From: a virus | Length of the DNA: 64,000 bases | IMG/VR virus record: IMGVR_UViG_3300045995_000108 | Location: 51,429-115,428 of that record | Strand: one strand, 5' to 3' | In this document: positions 1 through 64,000 of the stretch, one piece after another | Layout: each line of letters opens with the position of its first letter | How positions within the stretch are numbered: the first letter of the stretch is position 1 | Program-made: the position numbers and the translations under genes | The notes under the pieces: generated by a model | Databases searched by the model: none | Told to the model about the DNA's origin: nothing | What the model saw: the letters and a program-made list of their open reading frames with translations, nothing else

Positions 1-104
1 AACTTGGCGACATCAAGCGTTACACTGACATCCAGGCACGTAATAACTTGGCTAACCCCAACTTTATTGCAGTGGGCCAGAAGCTGGTTATGCCTGCTAA
101 GTAA
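1..104 (+). CDS. LysM-domain protein, C-terminal end only
   Basis: The window opens inside this gene; only the last 33 codons are visible (frame starting at base 3, TAA at 102-104). The residues GDIKRYTDI, ARNNLANPNFI and VGQKLVMP fit the second half of a LysM repeat, a peptidoglycan-binding module of about 45 residues. The protein may be an endolysin, a tail-associated wall enzyme or another wall-binding virion protein; the missing N-terminus decides. A hairpin follows at 121-144. Confidence 0.6.
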   Translation, partial: LGDIKRYTDIQARNNLANPNFIAVGQKLVMPAK

Positions 105-120
105 GCTGGTTTAACGCAGA

Positions 121-144
121 GAAAGGGCTGAAATATGCCCTTTC
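121..144 (+). terminator. hairpin after the LysM gene
   Basis: A perfect 8-bp stem (GAAAGGGC / GCCCTTTC) with an 8-nt loop lies 17 nt after the stop codon. The T-tract is short (CTTTCGTC), so it is a weak intrinsic terminator or an mRNA-end stabiliser. Confidence 0.45.
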
Positions 145-149
145 GTCAC

Positions 150-196
150 GATTTGACGATTAAATCCACTTAATGTACAATAGTGGCTTAGTAAGT
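150..196 (+). repeat. 47-bp promoter cassette, copy 1
   Basis: These 47 bases are identical to 54272-54318. They span the whole promoter and the start of the leader. A diverged copy at 376-438 shares the -10 region and the complete leader as far as the start codon. Confidence 0.85.
153..181 (+). promoter_or_regulatory. sigma70-type promoter
   Basis: TTGACG (153-158), 17-nt spacer, TACAAT (176-181). Expected start about 188, giving a leader of about 25 nt before the ATG at 213. Confidence 0.8.
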
Positions 197-212
197 AAAC
201 AAGGCGATAGAG

Positions 213-374
213 ATGAACAAAGCACTGTACTACATTAACCTGCCACTCCTGCCTGCGTTCTTTGCAGTATCGTTTGCGCTGAACATGTATAAACTCACAA
301 AGCAAGCTTTCCGCTGGTCAGTAAGCGAGACAAAAGACACTTATCGTTCCAATCGCCGCCACTACAATGTCTGA
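213..374 (+). CDS. small membrane-associated protein (53 aa)
   Basis: No family recognised. ATG at 213 follows the conserved leader ending AAGGCGATAGAG; TGA at 372-374 lies just before the -35 of the next promoter. The first half is hydrophobic (residues about 5-25, LPLLPAFFAVSFAL) and could span the membrane once; the second half is basic with several Arg/Lys. Early expression is likely from the strong promoter directly upstream. Confidence 0.6.
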   Translation: MNKALYYINLPLLPAFFAVSFALNMYKLTKQAFRWSVSETKDTYRSNRRHYNV

Positions 375-375
375 T

Positions 376-404
376 TTGACCATTTAATGGTTTTATTGTA
401 CAAT
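376..404 (+). promoter_or_regulatory. sigma70-type promoter
   Basis: TTGACC (376-381), 17-nt spacer, TACAAT (399-404). Everything from the -10 to the ATG at 436 is a copy of the region before the gene at 213, although the -35 and spacer differ. Confidence 0.8.
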
Positions 405-435
405 AGTGGCTTAGTAAGTAAACAAGGCGATAGAG

Positions 436-633
436 ATGCAAATTTTTAAAAACACAGTTATCCAGTCCACTTTGCGTTTCGCTAAGGACTTCACTGTTGT
501 CCAGATTCTGGGTTGCGGCTTTGTTGTCATCCATTCTGCCTTTGCGTTGAATGCTGCTAAAGAGACAGGACACAAGGTGCGCACTATCTGTGGCAAGAGC
601 TTTGGTCTCTCCCTGTTCACCCGCGCCGTTTGA
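436..633 (+). CDS. small membrane protein (65 aa)
   Basis: Unknown function. It shares its 5' leader with the gene at 213 but not its sequence. Residues about 20-40 (VVQILGCGFVVIHSAFAL) form one hydrophobic segment, followed by a basic stretch. The TGA stop (631-633) lies inside the -35 box of the next promoter. Position and promoter suggest an early host-takeover protein, but nothing in the sequence shows its target. Confidence 0.6.
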   Translation: MQIFKNTVIQSTLRFAKDFTVVQILGCGFVVIHSAFALNAAKETGHKVRTICGKSFGLSLFTRAV

Positions 634-658
634 CACTTTAATAGGTTTAATGTAGAAT
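630..658 (+). promoter_or_regulatory. sigma70 promoter, leaderless for RNA ligase
   Basis: TTGACA (630-635), 17-nt spacer, TAGAAT (653-658). The usual +1, seven bases after the -10, is 665, the first base of the ligase start codon. No room remains for a ribosome binding site. Confidence 0.8.
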
Positions 659-664
659 ACTTAC

Positions 665-1576
665 ATGATGCAAAAGCGACTAAAACAATTTGTTCAAGAC
701 AATCCTAAGCTGGTTACCATGCGCGAGTGTGGCGACGGCATTTTTGTCTTGAAGTACAAGAAGACTGTCTTCTTTGACAATCTGTGGAACGAGTATTTGG
801 AAGAATGCCGTGGCACGATTGTGGATGCTGACTTCAATGTCGTGTCCCGTCCCTTCACCAAAATCTACAATTACGGAGTGGAAGCTAAGGCTCCTGTTCT
901 GTCTGACGACACCCCTGTTACTGCTTACCGCAAGGTAAACGGTTTTATGGTAGCAATGACTTGGTACAAGGGTGACATCCTTGTGTCCACTACTGGCTCC
1001 ACTGACAACGACTACACTGCTATGGCAAAAGAGTTGATGTTGAAGCACCAGTGCTGGGAAGATTGGCAATTTGAGTTGCGGGCTGCTGAAGGCGTGACTC
1101 TGATGTTTGAATGCTGCCACAAAAACGATCCGCACATTGTTGTGGAAAACGAAGGTCTGTACTTTTTGGGACTGCGCGAAAACTCGTGGGATTCCAAAGT
1201 AAAGATGTTTGGTCCTGAGATGACTGAGTGGGCACGTGATTACGCTCTGTCGCATTTGAAGTGTGGATATTCCGAAGCTTTCCATGTAACAATGGGTGAG
1301 CTGAAGGAAATGTCTGCTAAAGTGCAACATGAAGGCTTCGTGCTTTATACTAAGGATGGCGTATCTTCCAAGATCAAGTCTCCTTACTACCTAACATCAA
1401 AGTGGGTAGCACGTAACCCTCGCACTGACAAGTTGGTTAACCCTGACTTCAAGAAGCAAATCGACGAGGAATATTACCCACTCGTGGATGCAATCAACGC
1501 CAACATCGTTGAATATACTGCAATGGACGAGCAAGGTCGCCTTGCTTGGGTACGTAAATTTTTGGGAGTAGTGTAA
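665..1576 (+). CDS. rnlA: T4 Rnl1-like RNA ligase
   Basis: ATP-dependent ligase joining RNA 3'-OH and 5'-phosphate ends; in T4 this enzyme with polynucleotide kinase reseals tRNA cut by host anticodon nucleases. Nucleotidyltransferase motif I is KVNG with the adenylated lysine at residue 90. ECRG (47-50), the FEC motif (148-150), EGFVLY (223-228) and KIKSPYY (236-242) match motifs Ia, III/IIIa, IV and V. At 303 residues it is shorter than T4 Rnl1 (374), so the C-terminal tRNA-specificity domain may be reduced. ATG 665 is followed by a second ATG at 668. It overlaps the kinase gene by one base (TAATG), supporting a shared RNA-repair role. Confidence 0.85.
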   Translation: MMQKRLKQFVQDNPKLVTMRECGDGIFVLKYKKTVFFDNLWNEYLEECRGTIVDADFNVVSRPFTKIYNYGVEAKAPVLSDDTPVTAYRKVNGFMVAMTWYKGDILVSTTGSTDNDYTAMAKELMLKHQCWEDWQFELRAAEGVTLMFECCHKNDPHIVVENEGLYFLGLRENSWDSKVKMFGPEMTEWARDYALSHLKCGYSEAFHVTMGELKEMSAKVQHEGFVLYTKDGVSSKIKSPYYLTSKWVARNPRTDKLVNPDFKKQIDEEYYPLVDAINANIVEYTAMDEQGRLAWVRKFLGVV

Positions 1577-2043
1577 TGCCAACTTTATACATGCTTATTG
1601 GTGTTCCTGGTTCAGGCAAGTCTACCTGGATCAAAGCGCAAAACTTTGATATGTCTAAGACATTGATCGCGTCCACTGACGACCAAATCGAGCGACTTGC
1701 AGCCGCAGCAGGCAAGACTTACAGCGAGGTGATTAATGACCTCATTAAGCCTGCCACTAAGGTTATGAATCAACAGGTCCTTGAAGCCATTCAAGTGGGT
1801 GCAGATGTTGTGTGGGATCAAACCAACATAAGCGTTAAAAGTCGTGCACCCAAGCTGGCAGTGTTTCCAAAAGAATACAAAAAGGTAGCAGTAGTATTTC
1901 CTACGCCAGGCGCAGTTGAACTGGGCCGTCGTCTCGCAAGCCGTGCAGGGAAGAACATTCCCGACTATGTTATGCGCAGCATGATTGCTAACTTGCAACC
2001 TCCTTCCGCAAGGGAAGGCTTTGACAAGATTATAACGGCATGA
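1576..2043 (+). CDS. P-loop polynucleotide kinase-like protein
   Basis: The Walker A motif GVPGSGKST (9-17) opens the protein. The general layout (WDQTN near the middle, then RRLASR as a likely lid) is that of the AAA_33/5'-kinase family that includes the kinase half of T4 Pnkp. Length is 155 aa, so the T4 3'-phosphatase domain is missing. Overlap with the RNA ligase suggests it prepares 5'-phosphates for ligation, but a nucleotide or nucleoside kinase cannot be excluded. ATG 1576 shares its A with the ligase stop. Confidence 0.7.
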   Translation: MPTLYMLIGVPGSGKSTWIKAQNFDMSKTLIASTDDQIERLAAAAGKTYSEVINDLIKPATKVMNQQVLEAIQVGADVVWDQTNISVKSRAPKLAVFPKEYKKVAVVFPTPGAVELGRRLASRAGKNIPDYVMRSMIANLQPPSAREGFDKIITA

Positions 2044-2282
2044 CAAACCCGGTTGACATTATTGGGCGTGAACTCAACATAGGCGACTTTGTTGTGTTTA
2101 CGAACAGCGTATATGAAGTAAAGGGATTGGGCAAGGCCAACCCAAGCTATCACGGTTATGGCACTGTGCAAATTATGTTGGCAAACCCGTCCAAGACTAC
2201 ACGACCGCAAAAGAAAAACAGCGGGGATATGTGCCTTATTCCCAAAGAAGAATACTTGATTTACTTACTGAAAAAGAAATAA
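2040..2282 (+). CDS. hypothetical protein (80 aa)
   Basis: ATGA overlap with the kinase gene. The N-terminal half (GRELNIGDFVVFTN, VYEVKGLGKANP) looks like a small beta-barrel domain of the kind found in phage 'KOW-like' proteins; the C-terminus is lysine-rich. No family assigned. Confidence 0.6.
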   Translation: MTNPVDIIGRELNIGDFVVFTNSVYEVKGLGKANPSYHGYGTVQIMLANPSKTTRPQKKNSGDMCLIPKEEYLIYLLKKK

Positions 2283-2283
2283 C

Positions 2284-2451
2284 ATGACAAAAACAGTTTA
2301 TATTGTATTGGCAATCTTAGTAGTGGTTGCTGGTGTAAAGCTTTCCGACAACAAGGAAAAAGCCAATGAGCAACTGGCGCAATGTATTGCATCCGGCGGC
2401 ACCGCATTGCGCGGTAGTACGTGCGTAAATTTTTCAACTCAACCCAAGTAA
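2284..2451 (+). CDS. small membrane or exported protein (55 aa)
   Basis: ATG 2284, TAA 2449-2451. A short basic start is followed by a hydrophobic stretch (VYIVLAILVVVAGV, residues 5-18), then a polar tail with two cysteines (residues 34 and 47). It is either N-terminally anchored with the tail outside, or secreted. It continues the row of genes by 1-nt spacing after the previous stop. Confidence 0.55.
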   Translation: MTKTVYIVLAILVVVAGVKLSDNKEKANEQLAQCIASGGTALRGSTCVNFSTQPK

Positions 2452-2456
2452 CAAAT

Positions 2457-2804
2457 ATGGAACAAGTATCAGGATTTATGGTTTTTTGGACGCATCAGCC
2501 ACACGGCGCTGATTGTATGCAACCAAGCGCAAGCCATTTTGAAATGAACGAAATGAGCGCAGCACTTGCGTTCATGGAATCACTGCGCAAGGAAGGCCTC
2601 GCCCAGTTTGTGACGATGGTTTCCCAAAATTCCAACTCAGTTGGTAAGGCTGGTGTCGCTTCCATTGTTGACGGCAAGACTCCTGACGGATTTGCCTATG
2701 AATGGTCTAAGGCTGGTCGCGCAGGCAAGATGAAGCGTTCTGAGCGTACAGTGTCTGCACTGCAAGGCACTGATGCTGTGGAAGTGAAACAGGACGACGA
2801 ATAA
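2457..2804 (+). CDS. hypothetical protein (115 aa)
   Basis: Start set at ATG 2457, five bases after the previous stop, because an upstream GTG at 2421 lies inside the previous gene and has no binding site. The protein holds a serine/glutamate-rich middle and a basic segment (AGRAGKMKRSER) near the end. Similar 110-120 residue proteins are common in phages and their role is unknown. Confidence 0.6.
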   Translation: MEQVSGFMVFWTHQPHGADCMQPSASHFEMNEMSAALAFMESLRKEGLAQFVTMVSQNSNSVGKAGVASIVDGKTPDGFAYEWSKAGRAGKMKRSERTVSALQGTDAVEVKQDDE

Positions 2805-2923
2805 TGTACGGCAATCCTTACATTGCCATTGCCATTGTAGTGGTACTTTTTGTGCCATGCCTTGTGGTGGCAATGTTGTGGCTTGCAAAAATGACGAATC
2901 ACAATGCATTGGATAAAGAATGA
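2804..2923 (+). CDS. small membrane protein (39 aa)
   Basis: TAATG overlap with the previous gene and ATGA overlap with the next one make this 39-codon frame credible. Residues 7-28 (IAIAIVVVLFVPCLVVAMLW) form a single membrane helix with a short polar tail. Function unknown. Confidence 0.5.
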   Translation: MYGNPYIAIAIVVVLFVPCLVVAMLWLAKMTNHNALDKE

Positions 2924-3141
2924 CTTGCACCCACACAAGAGAACACAGCCGCTGGGTCACAAAAGTAGACGACTGGTACGGACACGATACAAGCGAGTGG
3001 GAATACACGACAGAAAACACCACTGTTGACATTGACTTGCATAGATATAAATGTACGCAATGTAATCAAATAATGTATTACTCTGGTGCGGCAAGAGAAT
3101 ACTACGAAACTGGTGTGGACCGCAAGGGACTATTTAAATGA
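2920..3141 (+). CDS. hypothetical protein with CxxC (73 aa)
   Basis: ATGA overlap on both sides. One cysteine lies at the N-terminus (C3TH) and a CTQC pair is near residue 46, so a small zinc-binding fold is possible. Otherwise rich in Asp, Glu, Tyr. No family recognised. Confidence 0.55.
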   Translation: MTCTHTREHSRWVTKVDDWYGHDTSEWEYTTENTTVDIDLHRYKCTQCNQIMYYSGAAREYYETGVDRKGLFK

Positions 3142-3335
3142 TTAATGAGCAAGACCTCGTCTACCGTCTGCGCAAACGTGCAGAGATACGCCGACAGATT
3201 CCCGGGCGGCGAAGTGTGGAAGAAGGCACTCCTGACCGCATTGCGGATATTCTGGAAGAAGCGGCAAACGAAATTGAAAAGTTGCGTAACGACATTGAAC
3301 ATTGTTGGCAAGACGCCGCAGGAGCAAGTTTATGA
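3138..3335 (+). CDS. conserved phage small protein (65 aa)
   Basis: The phrase TPDRIADILEEAANEIEKLR is a widespread motif in short phage proteins of unknown function, ending in a helical segment. The competing frame at 3145-3345 lacks such a pattern and is read as a shadow. ATGA overlap with the previous gene. Confidence 0.65.
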   Translation: MINEQDLVYRLRKRAEIRRQIPGRRSVEEGTPDRIADILEEAANEIEKLRNDIEHCWQDAAGASL

Positions 3336-3430
3336 AAGAATCTAAGAATATGCTTTATCGGGGGCATATAGACTTGGCTATGAAGTTGGTTTTACATTGC
3401 GAGCAATCGCAGCGTTTGTCGACTTCATGA
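3332..3430 (+). CDS. possible 32-aa protein
   Basis: A GGAG eight bases upstream and an ATGA overlap with the previous stop favour translation from ATG 3332. The product is very short and has no recognisable pattern. The alternative frame ending at 3450 reads more like a protein (GYEVGFTLRAIAAFVDFMMF) but has no start codon, so a recent frameshift in a small membrane protein gene is possible. Confidence 0.3.
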   Translation: MKESKNMLYRGHIDLAMKLVLHCEQSQRLSTS

Positions 3431-3468
3431 TGTTTCCGTTTCCTCGGTAATCAACTTTAAGGGATATT

Positions 3469-3777
3469 ATGGCAACCGCAGTACAAATGACAAACCAGAA
3501 GACTGGTATTGTTAAGCAGGGATTTTTTGGATTTAGCTGGACTTACTTATTCTTCGGATGGTTCGTTCCATTGCTCCGTGGCCATTATGCCATGGCTGGC
3601 ATTCACTTTATGATCGCAATTGTGTCAGCGTTTACGTTTGGCATTCCACAGTTGATCCTGGCATTTATGTTTAACAAGTTTTACACATTGCGCCTGCTTG
3701 AAGACGGATACACTTTCAGTGATCCAGACGAAGCACTGGTACAACGTGCAAAGCGTACTTTGGGTCTTGTTCTTTAA
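3469..3777 (+). CDS. DUF2628/HrgC-like membrane protein
   Basis: 102 residues. Pattern: FFGFSWTYLFFGWFVPLLRG, then a second hydrophobic block (FMIAIVSAFTFGIPQLILAFMFN) and a polar tail LLEDGY. This resembles the bacterial HrgC/DUF2628 inner-membrane family, whose function is unknown. Two membrane segments are predicted. AAGGG lies eight bases before the ATG. Confidence 0.6.
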   Translation: MATAVQMTNQKTGIVKQGFFGFSWTYLFFGWFVPLLRGHYAMAGIHFMIAIVSAFTFGIPQLILAFMFNKFYTLRLLEDGYTFSDPDEALVQRAKRTLGLVL

Positions 3778-3789
3778 CAGGTAATTATC

Positions 3790-4176
3790 ATGCGCAAACT
3801 ATTGATTGCTCTCCTGGCGTTTTCTGCTATCACTGCAACTGCACAAGTGGTTGATCAACGTGGTACTTACAACTACATTCCAAACGCGGGCGACCGTGTA
3901 CCAGACGGCGCAAGCGGTCCAGGGATTGTTTACACTCAACGCACAACAGGCACGATCATTTCAGTAGGCATGCCCGTGTACAAGAACGTGGTCAATGGAC
4001 AGCAATGTGAAGGGCAACCTGTCCAGTGCACTCCCACGTTTGAACAACGCCTGGTTGGCTATCCGTTTACAGTGCAGTACAACCACTTGCAGATGCTGGG
4101 CTTTATGACTCGTCGTCCACAGATTGGCGAAACCGCGGAAGTCATTATCCGCAGCACGTTCTACGCCGCACAGTGA
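3790..4176 (+). CDS. secreted protein, surface-antigen-like
   Basis: 128 residues with a Sec signal peptide (MRKLLIALLAFSAITATA, cleavage expected after A18). The mature part resembles the C-terminal portion of bacterial outer-membrane 17-kDa antigen/SlyB-like proteins (VYKNVVNGQQCE, then GYPFTVQYNHLQ) but lacks the glycine zipper. It is likely periplasmic. A phage gene for such a host-type envelope protein suggests envelope remodelling; this role is inference. Confidence 0.5.
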   Translation: MRKLLIALLAFSAITATAQVVDQRGTYNYIPNAGDRVPDGASGPGIVYTQRTTGTIISVGMPVYKNVVNGQQCEGQPVQCTPTFEQRLVGYPFTVQYNHLQMLGFMTRRPQIGETAEVIIRSTFYAAQ

Positions 4177-4177
4177 T

Positions 4178-4206
4178 TTGACAGTGAATGCACTTTAATG
4201 TACAAT
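4178..4206 (+). promoter_or_regulatory. sigma70 promoter, near-leaderless
   Basis: TTGACA (4178-4183), 17-nt spacer, TACAAT (4201-4206). Expected start 4212-4213 coincides with the ATG at 4212. An in-frame ATG at 4188 lies inside the spacer and is not used by this transcript. Confidence 0.8.
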
Positions 4207-4211
4207 GTATT

Positions 4212-4442
4212 ATGACAGAGCAAAAAACATTTTACATTAACGATCACCCTTTCCTGAAGTGGACTTGCGAAAGCGTGGAAGTCGTGCTAACCGGACTGCG
4301 CGGTTTCGTGCAGGACGGTCATTGGCACATGGACTACATCGAAGCAGAAAAAGTGGTCAACGTATGTATCGGACGGATGGGCTCGGTTGATTGGGATCAC
4401 CCCATCAACGTGATGAAAGTAAAGACACTGAGGCGCGAATGA
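4212..4442 (+). CDS. hypothetical protein (76 aa)
   Basis: The start is fixed at ATG 4212 because the promoter -10 ends at 4206, upstream of any longer reading. Contains WTCESVEVVLTGL and a histidine/tryptophan-rich middle (HWHMDY). No family recognised. First gene of a run 4212-5854 of six overlapping genes. Confidence 0.6.
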   Translation: MTEQKTFYINDHPFLKWTCESVEVVLTGLRGFVQDGHWHMDYIEAEKVVNVCIGRMGSVDWDHPINVMKVKTLRRE

Positions 4443-4627
4443 TCCGAAGTTTGACAAGAAAACAGGTTGACGCCGTTCATGCTCTTATGCTAGAGTATGA
4501 TGACGCTAGAGAAGTAACCTTTAGTACCGAAAGCAACAGCGGAATTGGCACTAACATTTACGCAACCATAAAGTATCTTGGCTATCGTGAAGTTACAATT
4601 GACATAACAGACTACGAGAATTGGTAA
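4439..4627 (+). CDS. hypothetical protein (62 aa)
   Basis: ATGA overlap with the previous gene decides the start at 4439. A helical first half (RKQVDAVHALMLEYDDA) is followed by a beta-rich second half ending in acidic residues. Unknown function. Confidence 0.55.
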   Translation: MIRSLTRKQVDAVHALMLEYDDAREVTFSTESNSGIGTNIYATIKYLGYREVTIDITDYENW

Positions 4628-5103
4628 TGCCATTTATTGAGAACATAGCAGCAAGTGATGTGCCTCGTGGGTTACACCGTGACCCAGGGCCAAATTCTAT
4701 GCTGATCCAAATTACAGATCCAGGTGGATGGAAGCCTGATCCAAAGCACGTATTCAAGGAGCGTCACTTTTTTGAGTTCCTTGACGTTGAGAAGGACACT
4801 GAGGTGGACGACGAAGAAATGCGTTGCTCACAGGAACAGGCGTCTCAACTTGCTGCTTTGTTAAAGAAGGCTCTCGCTGAAGACATGAACGTTATTGTGC
4901 ACTGCTATGCCGGCGTAGCACGTTCTGGTGCAGTAGCAGAGGTAGGTGTGATGATGGGGTTCGACGATACCTATACATACCGTGCACCTAACTTGCATGT
5001 CAAGCACAGGATGCTGCATTACTTAGGTATGCAGTATGATCCAGACGAGGTGCTGGACGAGGAATTTTGCTGGAAACATACTAAAATAGGATGGGAACGA
5101 TGA
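4627..5103 (+). CDS. tyrosine / dual-specificity phosphatase-like
   Basis: The signature CX5R loop is complete: HCYAGVARSG with nucleophile C93 and R99, preceded by the strand MNVIVHC. Length (158 aa) fits small phage and archaeal dual-specificity phosphatases. The general-acid loop is probably around the acidic region at residues 58-64. It could dephosphorylate protein tyrosine/serine, or RNA 5' ends as some members do. TAATG overlap with the previous gene sets the start at 4627 (a TTG at 4621 is ignored). Confidence 0.75.
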   Translation: MPFIENIAASDVPRGLHRDPGPNSMLIQITDPGGWKPDPKHVFKERHFFEFLDVEKDTEVDDEEMRCSQEQASQLAALLKKALAEDMNVIVHCYAGVARSGAVAEVGVMMGFDDTYTYRAPNLHVKHRMLHYLGMQYDPDEVLDEEFCWKHTKIGWER

Positions 5104-5261
5104 AACTTAAACGAGATACCAAAGACGCATTGAAGCTGGGTGGCATAGTAATTGCCGTGGTTGCATTTTTTGCAATTGGCATTTACTACGAGATGGCCGT
5201 GTGGCAGGAATGCCGCCAAACCAACTCTTGGTTTTATTGCATGAGGGTACTAAGCAAATGA
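5100..5261 (+). CDS. single-pass membrane protein (53 aa)
   Basis: ATGA overlaps at both ends. A charged N-terminus (MKLKRDTKD) precedes the hydrophobic helix at residues 13-30 (LGGIVIAVVAFFAIGIYY), leaving a C-terminal tail with two cysteines outside if the positive-inside rule holds. Function unknown. Confidence 0.55.
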   Translation: MKLKRDTKDALKLGGIVIAVVAFFAIGIYYEMAVWQECRQTNSWFYCMRVLSK

Positions 5262-5854
5262 AGCGCAAATTTAAAAATCTAATCCTTACTGACGCGGATG
5301 GCGTGCTACTAGATTGGGAGTGGGCCTTCTCAGTATGGATGCAGGAAAAAGGTTATAAGCTGGCAGAGGGCCATAAAAAAACATACGCACTGCATCACTG
5401 GTTTACTGACCTTGAATTACCTGACGCACGGAAGCTGATTATCCAATTCAATGAATCCGCAGCGATTGGCTTTTTGCCTGCGTTCCGTGACAGTATGTTC
5501 TACGTTAAGCGGTTGTATGAGGAACACGGATTTAGATTCCACGTAATCACAAGCCTTAGCCTGGATGCCAATGCGGGCAGATTGCGTGAGATGAATCTAC
5601 ATAAACTGTTTGGTGACGCGATTGAAACTGTTACATGCCTTGACACCGGTGCTGACAAAGATGAAGCACTAGAACCCTTCAAGGGGAGTGGGTTGTATTG
5701 GATTGAAGATAAGCCAAGCAATGCTGACCTGGGTCTTGAACTTGGGCTAAAGAGTTTGCTTGTTGAACACGGGCACAACATGGGACACGACAATCCTCAC
5801 TTGCCAGTTGTCAAAAGCTGGAAAGAAATTTACGACATAATTACCAAGAAGTAA
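5258..5854 (+). CDS. HAD-superfamily hydrolase
   Basis: Begins MKRKFKNLILTDADGVLLDW: DxDGV is HAD motif I (aspartates 12 and 14), with T/S motif II at HVITSLS and the motif IV acidic pair near WIEDKPSNAD. These fit a phosphohydrolase of the 5'-nucleotidase/phosphatase type with a helical cap. Start chosen at ATG 5258, overlapping the previous stop, rather than the upstream in-frame position. Possibly a nucleotide phosphatase for host nucleotide recycling; substrate unknown. Confidence 0.7.
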   Translation: MKRKFKNLILTDADGVLLDWEWAFSVWMQEKGYKLAEGHKKTYALHHWFTDLELPDARKLIIQFNESAAIGFLPAFRDSMFYVKRLYEEHGFRFHVITSLSLDANAGRLREMNLHKLFGDAIETVTCLDTGADKDEALEPFKGSGLYWIEDKPSNADLGLELGLKSLLVEHGHNMGHDNPHLPVVKSWKEIYDIITKK

Positions 5855-5871
5855 TTTATTGAACTCATGAC

Positions 5872-5894
5872 AAAGCGGGCTCGGGCCCGCTTTT
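5872..5894. terminator. bidirectional intrinsic terminator
   Basis: 9-bp stem AAAGCGGGC / GCCCGCTTT with a TCGG loop and a T-run on the + strand; the opposite strand also ends in a short T-run. It separates the rightward block ending at 5854 from the leftward phoH gene ending at 5923. Confidence 0.85.
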
Positions 5895-5922
5895 CATTGT
5901 GTTATTGCAATGTAATCAAATA

Positions 5923-6801
5923 TTAATTCTCCCCGTAAAGTCTTAATACTTCACGCATTGCGACACTACGTTGTGCGTCTTTTGCAGCAAACTTCGTGTA
6001 GCCGAAGATGTCTGAACCATCCGCTACGATCTTGTCAATGAAATCCAACAGTCCATTGTCGCGGGCAAACTGATTATCCGTTTGGTTCAGGTCACCTGTT
6101 ACAACCATCTTCGAGTTCTCACCGAGGCGTGTTAAAATCATCTTCATCTGATTAATGGAAGAATTTTGGGCTTCATCAAAGATGATCCAAGCATTCTTAA
6201 AGGTACGTCCTCTCATAAAAGCTAGGGGAGCGAGCTCAATTTGTTGTTCTTCTAGCATTTTAGTGACCTCGATTGGTCTGTAGTATTCCAAGACATAATC
6301 CATAATTGGCTTAGTCCATGGCTCCATTTTCGCATTCAAGTCTCCTGGTAGGAAACCATGCTTCTCATCGTCTACGCCGACGGCTGGTCGTGTAATGATG
6401 ATCTTCTTGCAAGTGCCGTCTCTGAATGCTTGTAGAGCTGCGAGCACTGCAATCATAGTCTTACCTGTACCTGCTGGGCCTGTGGCAAAGACTACGTGTT
6501 TGTCTGGGTTTTGTAAATCGTCAATGTAATCCTCTTGTGCGCGAGATTTAGGAGTAAGGTTAATCGGGCGTTGGCGTTGAGGTCTATAGTTATCAATATC
6601 TATCGTATTATTCGCGTTTGTTTGTGTTGCGTTGTGGCGGTTGTATGTGTTGCTACGGGATTGAGTTTGGAACTCAGGTTGGGCTAGAGCCCTATTCTTA
6701 CGCTTGGACAAATGTAACTCCTTAGTTGTTATAACTTTGTGCATTTCGATTACAAGCTCAGTTTGTTTGCTTGTACTATTATTTAAAGATAGGGTTAACA
6801 T
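5923..6801 (-). CDS. phoH: PhoH-like ATPase
   Basis: 292 residues. The first ~80 residues are a polar Asn/Gln-rich region; then comes the PhoH core with Walker A GPAGTGKT, the segment TRPAVGVDDEKHGFLPGD and Walker B WIIFDEAQN, followed by GDLNQTD (sensor region). PhoH family members are widespread in large marine and freshwater phages; the ATPase/RNA-related role in phage is unsettled. It lies with the methyltransferase as one of the few leftward genes and ends at a shared bidirectional terminator. Confidence 0.88.
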   Translation of the reverse strand: MLTLSLNNSTSKQTELVIEMHKVITTKELHLSKRKNRALAQPEFQTQSRSNTYNRHNATQTNANNTIDIDNYRPQRQRPINLTPKSRAQEDYIDDLQNPDKHVVFATGPAGTGKTMIAVLAALQAFRDGTCKKIIITRPAVGVDDEKHGFLPGDLNAKMEPWTKPIMDYVLEYYRPIEVTKMLEEQQIELAPLAFMRGRTFKNAWIIFDEAQNSSINQMKMILTRLGENSKMVVTGDLNQTDNQFARDNGLLDFIDKIVADGSDIFGYTKFAAKDAQRSVAMREVLRLYGEN

Positions 6802-6827
6802 AGTTTAAACATAGTACATAACTTTGT

Positions 6828-6860
6828 CGTCGCAGCATAAGTATTAAGCTAAGTGCGACG
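6828..6860. repeat. inverted repeat between leftward genes
   Basis: Perfect 7-bp arms CGTCGCA (6828-6834) and TGCGACG (6854-6860) around a 19-nt loop. They lie directly after the methyltransferase stop and before phoH in leftward transcription, so the hairpin may pause or protect the transcript. No T-tract is present. Confidence 0.4.
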
Positions 6861-6862
6861 TG

Positions 6863-7393
6863 TTAGCGTTTCCATTCAGCGTAGATTCTATTGTTTGTGT
6901 CCCATACACATTCTACTAACTTAAACCCAAACTTGTCAGATAATCGCACATGCTCTTCCACAGTCCAAGGATAGAAGTTGATGTCTTGACATTCAACGTT
7001 TAGGTGATCCTTGCTACCTGGGTTGCAGCGCCAATAGATTCTAGCTTTGTCGGTTAACAGTGATACTACTTTAGTAGTTTGTCTTTCAACATCCTCTACT
7101 GTGCCAAAATTGATAGAGCCTAAGCAAAATGCAACATCAAACTTCTTGTTCGTTTGGAGGTCGTCGATTCCTACTTTCATATCAGCTTGGTCAAATGCAG
7201 GGTCAATGCCAAATAGATTTGGTATCAAACCTTTGAACGGATTTGCTCCGCAGCCAACGTCAATTACGGACTCACCGTAGTTAACTTTTTTAACCAGCGC
7301 GAGGCCAGATTTTTCGTATTGCGCTAGTGAGCCGTTTTTACGGTACCAGATGGTACCAAAGTAATGGTTGAGATATTCTTGATTTACAGTCAT
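6863..7393 (-). CDS. SAM-dependent methyltransferase (class I)
   Basis: 176 residues. SAM-binding motif I is VIDVGCGANPF, followed by the acidic position GIDPAFDQAD and the strand VAFCLGSINFG. The layout is that of class I methyltransferases acting on small molecules or sugars; no target-recognition domain for DNA is visible. In-frame ATG complement at 7391-7393. On the minus strand a TAAATA motif (7427-7422) lies 29 nt upstream, similar to the late promoters elsewhere in the window. Confidence 0.75.
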   Translation of the reverse strand: MTVNQEYLNHYFGTIWYRKNGSLAQYEKSGLALVKKVNYGESVIDVGCGANPFKGLIPNLFGIDPAFDQADMKVGIDDLQTNKKFDVAFCLGSINFGTVEDVERQTTKVVSLLTDKARIYWRCNPGSKDHLNVECQDINFYPWTVEEHVRLSDKFGFKLVECVWDTNNRIYAEWKR

Positions 7394-7408
7394 GATTTAG
7401 TGTATAAT
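7379..7408 (+). promoter_or_regulatory. possible promoter for tctA
   Basis: TTGATT (7379-7384), 18-nt spacer, TATAAT (7403-7408), overlapping the 5' end of the divergent methyltransferase gene. Expected start about 7415. The -10 is perfect; the -35 is imperfect. Confidence 0.5.
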
Positions 7409-7432
7409 GTAATTAACTATGTATTTATTTCT

Positions 7433-8890
7433 ATGGACATCTACTTAAACTATCTTCCCTACGTGCTTGCTGGTACGTTGTACGGATTCATATTCGGGCT
7501 CATTCCTGTAGCAGGTGCACTAACTGGGCTAATCACCATTTACGGATTCATTGACGTATTTCATAACTCACCCTACGGATTGGTTGTGTTTACCACCGCC
7601 CTAGTTGTCAGTTGTAGCATAGGTGACTTATTCTCGTCTATCGTTATGAACATTCCCGGTGCTGCGGGCAGTGCAGCAACAATGGTAGATGGGTTTCCAA
7701 TGTCTAAGAAAGGACAAGCGGCAAGGGCACTTAGCGCAGGTATCTTCTCTAGCGTGGGGCAAGGTGCAATCTGGGGCATACTCGTTTTTGCTTTCCTTCC
7801 GTACTATGCGCCTGTGGTGTTAAGTTTTGGTATACCAGAAATGCTGTGCTTCCTAATACTTGCAATGACTTGCGTTACCTTTATCAACAGTCATTATTGG
7901 GTGCGTGGACTTATTGCATTGGCCGCAGGCATCTTTGTTGGGCTAATTGGTATGGACCCAAACACAGGTGCAGCACGATTTACGGGTGGCTGGTACTACT
8001 TACAAGATGGTGTTCAGATTGTCCCTATTTTGGCAGGCTTCCTGGCTATACCAGAATTGCTAGAAGCACTGTACTTTCAAGTCAAACACATCCCACCACC
8101 AAAGGATACATGGGAACAGATTAAGCAAGGTATGCGTGATGCGTGGCGTTACAGAAATGACAGTGCAAGGGCAGGATTGATTGGTGGTGTGATTGGTTTA
8201 CTGCCTGGCATTGGTGGTAGCATTGTGGATTGGCTAGCGTATGGGCAAACATGTGCACTAGCGAAGAACGACAAGATTCCGTTTGGCGAAGGTAATGTGC
8301 GTGGTGTAGTGGGAGCAGAGGGTGCGGGTATGGCACAGAAGGCAACTGCTTATGTCCCCACAGTTTTGTTTGGTGTCCCAGCAGCGCCGTTTGAAGTTAT
8401 CATCATGTCACTGTTCATGATGGTAGGGTTGGAAATGGGATCAGTGCAGTTACTCACTGATAGGACGTTCTTTAATGCGCTAAGTTATGGTTACATGGTA
8501 AGCCTTGTACTTACATTCTTCATATCTATCGTGTTCATTAAGTATGCGTCAGGCATAACAAAAGTGCCCATGAAGTATTATTTCATCCCTATCCTGGGCG
8601 TAATTGTGTGGTCGTCCGTGCAGTACACAGGTGGGTGGGAAGACTATGTCATCCTTGCAATTTGCTCTGCCCTGGGTATGTTATTCAAGCACTTTAAATT
8701 TAGCCGTGCATGTCTTATCGTGGGTGTTGTATTGGCAGGTAGATTGGAAAAGACATCAATTCAGTTTAATACACTGTACACCTGGCAAGAAGTTATTACT
8801 CGTCCTATTGCAATGGGCTTGCTTGCATTTACTTTGGTTGCCATAGTCTATGGGATATTTTTCAGTAAGTCTAAGATAAGCTACACATAA
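7433..8890 (+). CDS. tctA: tripartite tricarboxylate transporter permease TctA
   Basis: 485 residues with about ten or more hydrophobic segments and the typical TctA phrases: GLIPVAGALTGLITI, NIPGAAGSAATMVDGFP, LIGMDPNTGAARFT and GGVIGLLPGIGGSIVDWLAYGQ. TctA is the large inner-membrane subunit of the TTT family, which imports citrate and other organic acids using ion gradients. Start chosen at ATG 7433 (MDIYLNYLPYV), after the promoter, not at 7364 inside the divergent gene. The small subunit TctB is not found next to it. Full length and motifs intact, so the gene looks functional. It is unusual cargo for a phage. Confidence 0.9.
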   Translation: MDIYLNYLPYVLAGTLYGFIFGLIPVAGALTGLITIYGFIDVFHNSPYGLVVFTTALVVSCSIGDLFSSIVMNIPGAAGSAATMVDGFPMSKKGQAARALSAGIFSSVGQGAIWGILVFAFLPYYAPVVLSFGIPEMLCFLILAMTCVTFINSHYWVRGLIALAAGIFVGLIGMDPNTGAARFTGGWYYLQDGVQIVPILAGFLAIPELLEALYFQVKHIPPPKDTWEQIKQGMRDAWRYRNDSARAGLIGGVIGLLPGIGGSIVDWLAYGQTCALAKNDKIPFGEGNVRGVVGAEGAGMAQKATAYVPTVLFGVPAAPFEVIIMSLFMMVGLEMGSVQLLTDRTFFNALSYGYMVSLVLTFFISIVFIKYASGITKVPMKYYFIPILGVIVWSSVQYTGGWEDYVILAICSALGMLFKHFKFSRACLIVGVVLAGRLEKTSIQFNTLYTWQEVITRPIAMGLLAFTLVAIVYGIFFSKSKISYT

Positions 8891-8893
8891 ATA
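8888..8893 (+). promoter_or_regulatory. TAAATA late-promoter-like motif before tctC
   Basis: TAAATAC begins at the tctA stop codon. It matches the motif before the virion genes but lies 84 nt before the tctC ATG rather than the usual 21-24. The intergenic stretch also has CTTGG (8894-8898), which could pair with CCAAG at 8923-8927 or 8950-8954. Confidence 0.4.
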
Positions 8894-8977
8894 CTTGGCT
8901 TGCACAGTAAGTACACTCAACACCAAGGTTGCGAGAGTACAGTTATTAACCAAGCTGACACTTCAAAAGGAAAAATC

Positions 8978-10045
8978 ATGTCATTATTTAAACGTGCCAT
9001 TCTGGCACTCGCGGTCTTTACGGCTGCACTTTCTGCTCACGCGGATTATCGTTTCATCGTACCACAAGAACCCGGAAACGGAACAGACATTTGGGCACGT
9101 ATCATTGCTAGAGAAATGGAAAAGAAGCTAGGTGAGAAAATCATCGTAGACAACATTCCAGGCGCTAACGATGTACCGGGCTTTAACAAGTTCCACAATA
9201 CACTGCGCAAAGATCCAAAGACAGTTATGGTCGCACACGGTGGCAACGCTGAATCGTTCTTGTACCAAAACGTAGATTACAACTATGCAGAGTACGACCC
9301 AATTGGTCTGCAAAACTTAACTATTATGGTTGGTCGTCGTAACGACTCTGATCCATTCAAAGATGTAGTAAAGTTTCCTAATGCGTCAGGAACCAATCCT
9401 GACATCATTGCAATGACGTTGCTTGTATGTGGACCAGGCAAGACAATGAAAGAGTATGCTGCTTGCTTCCACGAACATTTCAAATATGTTAAAGGCATGA
9501 CAGGCAATGAGCGTAAACTGTCTTACATGCGCGGTGAAGTTAACGCTATCCGCGAAACTCCATCTGCGTACTTAAAGAACATTCGGCCACAGCCTGCCAA
9601 CATTGATTGGTTTAGTGCAGGTGTCCTTGATCTGAAGACTGGAAAGGTTGTAGCAGATGTTAATTTTCCAGGAGTAGACTTCCAATCAGTTTACAAAAAG
9701 AAGTGGGGCGTTGCTCCTTCTGGTGACTTATACGATGCATGGTCGTTAATTAAGAACTATCGTGACGTATTGCAAAAGGCGCTGTACGTTGACAAAGGCA
9801 ATCCTAACAAGGAAGTATTGCGCAAGGCATTGCGTGATACATTAGCTGATCCAGTGTCGCTTGCTATCATCGAAAAAGAAACTGGCAAGTACGAATGGTT
9901 CATTGGCGACGATGTGGCTAAGGCACACAAAGCACTTGAAGCATTGACTACCCGTAAGGCACTAAAGGATCTAGTATGGTGGGTTTCCACTGTGCTTAAC
10001 CAAGAAGCTATCTACAAAGACAACATCGCTAAAGTAGCGCACTAA
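8978..10045 (+). CDS. tctC: TctC-type (Bug) solute-binding protein
   Basis: Periplasmic substrate-binding component of a tripartite tricarboxylate transporter. A Sec signal peptide (MSLFKRAILALAVFTAALSAHA) is cut before D23; the mature protein starts YRFIVPQEPGNGTDIWAR, the TctC beta-strand and P-x-x-x-G-x-D-x-x-AR ligand-loop motif. 355 aa, slightly longer than the usual ~320. ATG 8978 has a good AAAGGA seven bases upstream; longer readings lack one. It follows tctA by 87 nt and is followed within two bases by the next gene. The binding protein would have to capture its substrate in the host periplasm; ligand unknown. Confidence 0.85.
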   Translation: MSLFKRAILALAVFTAALSAHADYRFIVPQEPGNGTDIWARIIAREMEKKLGEKIIVDNIPGANDVPGFNKFHNTLRKDPKTVMVAHGGNAESFLYQNVDYNYAEYDPIGLQNLTIMVGRRNDSDPFKDVVKFPNASGTNPDIIAMTLLVCGPGKTMKEYAACFHEHFKYVKGMTGNERKLSYMRGEVNAIRETPSAYLKNIRPQPANIDWFSAGVLDLKTGKVVADVNFPGVDFQSVYKKKWGVAPSGDLYDAWSLIKNYRDVLQKALYVDKGNPNKEVLRKALRDTLADPVSLAIIEKETGKYEWFIGDDVAKAHKALEALTTRKALKDLVWWVSTVLNQEAIYKDNIAKVAH

Positions 10046-10046
10046 C

Positions 10047-10673
10047 ATGCCCGCCTACAAATATATTTTCATTGTAGGTGCTCCTGGTAGCAAGTGGAGT
10101 GGGGTCAGTAAAAATATTTACTATTCAAAGGATATTGATCGCAGCGATTACAGCGAGGAGCGAGAATATTGGCGTAACGGGCAACTCATGCACTCAGGCG
10201 CATATTTTGACCCGGGTATGGAGTTTGGCGAGTTTTTTGATGTGCTTCACATGCACACAAAAGAAGAATGCGAAGCAGAGTTTGATCGTCCGTTCTCAGG
10301 AGAGGGTGTTCGCATCATTAAGTCGCATTGCTTTGCTAATCACATTGACTTTATCAAGGAAACATGGCCTGAGTGCCCTGTTGTGCTAGTGTACAGGGAT
10401 GATGATCAATGTTTGGGCTGGTGGGTGAAGAGTGGGCATTTTGATATTACCTATCCGCTATATAATAAATATTATGTGAACCTGCATGAAATGGGCGTGA
10501 TTATTTCGCAACAAAACGCAGGCATCCTTGAGGCTGAGCGCAAGTATTTTAAGTTTGAGTTTATGGATCTTCGTAATAATCTTCAACTATGCGATGCGTT
10601 GGACATCGCTACCCCACCAGTTGAGTACATGCAGCAATACTCGGAATCAGATGTAAAGGTATATGTAATATGA
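10047..10673 (+). CDS. sulfotransferase-like P-loop protein
   Basis: 208 residues. IFIVGAPGSKWSG (8-20) resembles the 5'-phosphosulfate-binding loop of PAPS sulfotransferases, and PVVLVYRDDDQCLGWW the 3'-phosphate-binding strand with Arg. Similar proteins occur in T4-like cyanophages and are annotated as sulfotransferase-like. Substrate unknown; candidates are a lipid, a sugar or a virion glycan. It starts two bases after the tctC stop, so it is probably co-transcribed. Confidence 0.55.
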   Translation: MPAYKYIFIVGAPGSKWSGVSKNIYYSKDIDRSDYSEEREYWRNGQLMHSGAYFDPGMEFGEFFDVLHMHTKEECEAEFDRPFSGEGVRIIKSHCFANHIDFIKETWPECPVVLVYRDDDQCLGWWVKSGHFDITYPLYNKYYVNLHEMGVIISQQNAGILEAERKYFKFEFMDLRNNLQLCDALDIATPPVEYMQQYSESDVKVYVI

Positions 10674-10714
10674 CAACAAAAAGAATGCATTCCACTTGAC
10701 CCCATAGTCCAAGC

Positions 10715-10720
10715 TAAATA
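10715..10720 (+). promoter_or_regulatory. late-promoter-like TAAATA
   Basis: GCTAAATAA, 21 nt before the ATG at 10742. A weak sigma70 reading also exists here (TTGACC 10696-10701, 17 nt, TAACAT 10719-10724). Confidence 0.55.
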
Positions 10721-10741
10721 ACATATAACTGAATTAAAACT

Positions 10742-11332
10742 ATGGCACAGGACATTACAGACGTAATCAACAACGTAAAAACGCTAACTATGACGGATAG
10801 CGCCATCAATACCATGATGGACTTTGAACGTGTGATTGATGAATTAGATTTATACGCATTTGCTAACTGGAAAAAGGGCGAACTAGTAGAAGGTCCCATT
10901 TACGAAAAGTATTTCGTAACATGCACATTTATGTGGCCTTACAAGTTTATGCCCGATCCACGTGCAGCAGAGCGTTTAACTGACTATGGCTGCGAAGTAG
11001 GTTACAAGCGTGACCACTTAGAATATCCTGTTAAGATTAAGCAATCAACAGATTTTAAGCCTGGCACTAAGTTTCCCAAATCAGCTAAGGCACCTGTTTG
11101 GTTAGTAAAGATTGTTATGCCTAAGACGTTAATGCAAGAGATTCACCAAGGTTCTATGGAACTTGAAGCTGGCGACGTTGACATGGAAGACATTGAACAA
11201 GCATACGAAACTGGACAGGACGACAAACAATATAAGACCGGCACTGCCGCACCAGTAGGTGGGCAACCGGCACCAGGCGGCGCTCCGGGCGCACCTGCAC
11301 CAGGTGGAGCACCAAATGCACAGCAAGCTTAA
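10742..11332 (+). CDS. conserved T4-like phage protein, Pro/Gly-rich tail
   Basis: 196 residues. The core (DFERVIDELDLYAFANW, GELVEGPIYEKYFVTCTFMWP, MPDPRAAERLTDYGC, PVWLVKIVMPKTLMQ) is a conserved gene of T4-like cyanophages as I remember them; its function is not established there. The last ~35 residues are low-complexity PGGAPGAPAPGGAP repeats. Late-type promoter and neighbours suggest a virion or assembly role. Confidence 0.65.
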   Translation: MAQDITDVINNVKTLTMTDSAINTMMDFERVIDELDLYAFANWKKGELVEGPIYEKYFVTCTFMWPYKFMPDPRAAERLTDYGCEVGYKRDHLEYPVKIKQSTDFKPGTKFPKSAKAPVWLVKIVMPKTLMQEIHQGSMELEAGDVDMEDIEQAYETGQDDKQYKTGTAAPVGGQPAPGGAPGAPAPGGAPNAQQA

Positions 11333-11864
11333 TGAAGGTTTAGAGCAAAACGACTTGAAGCGCCTTGTGCACTCCGAGTTGCACATTGACGAGTTTAAGA
11401 GCAAGCTAGGTCGTGACGAAGATGTTATTGTCACAAGCTTCAAGCTAAAGGGTAAAGAACCAGCTAAAGACTTGATGAGCTTCTGCGAAAAGGGCTATAC
11501 TTGGGTATTAGACGCTGATGTTTCCTCTGGTGAAATGGACGATGGTGACTATGTTGTGTTCGTTGAATGCGAGCGTAACGAGCAGTACCCAGAGAATCTA
11601 ATGCAATTGATGTTTGACTTGATGAACTTGACTGAGCAAAAGATTGAAGACTGGCGCTTTCGCTACCACAAGTCCCACGAAGATCACGAAGTTGATACAG
11701 ACGTACTTCGCGAGATTGTTCCGTTAAGCACTAGCGCATACGAGAAGAAGTTCGGTCATACAGAGATAGACAAACTCAAAGCATCAGCTGGTGTTAAAGT
11801 AACAACCAAGGCTCCAGTCAACGCTCATACTGAATCCCTTCGTCGTGCAGCGGGCTTAATTTAA
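11316..11864 (+). CDS. conserved T4-like phage protein (182 aa)
   Basis: Start at ATG 11316 with GGTGGAG five to six bases upstream, inside the tail of the previous gene. It carries NDLKRLVHSELHIDEFKSKLG, KGYTWVLDADVSSGEMDDGDY and VFVECER, a pattern shared with a T4-like cyanophage protein that accompanies the previous gene. The two therefore probably act together, for example in virion assembly; function unknown. Confidence 0.65.
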   Translation: MHSKLNEGLEQNDLKRLVHSELHIDEFKSKLGRDEDVIVTSFKLKGKEPAKDLMSFCEKGYTWVLDADVSSGEMDDGDYVVFVECERNEQYPENLMQLMFDLMNLTEQKIEDWRFRYHKSHEDHEVDTDVLREIVPLSTSAYEKKFGHTEIDKLKASAGVKVTTKAPVNAHTESLRRAAGLI

Positions 11865-11875
11865 CCGAAAATCCA

Positions 11876-11881
11876 TAAATA
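11876..11881 (+). promoter_or_regulatory. late-promoter-like TAAATA
   Basis: CATAAATAC, 20 nt before the endolysin ATG, followed by an AAGGAG ribosome binding site (11889-11894). Confidence 0.65.
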
Positions 11882-11901
11882 CGGTATCAAGGAGATATCG
11901 T

Positions 11902-12543
11902 ATGGATTTCACAAAAGAGCAATTAGAGCAAATTATCGTTGGTAACGATCACGTAGACGAGTGGTACACCGCGTTGCAAACGGTAATCGAGAAGTACGAG
12001 TTAAACACTCCTAATCGTTTAGCAGGATTCCTTGCGCAATGTGCACACGAATCCAATGGATTCAAAGTAATCCGCGAGAACCTAAATTACAAGTGGGAAT
12101 CGCTACGCCGTGTGTTCCCTAAGTATTTCCCAACAGACGACTTAGCAAAGCTATACGCACACAATCAAGAGAAAATTGCTAATCGCGTATATGGCGGGCG
12201 TATGGGCAACGGACCAGAAACAACAGGTGACGGTTGGAAGTACTCTGGTCGCGGATTAATCCAACTTACAGGTCACGACAATTACAAAAATTTTGCTGAC
12301 AGCATTGGCATGACGCTGGACGAAGTAGTAGCACATTTAGGTACATTTGAAGGTGCTGCTGACTCTGCAGGTTGGTTCTGGAACTCACGCAATTTAAATG
12401 ATTGCGCTGATGCGGATGACATTCTCACAATGACTAAGAAGATCAATGGCGGCACAATTGGATTAGAAGAGCGTACTAAAAATTACGAACACGCCAAGGA
12501 AGTATTAACTCCTAAGGAAGAACAAAATGCTGTGGATTCTTAA
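11902..12543 (+). CDS. GH19 endolysin (chitinase/lysozyme-like)
   Basis: 213 residues, single catalytic domain without signal peptide. GH19 motifs in order: FLAQCAHESNGF (catalytic Glu), ENLNYKW, ANRVYGGRMGNG, GDGWKYSGRGLIQLTG, SAGWFWN and NGGTIGLEER. These phage GH19 enzymes cut peptidoglycan glycan strands during lysis. It is the first of four lysis genes that overlap in a row; the holin lets it reach the wall. Confidence 0.9.
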   Translation: MDFTKEQLEQIIVGNDHVDEWYTALQTVIEKYELNTPNRLAGFLAQCAHESNGFKVIRENLNYKWESLRRVFPKYFPTDDLAKLYAHNQEKIANRVYGGRMGNGPETTGDGWKYSGRGLIQLTGHDNYKNFADSIGMTLDEVVAHLGTFEGAADSAGWFWNSRNLNDCADADDILTMTKKINGGTIGLEERTKNYEHAKEVLTPKEEQNAVDS

Positions 12544-12973
12544 TTTTTTCCCTGACTGGTTCTTTCACTTAATCCTATTAAGTGGCATTGGCATACTAAT
12601 GTTTGCCTCTGTGGTGACAAAATTTCCAGGGCTGACGCAATACGGCTTAGAGTTCAAGATTGTCGCTCTCGTGCTTATTGTTGCTGGTCTGTTATTTGAA
12701 GGTGCATTGTCACTAGAGAAAGACTATAAAGTACAGCAAGCACAGCTACAGCACGAGCTAGACTTGGCTAACGCTAAGAGTGCACAGATTGTAACTAAGG
12801 TCGTGGACCAAGTTGTCTACCGTGACCGCATTATCGAAAAGCAAGGTACTAACACTGTCACATACATTGACAAGTGGCACGACGCTATTGATAAGGGTTG
12901 TGTGTTAAGCAAAGAAGCAATAGACGGGATCAATAAGAACGCCGTTGCACCATTAATAGAGGTTCCAAAATGA
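12527..12973 (+). CDS. inner-membrane spanin (i-spanin)
   Basis: 148 residues. Two hydrophobic segments (residues about 10-28 and 42-60) are followed by a heptad-rich helical region (YKVQQAQLQHELDLANAKSAQIV), as in i-spanins that bridge the envelope. It overlaps the endolysin by 17 bases and the lipoprotein gene by four, the classic Rz/Rz1-type arrangement. Two rather than one membrane segment is less usual. Confidence 0.65.
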   Translation: MLWILNFFPDWFFHLILLSGIGILMFASVVTKFPGLTQYGLEFKIVALVLIVAGLLFEGALSLEKDYKVQQAQLQHELDLANAKSAQIVTKVVDQVVYRDRIIEKQGTNTVTYIDKWHDAIDKGCVLSKEAIDGINKNAVAPLIEVPK

Positions 12974-13245
12974 ACCTCAAACTAATCTGCATCACAGGCG
13001 TCATACTATTAAGTGGATGCGCATCTACTATTAAAGCTCAAAAATTTCCGGATAGTGATACACTTTTGACTACACCGTGTCCTGTATTGGATTTAGTTCC
13101 AGCAGACACCACCAAGTTAAGCGACTTGGAAAAAGTAGTAGGTGGTAACTATACGAAGTATCATCAATGCGCCAATCAAGTAAATGGGTGGATACTATGG
13201 TACAACGAGCAAAAGAAAAATTACGAATCAGTAGGGAAGAAATGA
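12970..13245 (+). CDS. outer-membrane spanin (o-spanin) lipoprotein
   Basis: 91 residues with a lipoprotein signal peptide ending in LSGC (C17). The mature protein has TPCPVLDLVP and a C-terminal CANQVNGWILWYNEQKKNYE, a pattern typical of o-spanins paired with GH19 endolysins in phages of Proteobacteria. It overlaps the i-spanin by four bases and the holin by four. Confidence 0.8.
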   Translation: MNLKLICITGVILLSGCASTIKAQKFPDSDTLLTTPCPVLDLVPADTTKLSDLEKVVGGNYTKYHQCANQVNGWILWYNEQKKNYESVGKK

Positions 13246-13562
13246 ACGAACGCAAAGCAGAACATTGGATGCAATCCACATGGCGCCCACTTATGGCGCT
13301 CCAATACATGATTACTTGTCTGTGTGACTTTGTAATCTTCCCAATCCTATGGAGCCTATTACAGGCGTACCAACACGGTGCAGTAACAGATCAGTGGGAC
13401 CCAATTACATTGTCTAATGGCGGTATGTACCACATGGCAATGGGTGCTATTATTGGTATCTCTGCTTGGGGACGCACTAAGGAAAAGGTAGATGGCGTGA
13501 GCACGTTGCCAGCGCCAGTAGCACCAAAAGCAGTGCCAGCAGCAGATCAACCTGCATTATAA
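13242..13562 (+). CDS. holin (3TM gene-transfer-release type)
   Basis: 106 residues. WMQSTWRPLMALQYMITCLCDFVIFPIL and GGMYHMAMGAIIGISAWGR match the phage holin family of T4-like phages in which a WRP motif precedes the first membrane helix. Two clear membrane segments; the C-terminal tail is Pro/Ala-rich. ATG 13242 overlaps the o-spanin stop; longer readings run inside that gene. It completes the order endolysin, i-spanin, o-spanin, holin. Confidence 0.8.
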   Translation: MNERKAEHWMQSTWRPLMALQYMITCLCDFVIFPILWSLLQAYQHGAVTDQWDPITLSNGGMYHMAMGAIIGISAWGRTKEKVDGVSTLPAPVAPKAVPAADQPAL

Positions 13563-13579
13563 TTTTGGTAACAGTGTAG

Positions 13580-13608
13580 TTGACTAGTAAATACTAGTCT
13601 GCTATACT
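13580..13608 (+). promoter_or_regulatory. sigma70-type promoter for dnaJ
   Basis: TTGACT (13580-13585), 17-nt spacer, TATACT (13603-13608). Expected start 13615, only four bases before the ATG at 13619. Confidence 0.75.
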
Positions 13609-13618
13609 CGTTACATAC

Positions 13619-14470
13619 ATGGATAATCACTACTCTACACTAGGCGTAGCCGAAACGGCTACAGAAGACGAAATCAAAAAAGCTTACCGAAAGCTTGCGT
13701 CTAAGCACCATCCTGATAAAGGTGGCGACACCGAACAGTTCAAAACTATACAGACTGCGTACGACACGATTGGCAATGCTAACAAGCGGGCCGAATATGA
13801 CGATGTGCGTAAGAATCCTGGTCGCCATGGTGGCTTTAGGTTCAGCACAAGCGATATGGACAGTGGTGGGCCGTTCCCACCAGGAATGGAAGACATTCTG
13901 CGTGGATTTGGTTTCGGTGGCGGATTCCGTGCACAGCAGCAACGTCGTAACAAAGATGTCCAGATCCGTTTATCAATTGATTTGGCAGATACCTTACAGA
14001 AGCAAACTCGTATTGTAAAGTTCAACACTACAAACGGCGAAGAACAAACCGTAACAGTGGACATACCAAAAGGTGTACACTCTGGCAGCACAGTAAAGTA
14101 CACAGGACTAGGCGATAACTTCTTTGCCACATTGCCGCGTGGTGACTTGTATGTTCATTTAACTGTAAATCCGCACCCATTGTTCCAGATTTTCGGACAC
14201 GATTTGCTTGCGCCTATTGACATTGATGCAATAGATGCTATACTGGGAACTAAGCAAGTTTTTAAAGTGCTGGATGGCACTGAATTCGAATTAACCATTC
14301 CACCAGGAATACAAGGAGGTACAAAATTCAAAATTGCAAATCAAGGGCTGTGCTATCACCAGCAAGAACATCGTGGCCATTTATATTTGGTTGCTACTAT
14401 TAAAGTACCAACATTGTCAGAAGCCCAACTAGAAATCATCAAGCAAGTTAAACAACTCAACATAACCTAA
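13619..14470 (+). CDS. dnaJ: DnaJ-like co-chaperone (class B)
   Basis: 283 residues. J-domain with HPD at residues 31-33 and the YDTIG helix, then a Gly/Phe-rich linker (about 69-103) and a C-terminal substrate-binding domain (VDIPKGVHSGSTVKY, LDGTEFELTIPPGIQGGTKFKI). The CxxCxGxG zinc region is missing, so it is class B/CbpA-like. It would stimulate the host DnaK. It is followed two bases after its stop by the Clp-type unfoldase, which suggests a joint protein-quality or remodelling role. Confidence 0.9.
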   Translation: MDNHYSTLGVAETATEDEIKKAYRKLASKHHPDKGGDTEQFKTIQTAYDTIGNANKRAEYDDVRKNPGRHGGFRFSTSDMDSGGPFPPGMEDILRGFGFGGGFRAQQQRRNKDVQIRLSIDLADTLQKQTRIVKFNTTNGEEQTVTVDIPKGVHSGSTVKYTGLGDNFFATLPRGDLYVHLTVNPHPLFQIFGHDLLAPIDIDAIDAILGTKQVFKVLDGTEFELTIPPGIQGGTKFKIANQGLCYHQQEHRGHLYLVATIKVPTLSEAQLEIIKQVKQLNIT

Positions 14471-14471
14471 T

Positions 14472-16763
14472 ATGTCACTACAAACTAATCCAGAGATTGA
14501 TCACATTGTTTCCGAAGCCGTTAATATCGCTAAGGAACACAAACACGAGTACGTAACAGTAGAGCACTTGATGTTCGCTATGTGCAAGTACAAACCATTC
14601 CACAAGTTGCTTGACAATTTCGGCGTAGATGCTGCTGGCATGGTAGCAGAGTTGGACATGTACATTATGGGACTAAGTGATATCACTAAGCCTAATGTAA
14701 ACGAACCAAAGCGTACACATACGCTGGAGCGTGTGTTTAACCGTGCGTTTACGCAGGTGTTATTCTCTGGACGTACACACATTCAGATTATTGACTTGTT
14801 CCTGTCTATTCACGCAGAAGCAAACAGCTATGCACATTACTTCATGGTAAAATACGGCCTGGATCGTCAACGCTTCATCGACTTCTACAGTAAGAACTAC
14901 GCAGAAGAAAAGCAAATCAAGGAACTGTCTGCAGAGAAGGTAGACGAGTTTGTTGAGCAATATTGCGAAAATCTCAGCAAGCAAGCTAAAGCAGGTGAGA
15001 TTGATCCTGTTATTGGTCGAGACTTTGAACTGCACGAAGTTGCAGAAACACTTGCACGTCGCAATAAGAGCAATGTGCTTATGGTTGGCGATCCTGGCGT
15101 AGGTAAGACTGCTATTGCAGAAGGACTTGCACTTAACATTGTAGACGGCAAGGTGCCTGCCTTCTTGAAGGACTACACAGTCTACAGTTTGGACATTGGT
15201 GCATTGCTTGCTGGTTCTAAGTACCGCGGTGAGTTTGAAGAAAAGTTCCAAGACGTTATCAAGGGACTAAAGCTCAAGGGCAAAGCTATTTTGTTCATTG
15301 ACGAAGCACACCAGATGAAGGGTGCTGGTGCTGGGGCGCAATCAAGCGTTGACTTCTCCAACATGATTAAGCCTGCGCTGACCAAGGGCAAGATCAAAGT
15401 TATTGCAAGTACGACATGGGAAGAATACAATACTTCCTTTGAGAAGGATCGTGCACTAATGCGCCGCTTCCATCGTCTGCCTATTGACGAACCAACGATC
15501 GAAGTAAGCAAGGAAATTTTGCGCGGTCTAAAAGAGAAGTTTGAAAAGTTCCACGGTGGTTCAGTTACTGATGATGCAATCATTGCCGCAGTTGAACTAA
15601 GCGCACGTTACCAAGCAGACAAGAAGTTGCCGGACAAGGCTATTGACTTGATCGACATTTCTTGCGCACGTCTAAAGATCATGACAGAAGATTTTGAGGT
15701 CACTCGCTACCACATTGTGGATGCTATCTCGCGTATGACAAAGATTCCCGTAGAGCAGATTGGACAAAGCACAGACGCAAAAGATGCTGCACCAATCCTG
15801 CAGGGGATGGAAGGACGCATTAAGGAAAAGCTGTACGGTCAAGACAAAGCGGTTGAAGCTGTACTTGAACAAGTTTACATTGCACGTTCGGGATTGAAGG
15901 AAGTTGGTAAGCCGATTGGTAGCTTCTTGTTCCTTGGCCCAACAGGCACAGGTAAGACTGAGCTTGCTAAGTTGCTTGCTGACAACTTGGGTATGAAGTT
16001 GCTGCGCTACGATATGGGCGAGTACCAAGAGAAGCACACTGTGGCTAAATTCATTGGCGCGCCTCCTGGATATGTTGGCTTTGACGATGGTGGTGCTGGC
16101 GGTGGTAAGCTGATCAATGACATCCAGAAGAATCCAAACTCTGTATTGTTGTTTGACGAAATTGAAAAGGCTCACCCTGACGTAAGCAATGTATTGTTGA
16201 GCATGATGGACGAAGGTAAAGTTACATCGTCTGGAGACAAGGTTGCTGACTGCCGTAACTGTTACGTTATCCTGACAAGTAACTTGGGTTCCGCTGCATC
16301 CGAACAAAACGCTATTGGCTTTGGCCGTTCGTTTATTAAGGATGGCGAGGATGACAAGGCAGTTAAGGACTTCTTTAAGCCTGAGTTCCGCAATCGTCTT
16401 GATGGCATCATTAAGTTCAAGAAGCTGGACGAGTTGTCTATGCGTCGCATTGTAAGCAAGTTTATCATTGAGCTGAACACGCTGATGGTAGACAAGCAAA
16501 TCAAAGTACGCCTGTCAGAAGCGGCAGTGGACGAGATCATCAAGACTGGATTTGACGCTAAGATGGGCGCACGACCTGTTAAGCGTAAGATCAACGAGAT
16601 CGTTAAGGTCCCATTGTCCAAGAAGATCTTGTTTGAATCTGTACCGCCAAACAGCGTAGTGGTAGTAGACTTCAAGGACGGTAACTATACATTCGACTCG
16701 AATGTTGTATCTAACCTAACTGTACCATCAGTAGATGAGCGCGGATTTATCATATTGGGTTAA
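14472..16763 (+). CDS. clpA: ClpA-type AAA+ unfoldase
   Basis: 763 residues: N-terminal Clp repeat region (1-145); AAA-1 with GDPGVGKT (206-213) and FIDEAH (275-280); AAA-2 with GPTGTGKT (489-496), FDEIEKAHPD (561-570) and FRNRLD (639-644). No coiled-coil middle domain of the ClpB type is present between the AAA domains. An IGFG segment (615-618) stands where ClpA/ClpX have the IGL/IGF loop that docks to ClpP, so it may redirect host ClpP. DnaJ lies immediately upstream; no clpP is seen here. Confidence 0.88.
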   Translation: MSLQTNPEIDHIVSEAVNIAKEHKHEYVTVEHLMFAMCKYKPFHKLLDNFGVDAAGMVAELDMYIMGLSDITKPNVNEPKRTHTLERVFNRAFTQVLFSGRTHIQIIDLFLSIHAEANSYAHYFMVKYGLDRQRFIDFYSKNYAEEKQIKELSAEKVDEFVEQYCENLSKQAKAGEIDPVIGRDFELHEVAETLARRNKSNVLMVGDPGVGKTAIAEGLALNIVDGKVPAFLKDYTVYSLDIGALLAGSKYRGEFEEKFQDVIKGLKLKGKAILFIDEAHQMKGAGAGAQSSVDFSNMIKPALTKGKIKVIASTTWEEYNTSFEKDRALMRRFHRLPIDEPTIEVSKEILRGLKEKFEKFHGGSVTDDAIIAAVELSARYQADKKLPDKAIDLIDISCARLKIMTEDFEVTRYHIVDAISRMTKIPVEQIGQSTDAKDAAPILQGMEGRIKEKLYGQDKAVEAVLEQVYIARSGLKEVGKPIGSFLFLGPTGTGKTELAKLLADNLGMKLLRYDMGEYQEKHTVAKFIGAPPGYVGFDDGGAGGGKLINDIQKNPNSVLLFDEIEKAHPDVSNVLLSMMDEGKVTSSGDKVADCRNCYVILTSNLGSAASEQNAIGFGRSFIKDGEDDKAVKDFFKPEFRNRLDGIIKFKKLDELSMRRIVSKFIIELNTLMVDKQIKVRLSEAAVDEIIKTGFDAKMGARPVKRKINEIVKVPLSKKILFESVPPNSVVVVDFKDGNYTFDSNVVSNLTVPSVDERGFIILG

Positions 16764-17466
16764 GTTCAACCCAGAGGTTGCTTTTGAGCATACACAAAAG
16801 CAATTCTTTGGGAAGTTCGTATACCGCATTGCCTACAATATTCCAGCGGCTTTGTATATCAACAAGGCAGGGGACAAAACTATGCAGGCTTACATCGACT
16901 GGCGGAAGGTGCAAGCCAAAACGCAAGTTGGCGGTATAACGGGCGGGTACAACTACTACTGGACTCGCGATATTACCGACAAAACTGATCCCGTAATGCT
17001 AGAGCATTTCCGCACGTTAAAGAATAAGTACGATCTAAAGTATAGACTCGAAGCTTCGAAGTTTGGGGTTTACTCTAACGACGAAGCTGAGTTGAAAAAG
17101 TTTAACGACTCAGTGCTGCCACTGTATCACAACACTCTGCAGGAAGTAACTGGTCCCAAGGATGCTGCACATCGCAAGCTATTAGAATCAGGTCATATCA
17201 CAAGCAAAAACAAAAAAGGTTACAAGTACAAGGTGACCTTCCGTGACGGCAAGTACGATGCGAATGCCAAACTACAGTTGATTGCATACTTTGATAGTCT
17301 CGACGGAATTGTTTCCATTGGTAAGGCGACACGAAGATCGTTCACCAATGGGCACTCATATACATGGGGTAATTATATTCACACCAGTGACACTTCCATT
17401 CTGACATTTGTGGATCTCATCATTCCCGGGCTTGTAAACAAGACCTTTGAGATTACAAAAATATAA
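16735..17466 (+). CDS. hypothetical protein (243 aa)
   Basis: The first 29 bases lie inside the end of the Clp gene in another frame. Aromatic and lysine-rich, with NYYWTRDITDKTDPVM, YRLEASKFGVYSNDEAELKKF and repeated TSILTFVDLIIPG-like strands near the end; probably a compact alpha/beta domain. No family recognised. The coupled start suggests translation together with the Clp gene. Confidence 0.6.
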   Translation: MSADLSYWVKFNPEVAFEHTQKQFFGKFVYRIAYNIPAALYINKAGDKTMQAYIDWRKVQAKTQVGGITGGYNYYWTRDITDKTDPVMLEHFRTLKNKYDLKYRLEASKFGVYSNDEAELKKFNDSVLPLYHNTLQEVTGPKDAAHRKLLESGHITSKNKKGYKYKVTFRDGKYDANAKLQLIAYFDSLDGIVSIGKATRRSFTNGHSYTWGNYIHTSDTSILTFVDLIIPGLVNKTFEITKI

Positions 17467-17485
17467 TCGCTGCTTTCGCTCCCAA

Positions 17486-17491
17486 TAAATA
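17486..17491 (+). promoter_or_regulatory. late-promoter-like TAAATA
   Basis: AATAAATAC, 23 nt before the ATG at 17515, followed by an AAGGAG ribosome binding site. Confidence 0.65.
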
Positions 17492-17514
17492 CTACTATAA
17501 CTAAGGAGCCTAAC

Positions 17515-17673
17515 ATGGCAAAGCTATTAACTGAAACAATCACAATTACCCTAAGCAAAATGATCCGTAACGACGAAAAGTCTACAACAGTGTTGGACGA
17601 GGAAACGCTTGCTGGGCTCGTATCTGTAGTCACTGAGCTCGCTGGCGACGGCGTAATGGTAGAAGTCGAATAA
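17515..17673 (+). CDS. small acidic protein (52 aa)
   Basis: ATG 17515 behind AAGGAG (17503-17508) and a late-type promoter motif. The product (LLTETITITLSKMI, then LAGLVSVVTELAGDGVMVEVE) is short and acidic with a predicted helix-strand pattern. Similar small late proteins exist in T4-like phages; function unknown. Confidence 0.65.
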   Translation: MAKLLTETITITLSKMIRNDEKSTTVLDEETLAGLVSVVTELAGDGVMVEVE

Positions 17674-17678
17674 ACATC

Positions 17679-18017
17679 ATGCGTAAATTTGCAATTACAA
17701 CAATCCTGGATCGCAATACGTTCCAAACTACACAAACTATTATGGAACGTGATGACGCCGGTGTAATTACTGAGCTGTACTCCGGTCCGTCATTGGATGT
17801 GTACCCAAAGTACACAGCAGCACAATTAGGTAAGATCGATGCAGTGAACTCAGTGTTAGCTACTAAAGGTGAGGCACCATTGACTGAAGCAGAGATTCAA
17901 TTCCTGATCGACCCAATGCACGATGCATCTGCGGAAAAGCTTAAGGCAGAAGACTTACAGCGCCTAGCAGGCTTCACTGTAGAAAAGAAGATCGTATACC
18001 TAGACAAACAATCATAA
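17679..18017 (+). CDS. hypothetical protein (112 aa)
   Basis: Follows the previous gene after five bases. A beta-rich N-terminal third (FAITTILDRNTFQTTQTIMERDD is broken by a turn) precedes helices rich in Glu, Ala and Lys. No family recognised; late co-expression is likely. Confidence 0.6.
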   Translation: MRKFAITTILDRNTFQTTQTIMERDDAGVITELYSGPSLDVYPKYTAAQLGKIDAVNSVLATKGEAPLTEAEIQFLIDPMHDASAEKLKAEDLQRLAGFTVEKKIVYLDKQS

Positions 18018-18029
18018 ACGAAAGAGATC

Positions 18030-18926
18030 ATGGTCAAGAAAGTAACTAAACATTCAAACACTACGGCACAAGCTAAGACAGCGGATGCAGTAGCACAAAT
18101 CAAAGCAGCCGCAGAAGCTGCAAAAAATGCTCCAGTAGCACAACCAGAAGGTACTCGTTACGACTTTAAGAAGTCGCACCTACACATTGGTATCCCTTGC
18201 TACGGTGGATTAATTTCTGAACCAACGATGACATCATTAATCCGCTTCATTCTGCTTGCTAACCAAGTAGGCTTGAACTGGTCGTTAGACACGATGGTTA
18301 ACGAATCTCTTATCACTCGCGGCCGTAATAACTTGATGGCTAAGATGATGACTAACAAGAAAGCTACTCACTTCTTCTTCATTGACGCAGACATCCGCTT
18401 TGAACCAGATGCTCCTTTGAAAATGATGGTATGTGACAAAGAAGTTATTGGTGGTTTGTATCCTAAGAAGAGTTTGCCTGTATCGTACAACATCAACTTA
18501 CTGGCACAAACAAAGGTACAAGGCGATATCTTTACGGTTGACACAATGGCAACCGGCTTCTTGATGTTCAAGCGTACAGTGTACGAGCAATTGATTGCTG
18601 CACATCCTGAATGCAAGTATGTAGACGATGTTGGCCTTGGTAAGCAATACGAACCAATGATGTACTCCATCTTCGATTGCAAGATTGATGCTAAGGGTCA
18701 TTACTTGTCCGAGGACTGGTTGTTCTGCCGTCGTTGGCAAGAGCTTGGTGGCGAGATTTGGGCACACGGTAAGGTGTTGTTGAACCACATTGGACACTAT
18801 GAGTTCAATGGTAACCTCGACAAGATGCCACAATTTGGTCAGCAAGTTGGCGTAATGCCTGATGCGTTGAATGCAGCTATGCACCAAGCTAAGACTGAGC
18901 CTAAAGAAGTAGCTAAGGCTGAATAA
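18030..18926 (+). CDS. glycosyltransferase, GT-A fold
   Basis: 298 residues. An alanine-rich basic N-terminal extension (1-45) leads to a GT-A domain: HIGIPCYGG (strand and first loop), LITRGRNNLMAKMM, then the FIDADIRF stretch with the DxD-type metal and nucleotide-sugar site, and a C-terminal EDWLFCRRWQELGGEIW with the catalytic Asp/Glu region. Phages use such enzymes to glycosylate virion proteins or DNA. Its place within late virion genes favours a virion protein target. Next gene overlaps by one base. Confidence 0.7.
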   Translation: MVKKVTKHSNTTAQAKTADAVAQIKAAAEAAKNAPVAQPEGTRYDFKKSHLHIGIPCYGGLISEPTMTSLIRFILLANQVGLNWSLDTMVNESLITRGRNNLMAKMMTNKKATHFFFIDADIRFEPDAPLKMMVCDKEVIGGLYPKKSLPVSYNINLLAQTKVQGDIFTVDTMATGFLMFKRTVYEQLIAAHPECKYVDDVGLGKQYEPMMYSIFDCKIDAKGHYLSEDWLFCRRWQELGGEIWAHGKVLLNHIGHYEFNGNLDKMPQFGQQVGVMPDALNAAMHQAKTEPKEVAKAE

Positions 18927-19411
18927 TGTCTAATACCAATGAAGAACTAAACTTCCACATTGGTATCTCTGGTACTTACTGGAATAAGAAACCACGATAC
19001 TTGGTTTCTATTCAGGCTGTTGACGGATCTAATGCTGGTGGCATTCCTGGGGAACTAACCATCACAGCAGAGTCAGACAAAGTTGAGTACGTAGATTTTG
19101 TTGCTGATTTACCTGATGGTGAGTACGAGTTGCGCATTCACTTATGCAACAAGGACGATTACGATGTAGTTAAAGCCGGTGACGGCAGAATTGCATCTGA
19201 CATGTTGCTTAACATTGAGAGCATTGAGGTGGATGATATTGATCTTGGTACACTGCGCCACAGTGCAAGTGTATTCAAGCCTAAGGTTGCGCAAGTGTAT
19301 AAGGGCGAAACTATTACCGAGTTAAAAAACTGTGTCAACCTCGGTTGGAATGGTGCTTATACCTTGCCTTTTACTGTTCCTTTCCACTACTGGTTGCTTG
19401 AGAATCTCTAA
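18926..19411 (+). CDS. beta-sandwich-like virion or ligand-binding protein
   Basis: 161 residues, strongly beta-patterned. LPDGEYELRIHLCN followed by NIESIEVDDIDLG resembles carbohydrate-binding or structural beta-sandwich modules, and a related pattern (LSPGTHHITIEN, then IENVQVDGV) occurs in the small protein at 20843. A decoration role near the glycosyltransferase is plausible but unproven. Confidence 0.5.
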   Translation: MSNTNEELNFHIGISGTYWNKKPRYLVSIQAVDGSNAGGIPGELTITAESDKVEYVDFVADLPDGEYELRIHLCNKDDYDVVKAGDGRIASDMLLNIESIEVDDIDLGTLRHSASVFKPKVAQVYKGETITELKNCVNLGWNGAYTLPFTVPFHYWLLENL

Positions 19412-19436
19412 GTTAACTATATAGCTTAATCCGTGC

Positions 19437-19442
19437 TAAATA
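19437..19442 (+). promoter_or_regulatory. late-promoter-like TAAATA
   Basis: GCTAAATAC, 21 nt before the ATG at 19464. Confidence 0.65.
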
Positions 19443-19463
19443 CTGCAATAAGACGGAATTTCA

Positions 19464-20846
19464 ATGTATATTGCAGAACTATTTCATGGTGGCCCTGAGC
19501 AACCAGAAGAAAAACAAGCTGATTTGGTCGAAACAAGCCAAACTCAGCTTGTCGTACTCTACCCTGGGCGCTTCCAACCTTTCCACTTAGGTCATGCAGA
19601 TGTATTCCGTACATTGCAAGCTAAGTTCGGACGCGATAATGTTTTCATCGCAACATCTAACAAAGCAGACGGCGGCAAAAGCCCCTTCAACTTCACAGAC
19701 AAAGTAACGATCATGCACGCCGCTGGCGTTCCTAGCGATCGTATACTGGAAGTCCAATCCCCATACAAGTTACCTGCACAATTTGACGCTACTACAACCG
19801 TATTAGTTGTTACAGTAGGTGCGCCTGATGCTGAACGCCTGCAAGTAGATGGTGTTAAGAAGGATGGCAACCCAGGTTACTACAAAACATTCAAGAGCTT
19901 AGACGAATGCGTTACTGCTGACAAGCATGGCTATGTAGTCATCGCAGCAGAGCGTCAAAAGGTTATCACATTGAACGGTCAGCAAGTGGATGTATCGCAC
20001 GGTACACCATCTCGTGCTGCCTGGAACTCTGTGCGCAAGGACCCTAAGGGCCGTGCAGAGTATATGAATCAAATGTTTGGTCGTGCTGATCAAGAGCTTG
20101 GTTTAGTATTAGACAAAATCCCAGAATCCGTTCAAGCAACAGAAAGTATAGATATGCAACGCAGAGTACCACCAACTAAAACACAACCAATTCACCCTGA
20201 AGAATTGGATAGCTTAATAACAAGCATTGGACAAAAAGCAAAGCAAGGCCCAATGAAAACAGTGTGGAACCCGCTTACCCGTAAGTACAAGGTAGTGCCA
20301 GAGCATGAGGCTGCATTGGAAGAGGACGATATGGCTCCTATGTCTCGTGAAGAGTACAATCACCGTCGTAAAGCATTGCAGCAAATTCAAATGGACCCAC
20401 AGTTAACTAAAGATCCTACGTTACGCAAAGAGTTGATTAAGAAGATTGCACAGTTAACTATGCAAGCACGTTCTGCAGGTGTATTGCCTGAGTCTGTTCA
20501 CGCTGCACACGTACAAGAAAACAAAATGTACTCTGCAAGAGCTATTGTAGAGACTATCAAATACCTAAAGGAAAGTATGTTGCAGGAAAGCATCAAGTCT
20601 AAGATGGCTGCTGGTGCTTTAGCTGGTGCAATGGCGACTGGGGCCGCAGCATATATGCCAGCATCTGCATACACTCAAAATCACTCTAAGAATCTTGCAC
20701 CTGTGTCACAGTCAGAACGAGATAAGAATAACTATGACGCTCCGTGGACTGCTTATAGCAAAAAGAAAGCTCTTGATAAAGCCAATACCGAGGTAGATGC
20801 AGAGCAACGTAAGAACTACCACAAGCACCCAGTGAGTAAAAAATGA
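19464..20846 (+). CDS. packaged nucleotidyltransferase-like protein
   Basis: 460 residues. It begins MYIAELFHG, resembling the capsid-targeting start of T4 internal proteins, and IAE fits the T4 prohead-protease rule (I/L-x-E). Residues 30-200 are a cytidylyltransferase fold with GRFQPFHLGH (35-44), as in nicotinamide-nucleotide adenylyltransferases and related enzymes; the middle has ATSNKADGGKSPF and SRAAWNSVR. The rest is a helical tail with a hydrophobic MAAGALAGAMATGAAAY segment. It may be injected and act on NAD or nucleotides at infection onset. Similar fused proteins occur in T4-like phages. Confidence 0.65.
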   Translation: MYIAELFHGGPEQPEEKQADLVETSQTQLVVLYPGRFQPFHLGHADVFRTLQAKFGRDNVFIATSNKADGGKSPFNFTDKVTIMHAAGVPSDRILEVQSPYKLPAQFDATTTVLVVTVGAPDAERLQVDGVKKDGNPGYYKTFKSLDECVTADKHGYVVIAAERQKVITLNGQQVDVSHGTPSRAAWNSVRKDPKGRAEYMNQMFGRADQELGLVLDKIPESVQATESIDMQRRVPPTKTQPIHPEELDSLITSIGQKAKQGPMKTVWNPLTRKYKVVPEHEAALEEDDMAPMSREEYNHRRKALQQIQMDPQLTKDPTLRKELIKKIAQLTMQARSAGVLPESVHAAHVQENKMYSARAIVETIKYLKESMLQESIKSKMAAGALAGAMATGAAAYMPASAYTQNHSKNLAPVSQSERDKNNYDAPWTAYSKKKALDKANTEVDAEQRKNYHKHPVSKK

Positions 20847-21133
20847 AAACAGTAAGCATAAGCGTAGATGTATGGTGTGATTACGATGACTTTGTTAAGC
20901 CAGCGTACCGTGTCTACGTAAATTCGGATATGTTGACAGAGCGCTCATTCATTTGGAAGAGTGCATCGCAGTATATCCGTGAGCATATTGAAGTGAACCT
21001 ATCACCAGGCACACATCATATAACCATAGAAAACTTAACGCCAGAGATGGCAGCGTATCGTATTGAGAATGTGCAAGTGGACGGCGTTACTGTAGCTGCA
21101 ACTTCGCCAACCATTGCAATCTTTACAGTATAA
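20843..21133 (+). CDS. small beta-rich protein (96 aa)
   Basis: ATGA overlap with the previous gene. Strand-rich with an aromatic, acidic N-terminus (VSISVDVWCDYDDF), LSPGTHHITIEN and ENVQVDGVTV; it looks like the beta-sandwich of the gene at 18926 cut to one sheet. Possible decoration or carbohydrate-binding role. Confidence 0.45.
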   Translation: MKTVSISVDVWCDYDDFVKPAYRVYVNSDMLTERSFIWKSASQYIREHIEVNLSPGTHHITIENLTPEMAAYRIENVQVDGVTVAATSPTIAIFTV

Positions 21134-21136
21134 ATA
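21129..21136 (+). promoter_or_regulatory. full TATAAATA late-promoter match
   Basis: TATAAATA is identical to the T4 late-promoter consensus and lies 20 nt before the ATG at 21157. Confidence 0.75.
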
Positions 21137-21156
21137 TACAAAGACCCGGAATTAAC

Positions 21157-23163
21157 ATGAAAACAACTGAATTTATCGTAGAATACGCTGGCATCGGCGA
21201 CGATGCAGACGCAATGAGCAGTGACCATGAAGTGCAACTAGCCAGACAACAATGCTATAATGCTGCTCGTGATGCTATTGCATTGCACCACATACTCAAA
21301 GATACACCTGAGCAAGAAAATCTTGAAGATTGGGTTGTTGAAAAACTAACACAAGCTGCTTCTAACTTAAAGGATGTTATTGAACACTTAGAAGAGCAAC
21401 GTAACGGCGGCGATGGCGAAGAAATGGACATCATGTCTGCGTTTAGCTTTGAAAGCGCAGAGGCAAAGTATGCAGAGTTATTAAGCGAGTCCGAACAGAT
21501 TGATGAATTGTTAAAAATGTCTCCTGCGCAGGCAGACATGGGAGAAAGAATCAGCACGTTAAACAAAGCTTATATTTCTGCAAGGAATTTAAACGACTTG
21601 GTAACAATGCGAAAAATTAAAGCTCAATTGAGTCAATTAGCTGCGCGAAAAGCATCAATGGCGCCAATTGGCGAAGAGCAAGTTAACGAACTGTATGCAG
21701 ACCGTGCAGCAGAAAACGAATGGCATCAACAAGAACGTCCACGTGGACAAGTAGTTGGTGCGCCAGTACAAGCAGCACGCTCGTTCTTTATAGTGGACCG
21801 TGCGACAGGTAAAAAGCTAAAAGCATTCAATGTTCGCTCCGAAGCTGAACGTGCTGCGGCTCGTATGGGTGGCTTCTCTAAATTTAAAGTTGCTGCTGAA
21901 GGCGAAGAAATTGAGAACGATGCTGACCCTATTACAGAATTAAAATTGAAGCCTGAGTTTGCGGGCGATTCAGGTGAAGGTATTGATATGCCAGCACGTA
22001 AGCCAGTTGCTGCAACTCCTGGTGTTAAGGTTACTAAGGTTGGTACAGATACATATCGCGTGTCGTATAAAGGCAAGTCAATTGAATGCTCGCGTCGTGA
22101 AGTACCACATTACAAGCAAGAGATCATGGGCGAAGGTCAAGTTAACGAGTTAGACTCTTCCACTATGAAGTCGTATATGCAGAAGCGTAAAGAATCACCT
22201 ATGCCAAAGACAGTGCACAAGGCAGTTAACCAAGCTAACGGTGTACGCTCTGCAAGCGAGAAGATCCACGATCAGTTAGTTAAGAAGCATGCCATTGCCG
22301 GTGGCGATACTCGCGTTCGCGAAGAGAAAGATGTCCCTGGCTACGCTGATTGGCACAATGCTCGTCAAGACAAGAAGGATAAGGCAGCAGCTAACCGTAA
22401 GAACACTAAGGATGCACAAGCAGCTAAGATTGATATGGCTAAGAAGCCAGTTAAAGAAGCATTTAAGGAAGTGCCTACACACGGTAAGACAGGTAAGCCA
22501 AATGCTAACCATCCTAACTTTGCTAAACACGATGCAGACTTTAAGGCGCAACAAAAAGCAATGCGTCCACCAGCACAACCTAAGCTAACATTGAACGATG
22601 TATGGCGCCAAGTTGAGCATGTCATTGGTCAAATCTTCCCAGACGGCGACCCTATTGACTGGATGGGTCCATGGTTGCAAAAGCGTGGCTATAAAGATTT
22701 CCAAGTTGGTGACATCATCAACCGTGCTGCCCGCGCAAACGGTTACAAAGACATGTATGCTTACTACGATGAGTTGAAGCAACAACATGCAGACGATCAA
22801 GCTTACGATGCACAAATGGGCGAGTCCGAACAAGTTGACGAACTAAGCTCTGCTACGTTAAAATCGTATGTGCCTAAGGCTAACCGTTCCCGTGAAAAGG
22901 CAACTGATGATATGCGCAAGCAAGGCGGATACGATGCCAAGGTAGACGACAAGATGGGTCGCCGTGCTGAGTTTACAATGAAGGCTGCTAACAAGCTTAA
23001 CCAACCAGTTAAAGAAGATGCGTCCGCTGGTGGCACAAGCGTAGGTGGCATTGCTACTGGAATCGCTGGTGCTAAAGGTGGTAAGCCAGGTACAGGTAAG
23101 CCAAAAGAATTAGGTAACAAAGTATCCCGCAAGCAAGTGCAAGTGGGCAAGGGAGTATATTAA
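21157..23163 (+). CDS. large internal-head-type protein with repeats
   Basis: 668 residues. The first nine residues (MKTTEFIVE) closely resemble the T4 capsid-targeting sequence MKTYQEFIAE, with IVE a gp21-type cleavage site. Short repeats E-x-Q-V/I-D/N-E-L occur four times, about residues 112, 176, 328 and 554; two are followed by a TxKSYxxKR/KA segment. The middle is helical, charged and lysine-rich; the C-terminus (GGKPGTGK, KVSRKQVQVGKG) is basic. This fits a capsid-packaged DNA-associated or injected protein. Late promoter upstream; TAATG coupling to the next gene. Confidence 0.6.
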   Translation: MKTTEFIVEYAGIGDDADAMSSDHEVQLARQQCYNAARDAIALHHILKDTPEQENLEDWVVEKLTQAASNLKDVIEHLEEQRNGGDGEEMDIMSAFSFESAEAKYAELLSESEQIDELLKMSPAQADMGERISTLNKAYISARNLNDLVTMRKIKAQLSQLAARKASMAPIGEEQVNELYADRAAENEWHQQERPRGQVVGAPVQAARSFFIVDRATGKKLKAFNVRSEAERAAARMGGFSKFKVAAEGEEIENDADPITELKLKPEFAGDSGEGIDMPARKPVAATPGVKVTKVGTDTYRVSYKGKSIECSRREVPHYKQEIMGEGQVNELDSSTMKSYMQKRKESPMPKTVHKAVNQANGVRSASEKIHDQLVKKHAIAGGDTRVREEKDVPGYADWHNARQDKKDKAAANRKNTKDAQAAKIDMAKKPVKEAFKEVPTHGKTGKPNANHPNFAKHDADFKAQQKAMRPPAQPKLTLNDVWRQVEHVIGQIFPDGDPIDWMGPWLQKRGYKDFQVGDIINRAARANGYKDMYAYYDELKQQHADDQAYDAQMGESEQVDELSSATLKSYVPKANRSREKATDDMRKQGGYDAKVDDKMGRRAEFTMKAANKLNQPVKEDASAGGTSVGGIATGIAGAKGGKPGTGKPKELGNKVSRKQVQVGKGVY

Positions 23164-25325
23164 TGGCTGATTTACGCAAGCTCATTGCGAGCATGGACAA
23201 AATGAACGAAAGCATTGCGCCAGTCGCTAAGACTGTTATTGCAGAAGGCTCCATGCTTAAAGCATTGAACATGGTAACCAAGTCTGTCGCTCCCGCTGCT
23301 GAGTTAGCTAAAGAGTTTAAGATGTTTAAGGAAGGTTATTGGGACCAAGCAATGGCCAATGTTGAAAAAGCCCGTAAAGAACGTGCCGGCAAGCCATTCG
23401 AGAAGAACCCTGCATCCCACGACGCAAACGGTGTATACAAGGGTGACAAGGACTTAGCTGGGCGCATTGCAAAGTTACCAAAAGGTGGATTCTCTGACGA
23501 GGCACATCCTATTGTTGACGAAAGCGCAGGCGAACCAAGCGTAGATGACATCTTGTATTACTTGACAAGTGCATACCGTCACTTGCAACAATACGCTGAC
23601 CAGTATCAAGACTTCAGCGTTATCTCTCGCGTTTACGACAACTTGCGCTATGACTTAAAAGCTGGAGACTATAATGCATTCCAAACTACTTACGAGCAAT
23701 GCCTAAATAAGTACCCAGATGCTTCTGTTGAGTTGTTTGATGCAATGTTCGTTGAAGCTGGCTTACCAGAAGAGCAAGGCACTATTGAGCAGTTCATTGA
23801 GAAGTGCAGCGGTATGAATGAAGGCATTGGCGATACAATCAAGCGTGGAGTAAAGCAAGTCAAGCGTGGTATGCAAGGTTGGGGTGGTGCTCATGGTAAG
23901 CCTGGTGAGATTGTCAAGCGTAACAAAGGTCACGATGACAAAACAATTAAGAACTTAGATCTTAAGGGCAAAATATACAAGGATGTTGATGGTCCAGCAC
24001 CTGCACACAGCCCACAAGCATTGCAAAATCGCGTAGTTGACCGTGAAATGAAAAAGCGCGGCTTAGGTGAAGAAGAGCATAAGTTTGGTCACGAGTTTGC
24101 GGCATTTAAAAACCAATTAGAAAAGAAGCACGGGCCAGGGAACGTAAAGTATCAAGGCGACGGAAATGTTACTGATGCATACCATGTGAAAACAGGAAAG
24201 CACTTAGGCTTCATTGACGGGCAACATGCCGAAATAAGCGAAGGCCCTGCTAATGATCGTTTGAAGGCACATGCTGGTGCAATGGTAGACAAGCTTAAAA
24301 ATGCTGGCAAGAAATTAGTTGCTCCGGTTAAAGATCCTATTCTTGATCAAATGAAGGCTATCACTGACACTGCTAACAAACGAGCACACGATGCGCAGAA
24401 CAAAAAGTATGCACCATCTAAAAAGACAGACGAAGCTATTATTCCAGACGGTCCTAATGACAAATGGGGCAAGGATATGCCTTCTTTTGGTTACAATCCA
24501 GAAGAGGAAAAGAAGGATAGCAAATTCTTTAAACAAGCATTTGCAGCACCTAAGTTCGGCGTATTCCGTCGCGGTGGCGCAATTGGCGACAAAGCACCAC
24601 ACGCTATCAAAACTTTTGATTCAAAAGAAGAAGCGTTGGCTATGTGCAAGCGTTACAACAATTTACTAAGCCCTGGTGAAAAAGAATACTACGGTTTGAA
24701 GTATGTTGTCCGTAATGTCCCTGCGGAAGCAATGGACGAGGCTGATAAGCATTCGTTTGTTGGTAAGATCCAACGTGGGCACGAGCTAAAGAAGAAGGTA
24801 GACTCTACTTACAAGGATATCGGTGCAGCACAGCAAAAGGGCGACCACCCAGAAGCAAGCAAGGCGTTCCGTAAGCACGAGCGTTATGCTAACTTAGAGC
24901 GCCCAGGTACATGGACTAAGGTTAAAGAAGCAATGCCTGCGGCAGTGGCAACAGCGACACAAAAGATGAACCCGGGTGCTGCGGCTCCTGCTCCGGTAGC
25001 TGGTACAAGTTCTCCTTCCGCCCCTGGCGCACCATCAGCACCTAAGGTTCCGGGCAGTGTAGGCGCAGTTGACCCAGCTATCGCTAAAGCACAGCAATCA
25101 GCTTACCAAAAGAACATCGCTAAGTTGGGATTAAAGAATGTCAATGCTGCACAAGCTGGTGTAAGTATGCAGAAGCAAGCAGACGACATGCAAATGAATC
25201 CTACTGACAATACAAACAATGCAAAGATTGCAGGTACATTAGCTAATGTACTTAAAGATCCTGCGGGCGCACAACAACTAAAAACGCTAACTGACAAGTT
25301 TGCTAAAAAGCCAGGAATGCAATAA
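23163..25325 (+). CDS. large basic virion-internal-type protein
   Basis: 720 residues, helical and rich in Lys, Ala, Pro and Gly; the Pro/Ala/Ser-rich stretch near residues 590-640 suggests a linker. Near residue 25 an IAE site fits the prohead-protease rule. TAATG junctions tie it to the internal-head genes on both sides. No catalytic motif is seen. Probably a scaffold-like or packaged head protein; a DNA-condensing role is inference from its charge. Confidence 0.5.
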   Translation: MADLRKLIASMDKMNESIAPVAKTVIAEGSMLKALNMVTKSVAPAAELAKEFKMFKEGYWDQAMANVEKARKERAGKPFEKNPASHDANGVYKGDKDLAGRIAKLPKGGFSDEAHPIVDESAGEPSVDDILYYLTSAYRHLQQYADQYQDFSVISRVYDNLRYDLKAGDYNAFQTTYEQCLNKYPDASVELFDAMFVEAGLPEEQGTIEQFIEKCSGMNEGIGDTIKRGVKQVKRGMQGWGGAHGKPGEIVKRNKGHDDKTIKNLDLKGKIYKDVDGPAPAHSPQALQNRVVDREMKKRGLGEEEHKFGHEFAAFKNQLEKKHGPGNVKYQGDGNVTDAYHVKTGKHLGFIDGQHAEISEGPANDRLKAHAGAMVDKLKNAGKKLVAPVKDPILDQMKAITDTANKRAHDAQNKKYAPSKKTDEAIIPDGPNDKWGKDMPSFGYNPEEEKKDSKFFKQAFAAPKFGVFRRGGAIGDKAPHAIKTFDSKEEALAMCKRYNNLLSPGEKEYYGLKYVVRNVPAEAMDEADKHSFVGKIQRGHELKKKVDSTYKDIGAAQQKGDHPEASKAFRKHERYANLERPGTWTKVKEAMPAAVATATQKMNPGAAAPAPVAGTSSPSAPGAPSAPKVPGSVGAVDPAIAKAQQSAYQKNIAKLGLKNVNAAQAGVSMQKQADDMQMNPTDNTNNAKIAGTLANVLKDPAGAQQLKTLTDKFAKKPGMQ

Positions 25326-26116
25326 TGTTTATAAGCGAGCTATTTGAAGGCAAGGGCGATGTCCCTGCCAACCCAAAACAAAAGCAAGGTCCTGCTGGCC
25401 AGTTTCGTGGCACAGACAAAGCACCTGCTCGCAATAAGTTAGTAGGCGAAGCAACTGGGTTAAAGAAGCGAGTAAAGATTGTTAAGGGACCAGCTGCTGG
25501 TCGCACTGGTTACGTGGGCGAAGTGCATCACGGTCAATTCAAAGGTGCGCCTAAGCAGTTTGTTATCGACCTTGATGGCGGTGGCAACATTATGTGCTCC
25601 AAGGATCAACTACGCTTGATCAAAGATGATATGGGCGAAGCAATGGAGCGTGAGCCACAGTACGCAGATCCTGACTTCGCTAAGCCTATGTTTGAATTTG
25701 GTGATAGCACGGGGTTAAAACCAGGTGCACTCGCAAACCATGGCCTTTTGGGTAATGTCAAAATTTTATCAGTAAAAGGTCACCACGCAGAAGTTTGCTC
25801 TGTGCGTGGTGGAAAGCATTATCACGTAGAGCTATCTAGTTTACGCACTGGACATTTAGACGAAGATACTAATCCGCAAGATGAAATCACTATGGATGTA
25901 CCATTGCTTATTCGTTTGTTAGAGTACGCCAAGGAAGACGCTAAAACAGACATGGATCTGCACAATGTAGCAGAGCGGTTGATCAAGCTAAGTGGACAAG
26001 GTTGTTTGTCTATGGACCAATACGATGCTATCGTTGGTGGTGTAAAAGAAATGGCACCAGGTCGCGAAGCTTATGCTGGCCGTATGCGTGTGCCTGGCTT
26101 TAACTCTAATAGATAA
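25325..26116 (+). CDS. KOW-domain protein with packaging-like N-terminus
   Basis: 263 residues. Starts MFISELFEG, like the neighbouring capsid-targeting N-termini (ISE and LFE both fit I/L-x-E). Residues about 45-100 form a KOW-like strand set (VKIVKGPAAGRTGYVGEV, FVIDLDGGGNIMCSKDQLRLI), a fold found in transcription and ribosome-binding factors. Possibly packaged and acting on host transcription or translation; not shown. TAATG overlaps with both neighbours. Confidence 0.55.
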   Translation: MFISELFEGKGDVPANPKQKQGPAGQFRGTDKAPARNKLVGEATGLKKRVKIVKGPAAGRTGYVGEVHHGQFKGAPKQFVIDLDGGGNIMCSKDQLRLIKDDMGEAMEREPQYADPDFAKPMFEFGDSTGLKPGALANHGLLGNVKILSVKGHHAEVCSVRGGKHYHVELSSLRTGHLDEDTNPQDEITMDVPLLIRLLEYAKEDAKTDMDLHNVAERLIKLSGQGCLSMDQYDAIVGGVKEMAPGREAYAGRMRVPGFNSNR

Positions 26117-26778
26117 TGCGCAAGCAAGAATTCGTCACTGAGTACGAACGCCGCACTGACAACTCTAAGCAAATCTTTGCTCAGCTTGAAGAAGCTGGTT
26201 ATGTATTGCTAGGTGGCGGTCAGGATGCGACAGTATGGGGCAGAGACGAGGGTGAAGTGCTTAAGGTAATCATGCCGTCTGAGAATAAAGAAGCAGCAGA
26301 AGCAAGCTTTATGTTCTTCTTTAAGCTGTGCAAACGTTTGCGCGGCAACCCCCATGTACCTCGCTTTATTGGCGGTGATGAATCATTTGAAATTAACGGA
26401 ACACCGTACATGCAGTTTTCAATGGAAAAGCTAAAACCATTAGAACACAGTAGCATTGCAGAAGCAGCAGTGTGGATAATGAGTGACTTTGCCAATATGG
26501 CTGGAATGAAACTATCCACGCTAGTTAAAGAGGCGCCACGCAATAATTGGTTCGTTGGATATCGTGACAGCAATTCTACCCAAGACACAGGTAAAGAGTT
26601 TGCTGAAGCAATGCAAGATCCCTCTACCTTTGCCTCTTACGACAAGCTATTTAAGACAATGCAATACTTTTACAAAAATGGCAAAGCACAGGGTTTAGGG
26701 TGGGACTTGCATACTGAAAATGTTATGCAACGATCAGACGGCACTGTAGTTATTACTGACCCATATTACACCAGCTAA
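26116..26778 (+). CDS. protein-kinase-fold protein, likely packaged
   Basis: 220 residues. Starts MRKQEFVTEY, similar to the T4 capsid-targeting start. The rest matches a small kinase/aminoglycoside-phosphotransferase fold: glycine-rich loop LGGGQDATVWG (32-42), VAIK-type lysine K50 in EVLKV, catalytic loop GWDLHTENVM (D197, N202) and metal-binding aspartate D215 in VITDPYY. It is shorter than canonical kinases, so the C-lobe is minimal. A virion-delivered kinase would act at once after injection, compare T7 gp0.7, but activity is unproven. Confidence 0.65.
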   Translation: MRKQEFVTEYERRTDNSKQIFAQLEEAGYVLLGGGQDATVWGRDEGEVLKVIMPSENKEAAEASFMFFFKLCKRLRGNPHVPRFIGGDESFEINGTPYMQFSMEKLKPLEHSSIAEAAVWIMSDFANMAGMKLSTLVKEAPRNNWFVGYRDSNSTQDTGKEFAEAMQDPSTFASYDKLFKTMQYFYKNGKAQGLGWDLHTENVMQRSDGTVVITDPYYTS

Positions 26779-26781
26779 ATA
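26776..26781 (+). promoter_or_regulatory. late-promoter-like TAAATA
   Basis: GCTAAATAC overlaps the kinase-fold gene stop. Expected start at about 26786-26788, at the ATG of the tiny frame at 26786. Confidence 0.5.
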
Positions 26782-26785
26782 CTGT

Positions 26786-26884
26786 ATGCAAGGTACAGAA
26801 CCAATCCCAGGGAATGAATATCCCGTATATCCAGAACAACAAGGCGAAGAGGATCGCAAAATGAATCCTTTCTCGCCCGTTTAA
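26786..26884 (+). CDS. 32-aa acidic peptide, possibly frameshifted
   Basis: MQGTEPIPGNEYPVYPEQQG then a charged stretch and MNPFSPV. No family. The +1 frame is open from 26865 to 27013 and could extend the product if the ribosome slipped at CCC-G (26876-26879). It starts at the predicted late transcription start. It could equally be a chance frame at the head of an untranslated RNA. Confidence 0.3.
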   Translation: MQGTEPIPGNEYPVYPEQQGEEDRKMNPFSPV

Positions 26885-27034
26885 AGACCACACCTTAGGA
26901 CCTTATGGTTACGTGGGGGTGGCTACTACCCTAGGATGGCTGGCCGGGAATCCAGAATCCTTAAAGTGTAGCACCATTTCTCTTTACTTTTCAACCACGT
27001 TAGTGTTATACTAACAAATACTTTAGGAGACTAC
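26885..27034 (+). other. 150-nt region with strong hairpin, no clear gene
   Basis: GC-rich for this genome. AGGAT-GG-CTGG (26933-26943) can pair with CCAG-A-ATCCT (26952-26961), a 9-bp stem with a small internal loop and an 8-nt loop. A second open frame (26865-27013) reads through it. No tRNA shape is seen. The dsbA-like promoter lies at its right end. Confidence 0.4.
26983..27012 (+). promoter_or_regulatory. promoter for dsbA-like gene
   Basis: TTTACT (26983-26988), 18-nt spacer, TATACT (27007-27012); start about 27019. An AGGAG ribosome binding site (27026-27030) precedes the ATG at 27035. Confidence 0.55.
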
Positions 27035-27328
27035 ATGTCAGATATCGAAGATCAAGACGACGGCGCTGAAGGCGTTCGCACATTTAACGGCGCAGCAAAG
27101 ATTAAGCTCACACAATTATTCAATGATTCCCAAACTACATTGCGAGAAATTGAAGACTTGTCTGGTGGCCTAAACGACACAATCAAAGCTGTCGCGGAAG
27201 AACTTGAGATCAAACCTGGCTTGCTCAAACGTGCAGTGAAGATTGCATTCAAGGCTAAACTTGGTGAGACCAATAAAGACCATGATGAATTAAATACTAT
27301 TCTCGAAACAGTTGGAAAGACACTGTAA
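27035..27328 (+). CDS. dsbA: DsbA-like dsDNA-binding transcription protein
   Basis: 97 residues. AKIKLTQLFND, GLNDTIKAVAEELEIKPGLLKRAVKIAFKA resembles the T4-family DsbA (late-promoter DNA-binding) proteins, which help late transcription. A helix-turn-helix-like pair of helices (residues about 45-75) is predicted. It lies upstream of SpeD and DNA polymerase in one run, and the late TAAATA motif in this window fits such a factor. Confidence 0.6.
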   Translation: MSDIEDQDDGAEGVRTFNGAAKIKLTQLFNDSQTTLREIEDLSGGLNDTIKAVAEELEIKPGLLKRAVKIAFKAKLGETNKDHDELNTILETVGKTL

Positions 27329-27681
27329 TGGCTTACTTTGGGTATCATTTAATGCTGGACTGCTCTGGCTGCAAGGGGATTGATTCCAAAGAAAACATTC
27401 ATGCTTTCATTAAGCAATTGGTTCCCGACATCGACATGCTCGCATACGGTGAACCAATTATTGAATATTTGCTGCCAGGTGACCCGAAGCAAGGCTATAG
27501 TTTGATGCAGCTAATCACTACGTCAAACATTTGCGCTCACTTTATGGAACTGGATGGAACTGCTTACTTCGATATCTTCTCATGCAAAGAGTTTGATGTT
27601 GAGTTGGCCAAACAAATCGTACACCAATACTTTAATCCCGACAAAATGCGGGTCAACTTTTTAACACGAGATGCGTCTTGA
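27328..27681 (+). CDS. speD: S-adenosylmethionine decarboxylase-like (SpeD)
   Basis: 117 residues. The catalytic set of the small bacterial enzyme is present in the right spacing: S66 (self-cleavage, becoming the pyruvoyl group), H71 and C86, in ITTSNICAHFME and YFDIFSCKEFD. Usual ESHLSIH is changed to TSNICAH, so substrate use may differ. SpeD makes decarboxylated SAM for spermidine synthesis; T4-like cyanophages carry a speD-like gene next to similar neighbours. Whether this one is active is inferred from the residues. Confidence 0.75.
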   Translation: MAYFGYHLMLDCSGCKGIDSKENIHAFIKQLVPDIDMLAYGEPIIEYLLPGDPKQGYSLMQLITTSNICAHFMELDGTAYFDIFSCKEFDVELAKQIVHQYFNPDKMRVNFLTRDAS

Positions 27682-27968
27682 CAGCTTTTATTAATGGAAT
27701 AGTTAATTGGGCAAAACGCGATTACCATGAATGGCCATTGCGATTTATTTTCGAGGTATCTGCATGGTTTGCGAGTATTGGTTGTGCGCTGACTATGGCA
27801 CTCACAATTCCTAACCCTCCCTTCCTTATTCTTTATCCACTATTCATTTCTCAATGTATGGTTTTTGGTTGGTCAGCTTGGACTCGAAAGAGTACAGGAA
27901 TGGTCGCCAACTACTTGTTACTCGTTAGCATTGACTCTGTGGCACTGGTTCGTTTATTATTGCACTAA
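27678..27968 (+). CDS. conserved small membrane protein (96 aa)
   Basis: Starts with TTG overlapping the previous stop (TTGA); no in-frame ATG before the first hydrophobic helix. Three hydrophobic segments (residues about 23-45, 47-68, 76-95) with PNPPFLILYP between them. Proteins of this type sit next to speD in T4-like cyanophages; function unknown. Confidence 0.6.
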   Translation: MTAFINGIVNWAKRDYHEWPLRFIFEVSAWFASIGCALTMALTIPNPPFLILYPLFISQCMVFGWSAWTRKSTGMVANYLLLVSIDSVALVRLLLH

Positions 27969-27980
27969 CAGGAGTTTATT

Positions 27981-30716
27981 ATTAGTTACGTAGACGGCAT
28001 TCACGATAGGGCAAAAGACATAATCCACGTTGTCGAACGTGTGAATGGTGAGCGGGTATACAAAGAGTATCCCGCTAACTATGTCTTTTACCAAGACGAC
28101 GCAAAGGGTAAGTTTCGCACTATCTTTGATACACCTGTAACCAGGTTCAGTTCAAGGTCTGGCAAAGAGTTTCAAAAGGAACTTGCCATGGCTAAGGGCT
28201 CTGGTAAGAAGGTATGGGAAAGCGACTTTAAGCCAATCTTCCGCTGCTTGGAAGAAAATTACCTCCATGCAGCATCCCCAAAGCTACACACAGCATTCTT
28301 CGACATTGAGGTGGATTTCCACCAAGAGAAAGGCTACTCTAAGCCTGAAGATCCGTTCAATGCTATTACTGCGTTCTCAATCTATCTTGACTGGTCAGAC
28401 AAGCTAATTACTTTGGTATTGCCACCTAAGTCGTATAGCTGGGAAACTGCGGAAGAGATTTGCAACAAGTTTGAAAACTGTATCCTCTTTGACAGCGAAG
28501 AAGAAATGCTTAAAACATTCTACGCTATCATCGACGATGCAGACATCTTAAGCGGCTGGAACAGTGAGGGCTTCGATATTCCGTACACTGTTATGCGTAC
28601 TATTCGCATACTGAGTAAGGACGATACTCGCGGCTTCTGCTTGTGGGGTCAACTACCCAAGCAACGTATGTTTGAACGTTATGGTACAGAGTCAATGACA
28701 TTTGATACCGTGGGCCGTGTGCACATGGACTATATGCAACTGTATCGCAAGTACACCTACGAAGAACGTCATTCCTATTCCCTAGATGCTATTGCTGAGT
28801 ATGAGTTGGGTGAGCACAAGACCCCATACGAAGGAACACTAGACCAATTGTACAATCAAGACTTTGCGAAGTTTATTGAGTACAACCGCCAAGATACCAT
28901 GTTGTTATCCAGGCTCGACACGAAGTTAAAATTCATCGACTTGGCGAACGAACTTGCACATGAAAACACTGTGCTATTACCAACCACGATGGGCGCGGTT
29001 GCAGTTACTGAGCAAGCTATCATTAACGATGCTCACAGTAGAGGTATGATTGTTCCTAACAGAAAGGCCAGAGATGAACAAGGTGAAACGCAAGCCGCAG
29101 GTGCCTATGTTGCTAATCCCAAGAAAGGGATTCACAAAGACATCGGAGCAATCGACATTAACTCCCTCTATCCCTCGGCTATTCGTGCCCTCAACATGGG
29201 ACCAGAAACAGTCGTCGGACAACTCCGCCCAATACTGACGGATGCATACTTAAAGAATAAGATGCTGCCTGAGGTTAAGAACGGCAGGACTTATGTGGGG
29301 TGCAGCCTGTCAGAAGCGTGGGAAGGTTTGTTTGGTTCCCTAGAGTACACTGCCGTTATGGACATGGACCCAAGCGTAGAGATTACGATTGACTGGGAAG
29401 CTGACGGCAACAGCACTACACACAGAGCAGACGAAGTTTGGCGTGCTGTGTTTGAAGGTGGTCAACCTTGGCTCCTATCTGCGAACGGTACTATCTTCCG
29501 TTACGACAAGAAGGGCATTGTGCCTGGTTTGTTGGAACGTTGGTACTCTGAACGTAAGGAAATGCAGGCTAAGAAGAAAGCTGCGACAGAGAAGGAAGAT
29601 ATTGCTTTCTGGGATAAGCGTCAGCTAGTTAAGAAGATTAACTTGAACAGCTTGTATGGTGCTCTACTTAACGGTGGTTGCAGGTTCTTTGACCATCGTA
29701 TTGGACAGTCTACTACGCTATGTGGTCGCGTTATTGCACGTCACATGGATGCACACGTTAACGAGGCAATCACTGGTGTTTATGATCACTTAGGTGACGC
29801 TGTAATCTACGGTGACACTGACTCTGTTTACTTCTCTGCTTGGAAGACGATTGAAGCAGATGTTAAAGCAGGCAATATGACATGGGACCGTGATACTTGT
29901 GTGCAACTGTACGACAAGATTGCAGACTCCGTTAACGACAGTTTCCCTACGTTCATGGAAAAAGCATTCCATTGCCCACTTGAGATGGGCGGCATCATCA
30001 AGGGCGGTCGTGAACTGATTGCGTCTCAAGGATTGTTCATTACCAAGAAGCGTTACGCTGTATTGATTTTCGATATGGAAGGTACACGCTACGACTTGAT
30101 GGACGAAGCAACTGCTAAGAAGAAGGGTGTTATCCCGCACACAGGTAAAGTAAAAGCTATGGGCTTGGACTTGAAGCGTTCTGACACACCTAAGATCATG
30201 CAAGAGTTCTTGATGGAAATTCTGACTGACTTGCTTACTGACAAGGGCAAAGACCTTATCATTGACAAGATCAAGACGTTCAAGCAGAAGTTTGCTGATC
30301 TTCCAGCATGGGAAAAGGGCACACCAAAGCGTGTCAATAACTTGACAAGCTATGGGCAAAAGGAAAAAGACTCTACTACTGGTAAAGCTAACATGCCAGG
30401 TCACGTTCGCGCAGCTATCAACTATAACAGACTGAAGCGTTTGTATGGTGATAATGTGTCGCAAAGTATCGTGGACGGTATGAAAACTATTGTGTGCAAG
30501 CTAAAGGATAATCCATTGGGTTATACTAGCGTGGGTTATCCAACTGACTTGGCGCACGTACCGCAGTGGTTTAAAGAGTTACCATTCGACCAAGACAAAA
30601 TGGAGATGACTATCGTGAACCAAAAGGTGGAAAACTTGTTGAGCGTACTTGACTGGGATATTACCGCAAGTACGGACATTAACAGCACCTTTGAATCATT
30701 GTTTAGTTTTGACTAA
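27981..30716 (+). CDS. 43: family B DNA polymerase with apparent AUU start
   Basis: 911 residues, replicative polymerase with 3'-5' exonuclease. Exo I FDIEVD, Exo II SGWNSEGFDIPY, Exo III YNRQDTMLL; polymerase motifs DINSLYPSAI (A), KKINLNSLYG (B) and YGDTDSVYFS (C). All catalytic acids are present. The frame is open back to 27969 and SYVDGIHDRAKDIIHVVERV precedes the first GTG (28041), which has no ribosome binding site. AGGAG (27970-27974) lies six bases before an ATT at 27981, the only sensible start. T4-like gp43 family, with the closest relatives expected in large myoviruses. Confidence 0.93.
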   Translation: MSYVDGIHDRAKDIIHVVERVNGERVYKEYPANYVFYQDDAKGKFRTIFDTPVTRFSSRSGKEFQKELAMAKGSGKKVWESDFKPIFRCLEENYLHAASPKLHTAFFDIEVDFHQEKGYSKPEDPFNAITAFSIYLDWSDKLITLVLPPKSYSWETAEEICNKFENCILFDSEEEMLKTFYAIIDDADILSGWNSEGFDIPYTVMRTIRILSKDDTRGFCLWGQLPKQRMFERYGTESMTFDTVGRVHMDYMQLYRKYTYEERHSYSLDAIAEYELGEHKTPYEGTLDQLYNQDFAKFIEYNRQDTMLLSRLDTKLKFIDLANELAHENTVLLPTTMGAVAVTEQAIINDAHSRGMIVPNRKARDEQGETQAAGAYVANPKKGIHKDIGAIDINSLYPSAIRALNMGPETVVGQLRPILTDAYLKNKMLPEVKNGRTYVGCSLSEAWEGLFGSLEYTAVMDMDPSVEITIDWEADGNSTTHRADEVWRAVFEGGQPWLLSANGTIFRYDKKGIVPGLLERWYSERKEMQAKKKAATEKEDIAFWDKRQLVKKINLNSLYGALLNGGCRFFDHRIGQSTTLCGRVIARHMDAHVNEAITGVYDHLGDAVIYGDTDSVYFSAWKTIEADVKAGNMTWDRDTCVQLYDKIADSVNDSFPTFMEKAFHCPLEMGGIIKGGRELIASQGLFITKKRYAVLIFDMEGTRYDLMDEATAKKKGVIPHTGKVKAMGLDLKRSDTPKIMQEFLMEILTDLLTDKGKDLIIDKIKTFKQKFADLPAWEKGTPKRVNNLTSYGQKEKDSTTGKANMPGHVRAAINYNRLKRLYGDNVSQSIVDGMKTIVCKLKDNPLGYTSVGYPTDLAHVPQWFKELPFDQDKMEMTIVNQKVENLLSVLDWDITASTDINSTFESLFSFD

Positions 30717-30717
30717 T

Positions 30718-31662
30718 ATGAAACTTAGTGAACTAGTTGGATTACGTAACCTGTTGAATGAAAGTATCGCACTAGAAGAAGTTAGGGCATCTACTGAAAT
30801 TCTTTTGCAAAGAATTAGCAGTGTGAGTGACACGATAACCAATGCTGAATATGTAGCATCTATTCATCGTATCCGAGATTATTACGGAGAGATACTTACC
30901 CTGGTAGAGAAGCCACCAAAAGAGTTGCACACCATGCTAGACCAAATTGACGCAAAGATCAATAAACTCACTAAGGATTTCCATAAACGTGGATACATTA
31001 TCAACGGGTTCTTTGCAAGCAATTCTACTGACGTAGACGGGGAGCGCAATCTTAGAACTGTGCCAGTTGCGTCTGACATAAAAAAATTGGTTGGCGCCCG
31101 TATAGATATGCACTCGTCTTGGCAGTATCCTGGCCTAGAGATTGGCCCAGGTGACGGCGAGTGGACACCTATGTTAGTGGCATCCGATCCGTTGTACGTA
31201 ATTGACAACCATCAAGAATTTTTAGATGTGACCGCTAATCAATTTCCTGACGACTACCAACGCAGGCTTCGCAAATATGTCATTGACTTCAGAACAAACG
31301 ACATAACAGAATTGCCCAAAAATCAAATTGGGTTTGCGTTTGCTTGGAATGTGTTTAACTTCTTTCCAGAATACGAATTGAGGCACTACTTAACACAGGT
31401 GTTTGCCGCATTACGACCGGGCGGAACATTGTTGTTTAGCTATAACAACTGTGATAACCCTATCCAGGCTGGATTTGCAGAAGAGGGATGGATGTCGTGG
31501 ATGCCACGCACGTTACTTACTTCTGTGTTAACTGATTTGGGTTACACTGATTTTACATTTTTTGAGCCGGCGCTGAACGTATCATTTGTTGAAGTTAAGA
31601 AGCCTGGAGAAAAGACCACAGTCAAAGCCCATCAAGTTTTAGGTGAAATAAAATTTTCATAA
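30718..31662 (+). CDS. SAM-dependent methyltransferase
   Basis: 314 residues. Helical N-terminal ~90 residues, then a class I fold: GLEIGPGDGEW (motif I), the acidic YVIDNHQEFL, FAFAWNVFNFFPEYEL (motif IV) and LRPGGTLLFSYNN (motif V-VI). No DNA-recognition domain is seen; a small-molecule, lipid or protein target is possible. ATG 30718 is one base after the polymerase stop. Confidence 0.7.
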   Translation: MKLSELVGLRNLLNESIALEEVRASTEILLQRISSVSDTITNAEYVASIHRIRDYYGEILTLVEKPPKELHTMLDQIDAKINKLTKDFHKRGYIINGFFASNSTDVDGERNLRTVPVASDIKKLVGARIDMHSSWQYPGLEIGPGDGEWTPMLVASDPLYVIDNHQEFLDVTANQFPDDYQRRLRKYVIDFRTNDITELPKNQIGFAFAWNVFNFFPEYELRHYLTQVFAALRPGGTLLFSYNNCDNPIQAGFAEEGWMSWMPRTLLTSVLTDLGYTDFTFFEPALNVSFVEVKKPGEKTTVKAHQVLGEIKFS

Positions 31663-31665
31663 CAG

Positions 31666-31694
31666 TTGATAAATCTAAATACATCTGTTACAAT
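31666..31694 (+). promoter_or_regulatory. promoter with embedded TAAATA
   Basis: TTGATA (31666-31671), 17-nt spacer, TACAAT (31689-31694). A late-type TAAATAC lies in the spacer (31676-31682). GTTGAT upstream and two ATCAAC copies downstream form inverted repeats, a possible operator. Confidence 0.6.
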
Positions 31695-31727
31695 CAACTA
31701 TCAACACGCATACATCACGGAGAAAAC

Positions 31728-32468
31728 ATGCAAGATCATCTATTAGACATCGTCAAACACGCACTGCCAATCGGAATCGAATTGGTCAAGGTTACTGGAA
31801 CTAAAACTGAAACAACTATTAACAGTATTGCAGAAGACCGTTCTGTAATTGTAGAAGCTAAATTCAAAGCGCCAGTCGCTGAATTCAACGGCGTATTCGG
31901 AATGCCAAATTTGGCAAAGCTGAATACTATTTTGGGCATTCCAGAGTACGCTAAGGAAGCTAAGTTGACAATCCTTACCCGCGATGTTGACGTAGACGGT
32001 ACTACGGTTAAGCTGCCAGCTGGCGTTAACTTCACAAACAAGGCAGGCGACTTCAAGAACGACTATCGCTTCATGGGTAAGGAAGTTGTAGAAGACAAAC
32101 TGAAGGCAGTTAAATTCCGCGGTGTTAAGTGGAACGTAGAGTTTACACCAAGCGTTGCAAGCATTCAGCGTTTGCGCTACCAAGCAGCAGCCAACAACGA
32201 AATTACAACCTTTGTGGCTAAGACAGAAAAGGGCGCTTTGGTGTTCTACTTTGGTGACGCAGCATCCCACGCAGGTAACTTTACGTTCGACAACAATGTT
32301 GCTGGTACACTGTCCAAGGCATGGTCGTGGCCCGTTAACCAAGTTATTGCTATCCTTGCACTCGCAGGTGAGAAAACATTCAAGATCTCCGACGAAGGTG
32401 CTGCAATGATTACAGTTGACAGCGGCTTGATTGAATACAGCTACATCATCCCAGCCCAAACAAAATAA
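31728..32468 (+). CDS. 45: gp45-like sliding clamp
   Basis: 246 residues with the repeated strand-helix pattern of processivity clamps and phrases typical of T4-family gp45 (FNGVFGMPNLAKLNTILGI, GVKWNVEFTPSVASIQRLRYQ, VINQVIAILALAGEKTFKIS-like). A trimeric ring tethering DNA polymerase and, in T4, activating late transcription. AAGGAG-like GGAG lies six bases before the ATG. It follows the polymerase and methyltransferase in the replication block. Confidence 0.7.
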   Translation: MQDHLLDIVKHALPIGIELVKVTGTKTETTINSIAEDRSVIVEAKFKAPVAEFNGVFGMPNLAKLNTILGIPEYAKEAKLTILTRDVDVDGTTVKLPAGVNFTNKAGDFKNDYRFMGKEVVEDKLKAVKFRGVKWNVEFTPSVASIQRLRYQAAANNEITTFVAKTEKGALVFYFGDAASHAGNFTFDNNVAGTLSKAWSWPVNQVIAILALAGEKTFKISDEGAAMITVDSGLIEYSYIIPAQTK

Positions 32469-33593
32469 GTGGAGCAGTTTTTCTGTCCGTTACCTTGGAT
32501 ACATCAATTCATTCAAATTGATGGAATCAAGATGTGTTGCGTGAGTAGCACAAGTCTTAATATGACACCAGACGAGTTTAAACACTCTGATTTTATAAAA
32601 GATGTCAAAAAGACTATTACGGATGGAAAAATCCCACACGATTGCCAATCTTGTGTTAAGCAAGAACAACGTGGGGTCAAAAGTGTACGCGAAGGAATTT
32701 TAAAAGACTTTGCATATACTATTGAGACAGTCCCTGATCAAATCGAATATTTAGATTTGCGCCATTCCAATTTGTGCAATTTTTCGTGTCGTATATGCAG
32801 TCCAACATATAGTACCAGTATTAATAGAGAAGTCTTGTCTAATACGAAGCTACTTGCATATTACAGCCCAGTCGAGGTGGGTCTCAAATATGACATTGCA
32901 TCGTCAATTGATTCATTGATTCCCAATTTGTCTAGATTAAACTTAACTGGTGGTGAACCACTAATAATAAAAGAAAATCTGGACATTTTGCAACGCCTAT
33001 TGGATCAATGCCGTAATGATGTGCATTTGCTTATCACAACCAATGCCTCTACATTCAATCCCAAAATATTGAATCTCATTAAGCAGTTTAGTAATGTACA
33101 TTGGACCATAAGCATAGATGGTGTTGACGAAGTTGCTGAATACGCACGGTATGGTACTGATTGGCCTACCGTTCACGCCAATGTTCATCAGATTCTGCAA
33201 CTAAAGCATAGTGTTTCCATAAATGTGACAATCAGTGCATACAGCGTATTAGGATTAGCTGCAACTTGCAATTGGTTTAATTCGTTACGCAATGCGTACC
33301 AAAATCAACCATTAGAGATTATGTTCGGTGTGGCCACAAATGTAGACATTAAATTTCTGCCTATTCATATGCGTAAAAATGCAAAAGAAAATTTAGATCA
33401 GGCCATTGCAGTGATAAGTAATATCACAACCAATCCAGAATCTGAACTAGTTACTCTAAATAGCTTGCGTAATGATTTAAACGATGTTACAATACATAGA
33501 GCAACAACTAAATTCATTCAATTTACTCGTGACTTAGATGCATCAAGAAATCAAAGTTTCGAATCGACATTCAAATTACCTTTAGAAATATGA
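32469..33593 (+). CDS. radical SAM protein (twitch/SPASM type)
   Basis: 374 residues from GTG 32469, directly after the clamp stop. An N-terminal cysteine group (C6, C23-C24, C59, C62) may bind an auxiliary cluster; the radical SAM cluster is CNFSCRIC (C103, C107, C110). LTGGEP follows (SAM-binding glycines), then SIDGVDEVAEYARYGTDW as in peptide- and protein-modifying twitch enzymes. T4-like phages carry these of unknown substrate. GTG start is supported by the tight junction with gene 45. Confidence 0.7.
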   Translation: MEQFFCPLPWIHQFIQIDGIKMCCVSSTSLNMTPDEFKHSDFIKDVKKTITDGKIPHDCQSCVKQEQRGVKSVREGILKDFAYTIETVPDQIEYLDLRHSNLCNFSCRICSPTYSTSINREVLSNTKLLAYYSPVEVGLKYDIASSIDSLIPNLSRLNLTGGEPLIIKENLDILQRLLDQCRNDVHLLITTNASTFNPKILNLIKQFSNVHWTISIDGVDEVAEYARYGTDWPTVHANVHQILQLKHSVSINVTISAYSVLGLAATCNWFNSLRNAYQNQPLEIMFGVATNVDIKFLPIHMRKNAKENLDQAIAVISNITTNPESELVTLNSLRNDLNDVTIHRATTKFIQFTRDLDASRNQSFESTFKLPLEI

Positions 33594-34033
33594 ACCAACA
33601 AGAACGCGACACAATTGAACGCATCAAAGAGAAGGCTGTGCGCCAAATCTTTGTCACTTTCCAAAAGGAAGGCATTCATTGCTATCCTGCCGCAGCCACA
33701 GACCCAATGCTTGCGACAGGTGACCAATACGATGTCTCCTTTTTGGGCACCCCACATCGACACATTTTCCACTTCCGCGTGGACATTGATGTGTTCCATA
33801 ACGACCGCGACATTGAGTTTATTCAATTCAAGCGTTGGCTCGAAAACCTTTACAAGGATAGCATCCTTGCGTTAGACTACAAGAGTTGCGAGATGATCGC
33901 TGACGACTTGTACATTCAAATCGCTGCACGGTATCCTGATCGTGCAGTAAAAATCGAAGTATCCGAGGACGGCGAAAACGGATGCACAATCGAATACAAC
34001 ACCCACCGTCCAAGTCAATTAATTAAGGTCTAA
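33590..34033 (+). CDS. T-fold-like protein near dpdA
   Basis: 147 residues. HRHIFHFRVDIDVFH, DIEFIQFKRWLENLY and CEMIADDLYIQI then IEVSEDG...TIEY resemble the strand-helix order of QueD/pterin synthases (T-fold), with histidines at the metal position, but identity is weak. If real, it could be a second QueD-like enzyme such as the predicted 7-carboxy-7-deazaguanine decarboxylase DpdL. ATGA overlap with the radical SAM gene. Confidence 0.4.
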   Translation: MNQQERDTIERIKEKAVRQIFVTFQKEGIHCYPAAATDPMLATGDQYDVSFLGTPHRHIFHFRVDIDVFHNDRDIEFIQFKRWLENLYKDSILALDYKSCEMIADDLYIQIAARYPDRAVKIEVSEDGENGCTIEYNTHRPSQLIKV

Positions 34034-34034
34034 A

Positions 34035-34292
34035 ATGGCAAAAGAACAATACATGCAAAGTCCCCGTGTACGTCAGGAAATGACTCGTCTCTTCGACGAG
34101 CTTGATGCATACTTGGAGTTCTGCAAAAAGCAGGGCTATGTATTTGACGAGTCCCATCTCTACAACGAGAAGACTCCATGGGGTGAGTGGCAACGTGTCC
34201 TGAACGGGAAGTTTCCCAAGGACAACTGGTCTCCTTACCCTAAGGAAAAGCGTGACTTTTCCAAGCCGCGTTCGCATTTCTCCACTCGTTAA
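34035..34292 (+). CDS. hypothetical protein (85 aa)
   Basis: Between the T-fold protein and dpdA. A helical first half (EMTRLFDELDAYLEFCKKQGY) and a proline/basic second half with many aromatics (WGEWQ, NWSPYPKEKRDF). Unknown; gene order suggests association with the deazaguanine genes. Confidence 0.5.
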   Translation: MAKEQYMQSPRVRQEMTRLFDELDAYLEFCKKQGYVFDESHLYNEKTPWGEWQRVLNGKFPKDNWSPYPKEKRDFSKPRSHFSTR

Positions 34293-34298
34293 TCCTTT

Positions 34299-35933
34299 AT
34301 GCCATATAAAGACGATTTAACGGCGAAGCAAAGCGACTACGCCTACTTTCTACCAGCGTTAAGCGGATTTTATTCCTCTTACGTTGGCAAGCAAAGACAT
34401 GAACAGCACGTAGATGCTGCCCGTATTCCTAAGCGATTTGAAAATGGCATTGAGGGATTAAACTATCTCAATGAAGAAGAAGCTTACTTCAAGTATAAGT
34501 GGTCTCTGTATTCTGCAGGACACGCTAACTTGGATACCACTAAGTTTGATCCGTCTGAGGACATGATTCGCAATCGTTCTAAGAATAGCTTTGTACTTGG
34601 TGACTCTGGTGGATTCCAGATTGCCAAGGGAGTATGGGAAGGCGACTGGCGTGCTAACTCTGGTTGTGCAAAAGCTCAAAAGTATCGCACACAGGTTCTT
34701 GATTGGATGGAAAGCTACATGGACTACGGCATGGGATTAGATATTCCAGGCTGGGTTTGGCGTACCCCAAGGGGTGTGGCTGCAACCAAGATTGAAACTT
34801 ACCAAGAAGCTATGGAAGCTTCCAAGTACAACTTCGAATATTGGATTAAACATCGTCGCGGTAACTGCAAGTTCTTGACAGTTCTGCAAGGTGATAATCA
34901 CGAGCAGGCAGATGAGTGGTATGAGGAGATGAAGAAGTTCTCCGATCCTAAGCATTACCCTAACGAGCACTTTAACGGTTGGGCTATGGGATCGCAAAAC
35001 AAATGCGATGTACACCTTATCTTGAAACGCCTTGTTGCATTGATTTATGATGGATTGTTGGAAGAAGGCAAGCAAGACTGGATTCACTATCTTGGTACAT
35101 CCAAGCTAGAGTGGGCAGTTATGTTTACCGATATTCAACGTGCTATCCGGAAGAACCACAACCCAAGTCTAAGCATTAGCTTTGACTGCGCATCTCCTTT
35201 CCTGGCAACAGCGAACGGGCAAGTGTATTGGGACAACCGTCTTGAAGACGAAGACAAGTGGTCTTACCGTATGATGAAATGTGTGGATGATAAGAAGTAT
35301 GCACTAGATACTCGCATGTTCCGTGATGTGGCAGTCAATGATGGGCATTTCCCATCGTTCATTGACAGTCCAATCATCTCGCGTATGGAAATCAATGATG
35401 TATGTCATTACGGACCAAACGATGTAAACAAGATTGGTAAGATTGGCCGTACGTCGTGGGATAGTTTTGCTTATGCATTGCTGATGGGGCACAACGTCTA
35501 TGCACACATTAAGTCTGTACAAGACAGCAATGAGCGTTACGACCAAGGCATTGTTCCTGAAATGCTGATACACGACATGAAGATGAAGGGTGCGTTTAGA
35601 CAACTCGTCGACGCAATCTTTTCTGCACCGTCCCGTGCTGCCGCTGATAAGTTGGTTAACGAAGAAAGCAATTGGTACTTACAGATTACTGGATCAAGTG
35701 CAAACGGCTTGCTAGGTAAGAAAGCTGTCAATGCAGATACGATGACAGCAAAACACATGGTGATCGAAGGTACCATCCACGATAAGGTTAAGGTTGAAAA
35801 AGTAAAATTCAAACCTGTCGTGATGTCTAACTTGTTCGAGGGTGAAGGCGTGGCAGAATTTGTCCCGCATGTTGACGATTCAGAAATTGACGAAGCACCA
35901 CTTGATGACTTGGAGAAAGCAGATGAGCTGTAA
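34299..35933 (+). CDS. dpdA: DpdA-type DNA 7-deazaguanine transglycosylase
   Basis: 544 residues with a tRNA-guanine-transglycosylase-like barrel: GDSGGFQ (D102 at the TGT base-binding position), VLQGDN (195-200), FNGWAMGSQ, HYLGTS (263-268) and SFDCASP with the likely nucleophile D296. The TGT zinc-binding cysteine set is not obvious, as in phage DpdA enzymes. DpdA swaps guanine in DNA for a 7-deazaguanine base, protecting phage DNA from restriction. FolE, QueD and QueE in the window can make the base. Overlaps the next gene by 11 bases. Confidence 0.85.
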   Translation: MPYKDDLTAKQSDYAYFLPALSGFYSSYVGKQRHEQHVDAARIPKRFENGIEGLNYLNEEEAYFKYKWSLYSAGHANLDTTKFDPSEDMIRNRSKNSFVLGDSGGFQIAKGVWEGDWRANSGCAKAQKYRTQVLDWMESYMDYGMGLDIPGWVWRTPRGVAATKIETYQEAMEASKYNFEYWIKHRRGNCKFLTVLQGDNHEQADEWYEEMKKFSDPKHYPNEHFNGWAMGSQNKCDVHLILKRLVALIYDGLLEEGKQDWIHYLGTSKLEWAVMFTDIQRAIRKNHNPSLSISFDCASPFLATANGQVYWDNRLEDEDKWSYRMMKCVDDKKYALDTRMFRDVAVNDGHFPSFIDSPIISRMEINDVCHYGPNDVNKIGKIGRTSWDSFAYALLMGHNVYAHIKSVQDSNERYDQGIVPEMLIHDMKMKGAFRQLVDAIFSAPSRAAADKLVNEESNWYLQITGSSANGLLGKKAVNADTMTAKHMVIEGTIHDKVKVEKVKFKPVVMSNLFEGEGVAEFVPHVDDSEIDEAPLDDLEKADEL

Positions 35934-36987
35934 AACTATTTACATCGTGCCAATCGAACCAATCGACGCACGGTACACAAAGCAATGGTACGAGAATATT
36001 CCCAAGATCATTCTTGAAGAAGCGAACAAACGCGACGTACCAATTAAGCTAGTTACTATTGATGGTGCTAAGATTGAGGCTGGCACAACCAGTGGAGCCT
36101 TCCTTGATTTTGGGGCCACCAATGTGTACAAGGCATCGCAATGCGAAGTCGTGTCGCGTATGTTTAGCAGTGGTATTGTCAAGGCTGGTGACAAGTTTCT
36201 TATCACTGATGCGTGGAACTTTATCATCACACCTATCAAGTACATGAGCGACTTGCTTGGTATTCCTGTTGAGATTCACGGCATATGGCATGCCGGTGCA
36301 TACGATCCTTCTGACATCCTTGGATACAAGATGCAAAAGCCGTGGCCCAACCATGCTGAACGCTCGTGGTTCCACTCTTGCGACTATAACTACTACGCAA
36401 CGGACTTCCACAAGGATATGTTCCTGCGTAACTTGGGTATTGAGCCAGAGTATCATCACAAGGCGATTCGTTCTGGACAACCGCATACACCAATCATTGA
36501 ACAATGCAGTCAATATTGGCACACATACAAGACTGGAAAGATGATCTGGCCGCATCGTTATAACGACGACAAGCAACCTGCCATTGCTGAGTCTATTGCG
36601 GAAGTTATCCCCACTGTTATTACACAGAAGATGAACCTGTCCAAAGAGGCTTATTACGAGGAGTTAGGCAAGGCTTCCGTACTATTTTCGTGCAGTTTGC
36701 ATGAGAATCTAGGCATTTCCATCATGGAAGGTGTGTTAGCTGGTGTAATCCCCTTCTTGCCTGATCGCTGCTCTTATTCAGAAATGTATCTCCCAGAGTT
36801 CCTGTATCCATCAGAATGGACCAAAGACTTTGCATCTTTTGAGAAGCATCGTCCATTGTTGCTTCGCTTTATCAATCATCGAATCAATGATCGCTATAAC
36901 TACATGGATGCACTGGAACGCCAACGCGACATTCTCATTGAGAAGTACCTGCAACCAACTGTAATGGTAGACAAGTTGCTTGGCTAA
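35923..36987 (+). CDS. glycosyltransferase, queuosine-mannosyltransferase-like
   Basis: 354 residues from ATG 35923, overlapping the dpdA end by 11 bases. GT-B pattern: IYIVPIEPIDARYTKQWY, ITDAWNFI, then IWPHRYNDDKQP (208-219) and SLHENLGISIMEG (258-270), PFLPDRCSYSEMYLPEF. The H-R-x-x-x-D-K and H-E-x-x-G-I-x-x-x-E segments match the DUF3524/GTDC1 family that mannosylates queuosine in tRNA from GDP-mannose. Close coupling to dpdA and the epimerase at 37772 suggests it glycosylates the deazaguanine in DNA, or another GDP-sugar acceptor. Acceptor unproven. Confidence 0.65.
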   Translation: MSCKTIYIVPIEPIDARYTKQWYENIPKIILEEANKRDVPIKLVTIDGAKIEAGTTSGAFLDFGATNVYKASQCEVVSRMFSSGIVKAGDKFLITDAWNFIITPIKYMSDLLGIPVEIHGIWHAGAYDPSDILGYKMQKPWPNHAERSWFHSCDYNYYATDFHKDMFLRNLGIEPEYHHKAIRSGQPHTPIIEQCSQYWHTYKTGKMIWPHRYNDDKQPAIAESIAEVIPTVITQKMNLSKEAYYEELGKASVLFSCSLHENLGISIMEGVLAGVIPFLPDRCSYSEMYLPEFLYPSEWTKDFASFEKHRPLLLRFINHRINDRYNYMDALERQRDILIEKYLQPTVMVDKLLG

Positions 36988-37201
36988 TGTAGATCAAGTT
37001 TGGTGCGATATGTGCAGGCCGCTTTATCCTTGGTTAGAGGACAAGCGGCTTTTGGATCAACGCGACATTCTAATGCAGCTATACGAAGCTTGCACTGCAC
37101 GTGGTCAAGAAATGTACCAAAGCGAAGGCATGGACATTTATCTAGAATACTTAACTTGGTGGAAACTACAATATGTCCTTCGACCTAATCCTAAAGTTTG
37201 A
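36980..37201 (+). CDS. hypothetical protein (73 aa)
   Basis: Begins with TTG overlapping the previous stop, or at ATG 37010; no good binding site supports either. Contains WCDMCRPLYPWLEDKR and a helical middle. Overlaps the next gene by 29 bases. Function unknown. Confidence 0.5.
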   Translation: MANVDQVWCDMCRPLYPWLEDKRLLDQRDILMQLYEACTARGQEMYQSEGMDIYLEYLTWWKLQYVLRPNPKV

Positions 37202-37775
37202 AAAAGAGTTAGCAGAGTTTACTGGCGCTCCGTATGCAATTATGACAGATTGCTGCACACACGCCATTGAACTGTGTCTTCGTTACGAACTACAAGATCG
37301 TCGCTACATAGACAAGGTTGTGTTTACTGCGTTTACATACTTGTCCGTGCCAATGACCTTCCGCAAGATAGGCATTAAGTACGAGCACATTGACTACGAT
37401 TGGACTGGCGAGTATCCGTTCTATGGCACACGTATTTGGGACTCTGCTCGTAGGTTAGAGAAAAACATGTACCGCCCACACTCCTTCCAATGTCTGAGCT
37501 TTGGACAAGGTAAGCCAATCCAGATTGGGCATGGTGGTGCTATCCTAACTGACGATAAGAATGCGTACACCACTATGCTTGCACAACGGTACGACGGTAG
37601 AGACCTAACCATATCCCCATGGCACGACCAAAAGGTGTTTAGGGTCGGCTACCATTACAAGCCAGCAATTGAAGACGCAATGCATGGTTCGGAATTGCTT
37701 AAAGCTTATGCTTGCTATCCAGCTAAACCAATGCATGTGATATATCCAGATTTAAGAAAGATAACAATATTATGA
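37173..37775 (+). CDS. short DegT/DnrJ/EryC1-like protein
   Basis: 200 residues against ~370 for the family. It keeps the N-terminal AELAEFTGAPYAIMTDCCTHAIELCL pattern and the PLP-lysine region SFGQGKPIQIGHGGAI (lysine in place), but much of the aminotransferase C-lobe is gone. It may act on sugar nucleotides with the neighbouring epimerase, bind PLP without transaminating, or be degenerate. Frame is intact. Confidence 0.6.
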   Translation: MSFDLILKFEKELAEFTGAPYAIMTDCCTHAIELCLRYELQDRRYIDKVVFTAFTYLSVPMTFRKIGIKYEHIDYDWTGEYPFYGTRIWDSARRLEKNMYRPHSFQCLSFGQGKPIQIGHGGAILTDDKNAYTTMLAQRYDGRDLTISPWHDQKVFRVGYHYKPAIEDAMHGSELLKAYACYPAKPMHVIYPDLRKITIL

Positions 37776-38722
37776 ACATTTTAGTATTAGGCGCGGGTGG
37801 GTTCATTGGATCGCATTTAGTAAAAAGACTCAAAAGTGAAGGTCATTATGTCGTCGGTATGGACTTAAAATATCCTGATTTTGACACAACTCACGCAGAC
37901 GAGTTTATTATCACTGACTTGGCAGATGCAAGATCTCTTGTGTTCCCATACCTTGAGTTTGATGAGGTGTACCAACTTGCTGCTGACATGGGCGGAGCGA
38001 CCTACATATTCACAGGGATAAATGATTCGAACATTATGATGCATAGTGTTCGTATAAATTTAAATGTGCTTGACCACTTTAAGGACACAAAAGCAACAAT
38101 CTTCTATTCGTCATCTGCCTGCATTTACCCAGCACATAACCAGCTTGACCCGTCAGATCCTAATTTGGAAGAGTCTTCTGCATACCCAGCCAATCCAGAT
38201 TCTGAATACGGATGGGAAAAACTATTCTCTGAACGGCTGTATCTTGCACATGCAAAAAACCACGGGACTAAGGTTCGTATTGCACGTTACCACAATGTTT
38301 ATGGCCCATATGGCACGTTCGAAGGTGGTAAAGAAAAGGCACCTGCTGCAATATGCCGCAAAGTAATTCAATCCAACGGTGAGATTGAGATCATTGGTCC
38401 AGGATATCAAACACGTTCGTTTTTGTATATTGACGATTGCGTTGATGCAACGATTCAATTAGTACGTAGTGATGTTAACTTTCCTATTAACATCGGATCA
38501 GAAGAAATGGTATCAATCAACCAATTGGTGGACATTGCATCTGCGGTAGAAGGAAAGCAATTGATTAAAAAGCATGTATCTGGACCAGTTGGTGTCGCTG
38601 GCCGCAATTCTGACAATACGTTAATTGAACATTACTTAGGTTGGGAAAGAAAGAATACGTTGTCAGACGGTATCACCAAAACATACAAATGGATTAAATC
38701 CGTCATTGACTCCCGCGTCTAA
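37772..38722 (+). CDS. GDP-mannose 3,5-epimerase-like
   Basis: 316 residues, NAD-dependent SDR. GAGGFIG (7-13) binds NAD; catalytic set SSSACIYP plus YGWEK (YxxxK). Long stretches (AADMGGATYIF, GTFEGGKEKAPAAICRK, QTRSFLYIDDCV, INIGSEEMVSINQLV, GVAGRNSDNTLI) are diagnostic of plant-type GDP-mannose 3,5-epimerases, which make GDP-L-galactose or GDP-L-gulose. This supplies a GDP-sugar to a glycosyltransferase. Its 3' end contains the -35 of the folE promoter. Confidence 0.8.
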   Translation: MNILVLGAGGFIGSHLVKRLKSEGHYVVGMDLKYPDFDTTHADEFIITDLADARSLVFPYLEFDEVYQLAADMGGATYIFTGINDSNIMMHSVRINLNVLDHFKDTKATIFYSSSACIYPAHNQLDPSDPNLEESSAYPANPDSEYGWEKLFSERLYLAHAKNHGTKVRIARYHNVYGPYGTFEGGKEKAPAAICRKVIQSNGEIEIIGPGYQTRSFLYIDDCVDATIQLVRSDVNFPINIGSEEMVSINQLVDIASAVEGKQLIKKHVSGPVGVAGRNSDNTLIEHYLGWERKNTLSDGITKTYKWIKSVIDSRV

Positions 38723-38734
38723 ATACAGTACAAT
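38706..38734 (+). promoter_or_regulatory. sigma70-type promoter for folE
   Basis: TTGACT (38706-38711, inside the epimerase gene), 17-nt spacer, TACAAT (38729-38734); start about 38741, 12 nt before the folE ATG. TAAATAC (38720-38726) lies in the spacer. AGGAA precedes the ATG. Confidence 0.75.
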
Positions 38735-38752
38735 AAACAATAGGAACAAAAC

Positions 38753-39451
38753 ATGGATAACAGTAAAAATCTTTCTCAATTAATCCGCCGCAAAATGCAA
38801 GGAAGTGGTAAACGCTTTTGGGCAGGCGACAACATTTCTGAATTCGTTAGCGAAGATGCAAAACAACTTCTGATTGACGAAGCTGCTGAAGCATTCGAAG
38901 GAGTGCTGGACGCTTTGTTAATTGATCGGGAGAATGATCCTAACAGCAAAGGCACTGCTCGTCGTCTTGCCAAAATGTACTACAACGAGATCATGTCTGG
39001 TCGTTACGATGCACCACCAGACTGCACTGCTTTCCCAAATGACAGCGATGACCGTTATGAAGGAATGTTGGTTGTTCGTTCAGAATTGAAGTCAATGTGC
39101 TCACACCACCACCAGCCCGTTTCTGGCACTGCGTACATTGGTATCATTGCTGCGCAAAAGCTAATTGGCTTGTCCAAGTATTCACGCATCGCGCAGTGGT
39201 GCGCATTGCGCGGCACATTGCAAGAAGAGTTATGCAACGACATCGCAAAAGAAATTGAAAAGGCAACTGGTTCTGAGAACATTGCAGTTTACATACAGGC
39301 CACACATGGATGCTGCGAAAACCGTGGAATAATGGCCCATTCGTCCCTAACACAAACAACTGTGCTCAAAGGATCATTTAAAAGCGACCCAGGCACTAAG
39401 AAAGAGTTTTTCGACAACATTAATCTACAGCAACAGTTCGCTCCACGATAA
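38753..39451 (+). CDS. folE: GTP cyclohydrolase I (FolE)
   Basis: 232 residues. The type I core has RSELKSMCSHHHQPV with zinc ligands C116 and H119, and HGCCENRG carrying the third ligand C187. QKLIGLSKYSRI matches the active-site loop. It makes dihydroneopterin triphosphate, the first compound of 7-deazaguanine (and folate) synthesis. An acidic insert between the helical N-terminus and the core is longer than in E. coli. It has its own promoter, so expression can be separate from dpdA. Confidence 0.9.
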   Translation: MDNSKNLSQLIRRKMQGSGKRFWAGDNISEFVSEDAKQLLIDEAAEAFEGVLDALLIDRENDPNSKGTARRLAKMYYNEIMSGRYDAPPDCTAFPNDSDDRYEGMLVVRSELKSMCSHHHQPVSGTAYIGIIAAQKLIGLSKYSRIAQWCALRGTLQEELCNDIAKEIEKATGSENIAVYIQATHGCCENRGIMAHSSLTQTTVLKGSFKSDPGTKKEFFDNINLQQQFAPR

Positions 39452-39457
39452 TCAAAG

Positions 39458-39486
39458 TTGACTGATAAATCACTTTATTGTACACT
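39458..39486 (+). promoter_or_regulatory. promoter with dyad before lipoprotein gene
   Basis: TTGACT (39458-39463), 17-nt spacer, TACACT (39481-39486). GTTGA/ATCAC upstream and GTGAT/TCAAC downstream of the spacer are inverted, enclosing the -10; a possible operator. Confidence 0.6.
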
Positions 39487-39517
39487 GTGATAATCAACAA
39501 CTCCTGGAGTATTTCTA

Positions 39518-40759
39518 ATGCGTAAATTAGGTCTTGCACTCGCCATTGCTGCTAGTGCATTTTTGGTGGCTTGTGGTGGGGGTGGAGGCGGTGGCAGTCC
39601 TGCAGCCGTGGCACCAACGCCAGTTTCAGTAACGTACAAAGCGTCTGACTGGAATGCAACAATTGCGTGGTGGGACGATTCGACAAATTCTGGGCAGACT
39701 GATGCCTTTGTTAAAGGGATGATTGACAACATTCTGGCAACGGGTTACAGTGGTGTTACATTTTCCTACAAAAACCCAATTGATATGTCGACTGGGCATG
39801 TGCCAGCTTTTGCCACTACAATGGCAAACAACACGCGAATGTTCGCAATGATGGACTATGCGTATTCAAAAGGGCTCAAGGTCAATATCAAAGAATATTG
39901 GACAATGCCTGACAACAGCAACGTCAACCAGTGGAGTGCAAACGATGCCGCAAATTGGTACGATAGTGCAACACCCAATGCGACAAAACCTTATGCCACT
40001 ACATTGCTGGCAGACATGGACACACATTTCACAGCACTTGCAAGCGTTGCACAAGCGCACCACGTGTCAATGATTATCATGGGGTCAGAAAATGACTTCC
40101 TCGCATATAACCAATATCACGCGAATTGGGCAAGTATGGTCTCGCACTTACGTGGCAATGGGTTCACAGGCAAGCTTACTTACGATGCAATTTGGCAAGG
40201 CAAGCAAGGCGAGGCTTTTTACAGTGTCACAGTTTGGGACTTGATGGACAAAGTTTGCTTGTCATTCTTCCCTGACTTCTCTGGTATGCCGCTTACAAAT
40301 GTACAGGATGTTGTTGCACGATGGTCTAGCGTTAACCTTGCGCAAGTTACAAGCCCCTACGCTGACTTGAATGACCCAAATACCCCATTCCCTAGCTATG
40401 TCGCTGAACTACTTGCCATTAGCCAAACTTGGCAAAACAAGGAAATTGTATTTGGTGAAAATGCATACGAGAATTCAGCTACTGCGCTGATGAACTGGAA
40501 CAGTGTGACTCAACTAGTTGCTGGCGGTGTGCAACACGATCCAGTGCAACGTCAATTGGCATTTGAAGCAGAACTGATTGTTCTAAAGACTCCAGTAGCG
40601 CAAGGCGGACTGAAAGGCGTAGTGACAGGCTTTAACTTGATGGGTTACGATCCTTGGGAATACGGTCCAGGACCAATGGCTGTATGGAAAGACTGGGAGC
40701 AACTGACGGGTACTACATCAGAAGCTACTCTTAAGACATATTTGCAAGCTGGACTCTAA
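39518..40759 (+). CDS. lipoprotein glycoside hydrolase, GH113-like
   Basis: 413 residues. Lipoprotein signal peptide with LVAC (C19), then a poly-Gly spacer of the type common in Burkholderiales lipoproteins. The mature part looks like a (beta/alpha)8 barrel: YSGVTFSYKNP, MMDYAYSKGLKVNIKEYW, SMIIMGSEND (Glu on a strand end, candidate acid/base) and EIVFGENAYEN (candidate nucleophile). The strand/Glu order resembles GH113 beta-mannanases; identity is low. It would sit on the host envelope. Own promoter with a dyad. Confidence 0.5.
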   Translation: MRKLGLALAIAASAFLVACGGGGGGGSPAAVAPTPVSVTYKASDWNATIAWWDDSTNSGQTDAFVKGMIDNILATGYSGVTFSYKNPIDMSTGHVPAFATTMANNTRMFAMMDYAYSKGLKVNIKEYWTMPDNSNVNQWSANDAANWYDSATPNATKPYATTLLADMDTHFTALASVAQAHHVSMIIMGSENDFLAYNQYHANWASMVSHLRGNGFTGKLTYDAIWQGKQGEAFYSVTVWDLMDKVCLSFFPDFSGMPLTNVQDVVARWSSVNLAQVTSPYADLNDPNTPFPSYVAELLAISQTWQNKEIVFGENAYENSATALMNWNSVTQLVAGGVQHDPVQRQLAFEAELIVLKTPVAQGGLKGVVTGFNLMGYDPWEYGPGPMAVWKDWEQLTGTTSEATLKTYLQAGL

Positions 40760-41086
40760 ATGATAGCGTTACCTCCCGGTTGCACTGTCCCGTACACCGT
40801 CCAAATCACAGTTAGTGCACTAACTGACGAGATGATGGAATGGTACGAGATGGTAGGCGGGGAGGTTTCGTCTGTTAACACCAATACGTACAATCGCGCA
40901 AATAAAGAGATCGTAAATAAGCTAGTGCGTTACAATAACTCAAAATGGTGCCATCGTTTTATAGATGGTACAGGCAATGTGAGATTGAACTTTAGCGGAG
41001 AGGACGCTTATGTTGCAAGCGTCTTCCTCATTAAGTTTAACGACGAAATTGTGAATCATAACTTTCGCGAGCATGAGTACAAATGA
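40760..41086 (+). CDS. hypothetical protein (108 aa)
   Basis: Begins immediately after the lipoprotein stop. Beta-rich; TVPYTVQITVSALTDEMMEWYE then GNVRLNFSGEDAYVASVFLIKF. No family recognised. Likely co-transcribed with the lipoprotein. Confidence 0.55.
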   Translation: MIALPPGCTVPYTVQITVSALTDEMMEWYEMVGGEVSSVNTNTYNRANKEIVNKLVRYNNSKWCHRFIDGTGNVRLNFSGEDAYVASVFLIKFNDEIVNHNFREHEYK

Positions 41087-41092
41087 TAAATA
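41087..41092 (+). promoter_or_regulatory. TAAATA motif
   Basis: GATAAATAAAAG, downstream of the stop at 41086; 76 nt before the next gene, so its role is unclear. Confidence 0.3.
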
Positions 41093-41120
41093 AAAGTAGC
41101 GGTCTTGGCATTCACCCCGC

Positions 41121-41149
41121 TTGCATAAATTCTGTGGCCATGTTACAAT
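41121..41149 (+). promoter_or_regulatory. promoter for denV-like gene
   Basis: TTGCAT (41121-41126), 17-nt spacer, TACAAT (41144-41149); start about 41156, 12 nt before the GTG at 41168. Confidence 0.6.
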
Positions 41150-41167
41150 ACAACATAGGTAATCACA

Positions 41168-41569
41168 GTGACTCGCATAAACTCTAATCTTGACCCAAAA
41201 TCTCTCAAGCGTATGCATTTGGTTGCAGAGCTGCGAGAGATCACAATGGTCCCGGCTGCACTACGCCGTTCTTTGCGCACTATACAACCGCAAACCATCA
41301 AACAGAGTATTCCCAAGCAGTTTACTTTGAACGCAGGCCACGTTAAATTCTTTTACGATAAACTTGGATTCTTGCAAAAACGGTTCAACCGTTTAGCAGA
41401 TGAAATGGTGCGCAGAGGTTATTCCCCTGATCGCAGTCGCATCAAAGCATTTGACGGATTTGACAGAATGTGGTATAATGATTGGGATAGCACAGACACT
41501 GATGACAAAATTGTTGTAGAACGCATTAACTTCCGTATCTCACAAAAACCACATTTATACAAGGATTAA
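41168..41569 (+). CDS. denV: endonuclease V-like pyrimidine dimer glycosylase
   Basis: 133 residues (T4 DenV 138). MTRIN with Thr2 as N-terminal nucleophile after Met removal, then VAELREI giving the catalytic E24 (T4 E23), and LNAGHVKFFYDKLGFLQKR matching T4 DenV closely. It removes UV dimers and cuts the abasic site. GTG start; AGGT precedes it. Confidence 0.9.
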   Translation: MTRINSNLDPKSLKRMHLVAELREITMVPAALRRSLRTIQPQTIKQSIPKQFTLNAGHVKFFYDKLGFLQKRFNRLADEMVRRGYSPDRSRIKAFDGFDRMWYNDWDSTDTDDKIVVERINFRISQKPHLYKD

Positions 41570-41570
41570 C

Positions 41571-42068
41571 ATGACACCCGTTTCTTACAAATTCACTTCC
41601 ACAAAAGAATACATTGACGCTTTCCCATGTGCATATCGCCAATGGCGATCTGACTCGCACTGCAACCTGATTCACGGCTACTCGTTTAGCATGAAGTTCT
41701 ACTTTGGCACAAACGACCTCGACGCACGTAACTGGGCAGCTGACTACGGTGGACTAAAAGAGCTTAAGAAGATTTTGGAATCGCAATTTGACCATACTCT
41801 CATCGTGGCGCAAGATGATCCAGATATGGAAACATTCAAGTTGCTGCAAGACAAAGGCATGGCTAAGATTGTTGTGCTGCCTGCACTTGGTTGTGAAGCA
41901 CTTGCTGACATGCTGTACAAGTATGTGAACGGTGTTTACATTCCGGAAATGTGGGGAGAAGGTGAAGCAAAGCGTCTTTGGTGCTACAAAGTGGAAGTTC
42001 GCGAGACACAAGCTAATATGGCTTATCGTGAGGGTCACCGTGAGTGGAACGAGGACTTGCTTGCATAA
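41571..42068 (+). CDS. queD: 6-carboxytetrahydropterin synthase (QueD)
   Basis: 165 residues. FPCAYRQWRSDSHCNLIHGYSF carries the histidines/cysteine of the zinc and substrate site (HGY where E. coli has HGH), then AADYGGLKELKK, FDHTLIV and the C-terminal VEVRETQANMAY (catalytic/binding Glu). This clade converts dihydroneopterin triphosphate to the QueE substrate. With FolE and QueE it forms the 7-deazaguanine pathway. Starts one base after the denV stop; TAATG to the next gene. Confidence 0.8.
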   Translation: MTPVSYKFTSTKEYIDAFPCAYRQWRSDSHCNLIHGYSFSMKFYFGTNDLDARNWAADYGGLKELKKILESQFDHTLIVAQDDPDMETFKLLQDKGMAKIVVLPALGCEALADMLYKYVNGVYIPEMWGEGEAKRLWCYKVEVRETQANMAYREGHREWNEDLLA

Positions 42069-42241
42069 TGGATCTTAGTACAGAAGAAATGGAAAGAATT
42101 CTCACTCCTAAAGAGGAGGAGCAGACTTTCCTTATTTTGCAAAACAAATGTCCACACAATGGCGGATGGCGCCATGATGGGCACGGACATAACGATGACG
42201 CATACGTTTGCCTTAAATGTGGCGAAACTAAATGGTGGTAA
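42068..42241 (+). CDS. small zinc-ribbon-like protein (57 aa)
   Basis: TAATG overlap with queD. Helical start (STEEMERIL) then CPHNG and CLKCGE, likely one zinc ribbon with histidines between. Small phage regulatory or host-interaction protein; unknown. Confidence 0.55.
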   Translation: MDLSTEEMERILTPKEEEQTFLILQNKCPHNGGWRHDGHGHNDDAYVCLKCGETKWW

Positions 42242-42242
42242 A

Positions 42243-42437
42243 ATGGACATACAAGAATTGTTAGATCAAGAAGCCACACTGAGTAACACAGGCAAAGGCA
42301 AAAGTAATGAGCGTATGGAAATACATACGCTCATTAGGCTGCAACGTTTCCAGCCTGCGCCTATGTGCTTTGGTCACGATGATTGTGGCACTGATAGGCT
42401 ATCTATGTGCCCGTGGAGAATGGATTGCGGAACATGA
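42243..42437 (+). CDS. small Cys-rich phage protein (64 aa)
   Basis: CFGHDDCGTD and CPWRMDCGT form a common C-terminal pattern of short phage proteins, so this frame is preferred over the overlapping frame 42307-42525. ATG 42243, one base after the previous stop. Confidence 0.6.
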   Translation: MDIQELLDQEATLSNTGKGKSNERMEIHTLIRLQRFQPAPMCFGHDDCGTDRLSMCPWRMDCGT

Positions 42438-42550
42438 AAACATTTTGCAAAATAGTAACACCTATTCTTGTGGTGATAGCTGCGATTGCATCAGCTTATG
42501 CCATGGTGGTATATGGTGTCAATGACAACAACCTACCACCAAAGTTATGA
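42434..42550 (+). CDS. single-pass membrane protein (38 aa)
   Basis: ATGA overlap at both ends. Residues 8-28 (VTPILVVIAAIASAYAMVVYG) span the membrane, or act as a signal peptide cut at AYA. Unknown function. Confidence 0.5.
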   Translation: MKTFCKIVTPILVVIAAIASAYAMVVYGVNDNNLPPKL

Positions 42551-42720
42551 AACGGTATACATTTGAATTGACAGTTACAGAAGGTAACAGCGAGTTTTGG
42601 GAAGAGATTCTCGAAAAAGGTAACACAGGCTGCGATGACTTGCTTGAGCAGTTGAAAGACGCTTTAGCAGAACACGGATTTGAGCCCGAGGTTAAACTTG
42701 TGAAGTACGAGGACAAATAA
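42547..42720 (+). CDS. hypothetical acidic protein (57 aa)
   Basis: MKRYTFELTVTEG then an acidic helix (FWEEILEKG, DDLLEQLKDALAEHG). ATGA start and TAATG end support it. Common short phage protein without known role. Confidence 0.6.
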   Translation: MKRYTFELTVTEGNSEFWEEILEKGNTGCDDLLEQLKDALAEHGFEPEVKLVKYEDK

Positions 42721-42905
42721 TGAAATACAAACTGGCTTTTGTTAAAGAGTGTAAAGAGTATCGACATGACTTTTGGTACAAAGATGAACTGAAAGAGTTG
42801 ATGGCGAGACACGGCATGAACGAGTTATACGAATCAAAAATAAAACCAGTTCGTAATAACAGGTGGAATCCTAACGAAATATTTGAAGCATTGGAACAAG
42901 AATGA
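42720..42905 (+). CDS. hypothetical protein (61 aa)
   Basis: Helical and charged (KECKEYRHDFWYKDELKEL). TAATG start, ATGA end. Unknown function. Confidence 0.55.
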   Translation: MKYKLAFVKECKEYRHDFWYKDELKELMARHGMNELYESKIKPVRNNRWNPNEIFEALEQE

Positions 42906-43129
42906 ACGAACGAATTAAAGAACTTGCTGATCAGGCTTGGCAATATGCCGACAAATACAGCCACGATGGTGATGGCAGACACGGCCACTTGTATCGTAAT
43001 AAGTTCGCCGAGTTGATTGTTCAGGAATGTTGCAGCATTGTCTTGAATACTGAAATCGAGACAAATAATAATGCAATGCTTCGTGGCGAAATTGCATCTA
43101 GGCTTGTGAAATTTATTAAGGAGAATTAA
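42902..43129 (+). CDS. conserved phage small protein (75 aa)
   Basis: MNERIKELADQAW then NKFAELIVQECCSIV is a recurring pattern in short phage proteins of unknown function. ATGA overlap. Confidence 0.65.
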   Translation: MNERIKELADQAWQYADKYSHDGDGRHGHLYRNKFAELIVQECCSIVLNTEIETNNNAMLRGEIASRLVKFIKEN

Positions 43130-43130
43130 A

Positions 43131-44012
43131 ATTTTTGGAACTAATGAAATTATCGGCAAGAAATTTTTCCGGGACGCACCAGCAAACAGCTTGTTTGTGA
43201 CAAGTATGTTCTTCACGTTGCAAGGTGAAGGTCCATACGCTGGTATGCCTGCGTTATTCATCCGTCTTGCAAAGTGCAACCTTGATTGCAGCTTCTGTGA
43301 CACATTCTTTGACGATGGCGATTGGATGACGTTTGACGAGATCGACGAGAAAGTGATTGAAACCATTTCCCGTTACTGGACTGATAAAAACGAAGAAGTG
43401 CCAGACTGGGCAATTAGCCACAAAACATTCGGCCCAGTACATCCTGGTGTTGTGCTTGTTATGACTGGTGGTGAACCATTACTCCAAGAAAACATCTCCC
43501 TGTTTATGACTGGTATGTTGCCAATCTTCAAAGCTGTGCAAGTCGAAAGCAACGGCATTCCTGACACCGTAGTACCAGCTGGCGTTACGCTGGTCTGTTC
43601 ACCCAAGTGTATGGAAAAGAACGGTGTTGCTACTAAGTATTTCTCGCCATCCAAAACTATTTTGGACCGTGCAGACTGTCTCAAGTTTGTAATGAGCGCA
43701 GATGAAGGCAGTCCTTACCACAGTGTACCAGAATGGGCACACGAGTGGAAAGAACGGACCGGCAAAGATATCTATTGCAGCCCGATGAACATTTACAATT
43801 CTTTCCCGCAGCAAATCAAATTGCTACGAGCAGAGAAGGGTGTTATTACGATGGCAGAGCGTTCCACAGTTGACGAGGTCATCTCGTGGTGGGAACCGGG
43901 ATTGCTTGACATGGCAAAGAACGAAGCGAACCATCGTTATGTTGGGCAATACTGTATGCAGCATGGATTCAAGATGCAGATGCAGATGCACTTGTTTGCG
44001 AGTTTAGCATAA
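43131..44012 (+). CDS. queE: 7-carboxy-7-deazaguanine synthase (QueE), AUU start
   Basis: 293 residues. Radical SAM cluster CNLDCSFC (C49, C53, C56), TGGEP, and the QueE N-terminus FGTNEIIGKKFF then SLFVTSMFFTLQGEGPYAG. The conserved N-terminus lies upstream of the first TTG/ATG, so translation starts at ATT 43131; AAGGAG (43118-43123) is seven bases before it. No ATG, GTG or TTG is present at that place. It makes CDG from the QueD product. Together with DpdA this gives the base for DNA insertion; no QueC is seen here. Confidence 0.9.
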   Translation: MFGTNEIIGKKFFRDAPANSLFVTSMFFTLQGEGPYAGMPALFIRLAKCNLDCSFCDTFFDDGDWMTFDEIDEKVIETISRYWTDKNEEVPDWAISHKTFGPVHPGVVLVMTGGEPLLQENISLFMTGMLPIFKAVQVESNGIPDTVVPAGVTLVCSPKCMEKNGVATKYFSPSKTILDRADCLKFVMSADEGSPYHSVPEWAHEWKERTGKDIYCSPMNIYNSFPQQIKLLRAEKGVITMAERSTVDEVISWWEPGLLDMAKNEANHRYVGQYCMQHGFKMQMQMHLFASLA

Positions 44013-44137
44013 TGCAACTTACTGCCATCCCATTAGATAAAGACAACAGAATGCTACGTATTGGCTTTGGTAAAAACAACGGCAGTTGGTTTGCTAGAGT
44101 CGATCTGTGGTGCATCGGATTTAGGATTACAAAATGA
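44012..44137 (+). CDS. conserved phage small protein (41 aa)
   Basis: LTAIPLDKDNRMLRIGFGKN then GSWFARVDLW is a well-known short phage pattern of unknown function. TAATG start, ATGA end. Confidence 0.65.
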   Translation: MQLTAIPLDKDNRMLRIGFGKNNGSWFARVDLWCIGFRITK

Positions 44138-44364
44138 CACCAGGACAAATATTCAACAAGCGTGTAAGCATTCAGGTAAAGATCTCAACTTGGCAAGCAA
44201 AGATGAAAGAGTTGCAAGATCAGTGCAAGCACGTGAAGGCTGAGCATGTAAACAAAGCATCAACTGGCAACTACGATCCGTCAGCTGATTCGTATTGGAC
44301 TGATCACAAGTGTCCCTCATGTGGTAAGGTTTGGCAAACGGATCAAAAGTGGGATCGCAAATGA
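44134..44364 (+). CDS. small zinc-ribbon-like protein (76 aa)
   Basis: Basic helical start (VKISTWQAKMKELQDQCKH) and a C-terminal CPSCGKVWQ pair. ATGA overlaps. Unknown. Confidence 0.55.
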   Translation: MTPGQIFNKRVSIQVKISTWQAKMKELQDQCKHVKAEHVNKASTGNYDPSADSYWTDHKCPSCGKVWQTDQKWDRK

Positions 44365-44648
44365 ATCATAACATCGGGGTAACAGGCAAAACAACTATGG
44401 GAACAGGCGCTTATTACGCTCCGTATCAGCCACTGCTGAACTTAGATAAAAACATCATGTTCTACAATAAAGCAGTTTGGAAGTTGTCATTTGCATTTTT
44501 GCCTCGTCGTTGTGCAATAAGTAATAAGCGTATATGGCTAAAGTACGGTTACGAAGGTATAGCAACCACTTATTATCGTGGAACTGCGGATACTGAGACT
44601 AGATGGCACGACAAGATAGAACACATAATTTTTCAATTAAAGAGGTAA
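44361..44648 (+). CDS. hypothetical protein (95 aa)
   Basis: ATGA start at 44361. GTGAYYAPYQPLLNLDK, then WKLSFAFLPRRCAISNKRIW and an aromatic end. Phage protein of unknown function. Confidence 0.55.
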   Translation: MNHNIGVTGKTTMGTGAYYAPYQPLLNLDKNIMFYNKAVWKLSFAFLPRRCAISNKRIWLKYGYEGIATTYYRGTADTETRWHDKIEHIIFQLKR

Positions 44649-44649
44649 C

Positions 44650-45072
44650 ATGGCAACTAAAGCAACACCAGCAGCTAAAAAAGTAGCTGCAAAGAAAGCG
44701 ACACCAGCAAAGAAGGTCGCAACACCAAAGCCTGCGGCAAAAAAGACTACAGTAAAGGGCCTTTCGCCCAAAGAACGTGCAACAAAAATCGGAGAGCCTT
44801 ATGTGGAGATCCTTAGCGTTGAGCTTGACCCAGACAATATTGGTAACGGTGCATTTGAGATTGATTGGAATGAACTCTTTCTGGCAAAGCTTATCCGCGC
44901 GGGTTACCAAGGCAAAACGGATGCTGACATTGTAGACAATTGGTTCAAGACCATTTGCCGCAACATTCTCGCAGAGGAATACGAGCAGTGGGAAGCAAAC
45001 CAACCACTTGGTGATAGACCGCGGGTAGTAGAGCGCAGGGAACTCGGAGACGGCAAAGTAGAGGTGTCTTAG
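44650..45072 (+). CDS. protein with histone-H1-like tail
   Basis: 140 residues. Residues 1-36 are Ala/Lys/Pro repeats (KKATPAKK, KPAAKK) like bacterial histone H1-type proteins, suggesting nucleic-acid binding. The rest is a folded acidic domain (VEILSVELDPDNIGNGAFEID). Unknown function; could condense or target DNA/RNA. Confidence 0.55.
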   Translation: MATKATPAAKKVAAKKATPAKKVATPKPAAKKTTVKGLSPKERATKIGEPYVEILSVELDPDNIGNGAFEIDWNELFLAKLIRAGYQGKTDADIVDNWFKTICRNILAEEYEQWEANQPLGDRPRVVERRELGDGKVEVS

Positions 45073-46409
45073 TGGCAAATCGAGAGAACATATATTGGAA
45101 GAGTAACATCTTCCCGTATAGCTGGTTGCCATATGGGGAAACTGTGACTTGGTCAGGCACTGACACTCTGGAGAACTTCAAGAATAATCCAGATAAAAAG
45201 TATTCAATTGAAGATGTAAGTTACAAGTACAATAAGCACGGATTTAGAACTAAAAATCTAGAAGAGTATGTGGGTAAAAAAGTCAATATCGCACTTGGTT
45301 GTAGTTTCACCGAGGGCGTAGGCTTACCCGAACATGAGGTATGGCCCAGTCTAGTAGAGCAAGCGACGGACCTCCCCATGATTAACCTAGGCCTAGGTGG
45401 CGCTGCAACTGACACTGTCGCACGAATTCTTACCAACGTGGCAGATATGTTTGATGTACAAACTGTGTATATTCTCTGGCCCCCGTATGCTAGGTTTGAA
45501 TATTTTGAATGTAGCGAAGGTTTGCTAGTAATGAGTGCGGGGGAAGCTACGGTTGAGCATGTATGGAATTTAGATGAGTTTAACTCGCTCCAACGATATT
45601 ACAAGAATAAATTTATAGTAGACACAGTAGCAAAACTGCACGGATTCACAGTCGTTTCGCAGTCATGGGATCAATTCGATTTGATCTTTAGGGAGCAGCC
45701 GCTAACACACGCCCGCGACGGCAAGCACCCAGGGGCACCAAGTCAAAAGATTATTGCGGATAGATTTTTATCACATTCCAAAGAAACAATTTATGTCAAT
45801 GGTGAGGCATCTAGTTTAGCTTATCACCTTGGCGGAATGTCGGCTAGCTACGGATCAAACATAGCATTTCAGTTAAACTCTTTGCTTGTATGTGATGCAG
45901 CGCATGGCAAGACAAACGAAGAAATTGCAGAATCAACTCTGCAATATATCAAAGAAGTCAAACCTGCATATGTCATCATCGGATGGAATACATGGGAAGC
46001 CGAAATGTGGGAGCACAGTGGACAACGCTACATTATTGCTGGCGGCTGCGATGCAACTGATTATCCCAAACCTTTGCGTAGTAGATTCACTGAATGGAAA
46101 AATAGCTTGTACAGCGACAAAAGTATTCGGGTGTCAGAAGAAAAAAGTCACAACATTATTTGGGATCTGCACTGCACTTTAAAAGATGCGGGTATCAAAC
46201 ATCTATTTTTTAACACGTTGGCTCACCTTAGCACCATCAAAGACAAGCGCAATTGGGAAGGGTGTTATATAGAACCATATAATGCTAATTACACCATTCA
46301 TAAATGGTGCACCAATAATGTGAAGGAAAAATCAATCACGTATGCACTTAGCTTAGAAGATCATGACGCCTGGGCCGATTTCCTTCTACCAAAATTAAAT
46401 GAGCTATAA
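45072..46409 (+). CDS. SGNH/GDSL-hydrolase-like protein
   Basis: 445 residues, GTG start overlapping the previous stop (TAGTG). Around residue 75: ALGCSFTEGVGLP carries the block I Ser (GxSxTxG), followed by NLGLGGAATDT (block II Gly) and a C-terminal LHCT/AGIKHLFFN region that may hold the Asp-x-x-His. Such enzymes de-acetylate sugars or cleave esters. A conserved T4-like phage role is possible; no secretion signal. Confidence 0.65.
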   Translation: MANRENIYWKSNIFPYSWLPYGETVTWSGTDTLENFKNNPDKKYSIEDVSYKYNKHGFRTKNLEEYVGKKVNIALGCSFTEGVGLPEHEVWPSLVEQATDLPMINLGLGGAATDTVARILTNVADMFDVQTVYILWPPYARFEYFECSEGLLVMSAGEATVEHVWNLDEFNSLQRYYKNKFIVDTVAKLHGFTVVSQSWDQFDLIFREQPLTHARDGKHPGAPSQKIIADRFLSHSKETIYVNGEASSLAYHLGGMSASYGSNIAFQLNSLLVCDAAHGKTNEEIAESTLQYIKEVKPAYVIIGWNTWEAEMWEHSGQRYIIAGGCDATDYPKPLRSRFTEWKNSLYSDKSIRVSEEKSHNIIWDLHCTLKDAGIKHLFFNTLAHLSTIKDKRNWEGCYIEPYNANYTIHKWCTNNVKEKSITYALSLEDHDAWADFLLPKLNEL

Positions 46410-46614
46410 GTATTTCACTGTTGATATGCCTCGCCAAAAAGTGGCAGACATCTTGAGCGTTGCCATTTCCCCACAACGGTTCTACCATCATGATCGCCAA
46501 GGTGGTATAGATTGGCGGGTCGATACCATTCTAAGTGCCAACGGCCAAACCAAAATCACACTTCACGACGATGTAGATGATTCGGTGATATCGTACTTGT
46601 TGCTTAAACAATAA
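46399..46614 (+). CDS. hypothetical protein (71 aa)
   Basis: 11-base overlap with the SGNH gene. Mixed alpha/beta (KVADILSVAIS, then a WRVDTILSANGQTKITL strand pair). Unknown function; precedes the exonuclease promoter. Confidence 0.55.
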   Translation: MSYKYFTVDMPRQKVADILSVAISPQRFYHHDRQGGIDWRVDTILSANGQTKITLHDDVDDSVISYLLLKQ

Positions 46615-46625
46615 TATGCTATACT
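46597..46625 (+). promoter_or_regulatory. extended -10 promoter, leaderless exonuclease
   Basis: TTGTTG (46597-46602), 17-nt spacer, TGC-TATACT (46617-46625). The start expected at 46632 is the A of the exonuclease ATG. Confidence 0.7.
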
Positions 46626-46631
46626 GGTAAC

Positions 46632-47621
46632 ATGAAATATCTTGAAATTGACCTTGCAAACACGTTCTTTCGGGCACGTCATGCCGCACACCGTGGCTCT
46701 ACCATCGAAGAACGAGTTGCCTTTTCAATCCATGTCACTTTGGCATCCATTGCTAAATGCTGGCGAGATCAAAAGGCAAATCACGTTGTAATCTGTTTGG
46801 AAGGCCGAAGCTGGCGCAAATCATTCTACGCACCATACAAGCGTAACCGTTCAGAGGCACGAGCTGCATCTACTGAGAAAGAGCAAGAAGAAGACAAACT
46901 GTTCTTTGCTGCATTTGAAGAGCTGCAAAACTTCTTCCTAAACAAATCAAACTGTACCGTGTTACAGCACCCTAATTTGGAAGCTGACGATCTTATTGGT
47001 GGCTTTATTCAACTGCATCCAGATGACGAGCACGTTATCATTTCGTCTGACACTGACTATTACCAATTGCTTGCAGAAAACGTGTCACAATACAACGGCA
47101 TCTCCGACGAGCTGCACACAATCAAAGGCATCCTAGATAGAAAAGGCAAATATGTCATCGACAAAAAGACAAAACTTCCCAAGACAATTCCCGATCCGAG
47201 TTGGATTCTGTTTGAAAAGTGTATCCGTGGGGACTCAACAGACAACGTATTCTCTGCGTATCCGGGGGTTAGAACAAAGGGTACGAAAAATAAAACCGGA
47301 CTCCAAGAGGCATATGACGACCGTACTAAAAAAGGCTTTGCGTGGAACAACCTTATGCTACAGCGTTGGGTCGACCCAGATCAGAAAGAACATCTGGTTA
47401 TGGACGACTACAACCGCAATGTGACACTGATTGATTTGACTGCCCAGCCTGACGATGTTAAAGTACAGATAGTAGAGACAATCACTGAGAAGAGCAAGCC
47501 AAGAGCTGTGCCACAAATCGGTCTCTTGTTTATGAAGTTTTGCGGTAAGCATGAGCTTAACCGTTTAGCAGACAACCCAGACAACTGTGTCAACTTTTTA
47601 GCAGCGAGCTATCCAGAATGA
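46632..47621 (+). CDS. 5'-3' exonuclease / flap nuclease
   Basis: 329 residues. FEN/RNase H-type acids: MKYLEIDLANTFF (first Asp), EADDLI, SSDTDYYQLL and RGDSTDNV. Role in T4-like phages: removal of RNA primers and flaps during replication. Transcript appears leaderless. Longer than T4 Rnh (305). Confidence 0.8.
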   Translation: MKYLEIDLANTFFRARHAAHRGSTIEERVAFSIHVTLASIAKCWRDQKANHVVICLEGRSWRKSFYAPYKRNRSEARAASTEKEQEEDKLFFAAFEELQNFFLNKSNCTVLQHPNLEADDLIGGFIQLHPDDEHVIISSDTDYYQLLAENVSQYNGISDELHTIKGILDRKGKYVIDKKTKLPKTIPDPSWILFEKCIRGDSTDNVFSAYPGVRTKGTKNKTGLQEAYDDRTKKGFAWNNLMLQRWVDPDQKEHLVMDDYNRNVTLIDLTAQPDDVKVQIVETITEKSKPRAVPQIGLLFMKFCGKHELNRLADNPDNCVNFLAASYPE

Positions 47622-47896
47622 TTTCATTTCATATTCGTCTTGCCAATCCTTGGCACAAGGATGACTTCCTACATTTTTGGGAAAAGACTTGGTTAATATC
47701 CAAGCACAAGGTCATTGAGTTGGAAGCAACAAAGTATTCGTACAATCTATTAGAAGTACAGTTCGATCTTAAGTTTAGAACTGACCACGCTGGATTGAAT
47801 ATTGTTATTGGATTGTTCGGGTACAGTGCTCACTTTGGGCTGAACGATACAAGACATTGGAACTACACTACAAACGCATGGGAAATATACGAATGA
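47618..47896 (+). CDS. conserved phage protein (92 aa)
   Basis: HIRLANPWHKDDF, SKHKVIELEATKYSYNLLE and DHAGLNIVIGLFGY then DTRHWNY form a recurring pattern in many tailed phages, function unknown. ATGA overlap with the exonuclease. Confidence 0.65.
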   Translation: MISFHIRLANPWHKDDFLHFWEKTWLISKHKVIELEATKYSYNLLEVQFDLKFRTDHAGLNIVIGLFGYSAHFGLNDTRHWNYTTNAWEIYE

Positions 47897-48195
47897 CTAA
47901 GAAACTATTTTTGGTAGAGACGATTACAACTTTCCGTCACAAGTATGTGATCGAAGCTGATGCATTGGAACACGCATACGATGAAGTAACAATGCAGCAC
48001 TCAGGCAACCCTGCTGACGATTTCCCTGAAGTCACTCAACGATTTCTAGGAGAGCAAATCATCGACGGTCGCAAGATTACTAAAGCAGAGTTTGACAAAC
48101 TACTCGTCACGCTCGCAAACGACAAAGACGAACTATCATCAACGTGGTTAGGTGATGAACTTATCCGCAAAATCAACTACAAGGAATCAACATGA
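47893..48195 (+). CDS. conserved phage protein (100 aa)
   Basis: ATGA start at 47893. LFLVETITTFRHKYVIEAD (strand pair), DDFPEVTQRFLGEQIID. Common to T4-like phages; unknown. Confidence 0.6.
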   Translation: MTKKLFLVETITTFRHKYVIEADALEHAYDEVTMQHSGNPADDFPEVTQRFLGEQIIDGRKITKAEFDKLLVTLANDKDELSSTWLGDELIRKINYKEST

Positions 48196-48740
48196 TCTCA
48201 ATTAAACAATGGATGGAACTGGCTAACTTCCGTATTACTGAAGGTAGCGACTACTGCTGGTCGTGTTTCGGGCCTAATGCATACAGCTTAGATGCATGGG
48301 ATGGCGACAACGAGAACGGATGGTCGCTGTGCATCGTATTTGACAATAAGACACAAGCTGTCTACCAAGTCGAAGCACACGATTACAAGCGCGAAAATGC
48401 ATATCGTTACACAAACCCTGATTTCCGTGAAGCATACGATGCAGAAACAAAGGCACGCAATGCAATGCATTATGACGAGTTTGAGGACTACAAGATTACT
48501 GACCTTGAAGTGCAAGACGATTGGGAATCCAAGGCGTTTAGTATCTGCAACTACGCAGACTACGATGAAGGCATTCTCGTGCCACTAGACTTCACTGACG
48601 AAGAATTGCTACCTATCTTCAAACTTGCGCACGAAGCAAACATGTCTTTCAATGACTATGTATGCATGGCTCTACGCAGGCTCATTGACGAACGCAAATT
48701 GACAGAATGTGACAAGACCTGCGAAGGTTGCAAATGTTAA
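48192..48740 (+). CDS. hypothetical protein (182 aa)
   Basis: ATGA start. Aromatic and acidic; ISIKQWMELANFRITEGSDYCW resembles small adaptor-like beta folds, with a C-terminal helix and CEGCKC pair. Unknown function. Confidence 0.6.
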   Translation: MISIKQWMELANFRITEGSDYCWSCFGPNAYSLDAWDGDNENGWSLCIVFDNKTQAVYQVEAHDYKRENAYRYTNPDFREAYDAETKARNAMHYDEFEDYKITDLEVQDDWESKAFSICNYADYDEGILVPLDFTDEELLPIFKLAHEANMSFNDYVCMALRRLIDERKLTECDKTCEGCKC

Positions 48741-49084
48741 GCACTGTTTACAGTAACTCGCCGTACATACAGGTGTCAGCGCCTGTATTGCCTTACATAA
48801 CTCCAGGGCCAATGACAGGGCAAATGCGGTGGAATACACAAAACAACTGTGTGGAAGTTAGCAATGGTTCTGGCTGGCAGCAAATTGGCGGAGTGGCAAG
48901 TCTCAATGTAAGCGCAGAGTTTAAACAGATTATGGAGTGGGCTAAGGAAGAGATGGCTAGATCCATCAAGATGAAACAGTTGGCAGATCAGTCGCCCACA
49001 GTAGCCGCAGCACTTGCAGACTATGAACTAGCCGCAGAGAAGTTAGCAGTTATTATGACATTAGCAGACAAGGAACTAGCATGA
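48734..49084 (+). CDS. conserved phage protein (116 aa)
   Basis: ATG 48734 overlaps the previous stop; the upstream TTG is ignored. A proline-rich start (SAPVLPYITPGPMTGQMRWN), then GWQQIGG and a helical C-terminal half. Seen in several T4-like phages; unknown. Confidence 0.6.
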   Translation: MLSTVYSNSPYIQVSAPVLPYITPGPMTGQMRWNTQNNCVEVSNGSGWQQIGGVASLNVSAEFKQIMEWAKEEMARSIKMKQLADQSPTVAAALADYELAAEKLAVIMTLADKELA

Positions 49085-49410
49085 AGATTTTTCGCAAGTG
49101 GCTCCTAAAGTGGGTGCAAAAAGCCAAGGATGAAGCTGACCGTGAGCAAAAGGTAGCAATGGAAGAGCCGATGAAGGCAAACTACGGCGCAACTATTGGC
49201 TCTGCTAACTATGCAACGGCAAAGGAAGATGTGCCTATGCGTATGAACTTCAATGTGATGCCAGCCATGGGCGGTGTAGTAATCAGCATAAATAATTATG
49301 ACCGCAAGACCGGTCGACACACTGAAAATCTACACGTCATTCACGATGACGAAGACGTCGCAACTAACATCGGACAAATTGTTTCTTTGGAGTTGCTGAA
49401 GTCACAATGA
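49081..49410 (+). CDS. conserved phage protein (109 aa)
   Basis: ATGA start. Basic amphipathic start (KIFRKWLLKWVQKAKDEAD), then FNVMPAMGGVVISINN and LHVIHDDEDVA. Recurring in T4-like phages; unknown function. Confidence 0.6.
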   Translation: MKIFRKWLLKWVQKAKDEADREQKVAMEEPMKANYGATIGSANYATAKEDVPMRMNFNVMPAMGGVVISINNYDRKTGRHTENLHVIHDDEDVATNIGQIVSLELLKSQ

Positions 49411-49889
49411 ACACATTAACTGATATGATTGCTAAACCTGTCCTGAAGAATAAATTCTGGGTCGTCGAAGACAATGGTAAAAAGATTGCAACGATACAAG
49501 CTACTGACGTTGGCTTTGTATATGTGCACAACGATGAGCGTGAAAAGTTTCCGTCCATCAAAGGATTGAGCAAGAAGTATAACATCACTTTTGAAACTGT
49601 CAAGTTCAAACCACCAAAGGAAGATTCACATCATTGTTATGGGTACCCCACTGTCGGCAAACCATACAATCAAATCTACGACGTCCAGCGCAAGATAGCA
49701 ATATACACAAAGACCGCAAAGTCTCGGAGTTTATTTTGTGCAGGATACTTCGCCATTAAGTACAATGACTCATGGGCTAGTGAGTATTGCCCAAAAAATA
49801 TTACCATCAACAGGTATGAATTTGCTGGGCCGTTTAAAACAAAGACAGAATTAAAAGTCTTTCTAGACTCCAAGAAAGCGTGGCTATAA
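49407..49889 (+). CDS. conserved T4-like phage protein (160 aa)
   Basis: ATGA start. KNKFWVVEDNGKKIATIQATDVGFVYVH is a strand-rich domain, then FETVKFKPPKEDSHHCYGYPT and YFAIKYNDSWASEYCPK. Conserved in T4-like cyanophage relatives, unknown function. Confidence 0.6.
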   Translation: MNTLTDMIAKPVLKNKFWVVEDNGKKIATIQATDVGFVYVHNDEREKFPSIKGLSKKYNITFETVKFKPPKEDSHHCYGYPTVGKPYNQIYDVQRKIAIYTKTAKSRSLFCAGYFAIKYNDSWASEYCPKNITINRYEFAGPFKTKTELKVFLDSKKAWL

Positions 49890-50104
49890 TGCAACTTACC
49901 ATAGCAATGCAATCCTTCAATGAGAAGGTGCGACAAATGAACCAAACGAACGGTAAACAGCTGGTTTTGAGTGCAGCAGAGGCAAGAAACCTGCATGTCG
50001 ACCTTTATGCCCTACTCGCAGAAGTAACTGTCTTAGCTAGAAATGAGAAACCCGATGATGAAACAATGCAAATAAGCATGGATGGTGGCGGGTTTAAACA
50101 ATAA
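49889..50104 (+). CDS. conserved phage small protein (71 aa)
   Basis: TAATG start. Helical; ends DETMQISMDGGGF. Similar short proteins occur widely in phages. Stop overlaps a TAAATA motif. Confidence 0.6.
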   Translation: MQLTIAMQSFNEKVRQMNQTNGKQLVLSAAEARNLHVDLYALLAEVTVLARNEKPDDETMQISMDGGGFKQ

Positions 50105-50127
50105 ATACATATATAATTGCATAAATA
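50102..50127 (+). promoter_or_regulatory. two TAAATA late-like motifs
   Basis: TAAATAC (50102-50108) and CATAAATAA (TAAATA 50122-50127). The second lies 21 nt before the ATG at 50149. Two TATAAT-like hexamers (50112, 50141) do not have good -35 partners. Confidence 0.55.
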
Positions 50128-50148
50128 AGAGTGCAAGGAATATAATCA

Positions 50149-50436
50149 ATGTCGAGACCCAAGCCAACTGTTATTTTAGAAAACGTAAGTAAGACCACTT
50201 ATAAGAGTGATCAAGTGCTGTCATCTGACGGCATTTGGGCAGTGTTCTACGATGGTCAACCCGTTAACCTAAAGTCATCGCATTCGCTGGTCGCTTACCC
50301 TGGTCCGAAATATAAAAAGTCAGCCTTCTCAAATCCAGGCCATGCTATCAACTTGGCAAAGAAGCTCAATGTTCAGTTCAAGACAGACAAGTTTACTGTC
50401 ATACTGTTGAAGCAAGGTGACCAAGTCTATCCATGA
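50149..50436 (+). CDS. conserved phage protein (95 aa)
   Basis: PTVILENVSKTTYKSDQVLSSDGIWAVFYDGQPVNL and GPKYKKSAFSNPGHAINLAKKLN are common phage patterns; beta-rich. Function unknown. Preceded by a late-type motif at the usual distance. Confidence 0.6.
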   Translation: MSRPKPTVILENVSKTTYKSDQVLSSDGIWAVFYDGQPVNLKSSHSLVAYPGPKYKKSAFSNPGHAINLAKKLNVQFKTDKFTVILLKQGDQVYP

Positions 50437-50785
50437 CCCGCAGCTAGAGTGGATTAAAACATTCATGGCATCGTTAGTGGATTGCCCCCTAACGTTACAG
50501 CAGGGCAGAGTGCATTGGTGGGTCAATCCGTCAAACCACAATAGTCTAAGGCTGGCGGGCAAGGCTTATATGTGGTTAAAGAAGTACACACAGATTCCGC
50601 ATTGGCAGATTCCAATTAACGCTGACATTTCAAGCAAGCAAGTGATACAGTTAGAGCGAGTATTTAAGAGTCCGTATTACTTGCATAACTCGTTAAACAT
50701 AACTTTGCTGGGTGAGGAAGATGTCGTCATGCTGCAACTACATGCAGGGGATCTGGGCACGTACCTAAACAATTTACAACAATGA
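50417..50785 (+). CDS. hypothetical protein (122 aa)
   Basis: Starts at GTG 50417, overlapping the previous gene by 20 bases; the next in-frame ATG is 50465 and would lose HDPQLEWIKTF. WVNPSNHNSLRLAGKAYMWLKKYT and a C-terminal LLGEEDVVMLQLHAGDLGTYL. Unknown. Start uncertain. Confidence 0.5.
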   Translation: MTKSIHDPQLEWIKTFMASLVDCPLTLQQGRVHWWVNPSNHNSLRLAGKAYMWLKKYTQIPHWQIPINADISSKQVIQLERVFKSPYYLHNSLNITLLGEEDVVMLQLHAGDLGTYLNNLQQ

Positions 50786-51927
50786 CACAATTTACAAGTA
50801 GAATAATTCCTCTAGTAGACGTAAACAATCCCGCATACAAAAACAGAACTCCACTCACAAGGGCAGACGTTCCTAAAGAGCATCAATGGAATTTTGTTCA
50901 GCGTAAGATGAATTTTGAAAAGGATCTTGGCTTACAAGGTCTCTACTGTTTTCACCCCTTCAACACGATAACGGTTGACCAACTTGGCGATGTGTATATG
51001 TGCACTTGCCAAGCAGACTTACCTATACCTGTTGGTAAGATATGGGACTTTGAATCGTTGGATGACATAGGGCGTTCGCCTATTGCACGTGAGTTGCAGG
51101 CAAGCATATTGGATGGTACATACAAGTATTGTAACGGCGACAACTGCGGTCTCATTCGTGGCAAGGTATTGAGTCCTGTAATCAGTCACAAGCCAGACAC
51201 TATTAACTGGATAAATTTTGCGCTTGATGCCAGCTGCAATTTAACTTGCCCGTCGTGTCGCAAAGAGTTTATCTTCCTTAACGAAGGACCAGAGTATGAT
51301 CTACGCATACGCATGGTCAACCATCTTGTTAAACTCATTGAGAAACACAACCATTGGATTAAGTTCTCCATAAGCAATGATGGCGATCCGTTTGCATCAT
51401 TAGTCTATCGCGACTTGCTGTCTAAGCTAAAAATTAAAGGCATGCCTGTTGAAATAGAGATTGTTACTAACGGCATCCTTGCCAAAGCTCACTGGCACAA
51501 GATGGAGGGTATTCACTCTAACGTCGTTGGCTTTAAGGTCAGCATGGATGCAGGTACTCCTGAAACGTATGCAGTAACACGTCGTGGTGGTTCGTGGGAC
51601 AAACTCATTGAGAGCATCAAGTTCATTGCTCAGTGGAAGAAGGATAACAACTCACAAATGGAACTCACTGCGAGCTTTGTTGTGCAGAATGCTAACTACA
51701 AGGACATGGTTGCTTACGTTGAGCTGTGCGACTCGTTGGGCTTTGACCACATCAACATGTCACGCATACAGAACTGGGGTACGTTTGACAACTTTGCGCA
51801 AGAAGCAGTGTGGGACGAAAACCATATAAACTATACAGACTTTTTAACGTGCCTCAATGACCCAGTGCTCAAAAATCCCAAAGTAAATCTAACAAATTTG
51901 ATTGATTTGACAGACAAATCCATTTAA
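50782..51927 (+). CDS. radical SAM protein with SPASM-like N-terminal Cys
   Basis: 381 residues. CFHPFNTITVDQLGDVYMCTCQ (auxiliary cysteines) precedes the cluster CNLTCPSC (C152, C156, C159). FSISNDGDPFAS, EIVTNGIL and SMDAGTPETYAVTRRGG follow the radical SAM order. Substrate unknown. T4-like phages and SPASM enzymes modify peptides or sugars. ATGA overlap. Confidence 0.7.
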   Translation: MTQFTSRIIPLVDVNNPAYKNRTPLTRADVPKEHQWNFVQRKMNFEKDLGLQGLYCFHPFNTITVDQLGDVYMCTCQADLPIPVGKIWDFESLDDIGRSPIARELQASILDGTYKYCNGDNCGLIRGKVLSPVISHKPDTINWINFALDASCNLTCPSCRKEFIFLNEGPEYDLRIRMVNHLVKLIEKHNHWIKFSISNDGDPFASLVYRDLLSKLKIKGMPVEIEIVTNGILAKAHWHKMEGIHSNVVGFKVSMDAGTPETYAVTRRGGSWDKLIESIKFIAQWKKDNNSQMELTASFVVQNANYKDMVAYVELCDSLGFDHINMSRIQNWGTFDNFAQEAVWDENHINYTDFLTCLNDPVLKNPKVNLTNLIDLTDKSI

Positions 51928-51935
51928 TATACAAT
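51907..51935 (+). promoter_or_regulatory. sigma70-type promoter
   Basis: TTGACA (51907-51912, at the end of the radical SAM gene), 17-nt spacer, TACAAT (51930-51935); start about 51942. AAGGA precedes the ATG at 51963. Confidence 0.8.
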
Positions 51936-51962
51936 GGTTGTATTAAATGATTAAGGATGTTT

Positions 51963-53177
51963 ATGCCTGCGCAAGCGTTAAGTTTGGTTCCCGCAAATTC
52001 CCTCAAGAAAAAGCTCACTGTGCTTACGTATGCGCAGACGCAAAACAAGAAATACGAATCCGTAATTGACGATTACGTCAATGTCCCAGAGCGTATCAAT
52101 GCGCTCAGCGCAAAGCGCCCTGACTTGCTCGCAATCTTCAAAGAGTTTGCGCAGGAGTTCTTGGAGCGTTTCCCCTTTAAAACGTACGAAGAGATGACTA
52201 AGTCCATGGTTGGGCTTGGCAAGCAAGGGTACGAGAACATCCTGGATCTTGATATCAACGTTACGATGCAACGGGATCTGGACGGCGATTGGCTTGTCAC
52301 ATTGATGGGCACGTTTGATCCCATCCTTGTTAATGCTGTCCGTGCATACCGTGATCCAGACCGCACTGACGGTGGCAAAGCTCGTCTTATTGCATGGGAC
52401 GGCCAACATACCACCATGCTGCTTTACCTAATTGCAGTGTACGGTTTTGGTTACGAACCCAAGGACGTCAAGGTTCCCGTAAGCGAATACCCAGGGCACG
52501 ATCGTGCCTCCATCCGCCGTCAATTCGTGTATTACAATAGCGGCGCAGGTTCTAAGAAGCTTGACGCAATTGATTTGTTCATGCAATACGTGTATGGCTA
52601 CAACCACGACGGCGACCGCGGCGAGATGCACATTCGCTGCCACGAGATTCAAGCCCTTGCTGAAAAGTATGGCATGTTTTTGACTGACGAGAAGTTTGGC
52701 GATCAAAACGAAGATGGCGCTGTGTCCCGCTTGTCAGAAATCATGAACAAGAACTACAGCGTCGCAGTGATTGACAAGGTGTTTTATTACCACACTGTGT
52801 CCAAGAAGAAAGAAAGCAAGTCCCGCCCAATGTATGCATTGGAGATTGACAACCTTGCTCACTACTTCAAGGCCTGCGAAGATCAGTCCATTATGATTGA
52901 TTATGCTTACATTGACGGCATGGTTGCAGTACTCAGCAAAGTCACTGACAATACGTGGCACGTGGGCAGCAAGAAACACAAAATGGTTATCACTGCATAC
53001 GGCAACTGGTTCAAGGCTGCACAATCCAAAGGCACCATCCTAAGTAGCGAGAAGCCACGGTGCAACCAAACAGAAGTTGCTCCTGTGTGGCTTAGCCAAG
53101 TCTTGGTGCGTCACGCTAAAGCATCAGTACCGACGTTTACGCAAAGCTTCAAATTTGCAGCAAAGGACTTGGGTTAA
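51963..53177 (+). CDS. DGQHR/ParB-superfamily-like protein
   Basis: 404 residues. RLIAWDGQHTTMLLYLIAVYG carries WDGQHT, the mark of DGQHR proteins in the ParB/DndB superfamily; upstream YENILDLDINVTMQRDLDGDWLVTLMGT fits the start of such a domain. A helical C-terminal half follows. Family members are linked to DNA modification, plasmid partition and defence; in T4-like phages the role is unknown. ATG 51963 preferred over 51957 for spacing to AAGGA. Confidence 0.65.
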   Translation: MPAQALSLVPANSLKKKLTVLTYAQTQNKKYESVIDDYVNVPERINALSAKRPDLLAIFKEFAQEFLERFPFKTYEEMTKSMVGLGKQGYENILDLDINVTMQRDLDGDWLVTLMGTFDPILVNAVRAYRDPDRTDGGKARLIAWDGQHTTMLLYLIAVYGFGYEPKDVKVPVSEYPGHDRASIRRQFVYYNSGAGSKKLDAIDLFMQYVYGYNHDGDRGEMHIRCHEIQALAEKYGMFLTDEKFGDQNEDGAVSRLSEIMNKNYSVAVIDKVFYYHTVSKKKESKSRPMYALEIDNLAHYFKACEDQSIMIDYAYIDGMVAVLSKVTDNTWHVGSKKHKMVITAYGNWFKAAQSKGTILSSEKPRCNQTEVAPVWLSQVLVRHAKASVPTFTQSFKFAAKDLG

Positions 53178-53178
53178 T

Positions 53179-53643
53179 ATGTTCCGCGATTTTAAAAAAG
53201 ACGAACTCAAAAGTTCAGCTGAAATCTTCAAGGCTGCGAAAATGAAATGTGTCAACTGCGGCGACCCTGTTACTAAGTACAAGGGCCCAGGTGATTCCAC
53301 ACTTTGCCGCAAGCACCAGAAAAACCTCGTTGAGTATGGCGGCACTGGCAAAGTTGGTGTTGATCACTCCCACTCACGTGGCAAGGTGTGTGTATGCTGC
53401 GGCTATGACCCGCAAGCAGATCAGGCAATCATTGATGCTGCAAACGGCGACGCAGTCGTGCTAAATCAAATTTTGCGGAAGCTCATTCACGTTGACCACA
53501 TTGATGGCGATCACGAGAATAACGATCCGTCCAATCACCAAACACTGTGCTATAAGTGCCACGCAATCAAAACGATTATCAACAAAGATTACTTGCCCAA
53601 ATCTCTGCGTCCAAGATTCTTGGCAGAGGAATTTGACGAGTAA
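53179..53643 (+). CDS. HNH endonuclease
   Basis: 154 residues. Two cysteine pairs (CVNCG, CVCCGYDPQAD) frame an HNH/T4-endonuclease-VII-like core: HVDHIDGDHENNDPSNHQTLCYKCHAIKT with HxxH and N, C-x-x-C. Likely a homing or recombination nuclease. ATG 53179 two bases after the previous stop. Its end carries the -35 of the next promoter. Confidence 0.85.
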   Translation: MFRDFKKDELKSSAEIFKAAKMKCVNCGDPVTKYKGPGDSTLCRKHQKNLVEYGGTGKVGVDHSHSRGKVCVCCGYDPQADQAIIDAANGDAVVLNQILRKLIHVDHIDGDHENNDPSNHQTLCYKCHAIKTIINKDYLPKSLRPRFLAEEFDE

Positions 53644-53661
53644 ATCCACTTAATGTACAAT
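53633..53661 (+). promoter_or_regulatory. sigma70-type promoter
   Basis: TTGACG (53633-53638, in the HNH gene), 17-nt spacer with the TAA stop, TACAAT (53656-53661); start about 53668, leader of 19 nt with AGGGG before the ATG at 53687. Confidence 0.8.
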
Positions 53662-53686
53662 GATAGCTTATTAATTAGGGGTGATT

Positions 53687-54067
53687 ATGAGCTTGTTCCG
53701 TCCAACCTGTATCAACCACGGCTGTAACGAGCCAGTCACATTCCAACGAACTAACGCTGACGGATCAAAACGGTGGCGTGTCCATTGTGGACATTGTCAA
53801 AAGGCAAGCTATGGTAAAGTAGAGCATCGTGACGGTGTTACGCCCTATAAAACTGGAAAATGCGCAAACCAAAATGGGCACCTTAAATTCAAGTGCCCAA
53901 CAAGTTACAGGCGTGGCAGCGTGGCATTTGGCATCACTGAAGTTGACCACATTGATGGTGACCATTGCAATAATGCACATTCTAATTTGGATGAACTGTG
54001 CCCAATTTGTCACAAAGAAAAAGGCAAGCGTGAGGGAGACCACAATAACCAAAAGCACTTTGCGTAA
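53687..54067 (+). CDS. HNH endonuclease
   Basis: 126 residues. CINHGCNEPV, CGHCQKASYG are possible zinc cysteines; EVDHIDGDHCNNAHSNLDELCPICHKEKG is the HNH core. It is a second, different HNH nuclease next to the one at 53179, which suggests separate homing events. Start ATG 53687 (AGGGG upstream), not GTG 53681. Confidence 0.85.
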   Translation: MSLFRPTCINHGCNEPVTFQRTNADGSKRWRVHCGHCQKASYGKVEHRDGVTPYKTGKCANQNGHLKFKCPTSYRRGSVAFGITEVDHIDGDHCNNAHSNLDELCPICHKEKGKREGDHNNQKHFA

Positions 54068-54068
54068 T

Positions 54069-54097
54069 TTGACGCTTAATTGATCTTAATATACAAT
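54069..54097 (+). promoter_or_regulatory. leaderless promoter
   Basis: TTGACG (54069-54074), 17-nt spacer, TACAAT (54092-54097); expected start 54104 is the A of the ATG. Confidence 0.8.
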
Positions 54098-54103
54098 GAC
54101 AGC

Positions 54104-54295
54104 ATGAACACTAAAATCCGTACTGTACTCAGCGACATTGCTCGCAAAGAAATGGGCATTGAAACGCTGGAAACCCAACGCTCTGACCGCTTGGATTTTC
54201 ATGAAGTTGCAGTGTGGACCATACTAAATGCTCTTGAAGCCGCATACTTGCAAGGCTTGAAGGACGCAAAGGATTTGACGATTAAATCCACTTAA
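54104..54295 (+). CDS. DUF6900-like small protein (63 aa)
   Basis: DFHEVAVWTILNALEAAYLQG is a common phage pattern. The in-frame ATG at 54080 lies in the promoter spacer, so the start is 54104. Unknown function; the -35 of the MoxR promoter lies at its end. Confidence 0.65.
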   Translation: MNTKIRTVLSDIARKEMGIETLETQRSDRLDFHEVAVWTILNALEAAYLQGLKDAKDLTIKST

Positions 54296-54318
54296 TGTAC
54301 AATAGTGGCTTAGTAAGT
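54272..54318 (+). repeat. 47-bp promoter cassette, copy 2
   Basis: Identical to 150-196; includes the full promoter and first bases of the leader. The 54-kb distance and perfect match point to recent duplication or strong selection. Confidence 0.85.
54275..54303 (+). promoter_or_regulatory. sigma70-type promoter for MoxR operon
   Basis: TTGACG (54275-54280), 17-nt spacer, TACAAT (54298-54303); start about 54310. Perfect AAAGGAG at 54334-54340, seven bases before the ATG at 54348. Confidence 0.85.
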
Positions 54319-54347
54319 TAGTTAACAGATTTTAAAGGAGTTAGTAA

Positions 54348-55466
54348 ATGGCTACACAAGGAACCGGCGCTTTGACAGACACCATCACCGTCACGCCCAA
54401 TGAGGCTCGCAGTCGCGTCCTCCGTGCATTCAAGGCAAAGCGCCCTGTTTTCCTCTGGGGCCCTCCCGGAGTTGGTAAGTCCGAAGTCATTACAGACCTC
54501 GGTGCAGAACTTGGTGGCTACGTGGTTGACCTGCGTCTGTCCCAAATGGAACCCACTGACCTGCGTGGTATCCCGTTTTACAACAAAGAAATTGGCAAAA
54601 TGGATTGGGCTCCCCCAATTGACTTGCCTGACGAAGAACTGTGCTCGCAGTATCCTATCGTTATCCTGTTCCTGGATGAAATGAACTCTGCCGCTCCTTC
54701 CGTGCAAGCCGCAGCATACCAGCTGACACTGGGACGCCGTATTGGTAAGTACCGCCTGCCAGACAACGTCGTGATTGTTGCTGCTGGTAACCGCGAAAGC
54801 GACAAGGGTGTGACATATCGTATGCCCACTCCGCTGGCAAACCGTTTCGTCCACTTGGAAGTGCGCCCTGACTTTGAGTCCTGGTTTACTTGGGCTGTCA
54901 ACAAAGGCGTGCACAAGGACGTCGTGGGTTACTTGAGCTTTGCCAAGAACGACATGTTTGGCTTTGACCCCCGCTCTGCTTCCCGTGCATTCAACACACC
55001 GCGTACCTGGGTTTTCACTTCGGACTTCCTGTTTGACGAAGACGCTACTGACGCTGAACTGCGCGACTTGATCGCTGGTACTATCGGCGACGGCTTGTCC
55101 AAGAAGTTTATGGCTCACCGTAAGGTGTCCGCAGACATGCCAAAGCCTGAAGATGTGCTGGCTGGCCGCGTGAAGGAACTGAAGGTCAAGGAAATCAGCG
55201 CCATGTACTCGCTGACAATTTCCATGTGCTACGAGTTGCAAGATAACTTCAAGAAGCTGGGCAAGGAAAAGATTAGCGACTGGCATGCCCAGGCAGACAA
55301 CTTCCTGCGTTTCATGATGGACAATTTCACAACGGAACTGGTTGTGATGGGTACACGGGTTGCGCTGACCACTTACAACCTGCCAATGATCCCAGGCAAG
55401 ATGAAGAACTTTAACGAGTTCCACCAACGCTTCGGCAAGTACATTGTCGCAGCATCCGGCAAGTAA
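54348..55466 (+). CDS. MoxR-family AAA+ ATPase
   Basis: 372 residues. Walker A GPPGVGKSE (38-46), Walker B ILFLDEMN, then sensor and arginine-finger positions (NRESDKG, RMPTPLANRF). MoxR ATPases work with VWA proteins to remodel or insert metal centres. The partner is the VWA/metallopeptidase-like protein at 56005. It has a strong promoter, perfect SD and a strong terminator at 55479, so it is a self-contained unit. Confidence 0.9.
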   Translation: MATQGTGALTDTITVTPNEARSRVLRAFKAKRPVFLWGPPGVGKSEVITDLGAELGGYVVDLRLSQMEPTDLRGIPFYNKEIGKMDWAPPIDLPDEELCSQYPIVILFLDEMNSAAPSVQAAAYQLTLGRRIGKYRLPDNVVIVAAGNRESDKGVTYRMPTPLANRFVHLEVRPDFESWFTWAVNKGVHKDVVGYLSFAKNDMFGFDPRSASRAFNTPRTWVFTSDFLFDEDATDAELRDLIAGTIGDGLSKKFMAHRKVSADMPKPEDVLAGRVKELKVKEISAMYSLTISMCYELQDNFKKLGKEKISDWHAQADNFLRFMMDNFTTELVVMGTRVALTTYNLPMIPGKMKNFNEFHQRFGKYIVAASGK

Positions 55467-55478
55467 CCTAAAATAGGT

Positions 55479-55500
55479 AACGGGGCTTCGGCCCCGTTTT
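55479..55500 (+). terminator. strong intrinsic terminator
   Basis: Stem AACGGGGC / GCCCCGTT with a TTCG tetraloop and TTTT end. 13 nt after the MoxR stop. Confidence 0.9.
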
Positions 55501-55505
55501 GCATT

Positions 55506-55715
55506 ATGGACTACGATTACGATTACGAAATGCGGATTACTGATCCTGCTTATGTGGTTGAAGTAGGCATGGAACGCGATACAATGCGTGTCGCTCAAGA
55601 AATGATGGACACGTTGGGCGTTAGAGGAATTGCGATCGTAGGCAGACTGTGCTTTTTCAATATGCAGGACATGCGCCAATTTATGTTTTACTGGAAAGCA
55701 AATGGACCAATTTGA
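55506..55715 (+). CDS. hypothetical protein (69 aa)
   Basis: Begins right after the terminator. Acidic/aromatic start (MDYDYDYEM), then MQDMRQFMFYWK. It has no obvious promoter, unless read through. Overlaps the next gene. Unknown function. Confidence 0.5.
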   Translation: MDYDYDYEMRITDPAYVVEVGMERDTMRVAQEMMDTLGVRGIAIVGRLCFFNMQDMRQFMFYWKANGPI

Positions 55716-55962
55716 TGAGGTGTGGCAGACGGAGAACCAAGGTCCAATCCAGGTGCGGGACATGAAGCGTTCGCACGTTCGTAATTCTCTCCAGTGGGTA
55801 TTGCGCAGACAGGACCGCACTGTGCTTGGTACTGAGTTTGATAATTTTGATGATGTTGATGCCGGCGGACCGTACAATCAAAAGGACAAGGACGGACTGT
55901 ATTACAGGGACTGGATCGCGATTTTCACTGCACGCCTGCTTGACCCGTCGCTTGACGAATAA
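55702..55962 (+). CDS. hypothetical protein (86 aa)
   Basis: MDQFDEVWQTEN, HVRNSLQWVLRRQDRTVLGTEFDNFDD, then an acidic end LDPSLDE whose codons contain the -35 of the next promoter. Overlaps the previous gene by 14 bases. Unknown. Confidence 0.55.
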   Translation: MDQFDEVWQTENQGPIQVRDMKRSHVRNSLQWVLRRQDRTVLGTEFDNFDDVDAGGPYNQKDKDGLYYRDWIAIFTARLLDPSLDE

Positions 55963-55980
55963 ATCATCTTAATATATAAT
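55952..55980 (+). promoter_or_regulatory. consensus sigma70 promoter
   Basis: TTGACG (55952-55957), 17-nt spacer with the previous TAA, TATAAT (55975-55980); start about 55987. AAGGAAAG precedes the ATG at 56005. Confidence 0.85.
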
Positions 55981-56004
55981 AGTGATAACAAATAAGGAAA
56001 GCTA

Positions 56005-57321
56005 ATGAAGCAACTCTCCCAACCCTACTTTTTGCGCACGATGAGTGATGCAGAAGTGCTTGAATACGAGAACGTATTGCGCATGGCCACCGCCGCAGTG
56101 GCAACCGCTACAGGCAAAGAAAAGGTCGAGATTGACCCCAAGATTGACGGTCCCGCACGTGAACGTCTTATCACTTCACGCATTGGCCTTTTGCTCAAGG
56201 CCCCGTTTTTTGGCAACATTGCAACCCGTTTGGAACTGCTAAACGGCAACGACTGGTGCCCCACTGCCGCAACTGACGGTCGTCGCTTTTACTACAATGA
56301 CAAGTTCGTGATGTCACTGCCCCTTAAGCAGTGCGAGTTCCTTATGGGCCACGAAGTGCTTCACGCTGTCTACGATCACAGTGCACGCCGCAACGGTCGC
56401 GATCCTAAGATCTGGAACTTTGCTTGCGACTTTGCAGTTAACCAAGACCTGATGGACCAACGCATCGGCGAGAAGATCACAGTGGTTAAGATTCTGCAGA
56501 ACGACAAGTACAAGAACATGTCTGCTGAAGAAATTTACGAAGACTTGGTGCAAAATGCATCCAAGATGGACTTGGAGCAATATGCCAAGATGCTGCTCGA
56601 CGAGCACTTGGACGCAGAGTCCGGCAATGGTCCTCAAATTTCCGACGAAGAACGCCGCGCTATCCGCGACGAATTGCAAGAAGCTGTACTGAGTGCCGCA
56701 GAAGCTGCTGGCGCTTCCAACTTGCCTGGCGGCGTGAAGCGTTTGTTGTCCCACTTGACTGCCCCAGTTATTAGCTGGAAGGAATTGTTGGAACAGCAAA
56801 TCCAAAGCACCGTGAAGTGTGATTTTTCCTTCTCCCGCCCGTCGCGTCGTAGCTGGCACATGGATGCTATCCTGCCAGGTATGATTGTTGGTGACGCAAT
56901 TGAAGTTGACATTGCAATTGACCAAAGCGGATCAATTGGACAAGAAGACGCCCGTGCGTTTTTGTCAGAAATCAAAGGCATTATGGAGTCTTACGAACAG
57001 TACAAGATTCGCGTATGGTGCTTTGACACTGAAGTTTACAATTGCCAAGAGTTCAACTCGGACAATATGGACTCCATTGAAAGCTACGAGCCAATGGGTT
57101 GCGGCGGCACTGACTTTATGTGCAACTGGCGTTTCATGCGTGAAAACGATATCCAGCCAAAGAAGTTCATCATGTTTACTGACGGTGTGCCGTTTGGTGA
57201 ATGGGGTGAAGAAGAATACTGCGACACTGTGTGGATCATCAAGGGTAACGAGAATTGCATTCCTCCTTGGGGCACCTGGGCTATTTACGAACAGAATGCT
57301 AAAGCAGCAAAGACTAACTAA
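56005..57321 (+). CDS. VWA/metallopeptidase-like partner of MoxR
   Basis: 438 residues. N-terminal DUF2201-like domain with HExxH (GHEVLHAVYDH), then a C-terminal VWA domain with the MIDAS motif DQSGS (AIDQSGSIG), the TDFM region and FTDGVPFGE. Together with MoxR it forms a common two-gene system in large phages; biochemical role unknown. Own promoter; tightly followed by the next gene. Confidence 0.85.
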   Translation: MKQLSQPYFLRTMSDAEVLEYENVLRMATAAVATATGKEKVEIDPKIDGPARERLITSRIGLLLKAPFFGNIATRLELLNGNDWCPTAATDGRRFYYNDKFVMSLPLKQCEFLMGHEVLHAVYDHSARRNGRDPKIWNFACDFAVNQDLMDQRIGEKITVVKILQNDKYKNMSAEEIYEDLVQNASKMDLEQYAKMLLDEHLDAESGNGPQISDEERRAIRDELQEAVLSAAEAAGASNLPGGVKRLLSHLTAPVISWKELLEQQIQSTVKCDFSFSRPSRRSWHMDAILPGMIVGDAIEVDIAIDQSGSIGQEDARAFLSEIKGIMESYEQYKIRVWCFDTEVYNCQEFNSDNMDSIESYEPMGCGGTDFMCNWRFMRENDIQPKKFIMFTDGVPFGEWGEEEYCDTVWIIKGNENCIPPWGTWAIYEQNAKAAKTN

Positions 57322-57329
57322 GGAATATT

Positions 57330-57713
57330 ATGTTTGAAGATACCCATGCAGCCGTTACTGAAGCTTGTGTCCCGTTGATGGACAAGGAAATGCGCGAGGA
57401 TTATGCACAGCATATGGCCCGTGCACCCGAAGGCACAACAGTAGTTGATCCCAACAAGCTGCCAAATCAAAACATTTTTGACTTTGGTGACAAGTTGCTC
57501 AATTTGCCCGAGACACTGGAAGCAGCAATCGAGCGCATTCGTGCGCTGGAAACTGCACTGGACGATTTGAATCGTGCTTCCGAGATCGCACAGTACAGTG
57601 GACAGTTTGAAGTGCTTACTTCTTTCCGTGCAGTGGCAGACGAGATTCTAGTGAACAAGATTACAGTGGACCACAGTGCGCCCACTGAAATGAACATTAC
57701 GATCATCGGTTAA
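57330..57713 (+). CDS. conserved phage protein (127 aa)
   Basis: Eight bases after the VWA gene. Helical with leucine-rich ERIRALETALDDLNRASEIA; end is acidic. Unknown function. Confidence 0.6.
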   Translation: MFEDTHAAVTEACVPLMDKEMREDYAQHMARAPEGTTVVDPNKLPNQNIFDFGDKLLNLPETLEAAIERIRALETALDDLNRASEIAQYSGQFEVLTSFRAVADEILVNKITVDHSAPTEMNITIIG

Positions 57714-57714
57714 T

Positions 57715-58014
57715 ATGCCCCTAAAGTACGGCGAAGTTAATCCGCTTGTCGTGTTTGGACTGCGGCGCATGACACACATGCCGCCGCATTTCGAACCTAT
57801 CTTCTTTGATAACAAGGGCAACGACAAAGTAATCACAGACTGGGTTTGGGAAAACCTCGACGGTCGCTTCTTCTACGGTGACCATTACAGTGTTGGCAGC
57901 AATGGCGCTGTCGTACTACAAAAAGTAATCGCATTTGAGGAAAAGAGCGAAGCAAGCTACTTTGGCCTTATGCTATCCACAATCAACAATTCTACTGGTC
58001 TTCAGTTTATTTGA
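57715..58014 (+). CDS. conserved phage protein (99 aa)
   Basis: One base after the previous stop. PLVVFGLRRMTHMPPHFEPIFF, then ENLDGRFFYGDHY. Beta-rich. Unknown function. An AT-rich 6-bp hairpin (58013-58028) follows. Confidence 0.6.
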   Translation: MPLKYGEVNPLVVFGLRRMTHMPPHFEPIFFDNKGNDKVITDWVWENLDGRFFYGDHYSVGSNGAVVLQKVIAFEEKSEASYFGLMLSTINNSTGLQFI

Positions 58015-58046
58015 AATAAAAATATTTCGATGTGATTCTTCCTTGT

Positions 58047-58052
58047 TAAATA
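58047..58052 (+). promoter_or_regulatory. late-promoter-like TAAATA
   Basis: GTTAAATAAATG, 36 nt before the ATG at 58089; AAGGAAG ribosome binding site is present (58077-58083). Confidence 0.45.
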
Positions 58053-58088
58053 AATGTAGTTAAACATTACTTTAATAAGGAAGAATAC

Positions 58089-58322
58089 ATGACTGAAGTT
58101 CAACAAGAAACACAACCAGCTGAAGCAGCGCCAAGCTTGTCTATCAGCGATTTGATTGTACTCACTAACCTAACGCAAGCTGCCGCACAACGTGGCGCAA
58201 TTCGCGCAGATGAAATGCAATTGGTTGGTGCAGTGTATGACAAACTAATCGCATTTTTAACTGCCGCTGGTGCACTTACTCCAGCTGAAGCAGCAACAGA
58301 AACACCTGCTGAAGCAGTATAA
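58089..58322 (+). CDS. conserved T4-like phage protein (77 aa)
   Basis: LSISDLIVLTNLTQAAAQRGAIRADEMQLVGAVYDKL resembles a small T4-like cyanophage protein. Ala/Glu-rich ends. It precedes two more genes of the same conserved cluster; function unknown, possibly virion assembly. Confidence 0.6.
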   Translation: MTEVQQETQPAEAAPSLSISDLIVLTNLTQAAAQRGAIRADEMQLVGAVYDKLIAFLTAAGALTPAEAATETPAEAV

Positions 58323-58331
58323 GGAGCAAAT

Positions 58332-59039
58332 ATGAAACACGTCGGTAAACACGGAGACAAGAAAATTGTTCTCCTTTATAGGGAAGTTCCAGACGAAGGC
58401 CACATGTGCCTTTTGATTTACAGTGATGTCTTGCCCCGCATGATTCACGATGAAGTAATGAAAGTCGTGGAGAGCGATCTCGGACAAAATGCTAAGGAAA
58501 TTTCCGAAGTGTTGCACCGTTCGTTTATGCCAGACGGTCGTAAGATTCTTGAAGTCTTGCACCGTGAAGGAATGATCAAGAAGGTCCCAACTAATCAAGT
58601 GCTCATTACTCCTAACAACAAGTCAAGCGTTCGCTTAGACGAGTTGAACAAGATTCTCAATGAGATGGCACAAGGCGAACATGCAATTGCTCGCTTGGCA
58701 GAGTTGGATAAGAATGCAGGTATGACAGGCAAGCGTGGTCGCCCAGCTGACCCACGTGAAGTTGGCATGCCAGCAAATAGTCGTGCTAACGCACCAGTGG
58801 AAGGCAATACAGCGCCTGAAGCATTGGTTGCCGGCGTATTGAGTGACGCAGACTTAGCAAATCAAAGAGCAGCACAAGCAGCGACAATGCGAAAAAATGC
58901 AGAGTCTATGTTAGCAGAAGCTGCACGTTTGGAAGCAGAAGCGCAATCACTAAACCCTACACCGGTAAAAGCAAATGGCACAAGAAAAACCACAAAAACC
59001 ACAACCAAAGCCAAAGCGACCAAAAAGCAAGAAGCTTAA
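58332..59039 (+). CDS. conserved T4-like phage protein (235 aa)
   Basis: IVLLYREVPDEGHMCLLIYSD, GRKILEVLHREGMIKKVPTNQVLITPN and VRLDELNKILNEMAQGE match a gene conserved in T4-like cyanophages. C-terminal TTKAKATKKQEA is basic. No function known. Confidence 0.6.
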   Translation: MKHVGKHGDKKIVLLYREVPDEGHMCLLIYSDVLPRMIHDEVMKVVESDLGQNAKEISEVLHRSFMPDGRKILEVLHREGMIKKVPTNQVLITPNNKSSVRLDELNKILNEMAQGEHAIARLAELDKNAGMTGKRGRPADPREVGMPANSRANAPVEGNTAPEALVAGVLSDADLANQRAAQAATMRKNAESMLAEAARLEAEAQSLNPTPVKANGTRKTTKTTTKAKATKKQEA

Positions 59040-59340
59040 TGTAGACAAGAGTGGCGTGAAGAAAGAATGGGAACGAATCCTACGTGAAGTAGACAAAGAG
59101 GACATTCCCATTGAAATGCTTGACGCCATAATGGTTACATTACAAGACGGCACACAAGTTAACATCAATATCAAAGAGCTATTGGCAGATGGAGCAGATC
59201 CTGACTCGCTAAGAGATCACATTGATGAGCGCTTGAATGCACTAGACCATATCATTGACGACGTTGACTTTTATATCAGCGTTGACTCTGTAAAGGACAC
59301 TGTGCAAAGTGCAACTGACTTGCTTCTAAAAGATTTATGA
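58975..59340 (+). CDS. conserved T4-like phage protein (121 aa)
   Basis: Overlaps the previous gene by 65 bases in another frame. Pro/Lys-rich start, then EWERILREVDKEDIPIEMLDAIMVTLQDGTQVNINIKELLADG and LDHIIDDVDFYISVDSV. Conserved with its neighbour in T4-like phages; function unknown. Confidence 0.6.
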   Translation: MAQEKPQKPQPKPKRPKSKKLNVDKSGVKKEWERILREVDKEDIPIEMLDAIMVTLQDGTQVNINIKELLADGADPDSLRDHIDERLNALDHIIDDVDFYISVDSVKDTVQSATDLLLKDL

Positions 59341-59855
59341 TCCACGCAATATTCGCAGTAGACAAGTTTGGCGGAATGGGGCTCAATGGCACATTGCCTT
59401 GGCCCCACCATGCTGAAGACTTATCCTACTTTCAACACCAAACCGCGGGTCACATTGTCGTCATGGGACGCAATACGTGGGATGACCCAAAGATGCCAAA
59501 GCCTCTACCTGGTAGAGAAGTTTATGTGGCAACTAATAAACCCATTCAACATCCTAACACCATTAAAGGTGACCTCAAATCAGCATTGCTAGAGTTGGAA
59601 CGTGCTAACCCAAACAAGATTATTTGGGTTGTAGGCGGTCCTGCCATTTTAGAGCAATGCGCCGATGTATTGGACAAGATACATTTGACTCACCATAAGA
59701 GCAGTTACAAGGTAGATAGCAAGATAGACTTGAAGTCGTTCTTGTCGGGATGGATGCCACACACTGCGACATCTGCTCCTACCACTAACTGTTCATTCGT
59801 AACTTATGTCCCTATGTTTAAGAGGAAATCCTCTTCTGATATGGACCACGTTTAA
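59337..59855 (+). CDS. frd: dihydrofolate reductase
   Basis: 172 residues. AIFAVDKFGGMGLNGTLPWP, VVMGRNTWDDP (the MGR-x-T-W motif) and WVVGGPAIL are the folate and NADPH sites. Makes tetrahydrofolate for thymidylate synthase downstream. The last ~11 residues (KRKSSSDMDHV) are encoded over the end of the antisense GIY-YIG gene and are likely an added tail. Confidence 0.9.
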   Translation: MIHAIFAVDKFGGMGLNGTLPWPHHAEDLSYFQHQTAGHIVVMGRNTWDDPKMPKPLPGREVYVATNKPIQHPNTIKGDLKSALLELERANPNKIIWVVGGPAILEQCADVLDKIHLTHHKSSYKVDSKIDLKSFLSGWMPHTATSAPTTNCSFVTYVPMFKRKSSSDMDHV

Positions 59856-60429
59856 CACCTGTTCGCATTGCGCTCATCTTAGCTCGTGCAGCAACGGTAT
59901 GAACCTTTCCATACATACCGTTGTTTTCACCTTTATTTGCTAACCCTATTTTCTCTTTAGTGGCATCTGCTACCTTAAGTCCCTTACGTGCGGCTGCTGA
60001 TTTACATTTTTGCTCATCAGTTAGTGCTTTGCCCAATTTTGCGACAGACATCTTTTTACGAGTTTCCTCTGACCTTGGGCCGCGACGTCTATTAGCTTCA
60101 CTGATTTTTGCACGATGACTTTCGGAAAACTTTATCCCAGCTGACCCTTCCCCACCATCTGTCTTGTTAAGTAAAATTCCAGTATTCAAATCTTTTCTTC
60201 CGAACCATCTTATAAGGCGTCGTTCAATTGCAAGAGATCCAATGTTGCTTAAATTGGTTTCTAATAGAACAATAAGTGATTTATCTTTTGGTAAAGTGAC
60301 ACCAGGGTGTGGCGAGAATGCTCTTAGGTCTTTACCTTTTCCGATATAATACGGTGTTCCTGCTTTGGCAGTGATTGAATCTTTGCTGCGTAGGTATGCA
60401 TAGACGTAATAAATATTAGTGTTGGACAT
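59818..60429 (-). CDS. GIY-YIG homing endonuclease
   Basis: 203 residues. N-terminal GIY-YIG domain: YYVYAYLRS and PYYIGKGKDLRAF, then ERRLIRWFGR and NKTDGGEGS. Repeated DNA-binding (NUMOD3-like) helices follow: SESHRAKISEANRRRG and EKIGLANKGENNGMYG. Antisense between frd and td, overlapping the frd end by 38 bases. T4 I-TevI, also GIY-YIG, lives in the T4 td intron, so td is a favoured target region. Confidence 0.85.
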   Translation of the reverse strand: MSNTNIYYVYAYLRSKDSITAKAGTPYYIGKGKDLRAFSPHPGVTLPKDKSLIVLLETNLSNIGSLAIERRLIRWFGRKDLNTGILLNKTDGGEGSAGIKFSESHRAKISEANRRRGPRSEETRKKMSVAKLGKALTDEQKCKSAAARKGLKVADATKEKIGLANKGENNGMYGKVHTVAARAKMSAMRTGVKRGPYQKRISS

Positions 60430-60505
60430 ATAGCCTTTCTGGGTTGTCTAAAGTAGTTGGGAACGCCACATTCCGCGAGCTACACTAATATTTATACCGA
60501 ATCTA

Positions 60506-60534
60506 TTTACAATCAAATTTGATTCCTGTATAAT
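60506..60534 (+). promoter_or_regulatory. leaderless promoter for td
   Basis: TTTACA (60506-60511), 17-nt spacer, TATAAT (60529-60534); start expected at 60541, the A of the td ATG. Confidence 0.75.
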
Positions 60535-60540
60535 TTACTA

Positions 60541-61392
60541 ATGAAACAATACCTCGACGCACTTCAATTAATTCTCGACAGCGGAAAAGTTAAAATGGAC
60601 CGCACATCAACAGGCACTATCAGTTACTTTGGGATGATGCAACGCTATATCTTAGCAGACGGCTTCCCGCTAGTAACAACAAAACGAGTCCCCTTCAAAT
60701 CAGTCCTCACAGAACTACTATGGTTCCTGGAAGGATCTGGTAACGAGCGGCGTTTAGCAGAGCTGCTATACGGCGAAGGGAACACTGAAGGTAAGAAAAC
60801 AATATGGACAAAGAATGCAGAAGCACCATATTGGATTGACAAGGCACAGTACGAAGGCGATCTTGGTCGCGTATACGGTGTGCAATGGCGCAACTGGACT
60901 AACCAGTTTGGCGAAGTAACAGATCAACTCTTGGAGTTAGTCAAGGGAATTAAGCAAGACCCGCACGGACGTCGACATATTATTACTGCATGGAATCCAG
61001 GAGAGCTATCTAAAATGGCACTCCCACCGTGTCATTGTTTTGCTCAATTTAACGTCGTTGATAATAAACTAGACTGTCTCATGTATCAACGATCCAACGA
61101 CTTCTTCTTGGGTTGCCCTTTCAACATCGCATCGTATGCACTGCTGACGCACATGGTTGCTCAAGTGTGCGGATTGCGAGTTGGCGAGCTAATTCACACC
61201 ACAGGCGATGCTCACATCTACTCCAATCACATGGAGCAAGTTAAAGAGCAGCTATCACGCACACCACACCCATTGCCTAAGCTGCACATGAGGATGAGAC
61301 CAGATGCCGACATTACAAAGTTCACTATGGACGACTTTATATTGGCAGACTACGTGCACCACGAAGAGATCAAAGGCGCAATGGCGGTATAA
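60541..61392 (+). CDS. td: thymidylate synthase (ThyA type)
   Basis: 283 residues. RTSTGTISYFG, RRHIITAWNPGEL, PPCHCFAQF with the catalytic cysteine and RSNDFFLGCPFNIASYALL are standard. Makes dTMP from dUMP. No intron is seen. DHFR upstream restores its folate. Transcript appears leaderless. Confidence 0.95.
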   Translation: MKQYLDALQLILDSGKVKMDRTSTGTISYFGMMQRYILADGFPLVTTKRVPFKSVLTELLWFLEGSGNERRLAELLYGEGNTEGKKTIWTKNAEAPYWIDKAQYEGDLGRVYGVQWRNWTNQFGEVTDQLLELVKGIKQDPHGRRHIITAWNPGELSKMALPPCHCFAQFNVVDNKLDCLMYQRSNDFFLGCPFNIASYALLTHMVAQVCGLRVGELIHTTGDAHIYSNHMEQVKEQLSRTPHPLPKLHMRMRPDADITKFTMDDFILADYVHHEEIKGAMAV

Positions 61393-61395
61393 ACA

Positions 61396-62364
61396 ATGAA
61401 ATTTTTAGTAACAGGCGGTGCCGGCTTTATCGGGCACAATGTAGTAAGACAACTAGAAGAGATGGGACACGATTGTGCAATCATTGACTCGTGTACAAAC
61501 TATAACTTCGTTCCGCAAGCGGAAATGGATTACTTGGTCGAGGCACGTTGCAAACGCATTAGTGCAGGGGTTGACTATGTTGACCTCCGCGAATATGATT
61601 CAGTAGCAGAGAGTCTTAGGCTTGCGCAACCAGAGACAGTCATTCACCTTGCATCCTTTCCTCGACAAAAGGTAGTAGGCGAACAGCCTGTATGGGCGTC
61701 TGAAGTAATGTGCTGTGCCCTTGTCAACTTGCTGGAAGAGTGCACCAAGAACAACGTCAAGCGTTTTGTGTACATTAGCTCAAGCATGGTATACGGCGAC
61801 TTTGCAAATGACGTCACCGAGGCTGCGGATTGCAACCCCCAAGGCTTGTACGGCATCATGAAGTACATGGGCGAACATATCGTTAAGGATTATGCAAAGC
61901 GTACTGGGATGGAATATGTAATCATTCGTCCAAGTGCAGTGTACGGTGAATGGGACGTAGAAGATCGTGTCGTCTCTAAGTTCATGCTTAACGCTATGCG
62001 TGGTGGCATTCTTAAGGTAAACGGACCAGACGAGGTATTAGACTTCTCTTACGTAGAAGAAACTGCGATGGGCATTGTGCTTGCTGCTACTCAACAATCT
62101 GCATCCAATAACATCTTTAACATCACACGCTCTGACACTAAGCTGTACACGTTGCTGGATGCAGCGAGTATTGCTATCAAAATTGCAGGCAAGGGAACTG
62201 GCATTGCAGGTGCCCGTGACCTCAACTTCCCTAAGCGTGGACGGTTGAACATTGACAAGGCACGTACACTGCTTGGTTACAATCCAAGGATCAGTGTAGA
62301 GGAAGGGTTCCAACGCTATCACGATTGGTTCAAGAACGATCCATATTGGAGCAAGACCATATAA
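61396..62364 (+). CDS. NAD-dependent epimerase/dehydratase
   Basis: 322 residues, extended SDR: GGAGFIGHN (NAD site), VYISSSMVYG and YGIMK (YxxxK). C-terminal half for sugar-nucleotide binding (RPSAVYGEWDVEDR). Probably epimerises or dehydrates a nucleotide sugar; substrate unclear. Forms a group with the radical SAM and DegT genes that follow. Confidence 0.8.
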   Translation: MKFLVTGGAGFIGHNVVRQLEEMGHDCAIIDSCTNYNFVPQAEMDYLVEARCKRISAGVDYVDLREYDSVAESLRLAQPETVIHLASFPRQKVVGEQPVWASEVMCCALVNLLEECTKNNVKRFVYISSSMVYGDFANDVTEAADCNPQGLYGIMKYMGEHIVKDYAKRTGMEYVIIRPSAVYGEWDVEDRVVSKFMLNAMRGGILKVNGPDEVLDFSYVEETAMGIVLAATQQSASNNIFNITRSDTKLYTLLDAASIAIKIAGKGTGIAGARDLNFPKRGRLNIDKARTLLGYNPRISVEEGFQRYHDWFKNDPYWSKTI

Positions 62365-63263
62365 TGTCGTTCGCAAAAGAGAACACCAAAGTATTGCACT
62401 TAGAGTTAACTACTCGATGCAATGCTTCTTGCCCACAGTGTTCTCGCATGGACCCATCAACTAAATACACTGAAGACTATGACCTCACTTTAGACAGAAT
62501 TAAAGAACTGTTTTCTGAGGACTTCGTGCGACAGTTAGACAAGGTGTTTGCATGTGGTGACTTTGGTGATCCCGCTGCTGCAAAAAACTGTTTACCTATA
62601 CTCGAGTGGTTCAGGGAAGTAAATCCTGATATAACGTTAGGCATGAACACTAACGGCGGAATACGTAACACTGTATTTTGGACTGCGCTGGGACAGCTAC
62701 TAAACAAGCCATCAGACTACGTTGTATTCAGCATTGACGGGCTTGAGGACACCAATCACATCTACCGGGTCAACGTGCAGTGGAAACAAGTTATGTCCGC
62801 CGCTAAAGCGTTTATAAGTGCCGGCGGCTCTGCGCATTGGGATATGCTAGTATACGAGCATAACGAGCACCAAGTAGAAGAGTGCAAGAAGCTGGCAAAA
62901 GACATGGGGTTTACATGGTTTAGATGCAAGGTTAGCTCTAGATTTGCTACAAAACCCGTGCAATTCCTGAACCCACCCAAGAGCTACGCACCAGTGCACA
63001 GCGACGGCCCGGTTAAATGTCATGCACTGGAAGAGAAAAGTTTGTATGTTGCGGCAACAGGCAAACTCATGCCTTGCTGCTTTATGGGGCACAAGGTGTT
63101 TACTCTTACTGAGCCATTGAAAGGATTCCTTGACGATCCTGATTTTAAATCCATTTCAGAAGCATTAGCGACCACACCGCTTACAGTATGTAAAGAGTAC
63201 TGTAGCACCAACAACAATGTTAATCGGTTAAACAATCAATTTAGAGAGAATACACGACTATGA
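62364..63263 (+). CDS. radical SAM protein (SPASM type)
   Basis: 299 residues from ATG 62364. Cluster CNASCPQC (C19, C23, C26); CHALEEKSLYVAATGKLMPCCFMGH carries SPASM-like cysteines; FSIDGLEDTNHIYR. Located in a sugar-gene cluster (epimerase before, DegT after). Possible role: modifying a sugar or peptide. TAATG and ATGA junctions. Confidence 0.7.
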   Translation: MSFAKENTKVLHLELTTRCNASCPQCSRMDPSTKYTEDYDLTLDRIKELFSEDFVRQLDKVFACGDFGDPAAAKNCLPILEWFREVNPDITLGMNTNGGIRNTVFWTALGQLLNKPSDYVVFSIDGLEDTNHIYRVNVQWKQVMSAAKAFISAGGSAHWDMLVYEHNEHQVEECKKLAKDMGFTWFRCKVSSRFATKPVQFLNPPKSYAPVHSDGPVKCHALEEKSLYVAATGKLMPCCFMGHKVFTLTEPLKGFLDDPDFKSISEALATTPLTVCKEYCSTNNNVNRLNNQFRENTRL

Positions 63264-64000
63264 TACAATTTACAGACTTACACGCACAATACGCAGAAGC
63301 AAAGACAGAGATTGATGCTGCTATAGCAAACGTCATTGCCAAGTCAAGCTTTATCACTGGCCCGTTAGTAGAACAGTTTGAAGCAGACTTTGCATCGTAC
63401 GTTGGGTCAGATGCTTGCTGCGCGACTGGATCAGGAACCAATGCTCTAATGTGCGCAATGATGGCAATAGGCATAGAAGCAGGTGATGAAGTTATTACAA
63501 CACCGCATACATTTATCTCTACATCAGAAGCAATCATCTGGCAAAATGCACGGCCTGTATTTGTGGACATTGACGAGCAGTATCAGATTGATGTAAACAA
63601 AATTGAAGCTGCCATTACTGATAAGACAAAGGCCATCTTGTTTGTTGACATGTATGGACAAACACCTGACATTGACAGATTAAAGGAAATTGCTGACAAG
63701 CATGACCTATGGTTAATCGAGGATGCTGCTCATGCAATTGGGTCATCGTACAAAGGTCAGTTGGTTGGCAGTCTAGTAGACTTGACTTGCTTCAGTTTTA
63801 ATCCAGTGAAGAATCTTGGTGCAATGGGCGATGCTGGTGCATTAACTGGTGACCCAGAACTTATTAAGAAAGCTAAGATGTACCGCGACCACGGTCGCGT
63901 GATTAAGTGGGACTTTGACCTTCGCGGCATTAACGCACGAATTGACAATTTTCAATCGCAAATTGTACGTGCCAAGTTACCTTACTTAAAGGGATGGTTG
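63260..64000 (+). CDS. DegT/DnrJ/EryC1 aminotransferase (3' truncated)
   Basis: Starts ATG 63260, overlapping the previous stop; the window ends inside the gene (247 codons seen). IAKSSFITGPLVEQFE, ATGSGTNALMCAMMA, EDAAHAIGSSYKG and FSFNPVKNLGAMGDAGAL with the PLP lysine. Transfers an amino group to a keto-sugar nucleotide, fitting the epimerase at 61396. Confidence 0.9.
   Translation, partial: MIQFTDLHAQYAEAKTEIDAAIANVIAKSSFITGPLVEQFEADFASYVGSDACCATGSGTNALMCAMMAIGIEAGDEVITTPHTFISTSEAIIWQNARPVFVDIDEQYQIDVNKIEAAITDKTKAILFVDMYGQTPDIDRLKEIADKHDLWLIEDAAHAIGSSYKGQLVGSLVDLTCFSFNPVKNLGAMGDAGALTGDPELIKKAKMYRDHGRVIKWDFDLRGINARIDNFQSQIVRAKLPYLKGWL

What the first reader, a model, noticed from the sequence alone, without database searches (positions are those of the whole stretch)
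19464..26778. Run of proteins with T4 capsid-targeting-like N-termini
MYIAELF, MKTTEFIVE, MFISELFE and MRKQEFVTEY open four neighbouring late genes. T4 internal proteins start MKTYQEFIAE and are cut by gp21 after I/L-x-E. Three of the four have I/L-x-E in the first ten residues. The proteins would be packaged and injected: a nucleotidyltransferase, a large repeat protein, a KOW protein and a kinase-fold protein.
Basis: partly seen in the sequence, partly recalled or inferred. Interest (0 to 1): 0.75.

Follow-up and report, generated by a model that had tools for sequence, protein, structure and literature searches.

The report
Head-packaged phage effectors with swappable modules
A giant T4-related virus of bacteria carries a row of late genes whose proteins share a short detachable address label like the one T4 uses to load helper proteins into its head, and in related viruses that same label sits on dozens of unrelated proteins whose parts are swapped like cassettes at likely cutting points.

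Summary
Four neighbouring genes start MYIAELF, MKTTEFIVE, MFISELFE and MRKQEFVTEY; the gene between them (23163) has a related N-terminus with IAE at residues 26-28. Comparison settles it. In relatives the label is kept while the body changes. Unlabelled homologues of the enzymes start at the enzyme domain. Labels occur on 142 of 712 N-termini around the cluster, against 27 of 4,300 internal methionines. Labelled genes carry T4-late-promoter-like sites (34% against 2%). Relatives encode gp21 protease and a gp23 with a fitting LSE/LVE site. The same pattern run on T4 picks ipII, ipIII, alt, 21, 22, 24 and 2; RaK2 and CBB show no excess. MYIAELF/MFISELF match T4 Alt (cut at ITE-6), not the IPs. 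New: the larger labelled proteins are mosaics whose module borders often coincide with [ILVM]xE, so they may be packaged polyproteins. Best reading: late, prohead-core-targeted, protease-trimmed, injected effectors. Not shown: presence in virions, cleavage, injection. The record is a 115-kb fragment without its head genes.

The parts
19435..19442 (+). late-promoter-like site GCTAAATA, 21 nt before the ATG of 19464
   Evidence: read; a late-promoter-like site of this kind precedes 22 of 30 labelled cytidylyltransferase orthologues
19464..20846 (+). labelled cytidylyltransferase-like protein, 460 aa; label MYIAELF (19464-19484), predicted cut after IAE-5
   Evidence: PF01467 E=2e-7, phrog_395; label kept as M[FYH]xx[ED][LM]FE in 28 distinct homologues, 27 with [ILV]xE at 5 or 8
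20843..21133 (+). 96-aa ORF without label; conserved in relatives (G3, L019, G4)
21129..21136 (+). T4-late-promoter-like TATAAATA, 20 nt before 21157; the only + strand match in the 115-kb record
   Evidence: orthologues in L033 and L077 have it at the same place
21157..23163 (+). labelled multi-module protein, 668 aa; label MKTTEFIVE (21157-21183), predicted cut after IVE-9
   Evidence: label plus the first ~100 residues conserved in 62 IMG/VR loci; [ILV]xE 14 observed against 8.0 expected
23163..25325 (+). multi-module protein, 720 aa, N-terminus MADLRKLIASMDKM, IAE at residues 26-28; relatives at this gene position start MSDMRDLLEKM or similar
   Evidence: start codon overlaps the stop of 21157
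25325..26116 (+). labelled protein, 263 aa; label MFISELFE (25325-25348); C-terminal KTDMDLH domain about 25860-26040
   Evidence: KTDMDLH domain found in 347 IMG/VR stretches; three-helix model; phrog_26930
26116..26778 (+). labelled protein kinase-like protein, 220 aa; label MRKQEFVTE (26116-26142); catalytic K50, D197, N202, D215
   Evidence: phrog_15752 E=5e-11; AlphaFold pLDDT 87.7 with only residues 1-8 below 50; Foldseek APH/PknB E about 4e-5

Best explanation
Window 19464-26778 is a late gene cluster of a jumbo T4-related phage that encodes head-packaged, probably injected effector proteins. Each labelled protein carries an 8-10 residue N-terminal label, M-x(2-4)-[EDQN]-[FLIM]-[FILV]-x(0-2)-E. 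The label docks the protein on the prohead core, as the T4 capsid-targeting sequence does, and a gp21-type protease then removes it after [ILV]-x-E. Shown here: the label and its conservation, its independence from the body, late-promoter linkage, and gp21 and a fitting gp23 site in relatives. Inferred: docking, cleavage, packaging, injection, and action of the kinase and cytidylyltransferase on the host early in infection.
For: Label enriched at true N-termini: 142/712 against 27/4300 internal Met (OR 39), 73 of them outside the two seed families; 255 labelled proteins fall into 46 body clusters. Kinase: stand-alone copies in divergent phages nearly all begin with a label although residues differ (MRINDIIVE, MILADFLIE, MKINDILRE); paralogue G3 31324-31923 lacks it and starts at query residue 15; the label is the only stretch below pLDDT 50 in the model. 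Cytidylyltransferases without label start directly at the enzyme. Late-promoter-like sites in 51/150 labelled against 12/569 unlabelled genes, p=3e-27. PF03420 in 8 of 12 related records and PF07068 in 10 of 12; gp23 has RKQLSE|SATAGG and RKHLVE|NATGG. T4 control finds ipII, ipIII, alt, 21, 22, 24, 2; CBB and RaK2 show no excess. T4 Alt is cut at ITE-6 (PMC5694885).
Against: No virion proteomics for this lineage. No gp21 or complete gp23 in this 115-kb fragment. VTE-9 of the kinase and the start of 23163 are off the strict [IL]xE rule. The pattern was partly shaped by looking at the window and first relatives, and scan A2 used part of the label as a search pattern (the kinase and cytidylyltransferase scans did not). 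Census counts are not phylogenetically independent. CBB and RaK2, relatives by DNA polymerase, hardly use the label.
Confidence: 0.82

Rival explanations
1. The labels target the proteins to another virion part (tail, baseplate or capsid surface), and the proteins are structural, not injected.
For: No proteomics places them in the head; some cluster neighbours look like fibre or surface proteins.
Against: The same pattern in T4 picks head-core and injected proteins. Bodies are enzymes: kinase, cytidylyltransferase, Nudix, amidoligase-like, GH19. The small gene between portal and protease carries the label in G4, CBB, RaK2 and Atu_ph07.
Confidence: 0.1
2. The N-terminal similarity is a translation-start or RNA-level feature, or chance in amphipathic N-terminal helices, with no sorting role.
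Against: Enrichment OR 39 with an internal-Met control; amino-acid pattern kept while residues change; absent in unlabelled homologues; linked to late promoters.
Confidence: 0.04
3. The internal [ILVM]xE linkers of the large proteins are recombination hot spots or plain acidic linkers and are never cut; only the N-terminal label is removed. (This is a rival to the polyprotein reading in the section on the most novel reading, not to the best explanation.)
For: Repeated GVAEG linkers would favour homologous recombination by themselves; no cleavage data.
Against: Before the same module the residues vary (VAE, VNE, LGE, LKE, INE, MAE) while hydrophobic-x-E is kept, as for a protease site; fused kinases have the same [LIV]xEAE at the place where stand-alone kinases have the label; T4 Alt itself has a second gp21 site, LTE-619 (PMC5694885).
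Confidence: 0.45

Closest known systems
T4 Alt ADP-ribosyltransferase (injected head protein)
   Same: MELITELFDE start, cut at ITE-6 and LTE-619 by gp21 (PMC5694885); window MYIAELF/MFISELF have the same layout
   Different: bodies are a cytidylyltransferase and a modular protein, not an Alt homologue; cleavage unproven
T4 internal proteins IPII/IPIII with capsid-targeting sequence
   Same: label MKTYQEFIAE against MKTTEFIVE; found by the same pattern
   Different: T4 IPs are small single proteins; here large mosaics and enzymes, many per genome in relatives
SPN3US/phiKZ ejection proteins with propeptides cut by the prohead protease
   Same: jumbo phage, inner-head proteins, protease-trimmed N-termini
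   Different: their propeptides are mostly over 100 residues and cut at A/S/G-x-E (PMC5694885); here 8-10 residues and [ILV]xE
Polyvalent proteins (Iyer et al. 2017, PMC5512222)
   Same: multi-domain early effectors with kinase, ART, NTase and peptidase domains delivered with DNA; cassette-like variability noted there
   Different: a short T4-type label and [ILV]xE at module borders are not among the passages of that paper retrieved here; most modules here have no Pfam match

Membership tests
T4-type CTS cargo (IP/Alt class) | short N-terminal label ending in [IL]-x-E | tested here: met
   IAE-5, IVE-9, ISE-5 in three of four; the kinase has VTE-9; 27/28 labelled cytidylyltransferase homologues have [ILV]xE at 5 or 8
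T4-type CTS cargo (IP/Alt class) | label is independent of the body it sits on | tested here: met
   46 body clusters; unlabelled homologues; body swap behind MFLNQIFEG between L019 and L039
T4-type CTS cargo (IP/Alt class) | late transcription | tested here: met
   TATAAATA/CTAAATA sites, 34% against 2%; sequence evidence only
T4-type CTS cargo (IP/Alt class) | phage encodes gp21 protease and cleavable gp23 | tested here: inconclusive
   absent from this 115-kb fragment, present in relatives G003 and G004
T4-type CTS cargo (IP/Alt class) | protein present in the head, label cleaved, injected with DNA | not testable with these tools
   needs virion proteomics; the Atu_ph07 protein list is in a supplement not open here
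Polyvalent proteins | several effector domains in one polypeptide, head-packaged | tested here: inconclusive
   mosaic architecture shown, but most modules lack a named domain and packaging is unproven
T7 gp0.7-like protein kinase | kinase fold with catalytic Lys, Asp, Asn, Asp | tested here: met
   phrog_15752 E=5e-11; K50, D197, N202, D215 invariant in 29 homologues; model and Foldseek
T4 Alt family ADP-ribosyltransferase | ART domain | tested here: not met
   no ART match in the window proteins; the resemblance is limited to the label

The most novel reading that the evidence does not exclude
The large labelled proteins are packaged polyproteins: one capsid-targeting label carries a string of modules into the prohead, and the maturation protease cuts at [ILV]xE borders, releasing several small injected effectors. 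Modules are exchanged as cassettes between neighbouring genes and phages at the cut sites, so a phage can change its injected arsenal by recombination.
Probability: 0.45. Interest if true: 0.88.

Novelty: new variant of a known kind. Interest (0 to 1): 0.74.

Why it matters
T4 loads a handful of proteins with its capsid-targeting sequence. If the reading is right, a group of jumbo T4-related phages that is common in environmental metagenomes uses the same address label on dozens of unrelated proteins. The label then becomes a handle for finding injected effectors (anti-defence and takeover proteins) by sequence alone in unannotated genomes, including families with no known domain. If the internal sites are cut, prohead maturation also processes polyproteins of effectors, which would be new for tailed phages as far as I could find, and would explain how such arsenals are shuffled.

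Tried and rejected
Single-protein scans of IMG/VR for the kinase and the 720-aa protein found only the identical contig; alignments were needed. tblastn of the 668- and 720-aa proteins in GenBank phages: no match. PDB sequence search: no match. KTDMDLH domain against PDB folds: nothing below E=3. Ungapped junction analysis over all cluster genes was dominated by trivial indels and was replaced by a test requiring non-homologous flanks. Atu_ph07: I first thought its row of M[RK]WxQL(T/N)E genes lay in the proteomics cluster CDS 31-76; mapping gp198 and gp204 to AUZ94980 and AUZ94986 puts the row at gp83-gp93, outside it, so it is not counted as evidence. CBB Table 4 gives virion proteins, but CBB shows no excess of labels, so there was nothing to test there.

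Full report
What the record is. The window is positions 51429-115428 of a 115,428-base IMG/VR virus record, linear and probably a fragment, with no gp21 (PF03420) match. Its DNA polymerase is closest to jumbo T4-related phages: Phosso 49.5%, Atu_ph07 45%, GAP32 and CBB about 42%. The cluster sits between a ClpB-like ATPase gene (14472-16763) and the polymerase (28041).

Observation. The four ORFs and their N-termini are as described. A tighter pattern, M.{2,4}[EDQN][FLIM][FILVM].{0,2}E, is enriched: G000 4/174 against 2/758; G003 12/453 against 12/1829; G004 17/396 against 7/1751 (p=0.013, 8.5e-4, 2.4e-8). I shaped the pattern on T4, the window and the first relatives, so controls matter. On T4 it returns 13 of 251 ORFs, among them ipII, ipIII, alt, genes 21, 22, 24 and the DNA-end protector gene 2. 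On CBB and RaK2 it returns background (1.2-1.3%).

Relatives. The C-terminal domain of 25325 (VPLLIRLLEYAKEDAKTDMDLH) led to hundreds of contigs, several syntenic with the window (L019, L020, L039, L033, L077, L050). Across them the N-termini are kept: cytidylyltransferase MFIAEMF, MFISELF, MFLTEIF; the 668-aa gene MKTTDFITE, MKPTDFITE; the KTDMDLH gene position MFLNQIFEG, MYVLELFNG, MRVSDIFSE. Long rows of further labelled genes exist in L050 and L085 (MRAREFIIEG, MRAIEFIIED, MRFKEILNEV, MRATEFLIER). In the 62 loci of scan A2, 142 of 712 distinct N-termini carry the label against 27 of 4,300 internal Met (OR 39, p=5e-97), 73 of them outside the two seed families. 255 labelled proteins fall into 46 body clusters; shared modules chain many bodies into one cluster, while some singletons may be chance matches.

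Label independent of body. The window kinase has an orthologue on the other strand of G003 that starts MKINEILTE, aligned from residue 1, while a G003 paralogue without label starts at query residue 15. In 65 kinase loci found with internal patterns, stand-alone kinases nearly all start with a label (MRINDIIVEAE, MILADFLIEAE, MKINDILREYD, MRQHEFILREAE), and several fused kinases have [LIV]xEAE-like residues at the same spot. Of 53 cytidylyltransferase ORFs, 28 begin M[FYH]xx[ED][LM]F, 27 of these with [ILV]xE ending at residue 5 or 8, followed by a linker of variable length and sequence; others start right at the enzyme (MKTLVIYPGRFQPFH). The AlphaFold model of the window kinase is confident almost everywhere; residues 1-8 are the only segment below pLDDT 50. 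T4 Alt, MELITELFDE, is cut at ITE-6 (PMC5694885), so MYIAE|LF and MFISE|LF are Alt-like.

Expression and protease. TATAAATA lies 20 nt before 21157, the only + strand match in the record. 23163, 25325 and 26116 overlap the preceding stop codons, suggesting one operon. Around the A2 loci, late-promoter-like sites precede 51/150 labelled and 12/569 unlabelled genes (p=3e-27). Eight of 12 related records encode gp21 and ten gp23. In G003 and G004 gp23 starts with a propeptide ending LSE|S or LVE|N just before the conserved shell domain, which fits the same specificity; the cut itself is predicted. A small gene between portal and protease carries the label in G004, CBB, RaK2 and Atu_ph07.

Modules. 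L019 and L039 share MFLNQIFEG, then differ completely for about 70-100 residues, then resume at WKDTATLLGAP; the borders read IFE|G and LPE|S or LSE|G. A cassette bounded by QGVAEG sits in the MKTTDFITE gene of L019 but in the neighbouring gene of L039. Over 654 clustered junctions with non-homologous flanks, [ILVM]xE lies within 2 residues in 26% against 11% for random positions, with the peak at the border (junctions are not independent). [ILV]xE followed by a small residue is 2.0-2.4 times expectation in cluster proteins against 1.1 in other proteins of G003 and G004. This suggests cleavable multi-module cargo; it does not show cleavage.

Cargo. Kinase: phrog_15752 (T7 gp0.7 kinase family) E=5e-11, fold matches APH and PknB, catalytic residues invariant in 29 homologues. 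Cytidylyltransferase: PF01467. In relatives: Nudix, GH19, amidoligase-like, NTP transferase and, by eye only, ART-like and metallopeptidase bodies.

Verdict. Label and class: well supported. Mechanism (core docking, [ILV]xE trimming, injection): inferred from T4. Polyprotein cleavage: about even odds. The class is known from T4; the scale and the modular design are the new part. None of ten literature searches brought up a description of it, in an open-access library only.

Noticed in passing
G000 C1:22174-27536 (5' of the window, locus L002); G003 C1:190612-213000: Arrays of small genes whose proteins share a C-terminal signature F.F...D..xF.L[KR]W but have different heads. Two G003 members carry different pieces of the phage's own gp23 (aa 59-83 and 151-210, E about 1e-5 and 2e-7), and a G000 member (27132-27536) carries the gp23 segment IIMPVMRKLAPGLIAQQIVGVQPMT. 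Decoys for a defence that senses gp23 are one guess.
   Followed up: partly
window 25860-26040 and 347 IMG/VR stretches: KTDMDLH domain: a strongly conserved three-helix domain of unknown function found alone or fused to many different N-termini in environmental phages; no PDB fold match.
   Followed up: partly
Agrobacterium phage Atu_ph07 MF403008, 39484-50592 (gp83-gp93): Tandem row of proteins starting M[RK]W[EDNH]QL[TN]E or similar, followed in many by YRGM, ART-like by eye; looks like a labelled effector row in an isolated phage. Virion status not readable here.
   Followed up: partly
LR756501 (735-kb huge phage), L007 9347-15171: Row of genes with another recurring N-terminus (L..Y..F..E, e.g. 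MSTLSHYKNFVNEAG, MENLNDYKQFNENI), several just upstream of what look like terminase, portal and protease genes; possibly a different targeting label.
   Followed up: no
L087, L032, L047 and others: Other lineages show longer recurring N-termini rich in LxE near head genes, e.g. MKQQINEIKRMQELAGL, MTKQQLREAIRKIIRQELNE.
   Followed up: no

Follow-up and report, generated by a model that had tools for sequence, protein, structure and literature searches.

The locus described here raises the question of why a phage would carry a glycosyltransferase gene that overlaps a gene for a base-exchange enzyme and lies among genes for deazaguanine synthesis. The stretch of DNA analyzed (the window; 64,000 nucleotides) corresponds to positions 51429 to 115428 of a 115,428-base IMG/VR virus contig (IMGVR_UViG_3300045995_000108), and all genes of the locus are on its plus strand. 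A DpdA-like enzyme with the predicted fold of tRNA-guanine transglycosylases (TGTs) (544 amino acids [aa]; 34299 to 35933) is followed by a QTMAN-related GT4 glycosyltransferase (GT) (354 aa; 35923 to 36987, from an ATG at 35923 to a stop codon ending at 36987), a mini-DegT protein resembling PLP aminotransferases (200 aa; 37173 to 37775), a short-chain dehydrogenase/reductase (SDR) resembling GDP-mannose-3,5-epimerases (37772 to 38722), and FolE (GTP cyclohydrolase I; 38753 to 39451; PF01227, E = 3e-38). QueD (6-carboxytetrahydropterin synthase; 41571 to 42068; PF01242, E = 4e-15; 54% to ACP17 QueD) and QueE (7-carboxy-7-deazaguanine synthase; 43191 to 44012; Radical_SAM; segments with 52 to 68% identity to Phosso QueE and 42% to ACP17 QueE) are found 3 to 5 kb beyond the GT module. 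Verification on the sequence confirmed the gene coordinates and the overlap of the dpdA stop with the GT start by exactly 11 bases (ATGAGCTGTAA; 35923 to 35933). We consider it likely (probability of roughly 0.7) that these genes form a phage DNA hypermodification module, in which the DpdA-like enzyme inserts a 7-deazaguanine and the GT glycosylates it, with DNA as the predicted target.

QTMAN transfers mannose onto queuosine in tRNA-Asp (PMC12518689), and the original prediction placed the GT in this family (DUF3524/GTDC1), pointing to HRxxxDK and HExxGIxxxE segments. Both segments were indeed present, as HRYNDDK (residues 211 to 217) and HENLGISIME (residues 260 to 269), and residues H211, R212, D216, K217, H260, E261, G264, and E269 were invariant across 32 homologues. 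In Pfam searches, the GT of the window gave a weak match to Glycos_transf_1 only (E = 0.065), a model that was matched by all 24 aligned GT homologues (best E = 7e-12); QTMAN_N (PF12038) was matched by nothing in the window genome at E ≤ 1 and by none of the 24 homologues. PF12038 having proved negative as the only criterion of kinship to QTMAN, we turned to profiles and a tree in which generic GT4 enzymes served as controls (one listed control, L156, was itself a QTMAN gene). The QTMAN reference set consisted of PF12038 matches from genomes of one bacterial phylum (that of the Neomarinimicrobiota carrier of L076). The profile of the phage GT family scored 34 to 70 bits for all 28 QTMAN proteins versus about 10 or less for the generic GT4 controls, and hhalign of the family against QTMAN gave a probability of 98.9 over 263 columns (single template, E value uncorrected). 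Over the full length, 28 columns were conserved in both families, including P13 and W22 at the N terminus, D96, H163, G185, H211-R212, K217, G264, E269, R282, Y285, and E287.

An AlphaFold model of the GT built from 32 homologues had a GT-B fold (pLDDT, 89; pTM, 0.87), and the PDB matches to this model were retaining GT-B/GT4 enzymes, e.g., BshA and SenB (E of about 1e-8). A designed protein that came up as a relative in a single-sequence PDB search was a spurious match and was dropped. In a maximum-likelihood tree, for which a long-branch warning applies, the phage and bacterial GTs formed one clade (support, 98/98), QTMAN formed another (100/99), and the two grouped together with other GT4 enzymes outside (86/86). 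Since the clades are separate but joined, the GT is best described as belonging to a sister family of QTMAN, not as a member. Judged from profiles and tree, it is a specific sister whose kinship goes well beyond chance, and QTMAN is its nearest relative among the glycosyltransferases tested. Of the family assignment, therefore, the specific kinship stood and membership did not, the enzyme falling outside PF12038; likewise, the structure prediction and HMM comparison to QTMAN that had been proposed as a check returned the expected fold and a high hhalign probability, with no match to the PF12038 model itself.

The DpdA-like protein had no match in Pfam, PHROG, or NCBIfam. Its AlphaFold model (pLDDT, 85), however, resembled TGTs in every one of the 50 top PDB matches listed (E of about 1e-6), and D102 (in DSGGFQ), D148, and D296 (in FDCASP) were conserved in 35 homologues with TGT-like spacing, so that the predicted TGT fold comes with both catalytic Asp residues. 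Alignment of the family to 9g DpdA by hhalign covered the FDCASP region only, and alignment to five bacterial TGTs covered motif fragments only; the TGT identity thus comes from the fold search, and we call the protein DpdA-like. No DpdA was found in the phi-Grn1 region in which a DpdA2 reference had been sought. Kinship with the proven DNA-modifying DpdA is therefore put forward from modeled fold and motifs. Both the TGT fold and the relation to QTMAN lead to known tRNA enzymes, and DSGGFQ is the same in tRNA TGTs; the two proteins could instead act on tRNA as a phage mannosyl-queuosine-like system that tunes translation. We regard this as unlikely: the CxCxxC zinc motif of tRNA TGTs was present in none of the 35 DpdA-like homologues, a normal TGT was already encoded in all five bacterial carriers checked, and the genes are placed among those for a DNA polymerase (28041 to 30716; 48 to 50% to polymerases annotated in PAC2 and Phosso) and a sliding-clamp homologue (31728 to 32468; matching clamps annotated in Phosso and PAC2). 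Moreover, the bases occur in the DNA of other phages that have DpdA together with preQ0 genes (PMC6884629).

The strongest evidence for a DNA hypermodification module is the linkage between GT and DpdA across genomes, in which the pairing is near-obligate. Searches with the GT alone retrieved 19 phage records, 66 viral loci, and 26 prokaryote-genome loci, a partly redundant collection in which 41 GTs were left at 90% identity. Upon neighbor clustering of 95 GT loci, a DpdA homologue was found in 81 to 82, FolE in 71, and a conserved small partner (33590 to 34033 in the window) in 70; an 85-aa protein (34035 to 34292) recurred in about 13 loci. The median distance from GT to DpdA was 892 bp, and both were on the same strand in 79 of 81 measured cases. 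Several GT loci without DpdA are cut off by the end of a contig, and Sinorhizobium phage Phosso has the GT beside FolE and QueE with dpdA about 172 kb away. In the reverse direction, a search with DpdA alone found the GT in 63 of the best 80 loci and, among these 80, in all 29 loci with at least 5 kb upstream and at least 7 kb downstream; low-scoring GTs among the DpdA loci kept the EPxxxRYT-type start.

Phages with both genes included Arenbergviridae (PAC2 and PA5oct), ACP17, and X1, and the cassette was also found in bacterial isolate genomes of Magnetospirillum, Sulfitobacter, Shimia, Devosia, Methylobacterium, Azospirillum, and Aurantimonas, on contigs as long as 1 Mb, so that Alphaproteobacterial chromosomes are among the GT loci with DpdA. 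The bacterial cassettes also contained QueD or a queuosine-precursor-transporter-like protein and gave no match in PADLOC. Some records named as archaeal or other metagenome-assembled genomes and carrying polymerase and clamp genes are probably phage contigs. Such reciprocal linkage places the GT with the deazaguanine pathway, not with glycan synthesis, and it strengthens the original interpretation, which is supported in part. Phage glycan clusters often contain GT4 enzymes and GDP-sugar genes, and a second NDP-sugar SDR is encoded in the window (61396 to 62364), which would suit a GT that decorates virion proteins or a host surface glycan, with epimerase and DegT in the same glycan pathway and dpdA adjacent by chance. 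That the GT and DpdA pair reciprocally across unrelated phages as well as bacterial genomes, that the GT is nearest to a deazaguanine glycosyltransferase and not to glycan GT4s, and that the distant GT4 of PhiXhv-12 is in a different, unlinked context make a glycan role very improbable.

We also examined the genes that may supply the sugar. The mini-DegT and epimerase predicted downstream of the GT were both confirmed (PF01041, E = 5e-15, for the former). The best solved relatives of the epimerase were GDP-mannose-3,5-epimerases (PDB 8sg0 and 2c59; E = 2e-85 to about 1e-84), with the next family at 5e-24, and its catalytic Cys/Tyr/Lys/Lys motifs were kept (SSACIYP, EYGWEK, and GGKEKAPA). It thus resembles the plant enzyme (GME) in catalytic motifs and best PDB matches and differs from it in being phage encoded, its product being predicted. 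In the mini-DegT, which adjoins dpdA in nine loci, the Lys of SFGQGK (the PLP lysine) was invariant in phage homologues. Relatives had other sugar genes in place of the GDP-mannose-3,5-epimerase of the window: in many, a nucleotidyltransferase fused to a mannose-6-phosphate-isomerase-type cupin (PMI) was directly upstream of the GT, and other GT loci had a UDP-glucose/GDP-mannose dehydrogenase, an SDR epimerase, or a PurT-like ATP-grasp protein. At least one mannose or NDP-sugar gene was present in 51 of the 80 best DpdA loci, and 45 of these 51 were among the 63 that bear the GT. The recurring sugar genes favor a mannose-family donor with interchangeable tailoring; given the different sugar genes of relatives, the L-galactose- or L-gulose-type sugar of the original prediction is a candidate.

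FolE, QueD, and QueE, which together yield 7-carboxy-7-deazaguanine (PMC13329287), were all present in the window. The full preQ0 set (FolE, QueD, QueE, and QueC) was incomplete, no QueC being found in the contig; QueC was over the cutoff in none of 22 GT-bearing records, four of which are phage isolate genomes. This suggests that either the later steps come from the host or the module uses the carboxy base. QTMAN uses the queuosine diol as its acceptor, and we know of no phage that encodes the late queuosine steps; in GT-bearing phages without QueC, the diol should therefore be absent, and the acceptor of the phage GT, unlike that of QTMAN, cannot be this diol if only FolE, QueD, and QueE are present. 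In carboxy-deazaguanine, the carboxylate is the only group offered.

In the proposed mechanism, 7-carboxy-7-deazaguanine would be made by FolE, QueD, and QueE and may be processed further by the host or by the small partner, after which the DpdA-like enzyme would swap guanine in phage DNA for the deazaguanine. The GT would then draw on a nucleotide sugar, of which GDP-mannose or a derivative is the most likely, and attach the sugar to an acceptor atom predicted to lie on the deazaguanine. Here the donor sugar would be altered by the GDP-mannose-3,5-epimerase, possibly together with the mini-DegT; other phages have alternative sugar genes. The gene pairing fits equally well a reverse order, in which the GT would glycosylate the free deazaguanine base (or nucleotide) and DpdA would insert the glycosylated base, and cassettes with a precursor transporter handle free bases. 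We think this order quite unlikely, given that the described substrate of QTMAN is Q that is already part of tRNA (PMC12518689; PMC12313893) and that the TGT pocket would have to admit the sugar. With glycosylation following insertion into DNA, as we prefer, the bulky base would protect the phage DNA against restriction and other defenses that target DNA.

To our knowledge, the known 7-deazaguanine bases of DNA carry small groups only. Those measured in phage DNA in 2019 (dPreQ0, dADG, dG+, and dPreQ1) lack a sugar, and no dQ was detected (PMC6884629). No report of sugar-bearing deazaguanine DNA was found in the literature searched, the key 2023 paper (Cui) being outside that search. Compared with QTMAN (GTDC1; PF12038 plus a GT4 domain), the phage GT is alike in its GT-B/GT4 type, full-length alignment, 28 common conserved residues, and TGT-type base-exchange partner; it differs in its sister clade, its position below PF12038 detection, its location beside DpdA, and its predicted DNA target. 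The DpdA systems of 9g, CAjan, nt-1, and HVTV-1 likewise combine FolE, QueD, and QueE with a TGT-fold enzyme in a phage genome, but in the 9g cluster QueC is present and no glycosyltransferase is annotated. Glucosylation of hydroxymethylcytosine by the alpha- and beta-glucosyltransferases of T4-type phages is similar in function, as a modified base in phage DNA is glycosylated there too; the base differs, and here it would be introduced by base exchange in DNA, not by dNTP replacement.

If the prediction is true, a sugar on a 7-deaza base is a new class of hypermodified DNA, for which phages have recruited a relative of the tRNA-queuosine glycosyltransferase, and the presence of deazaguanine genes alongside the GT in jumbo phages, PA5oct and Paride among them, is explained. 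A deazaguanine system has been noted in PA5oct (PMC7824862), and the PA5oct and Paride papers make no mention of DNA modification. The prediction bears on phage evasion of restriction and CRISPR and, since cultured carriers exist, is directly testable by mass spectrometry. We lean, if only slightly, toward a broader view in which such loci constitute a widespread phage and bacterial class, whose QTMAN-sister GT, in obligate partnership with a TGT-fold DNA base-exchange enzyme, would add interchangeable nucleotide-sugar-derived sugars to a 7-deazaguanine made from 7-carboxy-7-deazaguanine; the Alphaproteobacterial chromosomal cassette may then be a self-marking or defense system.

The small partner at 33590 to 34033 (hyp147; PHROG 17812, E = 3e-37) is the second near-universal companion of the GT and was also present in most DpdA loci. 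It may be a T-fold/QueD-like enzyme, a weak likeness to QueD/PTPS having been detected by hhalign (probability, 11; E = 0.003; single template). Cui (2023) reportedly describes four more phage deazaguanines, and a carboxy-deazaguanine decarboxylase (DpdL) is said to be proposed in that work. Were hyp147 to be DpdL, the acceptor question would become harder, because C7 of plain 7-deazaguanine bears no group. A copy of hyp147 was also found in Cellulophaga phage phiST, beside QueD-QueE-FolE.

The QTMAN-related glycosyltransferase (GT) was almost always accompanied by a small partner protein of PHROG 17812 (33590-34033 in the window), a family in which H-x-H, SCEM, and ED motifs were conserved (alignment A4; 27 homologues). 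The same family was also present in phages lacking the GT, such as Cellulophaga phage phiST, where it adjoined QueD-QueE-FolE. It is possible that the small partner is a T-fold enzyme of the predicted 7-deazaguanine DNA modification pathway. Near the GT, a phosphoribosyltransferase (PF00156) was found in 48 of the 95 loci (e.g., at 12103-12600 in locus L011) and may have a role in purine or deazaguanine salvage. The mini-DegT protein (37173-37775; 200 aa) had its PLP lysine retained and its C-terminal domain missing, and in several viral loci a mini-DegT adjoined dpdA, the gene of the DpdA-like base-exchange enzyme.

A Rhodobacterales cassette, identified in L087 (7492-12315) and likewise in L091, L093, and L094, combined GT and DpdA with a queuosine-precursor-transporter-like protein and with a 585-aa protein that was encoded in the same direction and matched no family. 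This cassette, which was adjoined by a MASE1 histidine kinase, possibly represents a bacterial system for DNA modification or defence.

This one phage genome encoded three radical SAM proteins that were twitch/SPASM-like (32469-33593, 50782-51927, and 62325-63263). Between folE and queD, an ORF without a Pfam match (39518-40759) resembled a secreted lipoprotein (lipobox LVAC), and a T4 endonuclease V-type pyrimidine dimer DNA glycosylase (PF03013; 41168-41569) was located immediately upstream of queD.
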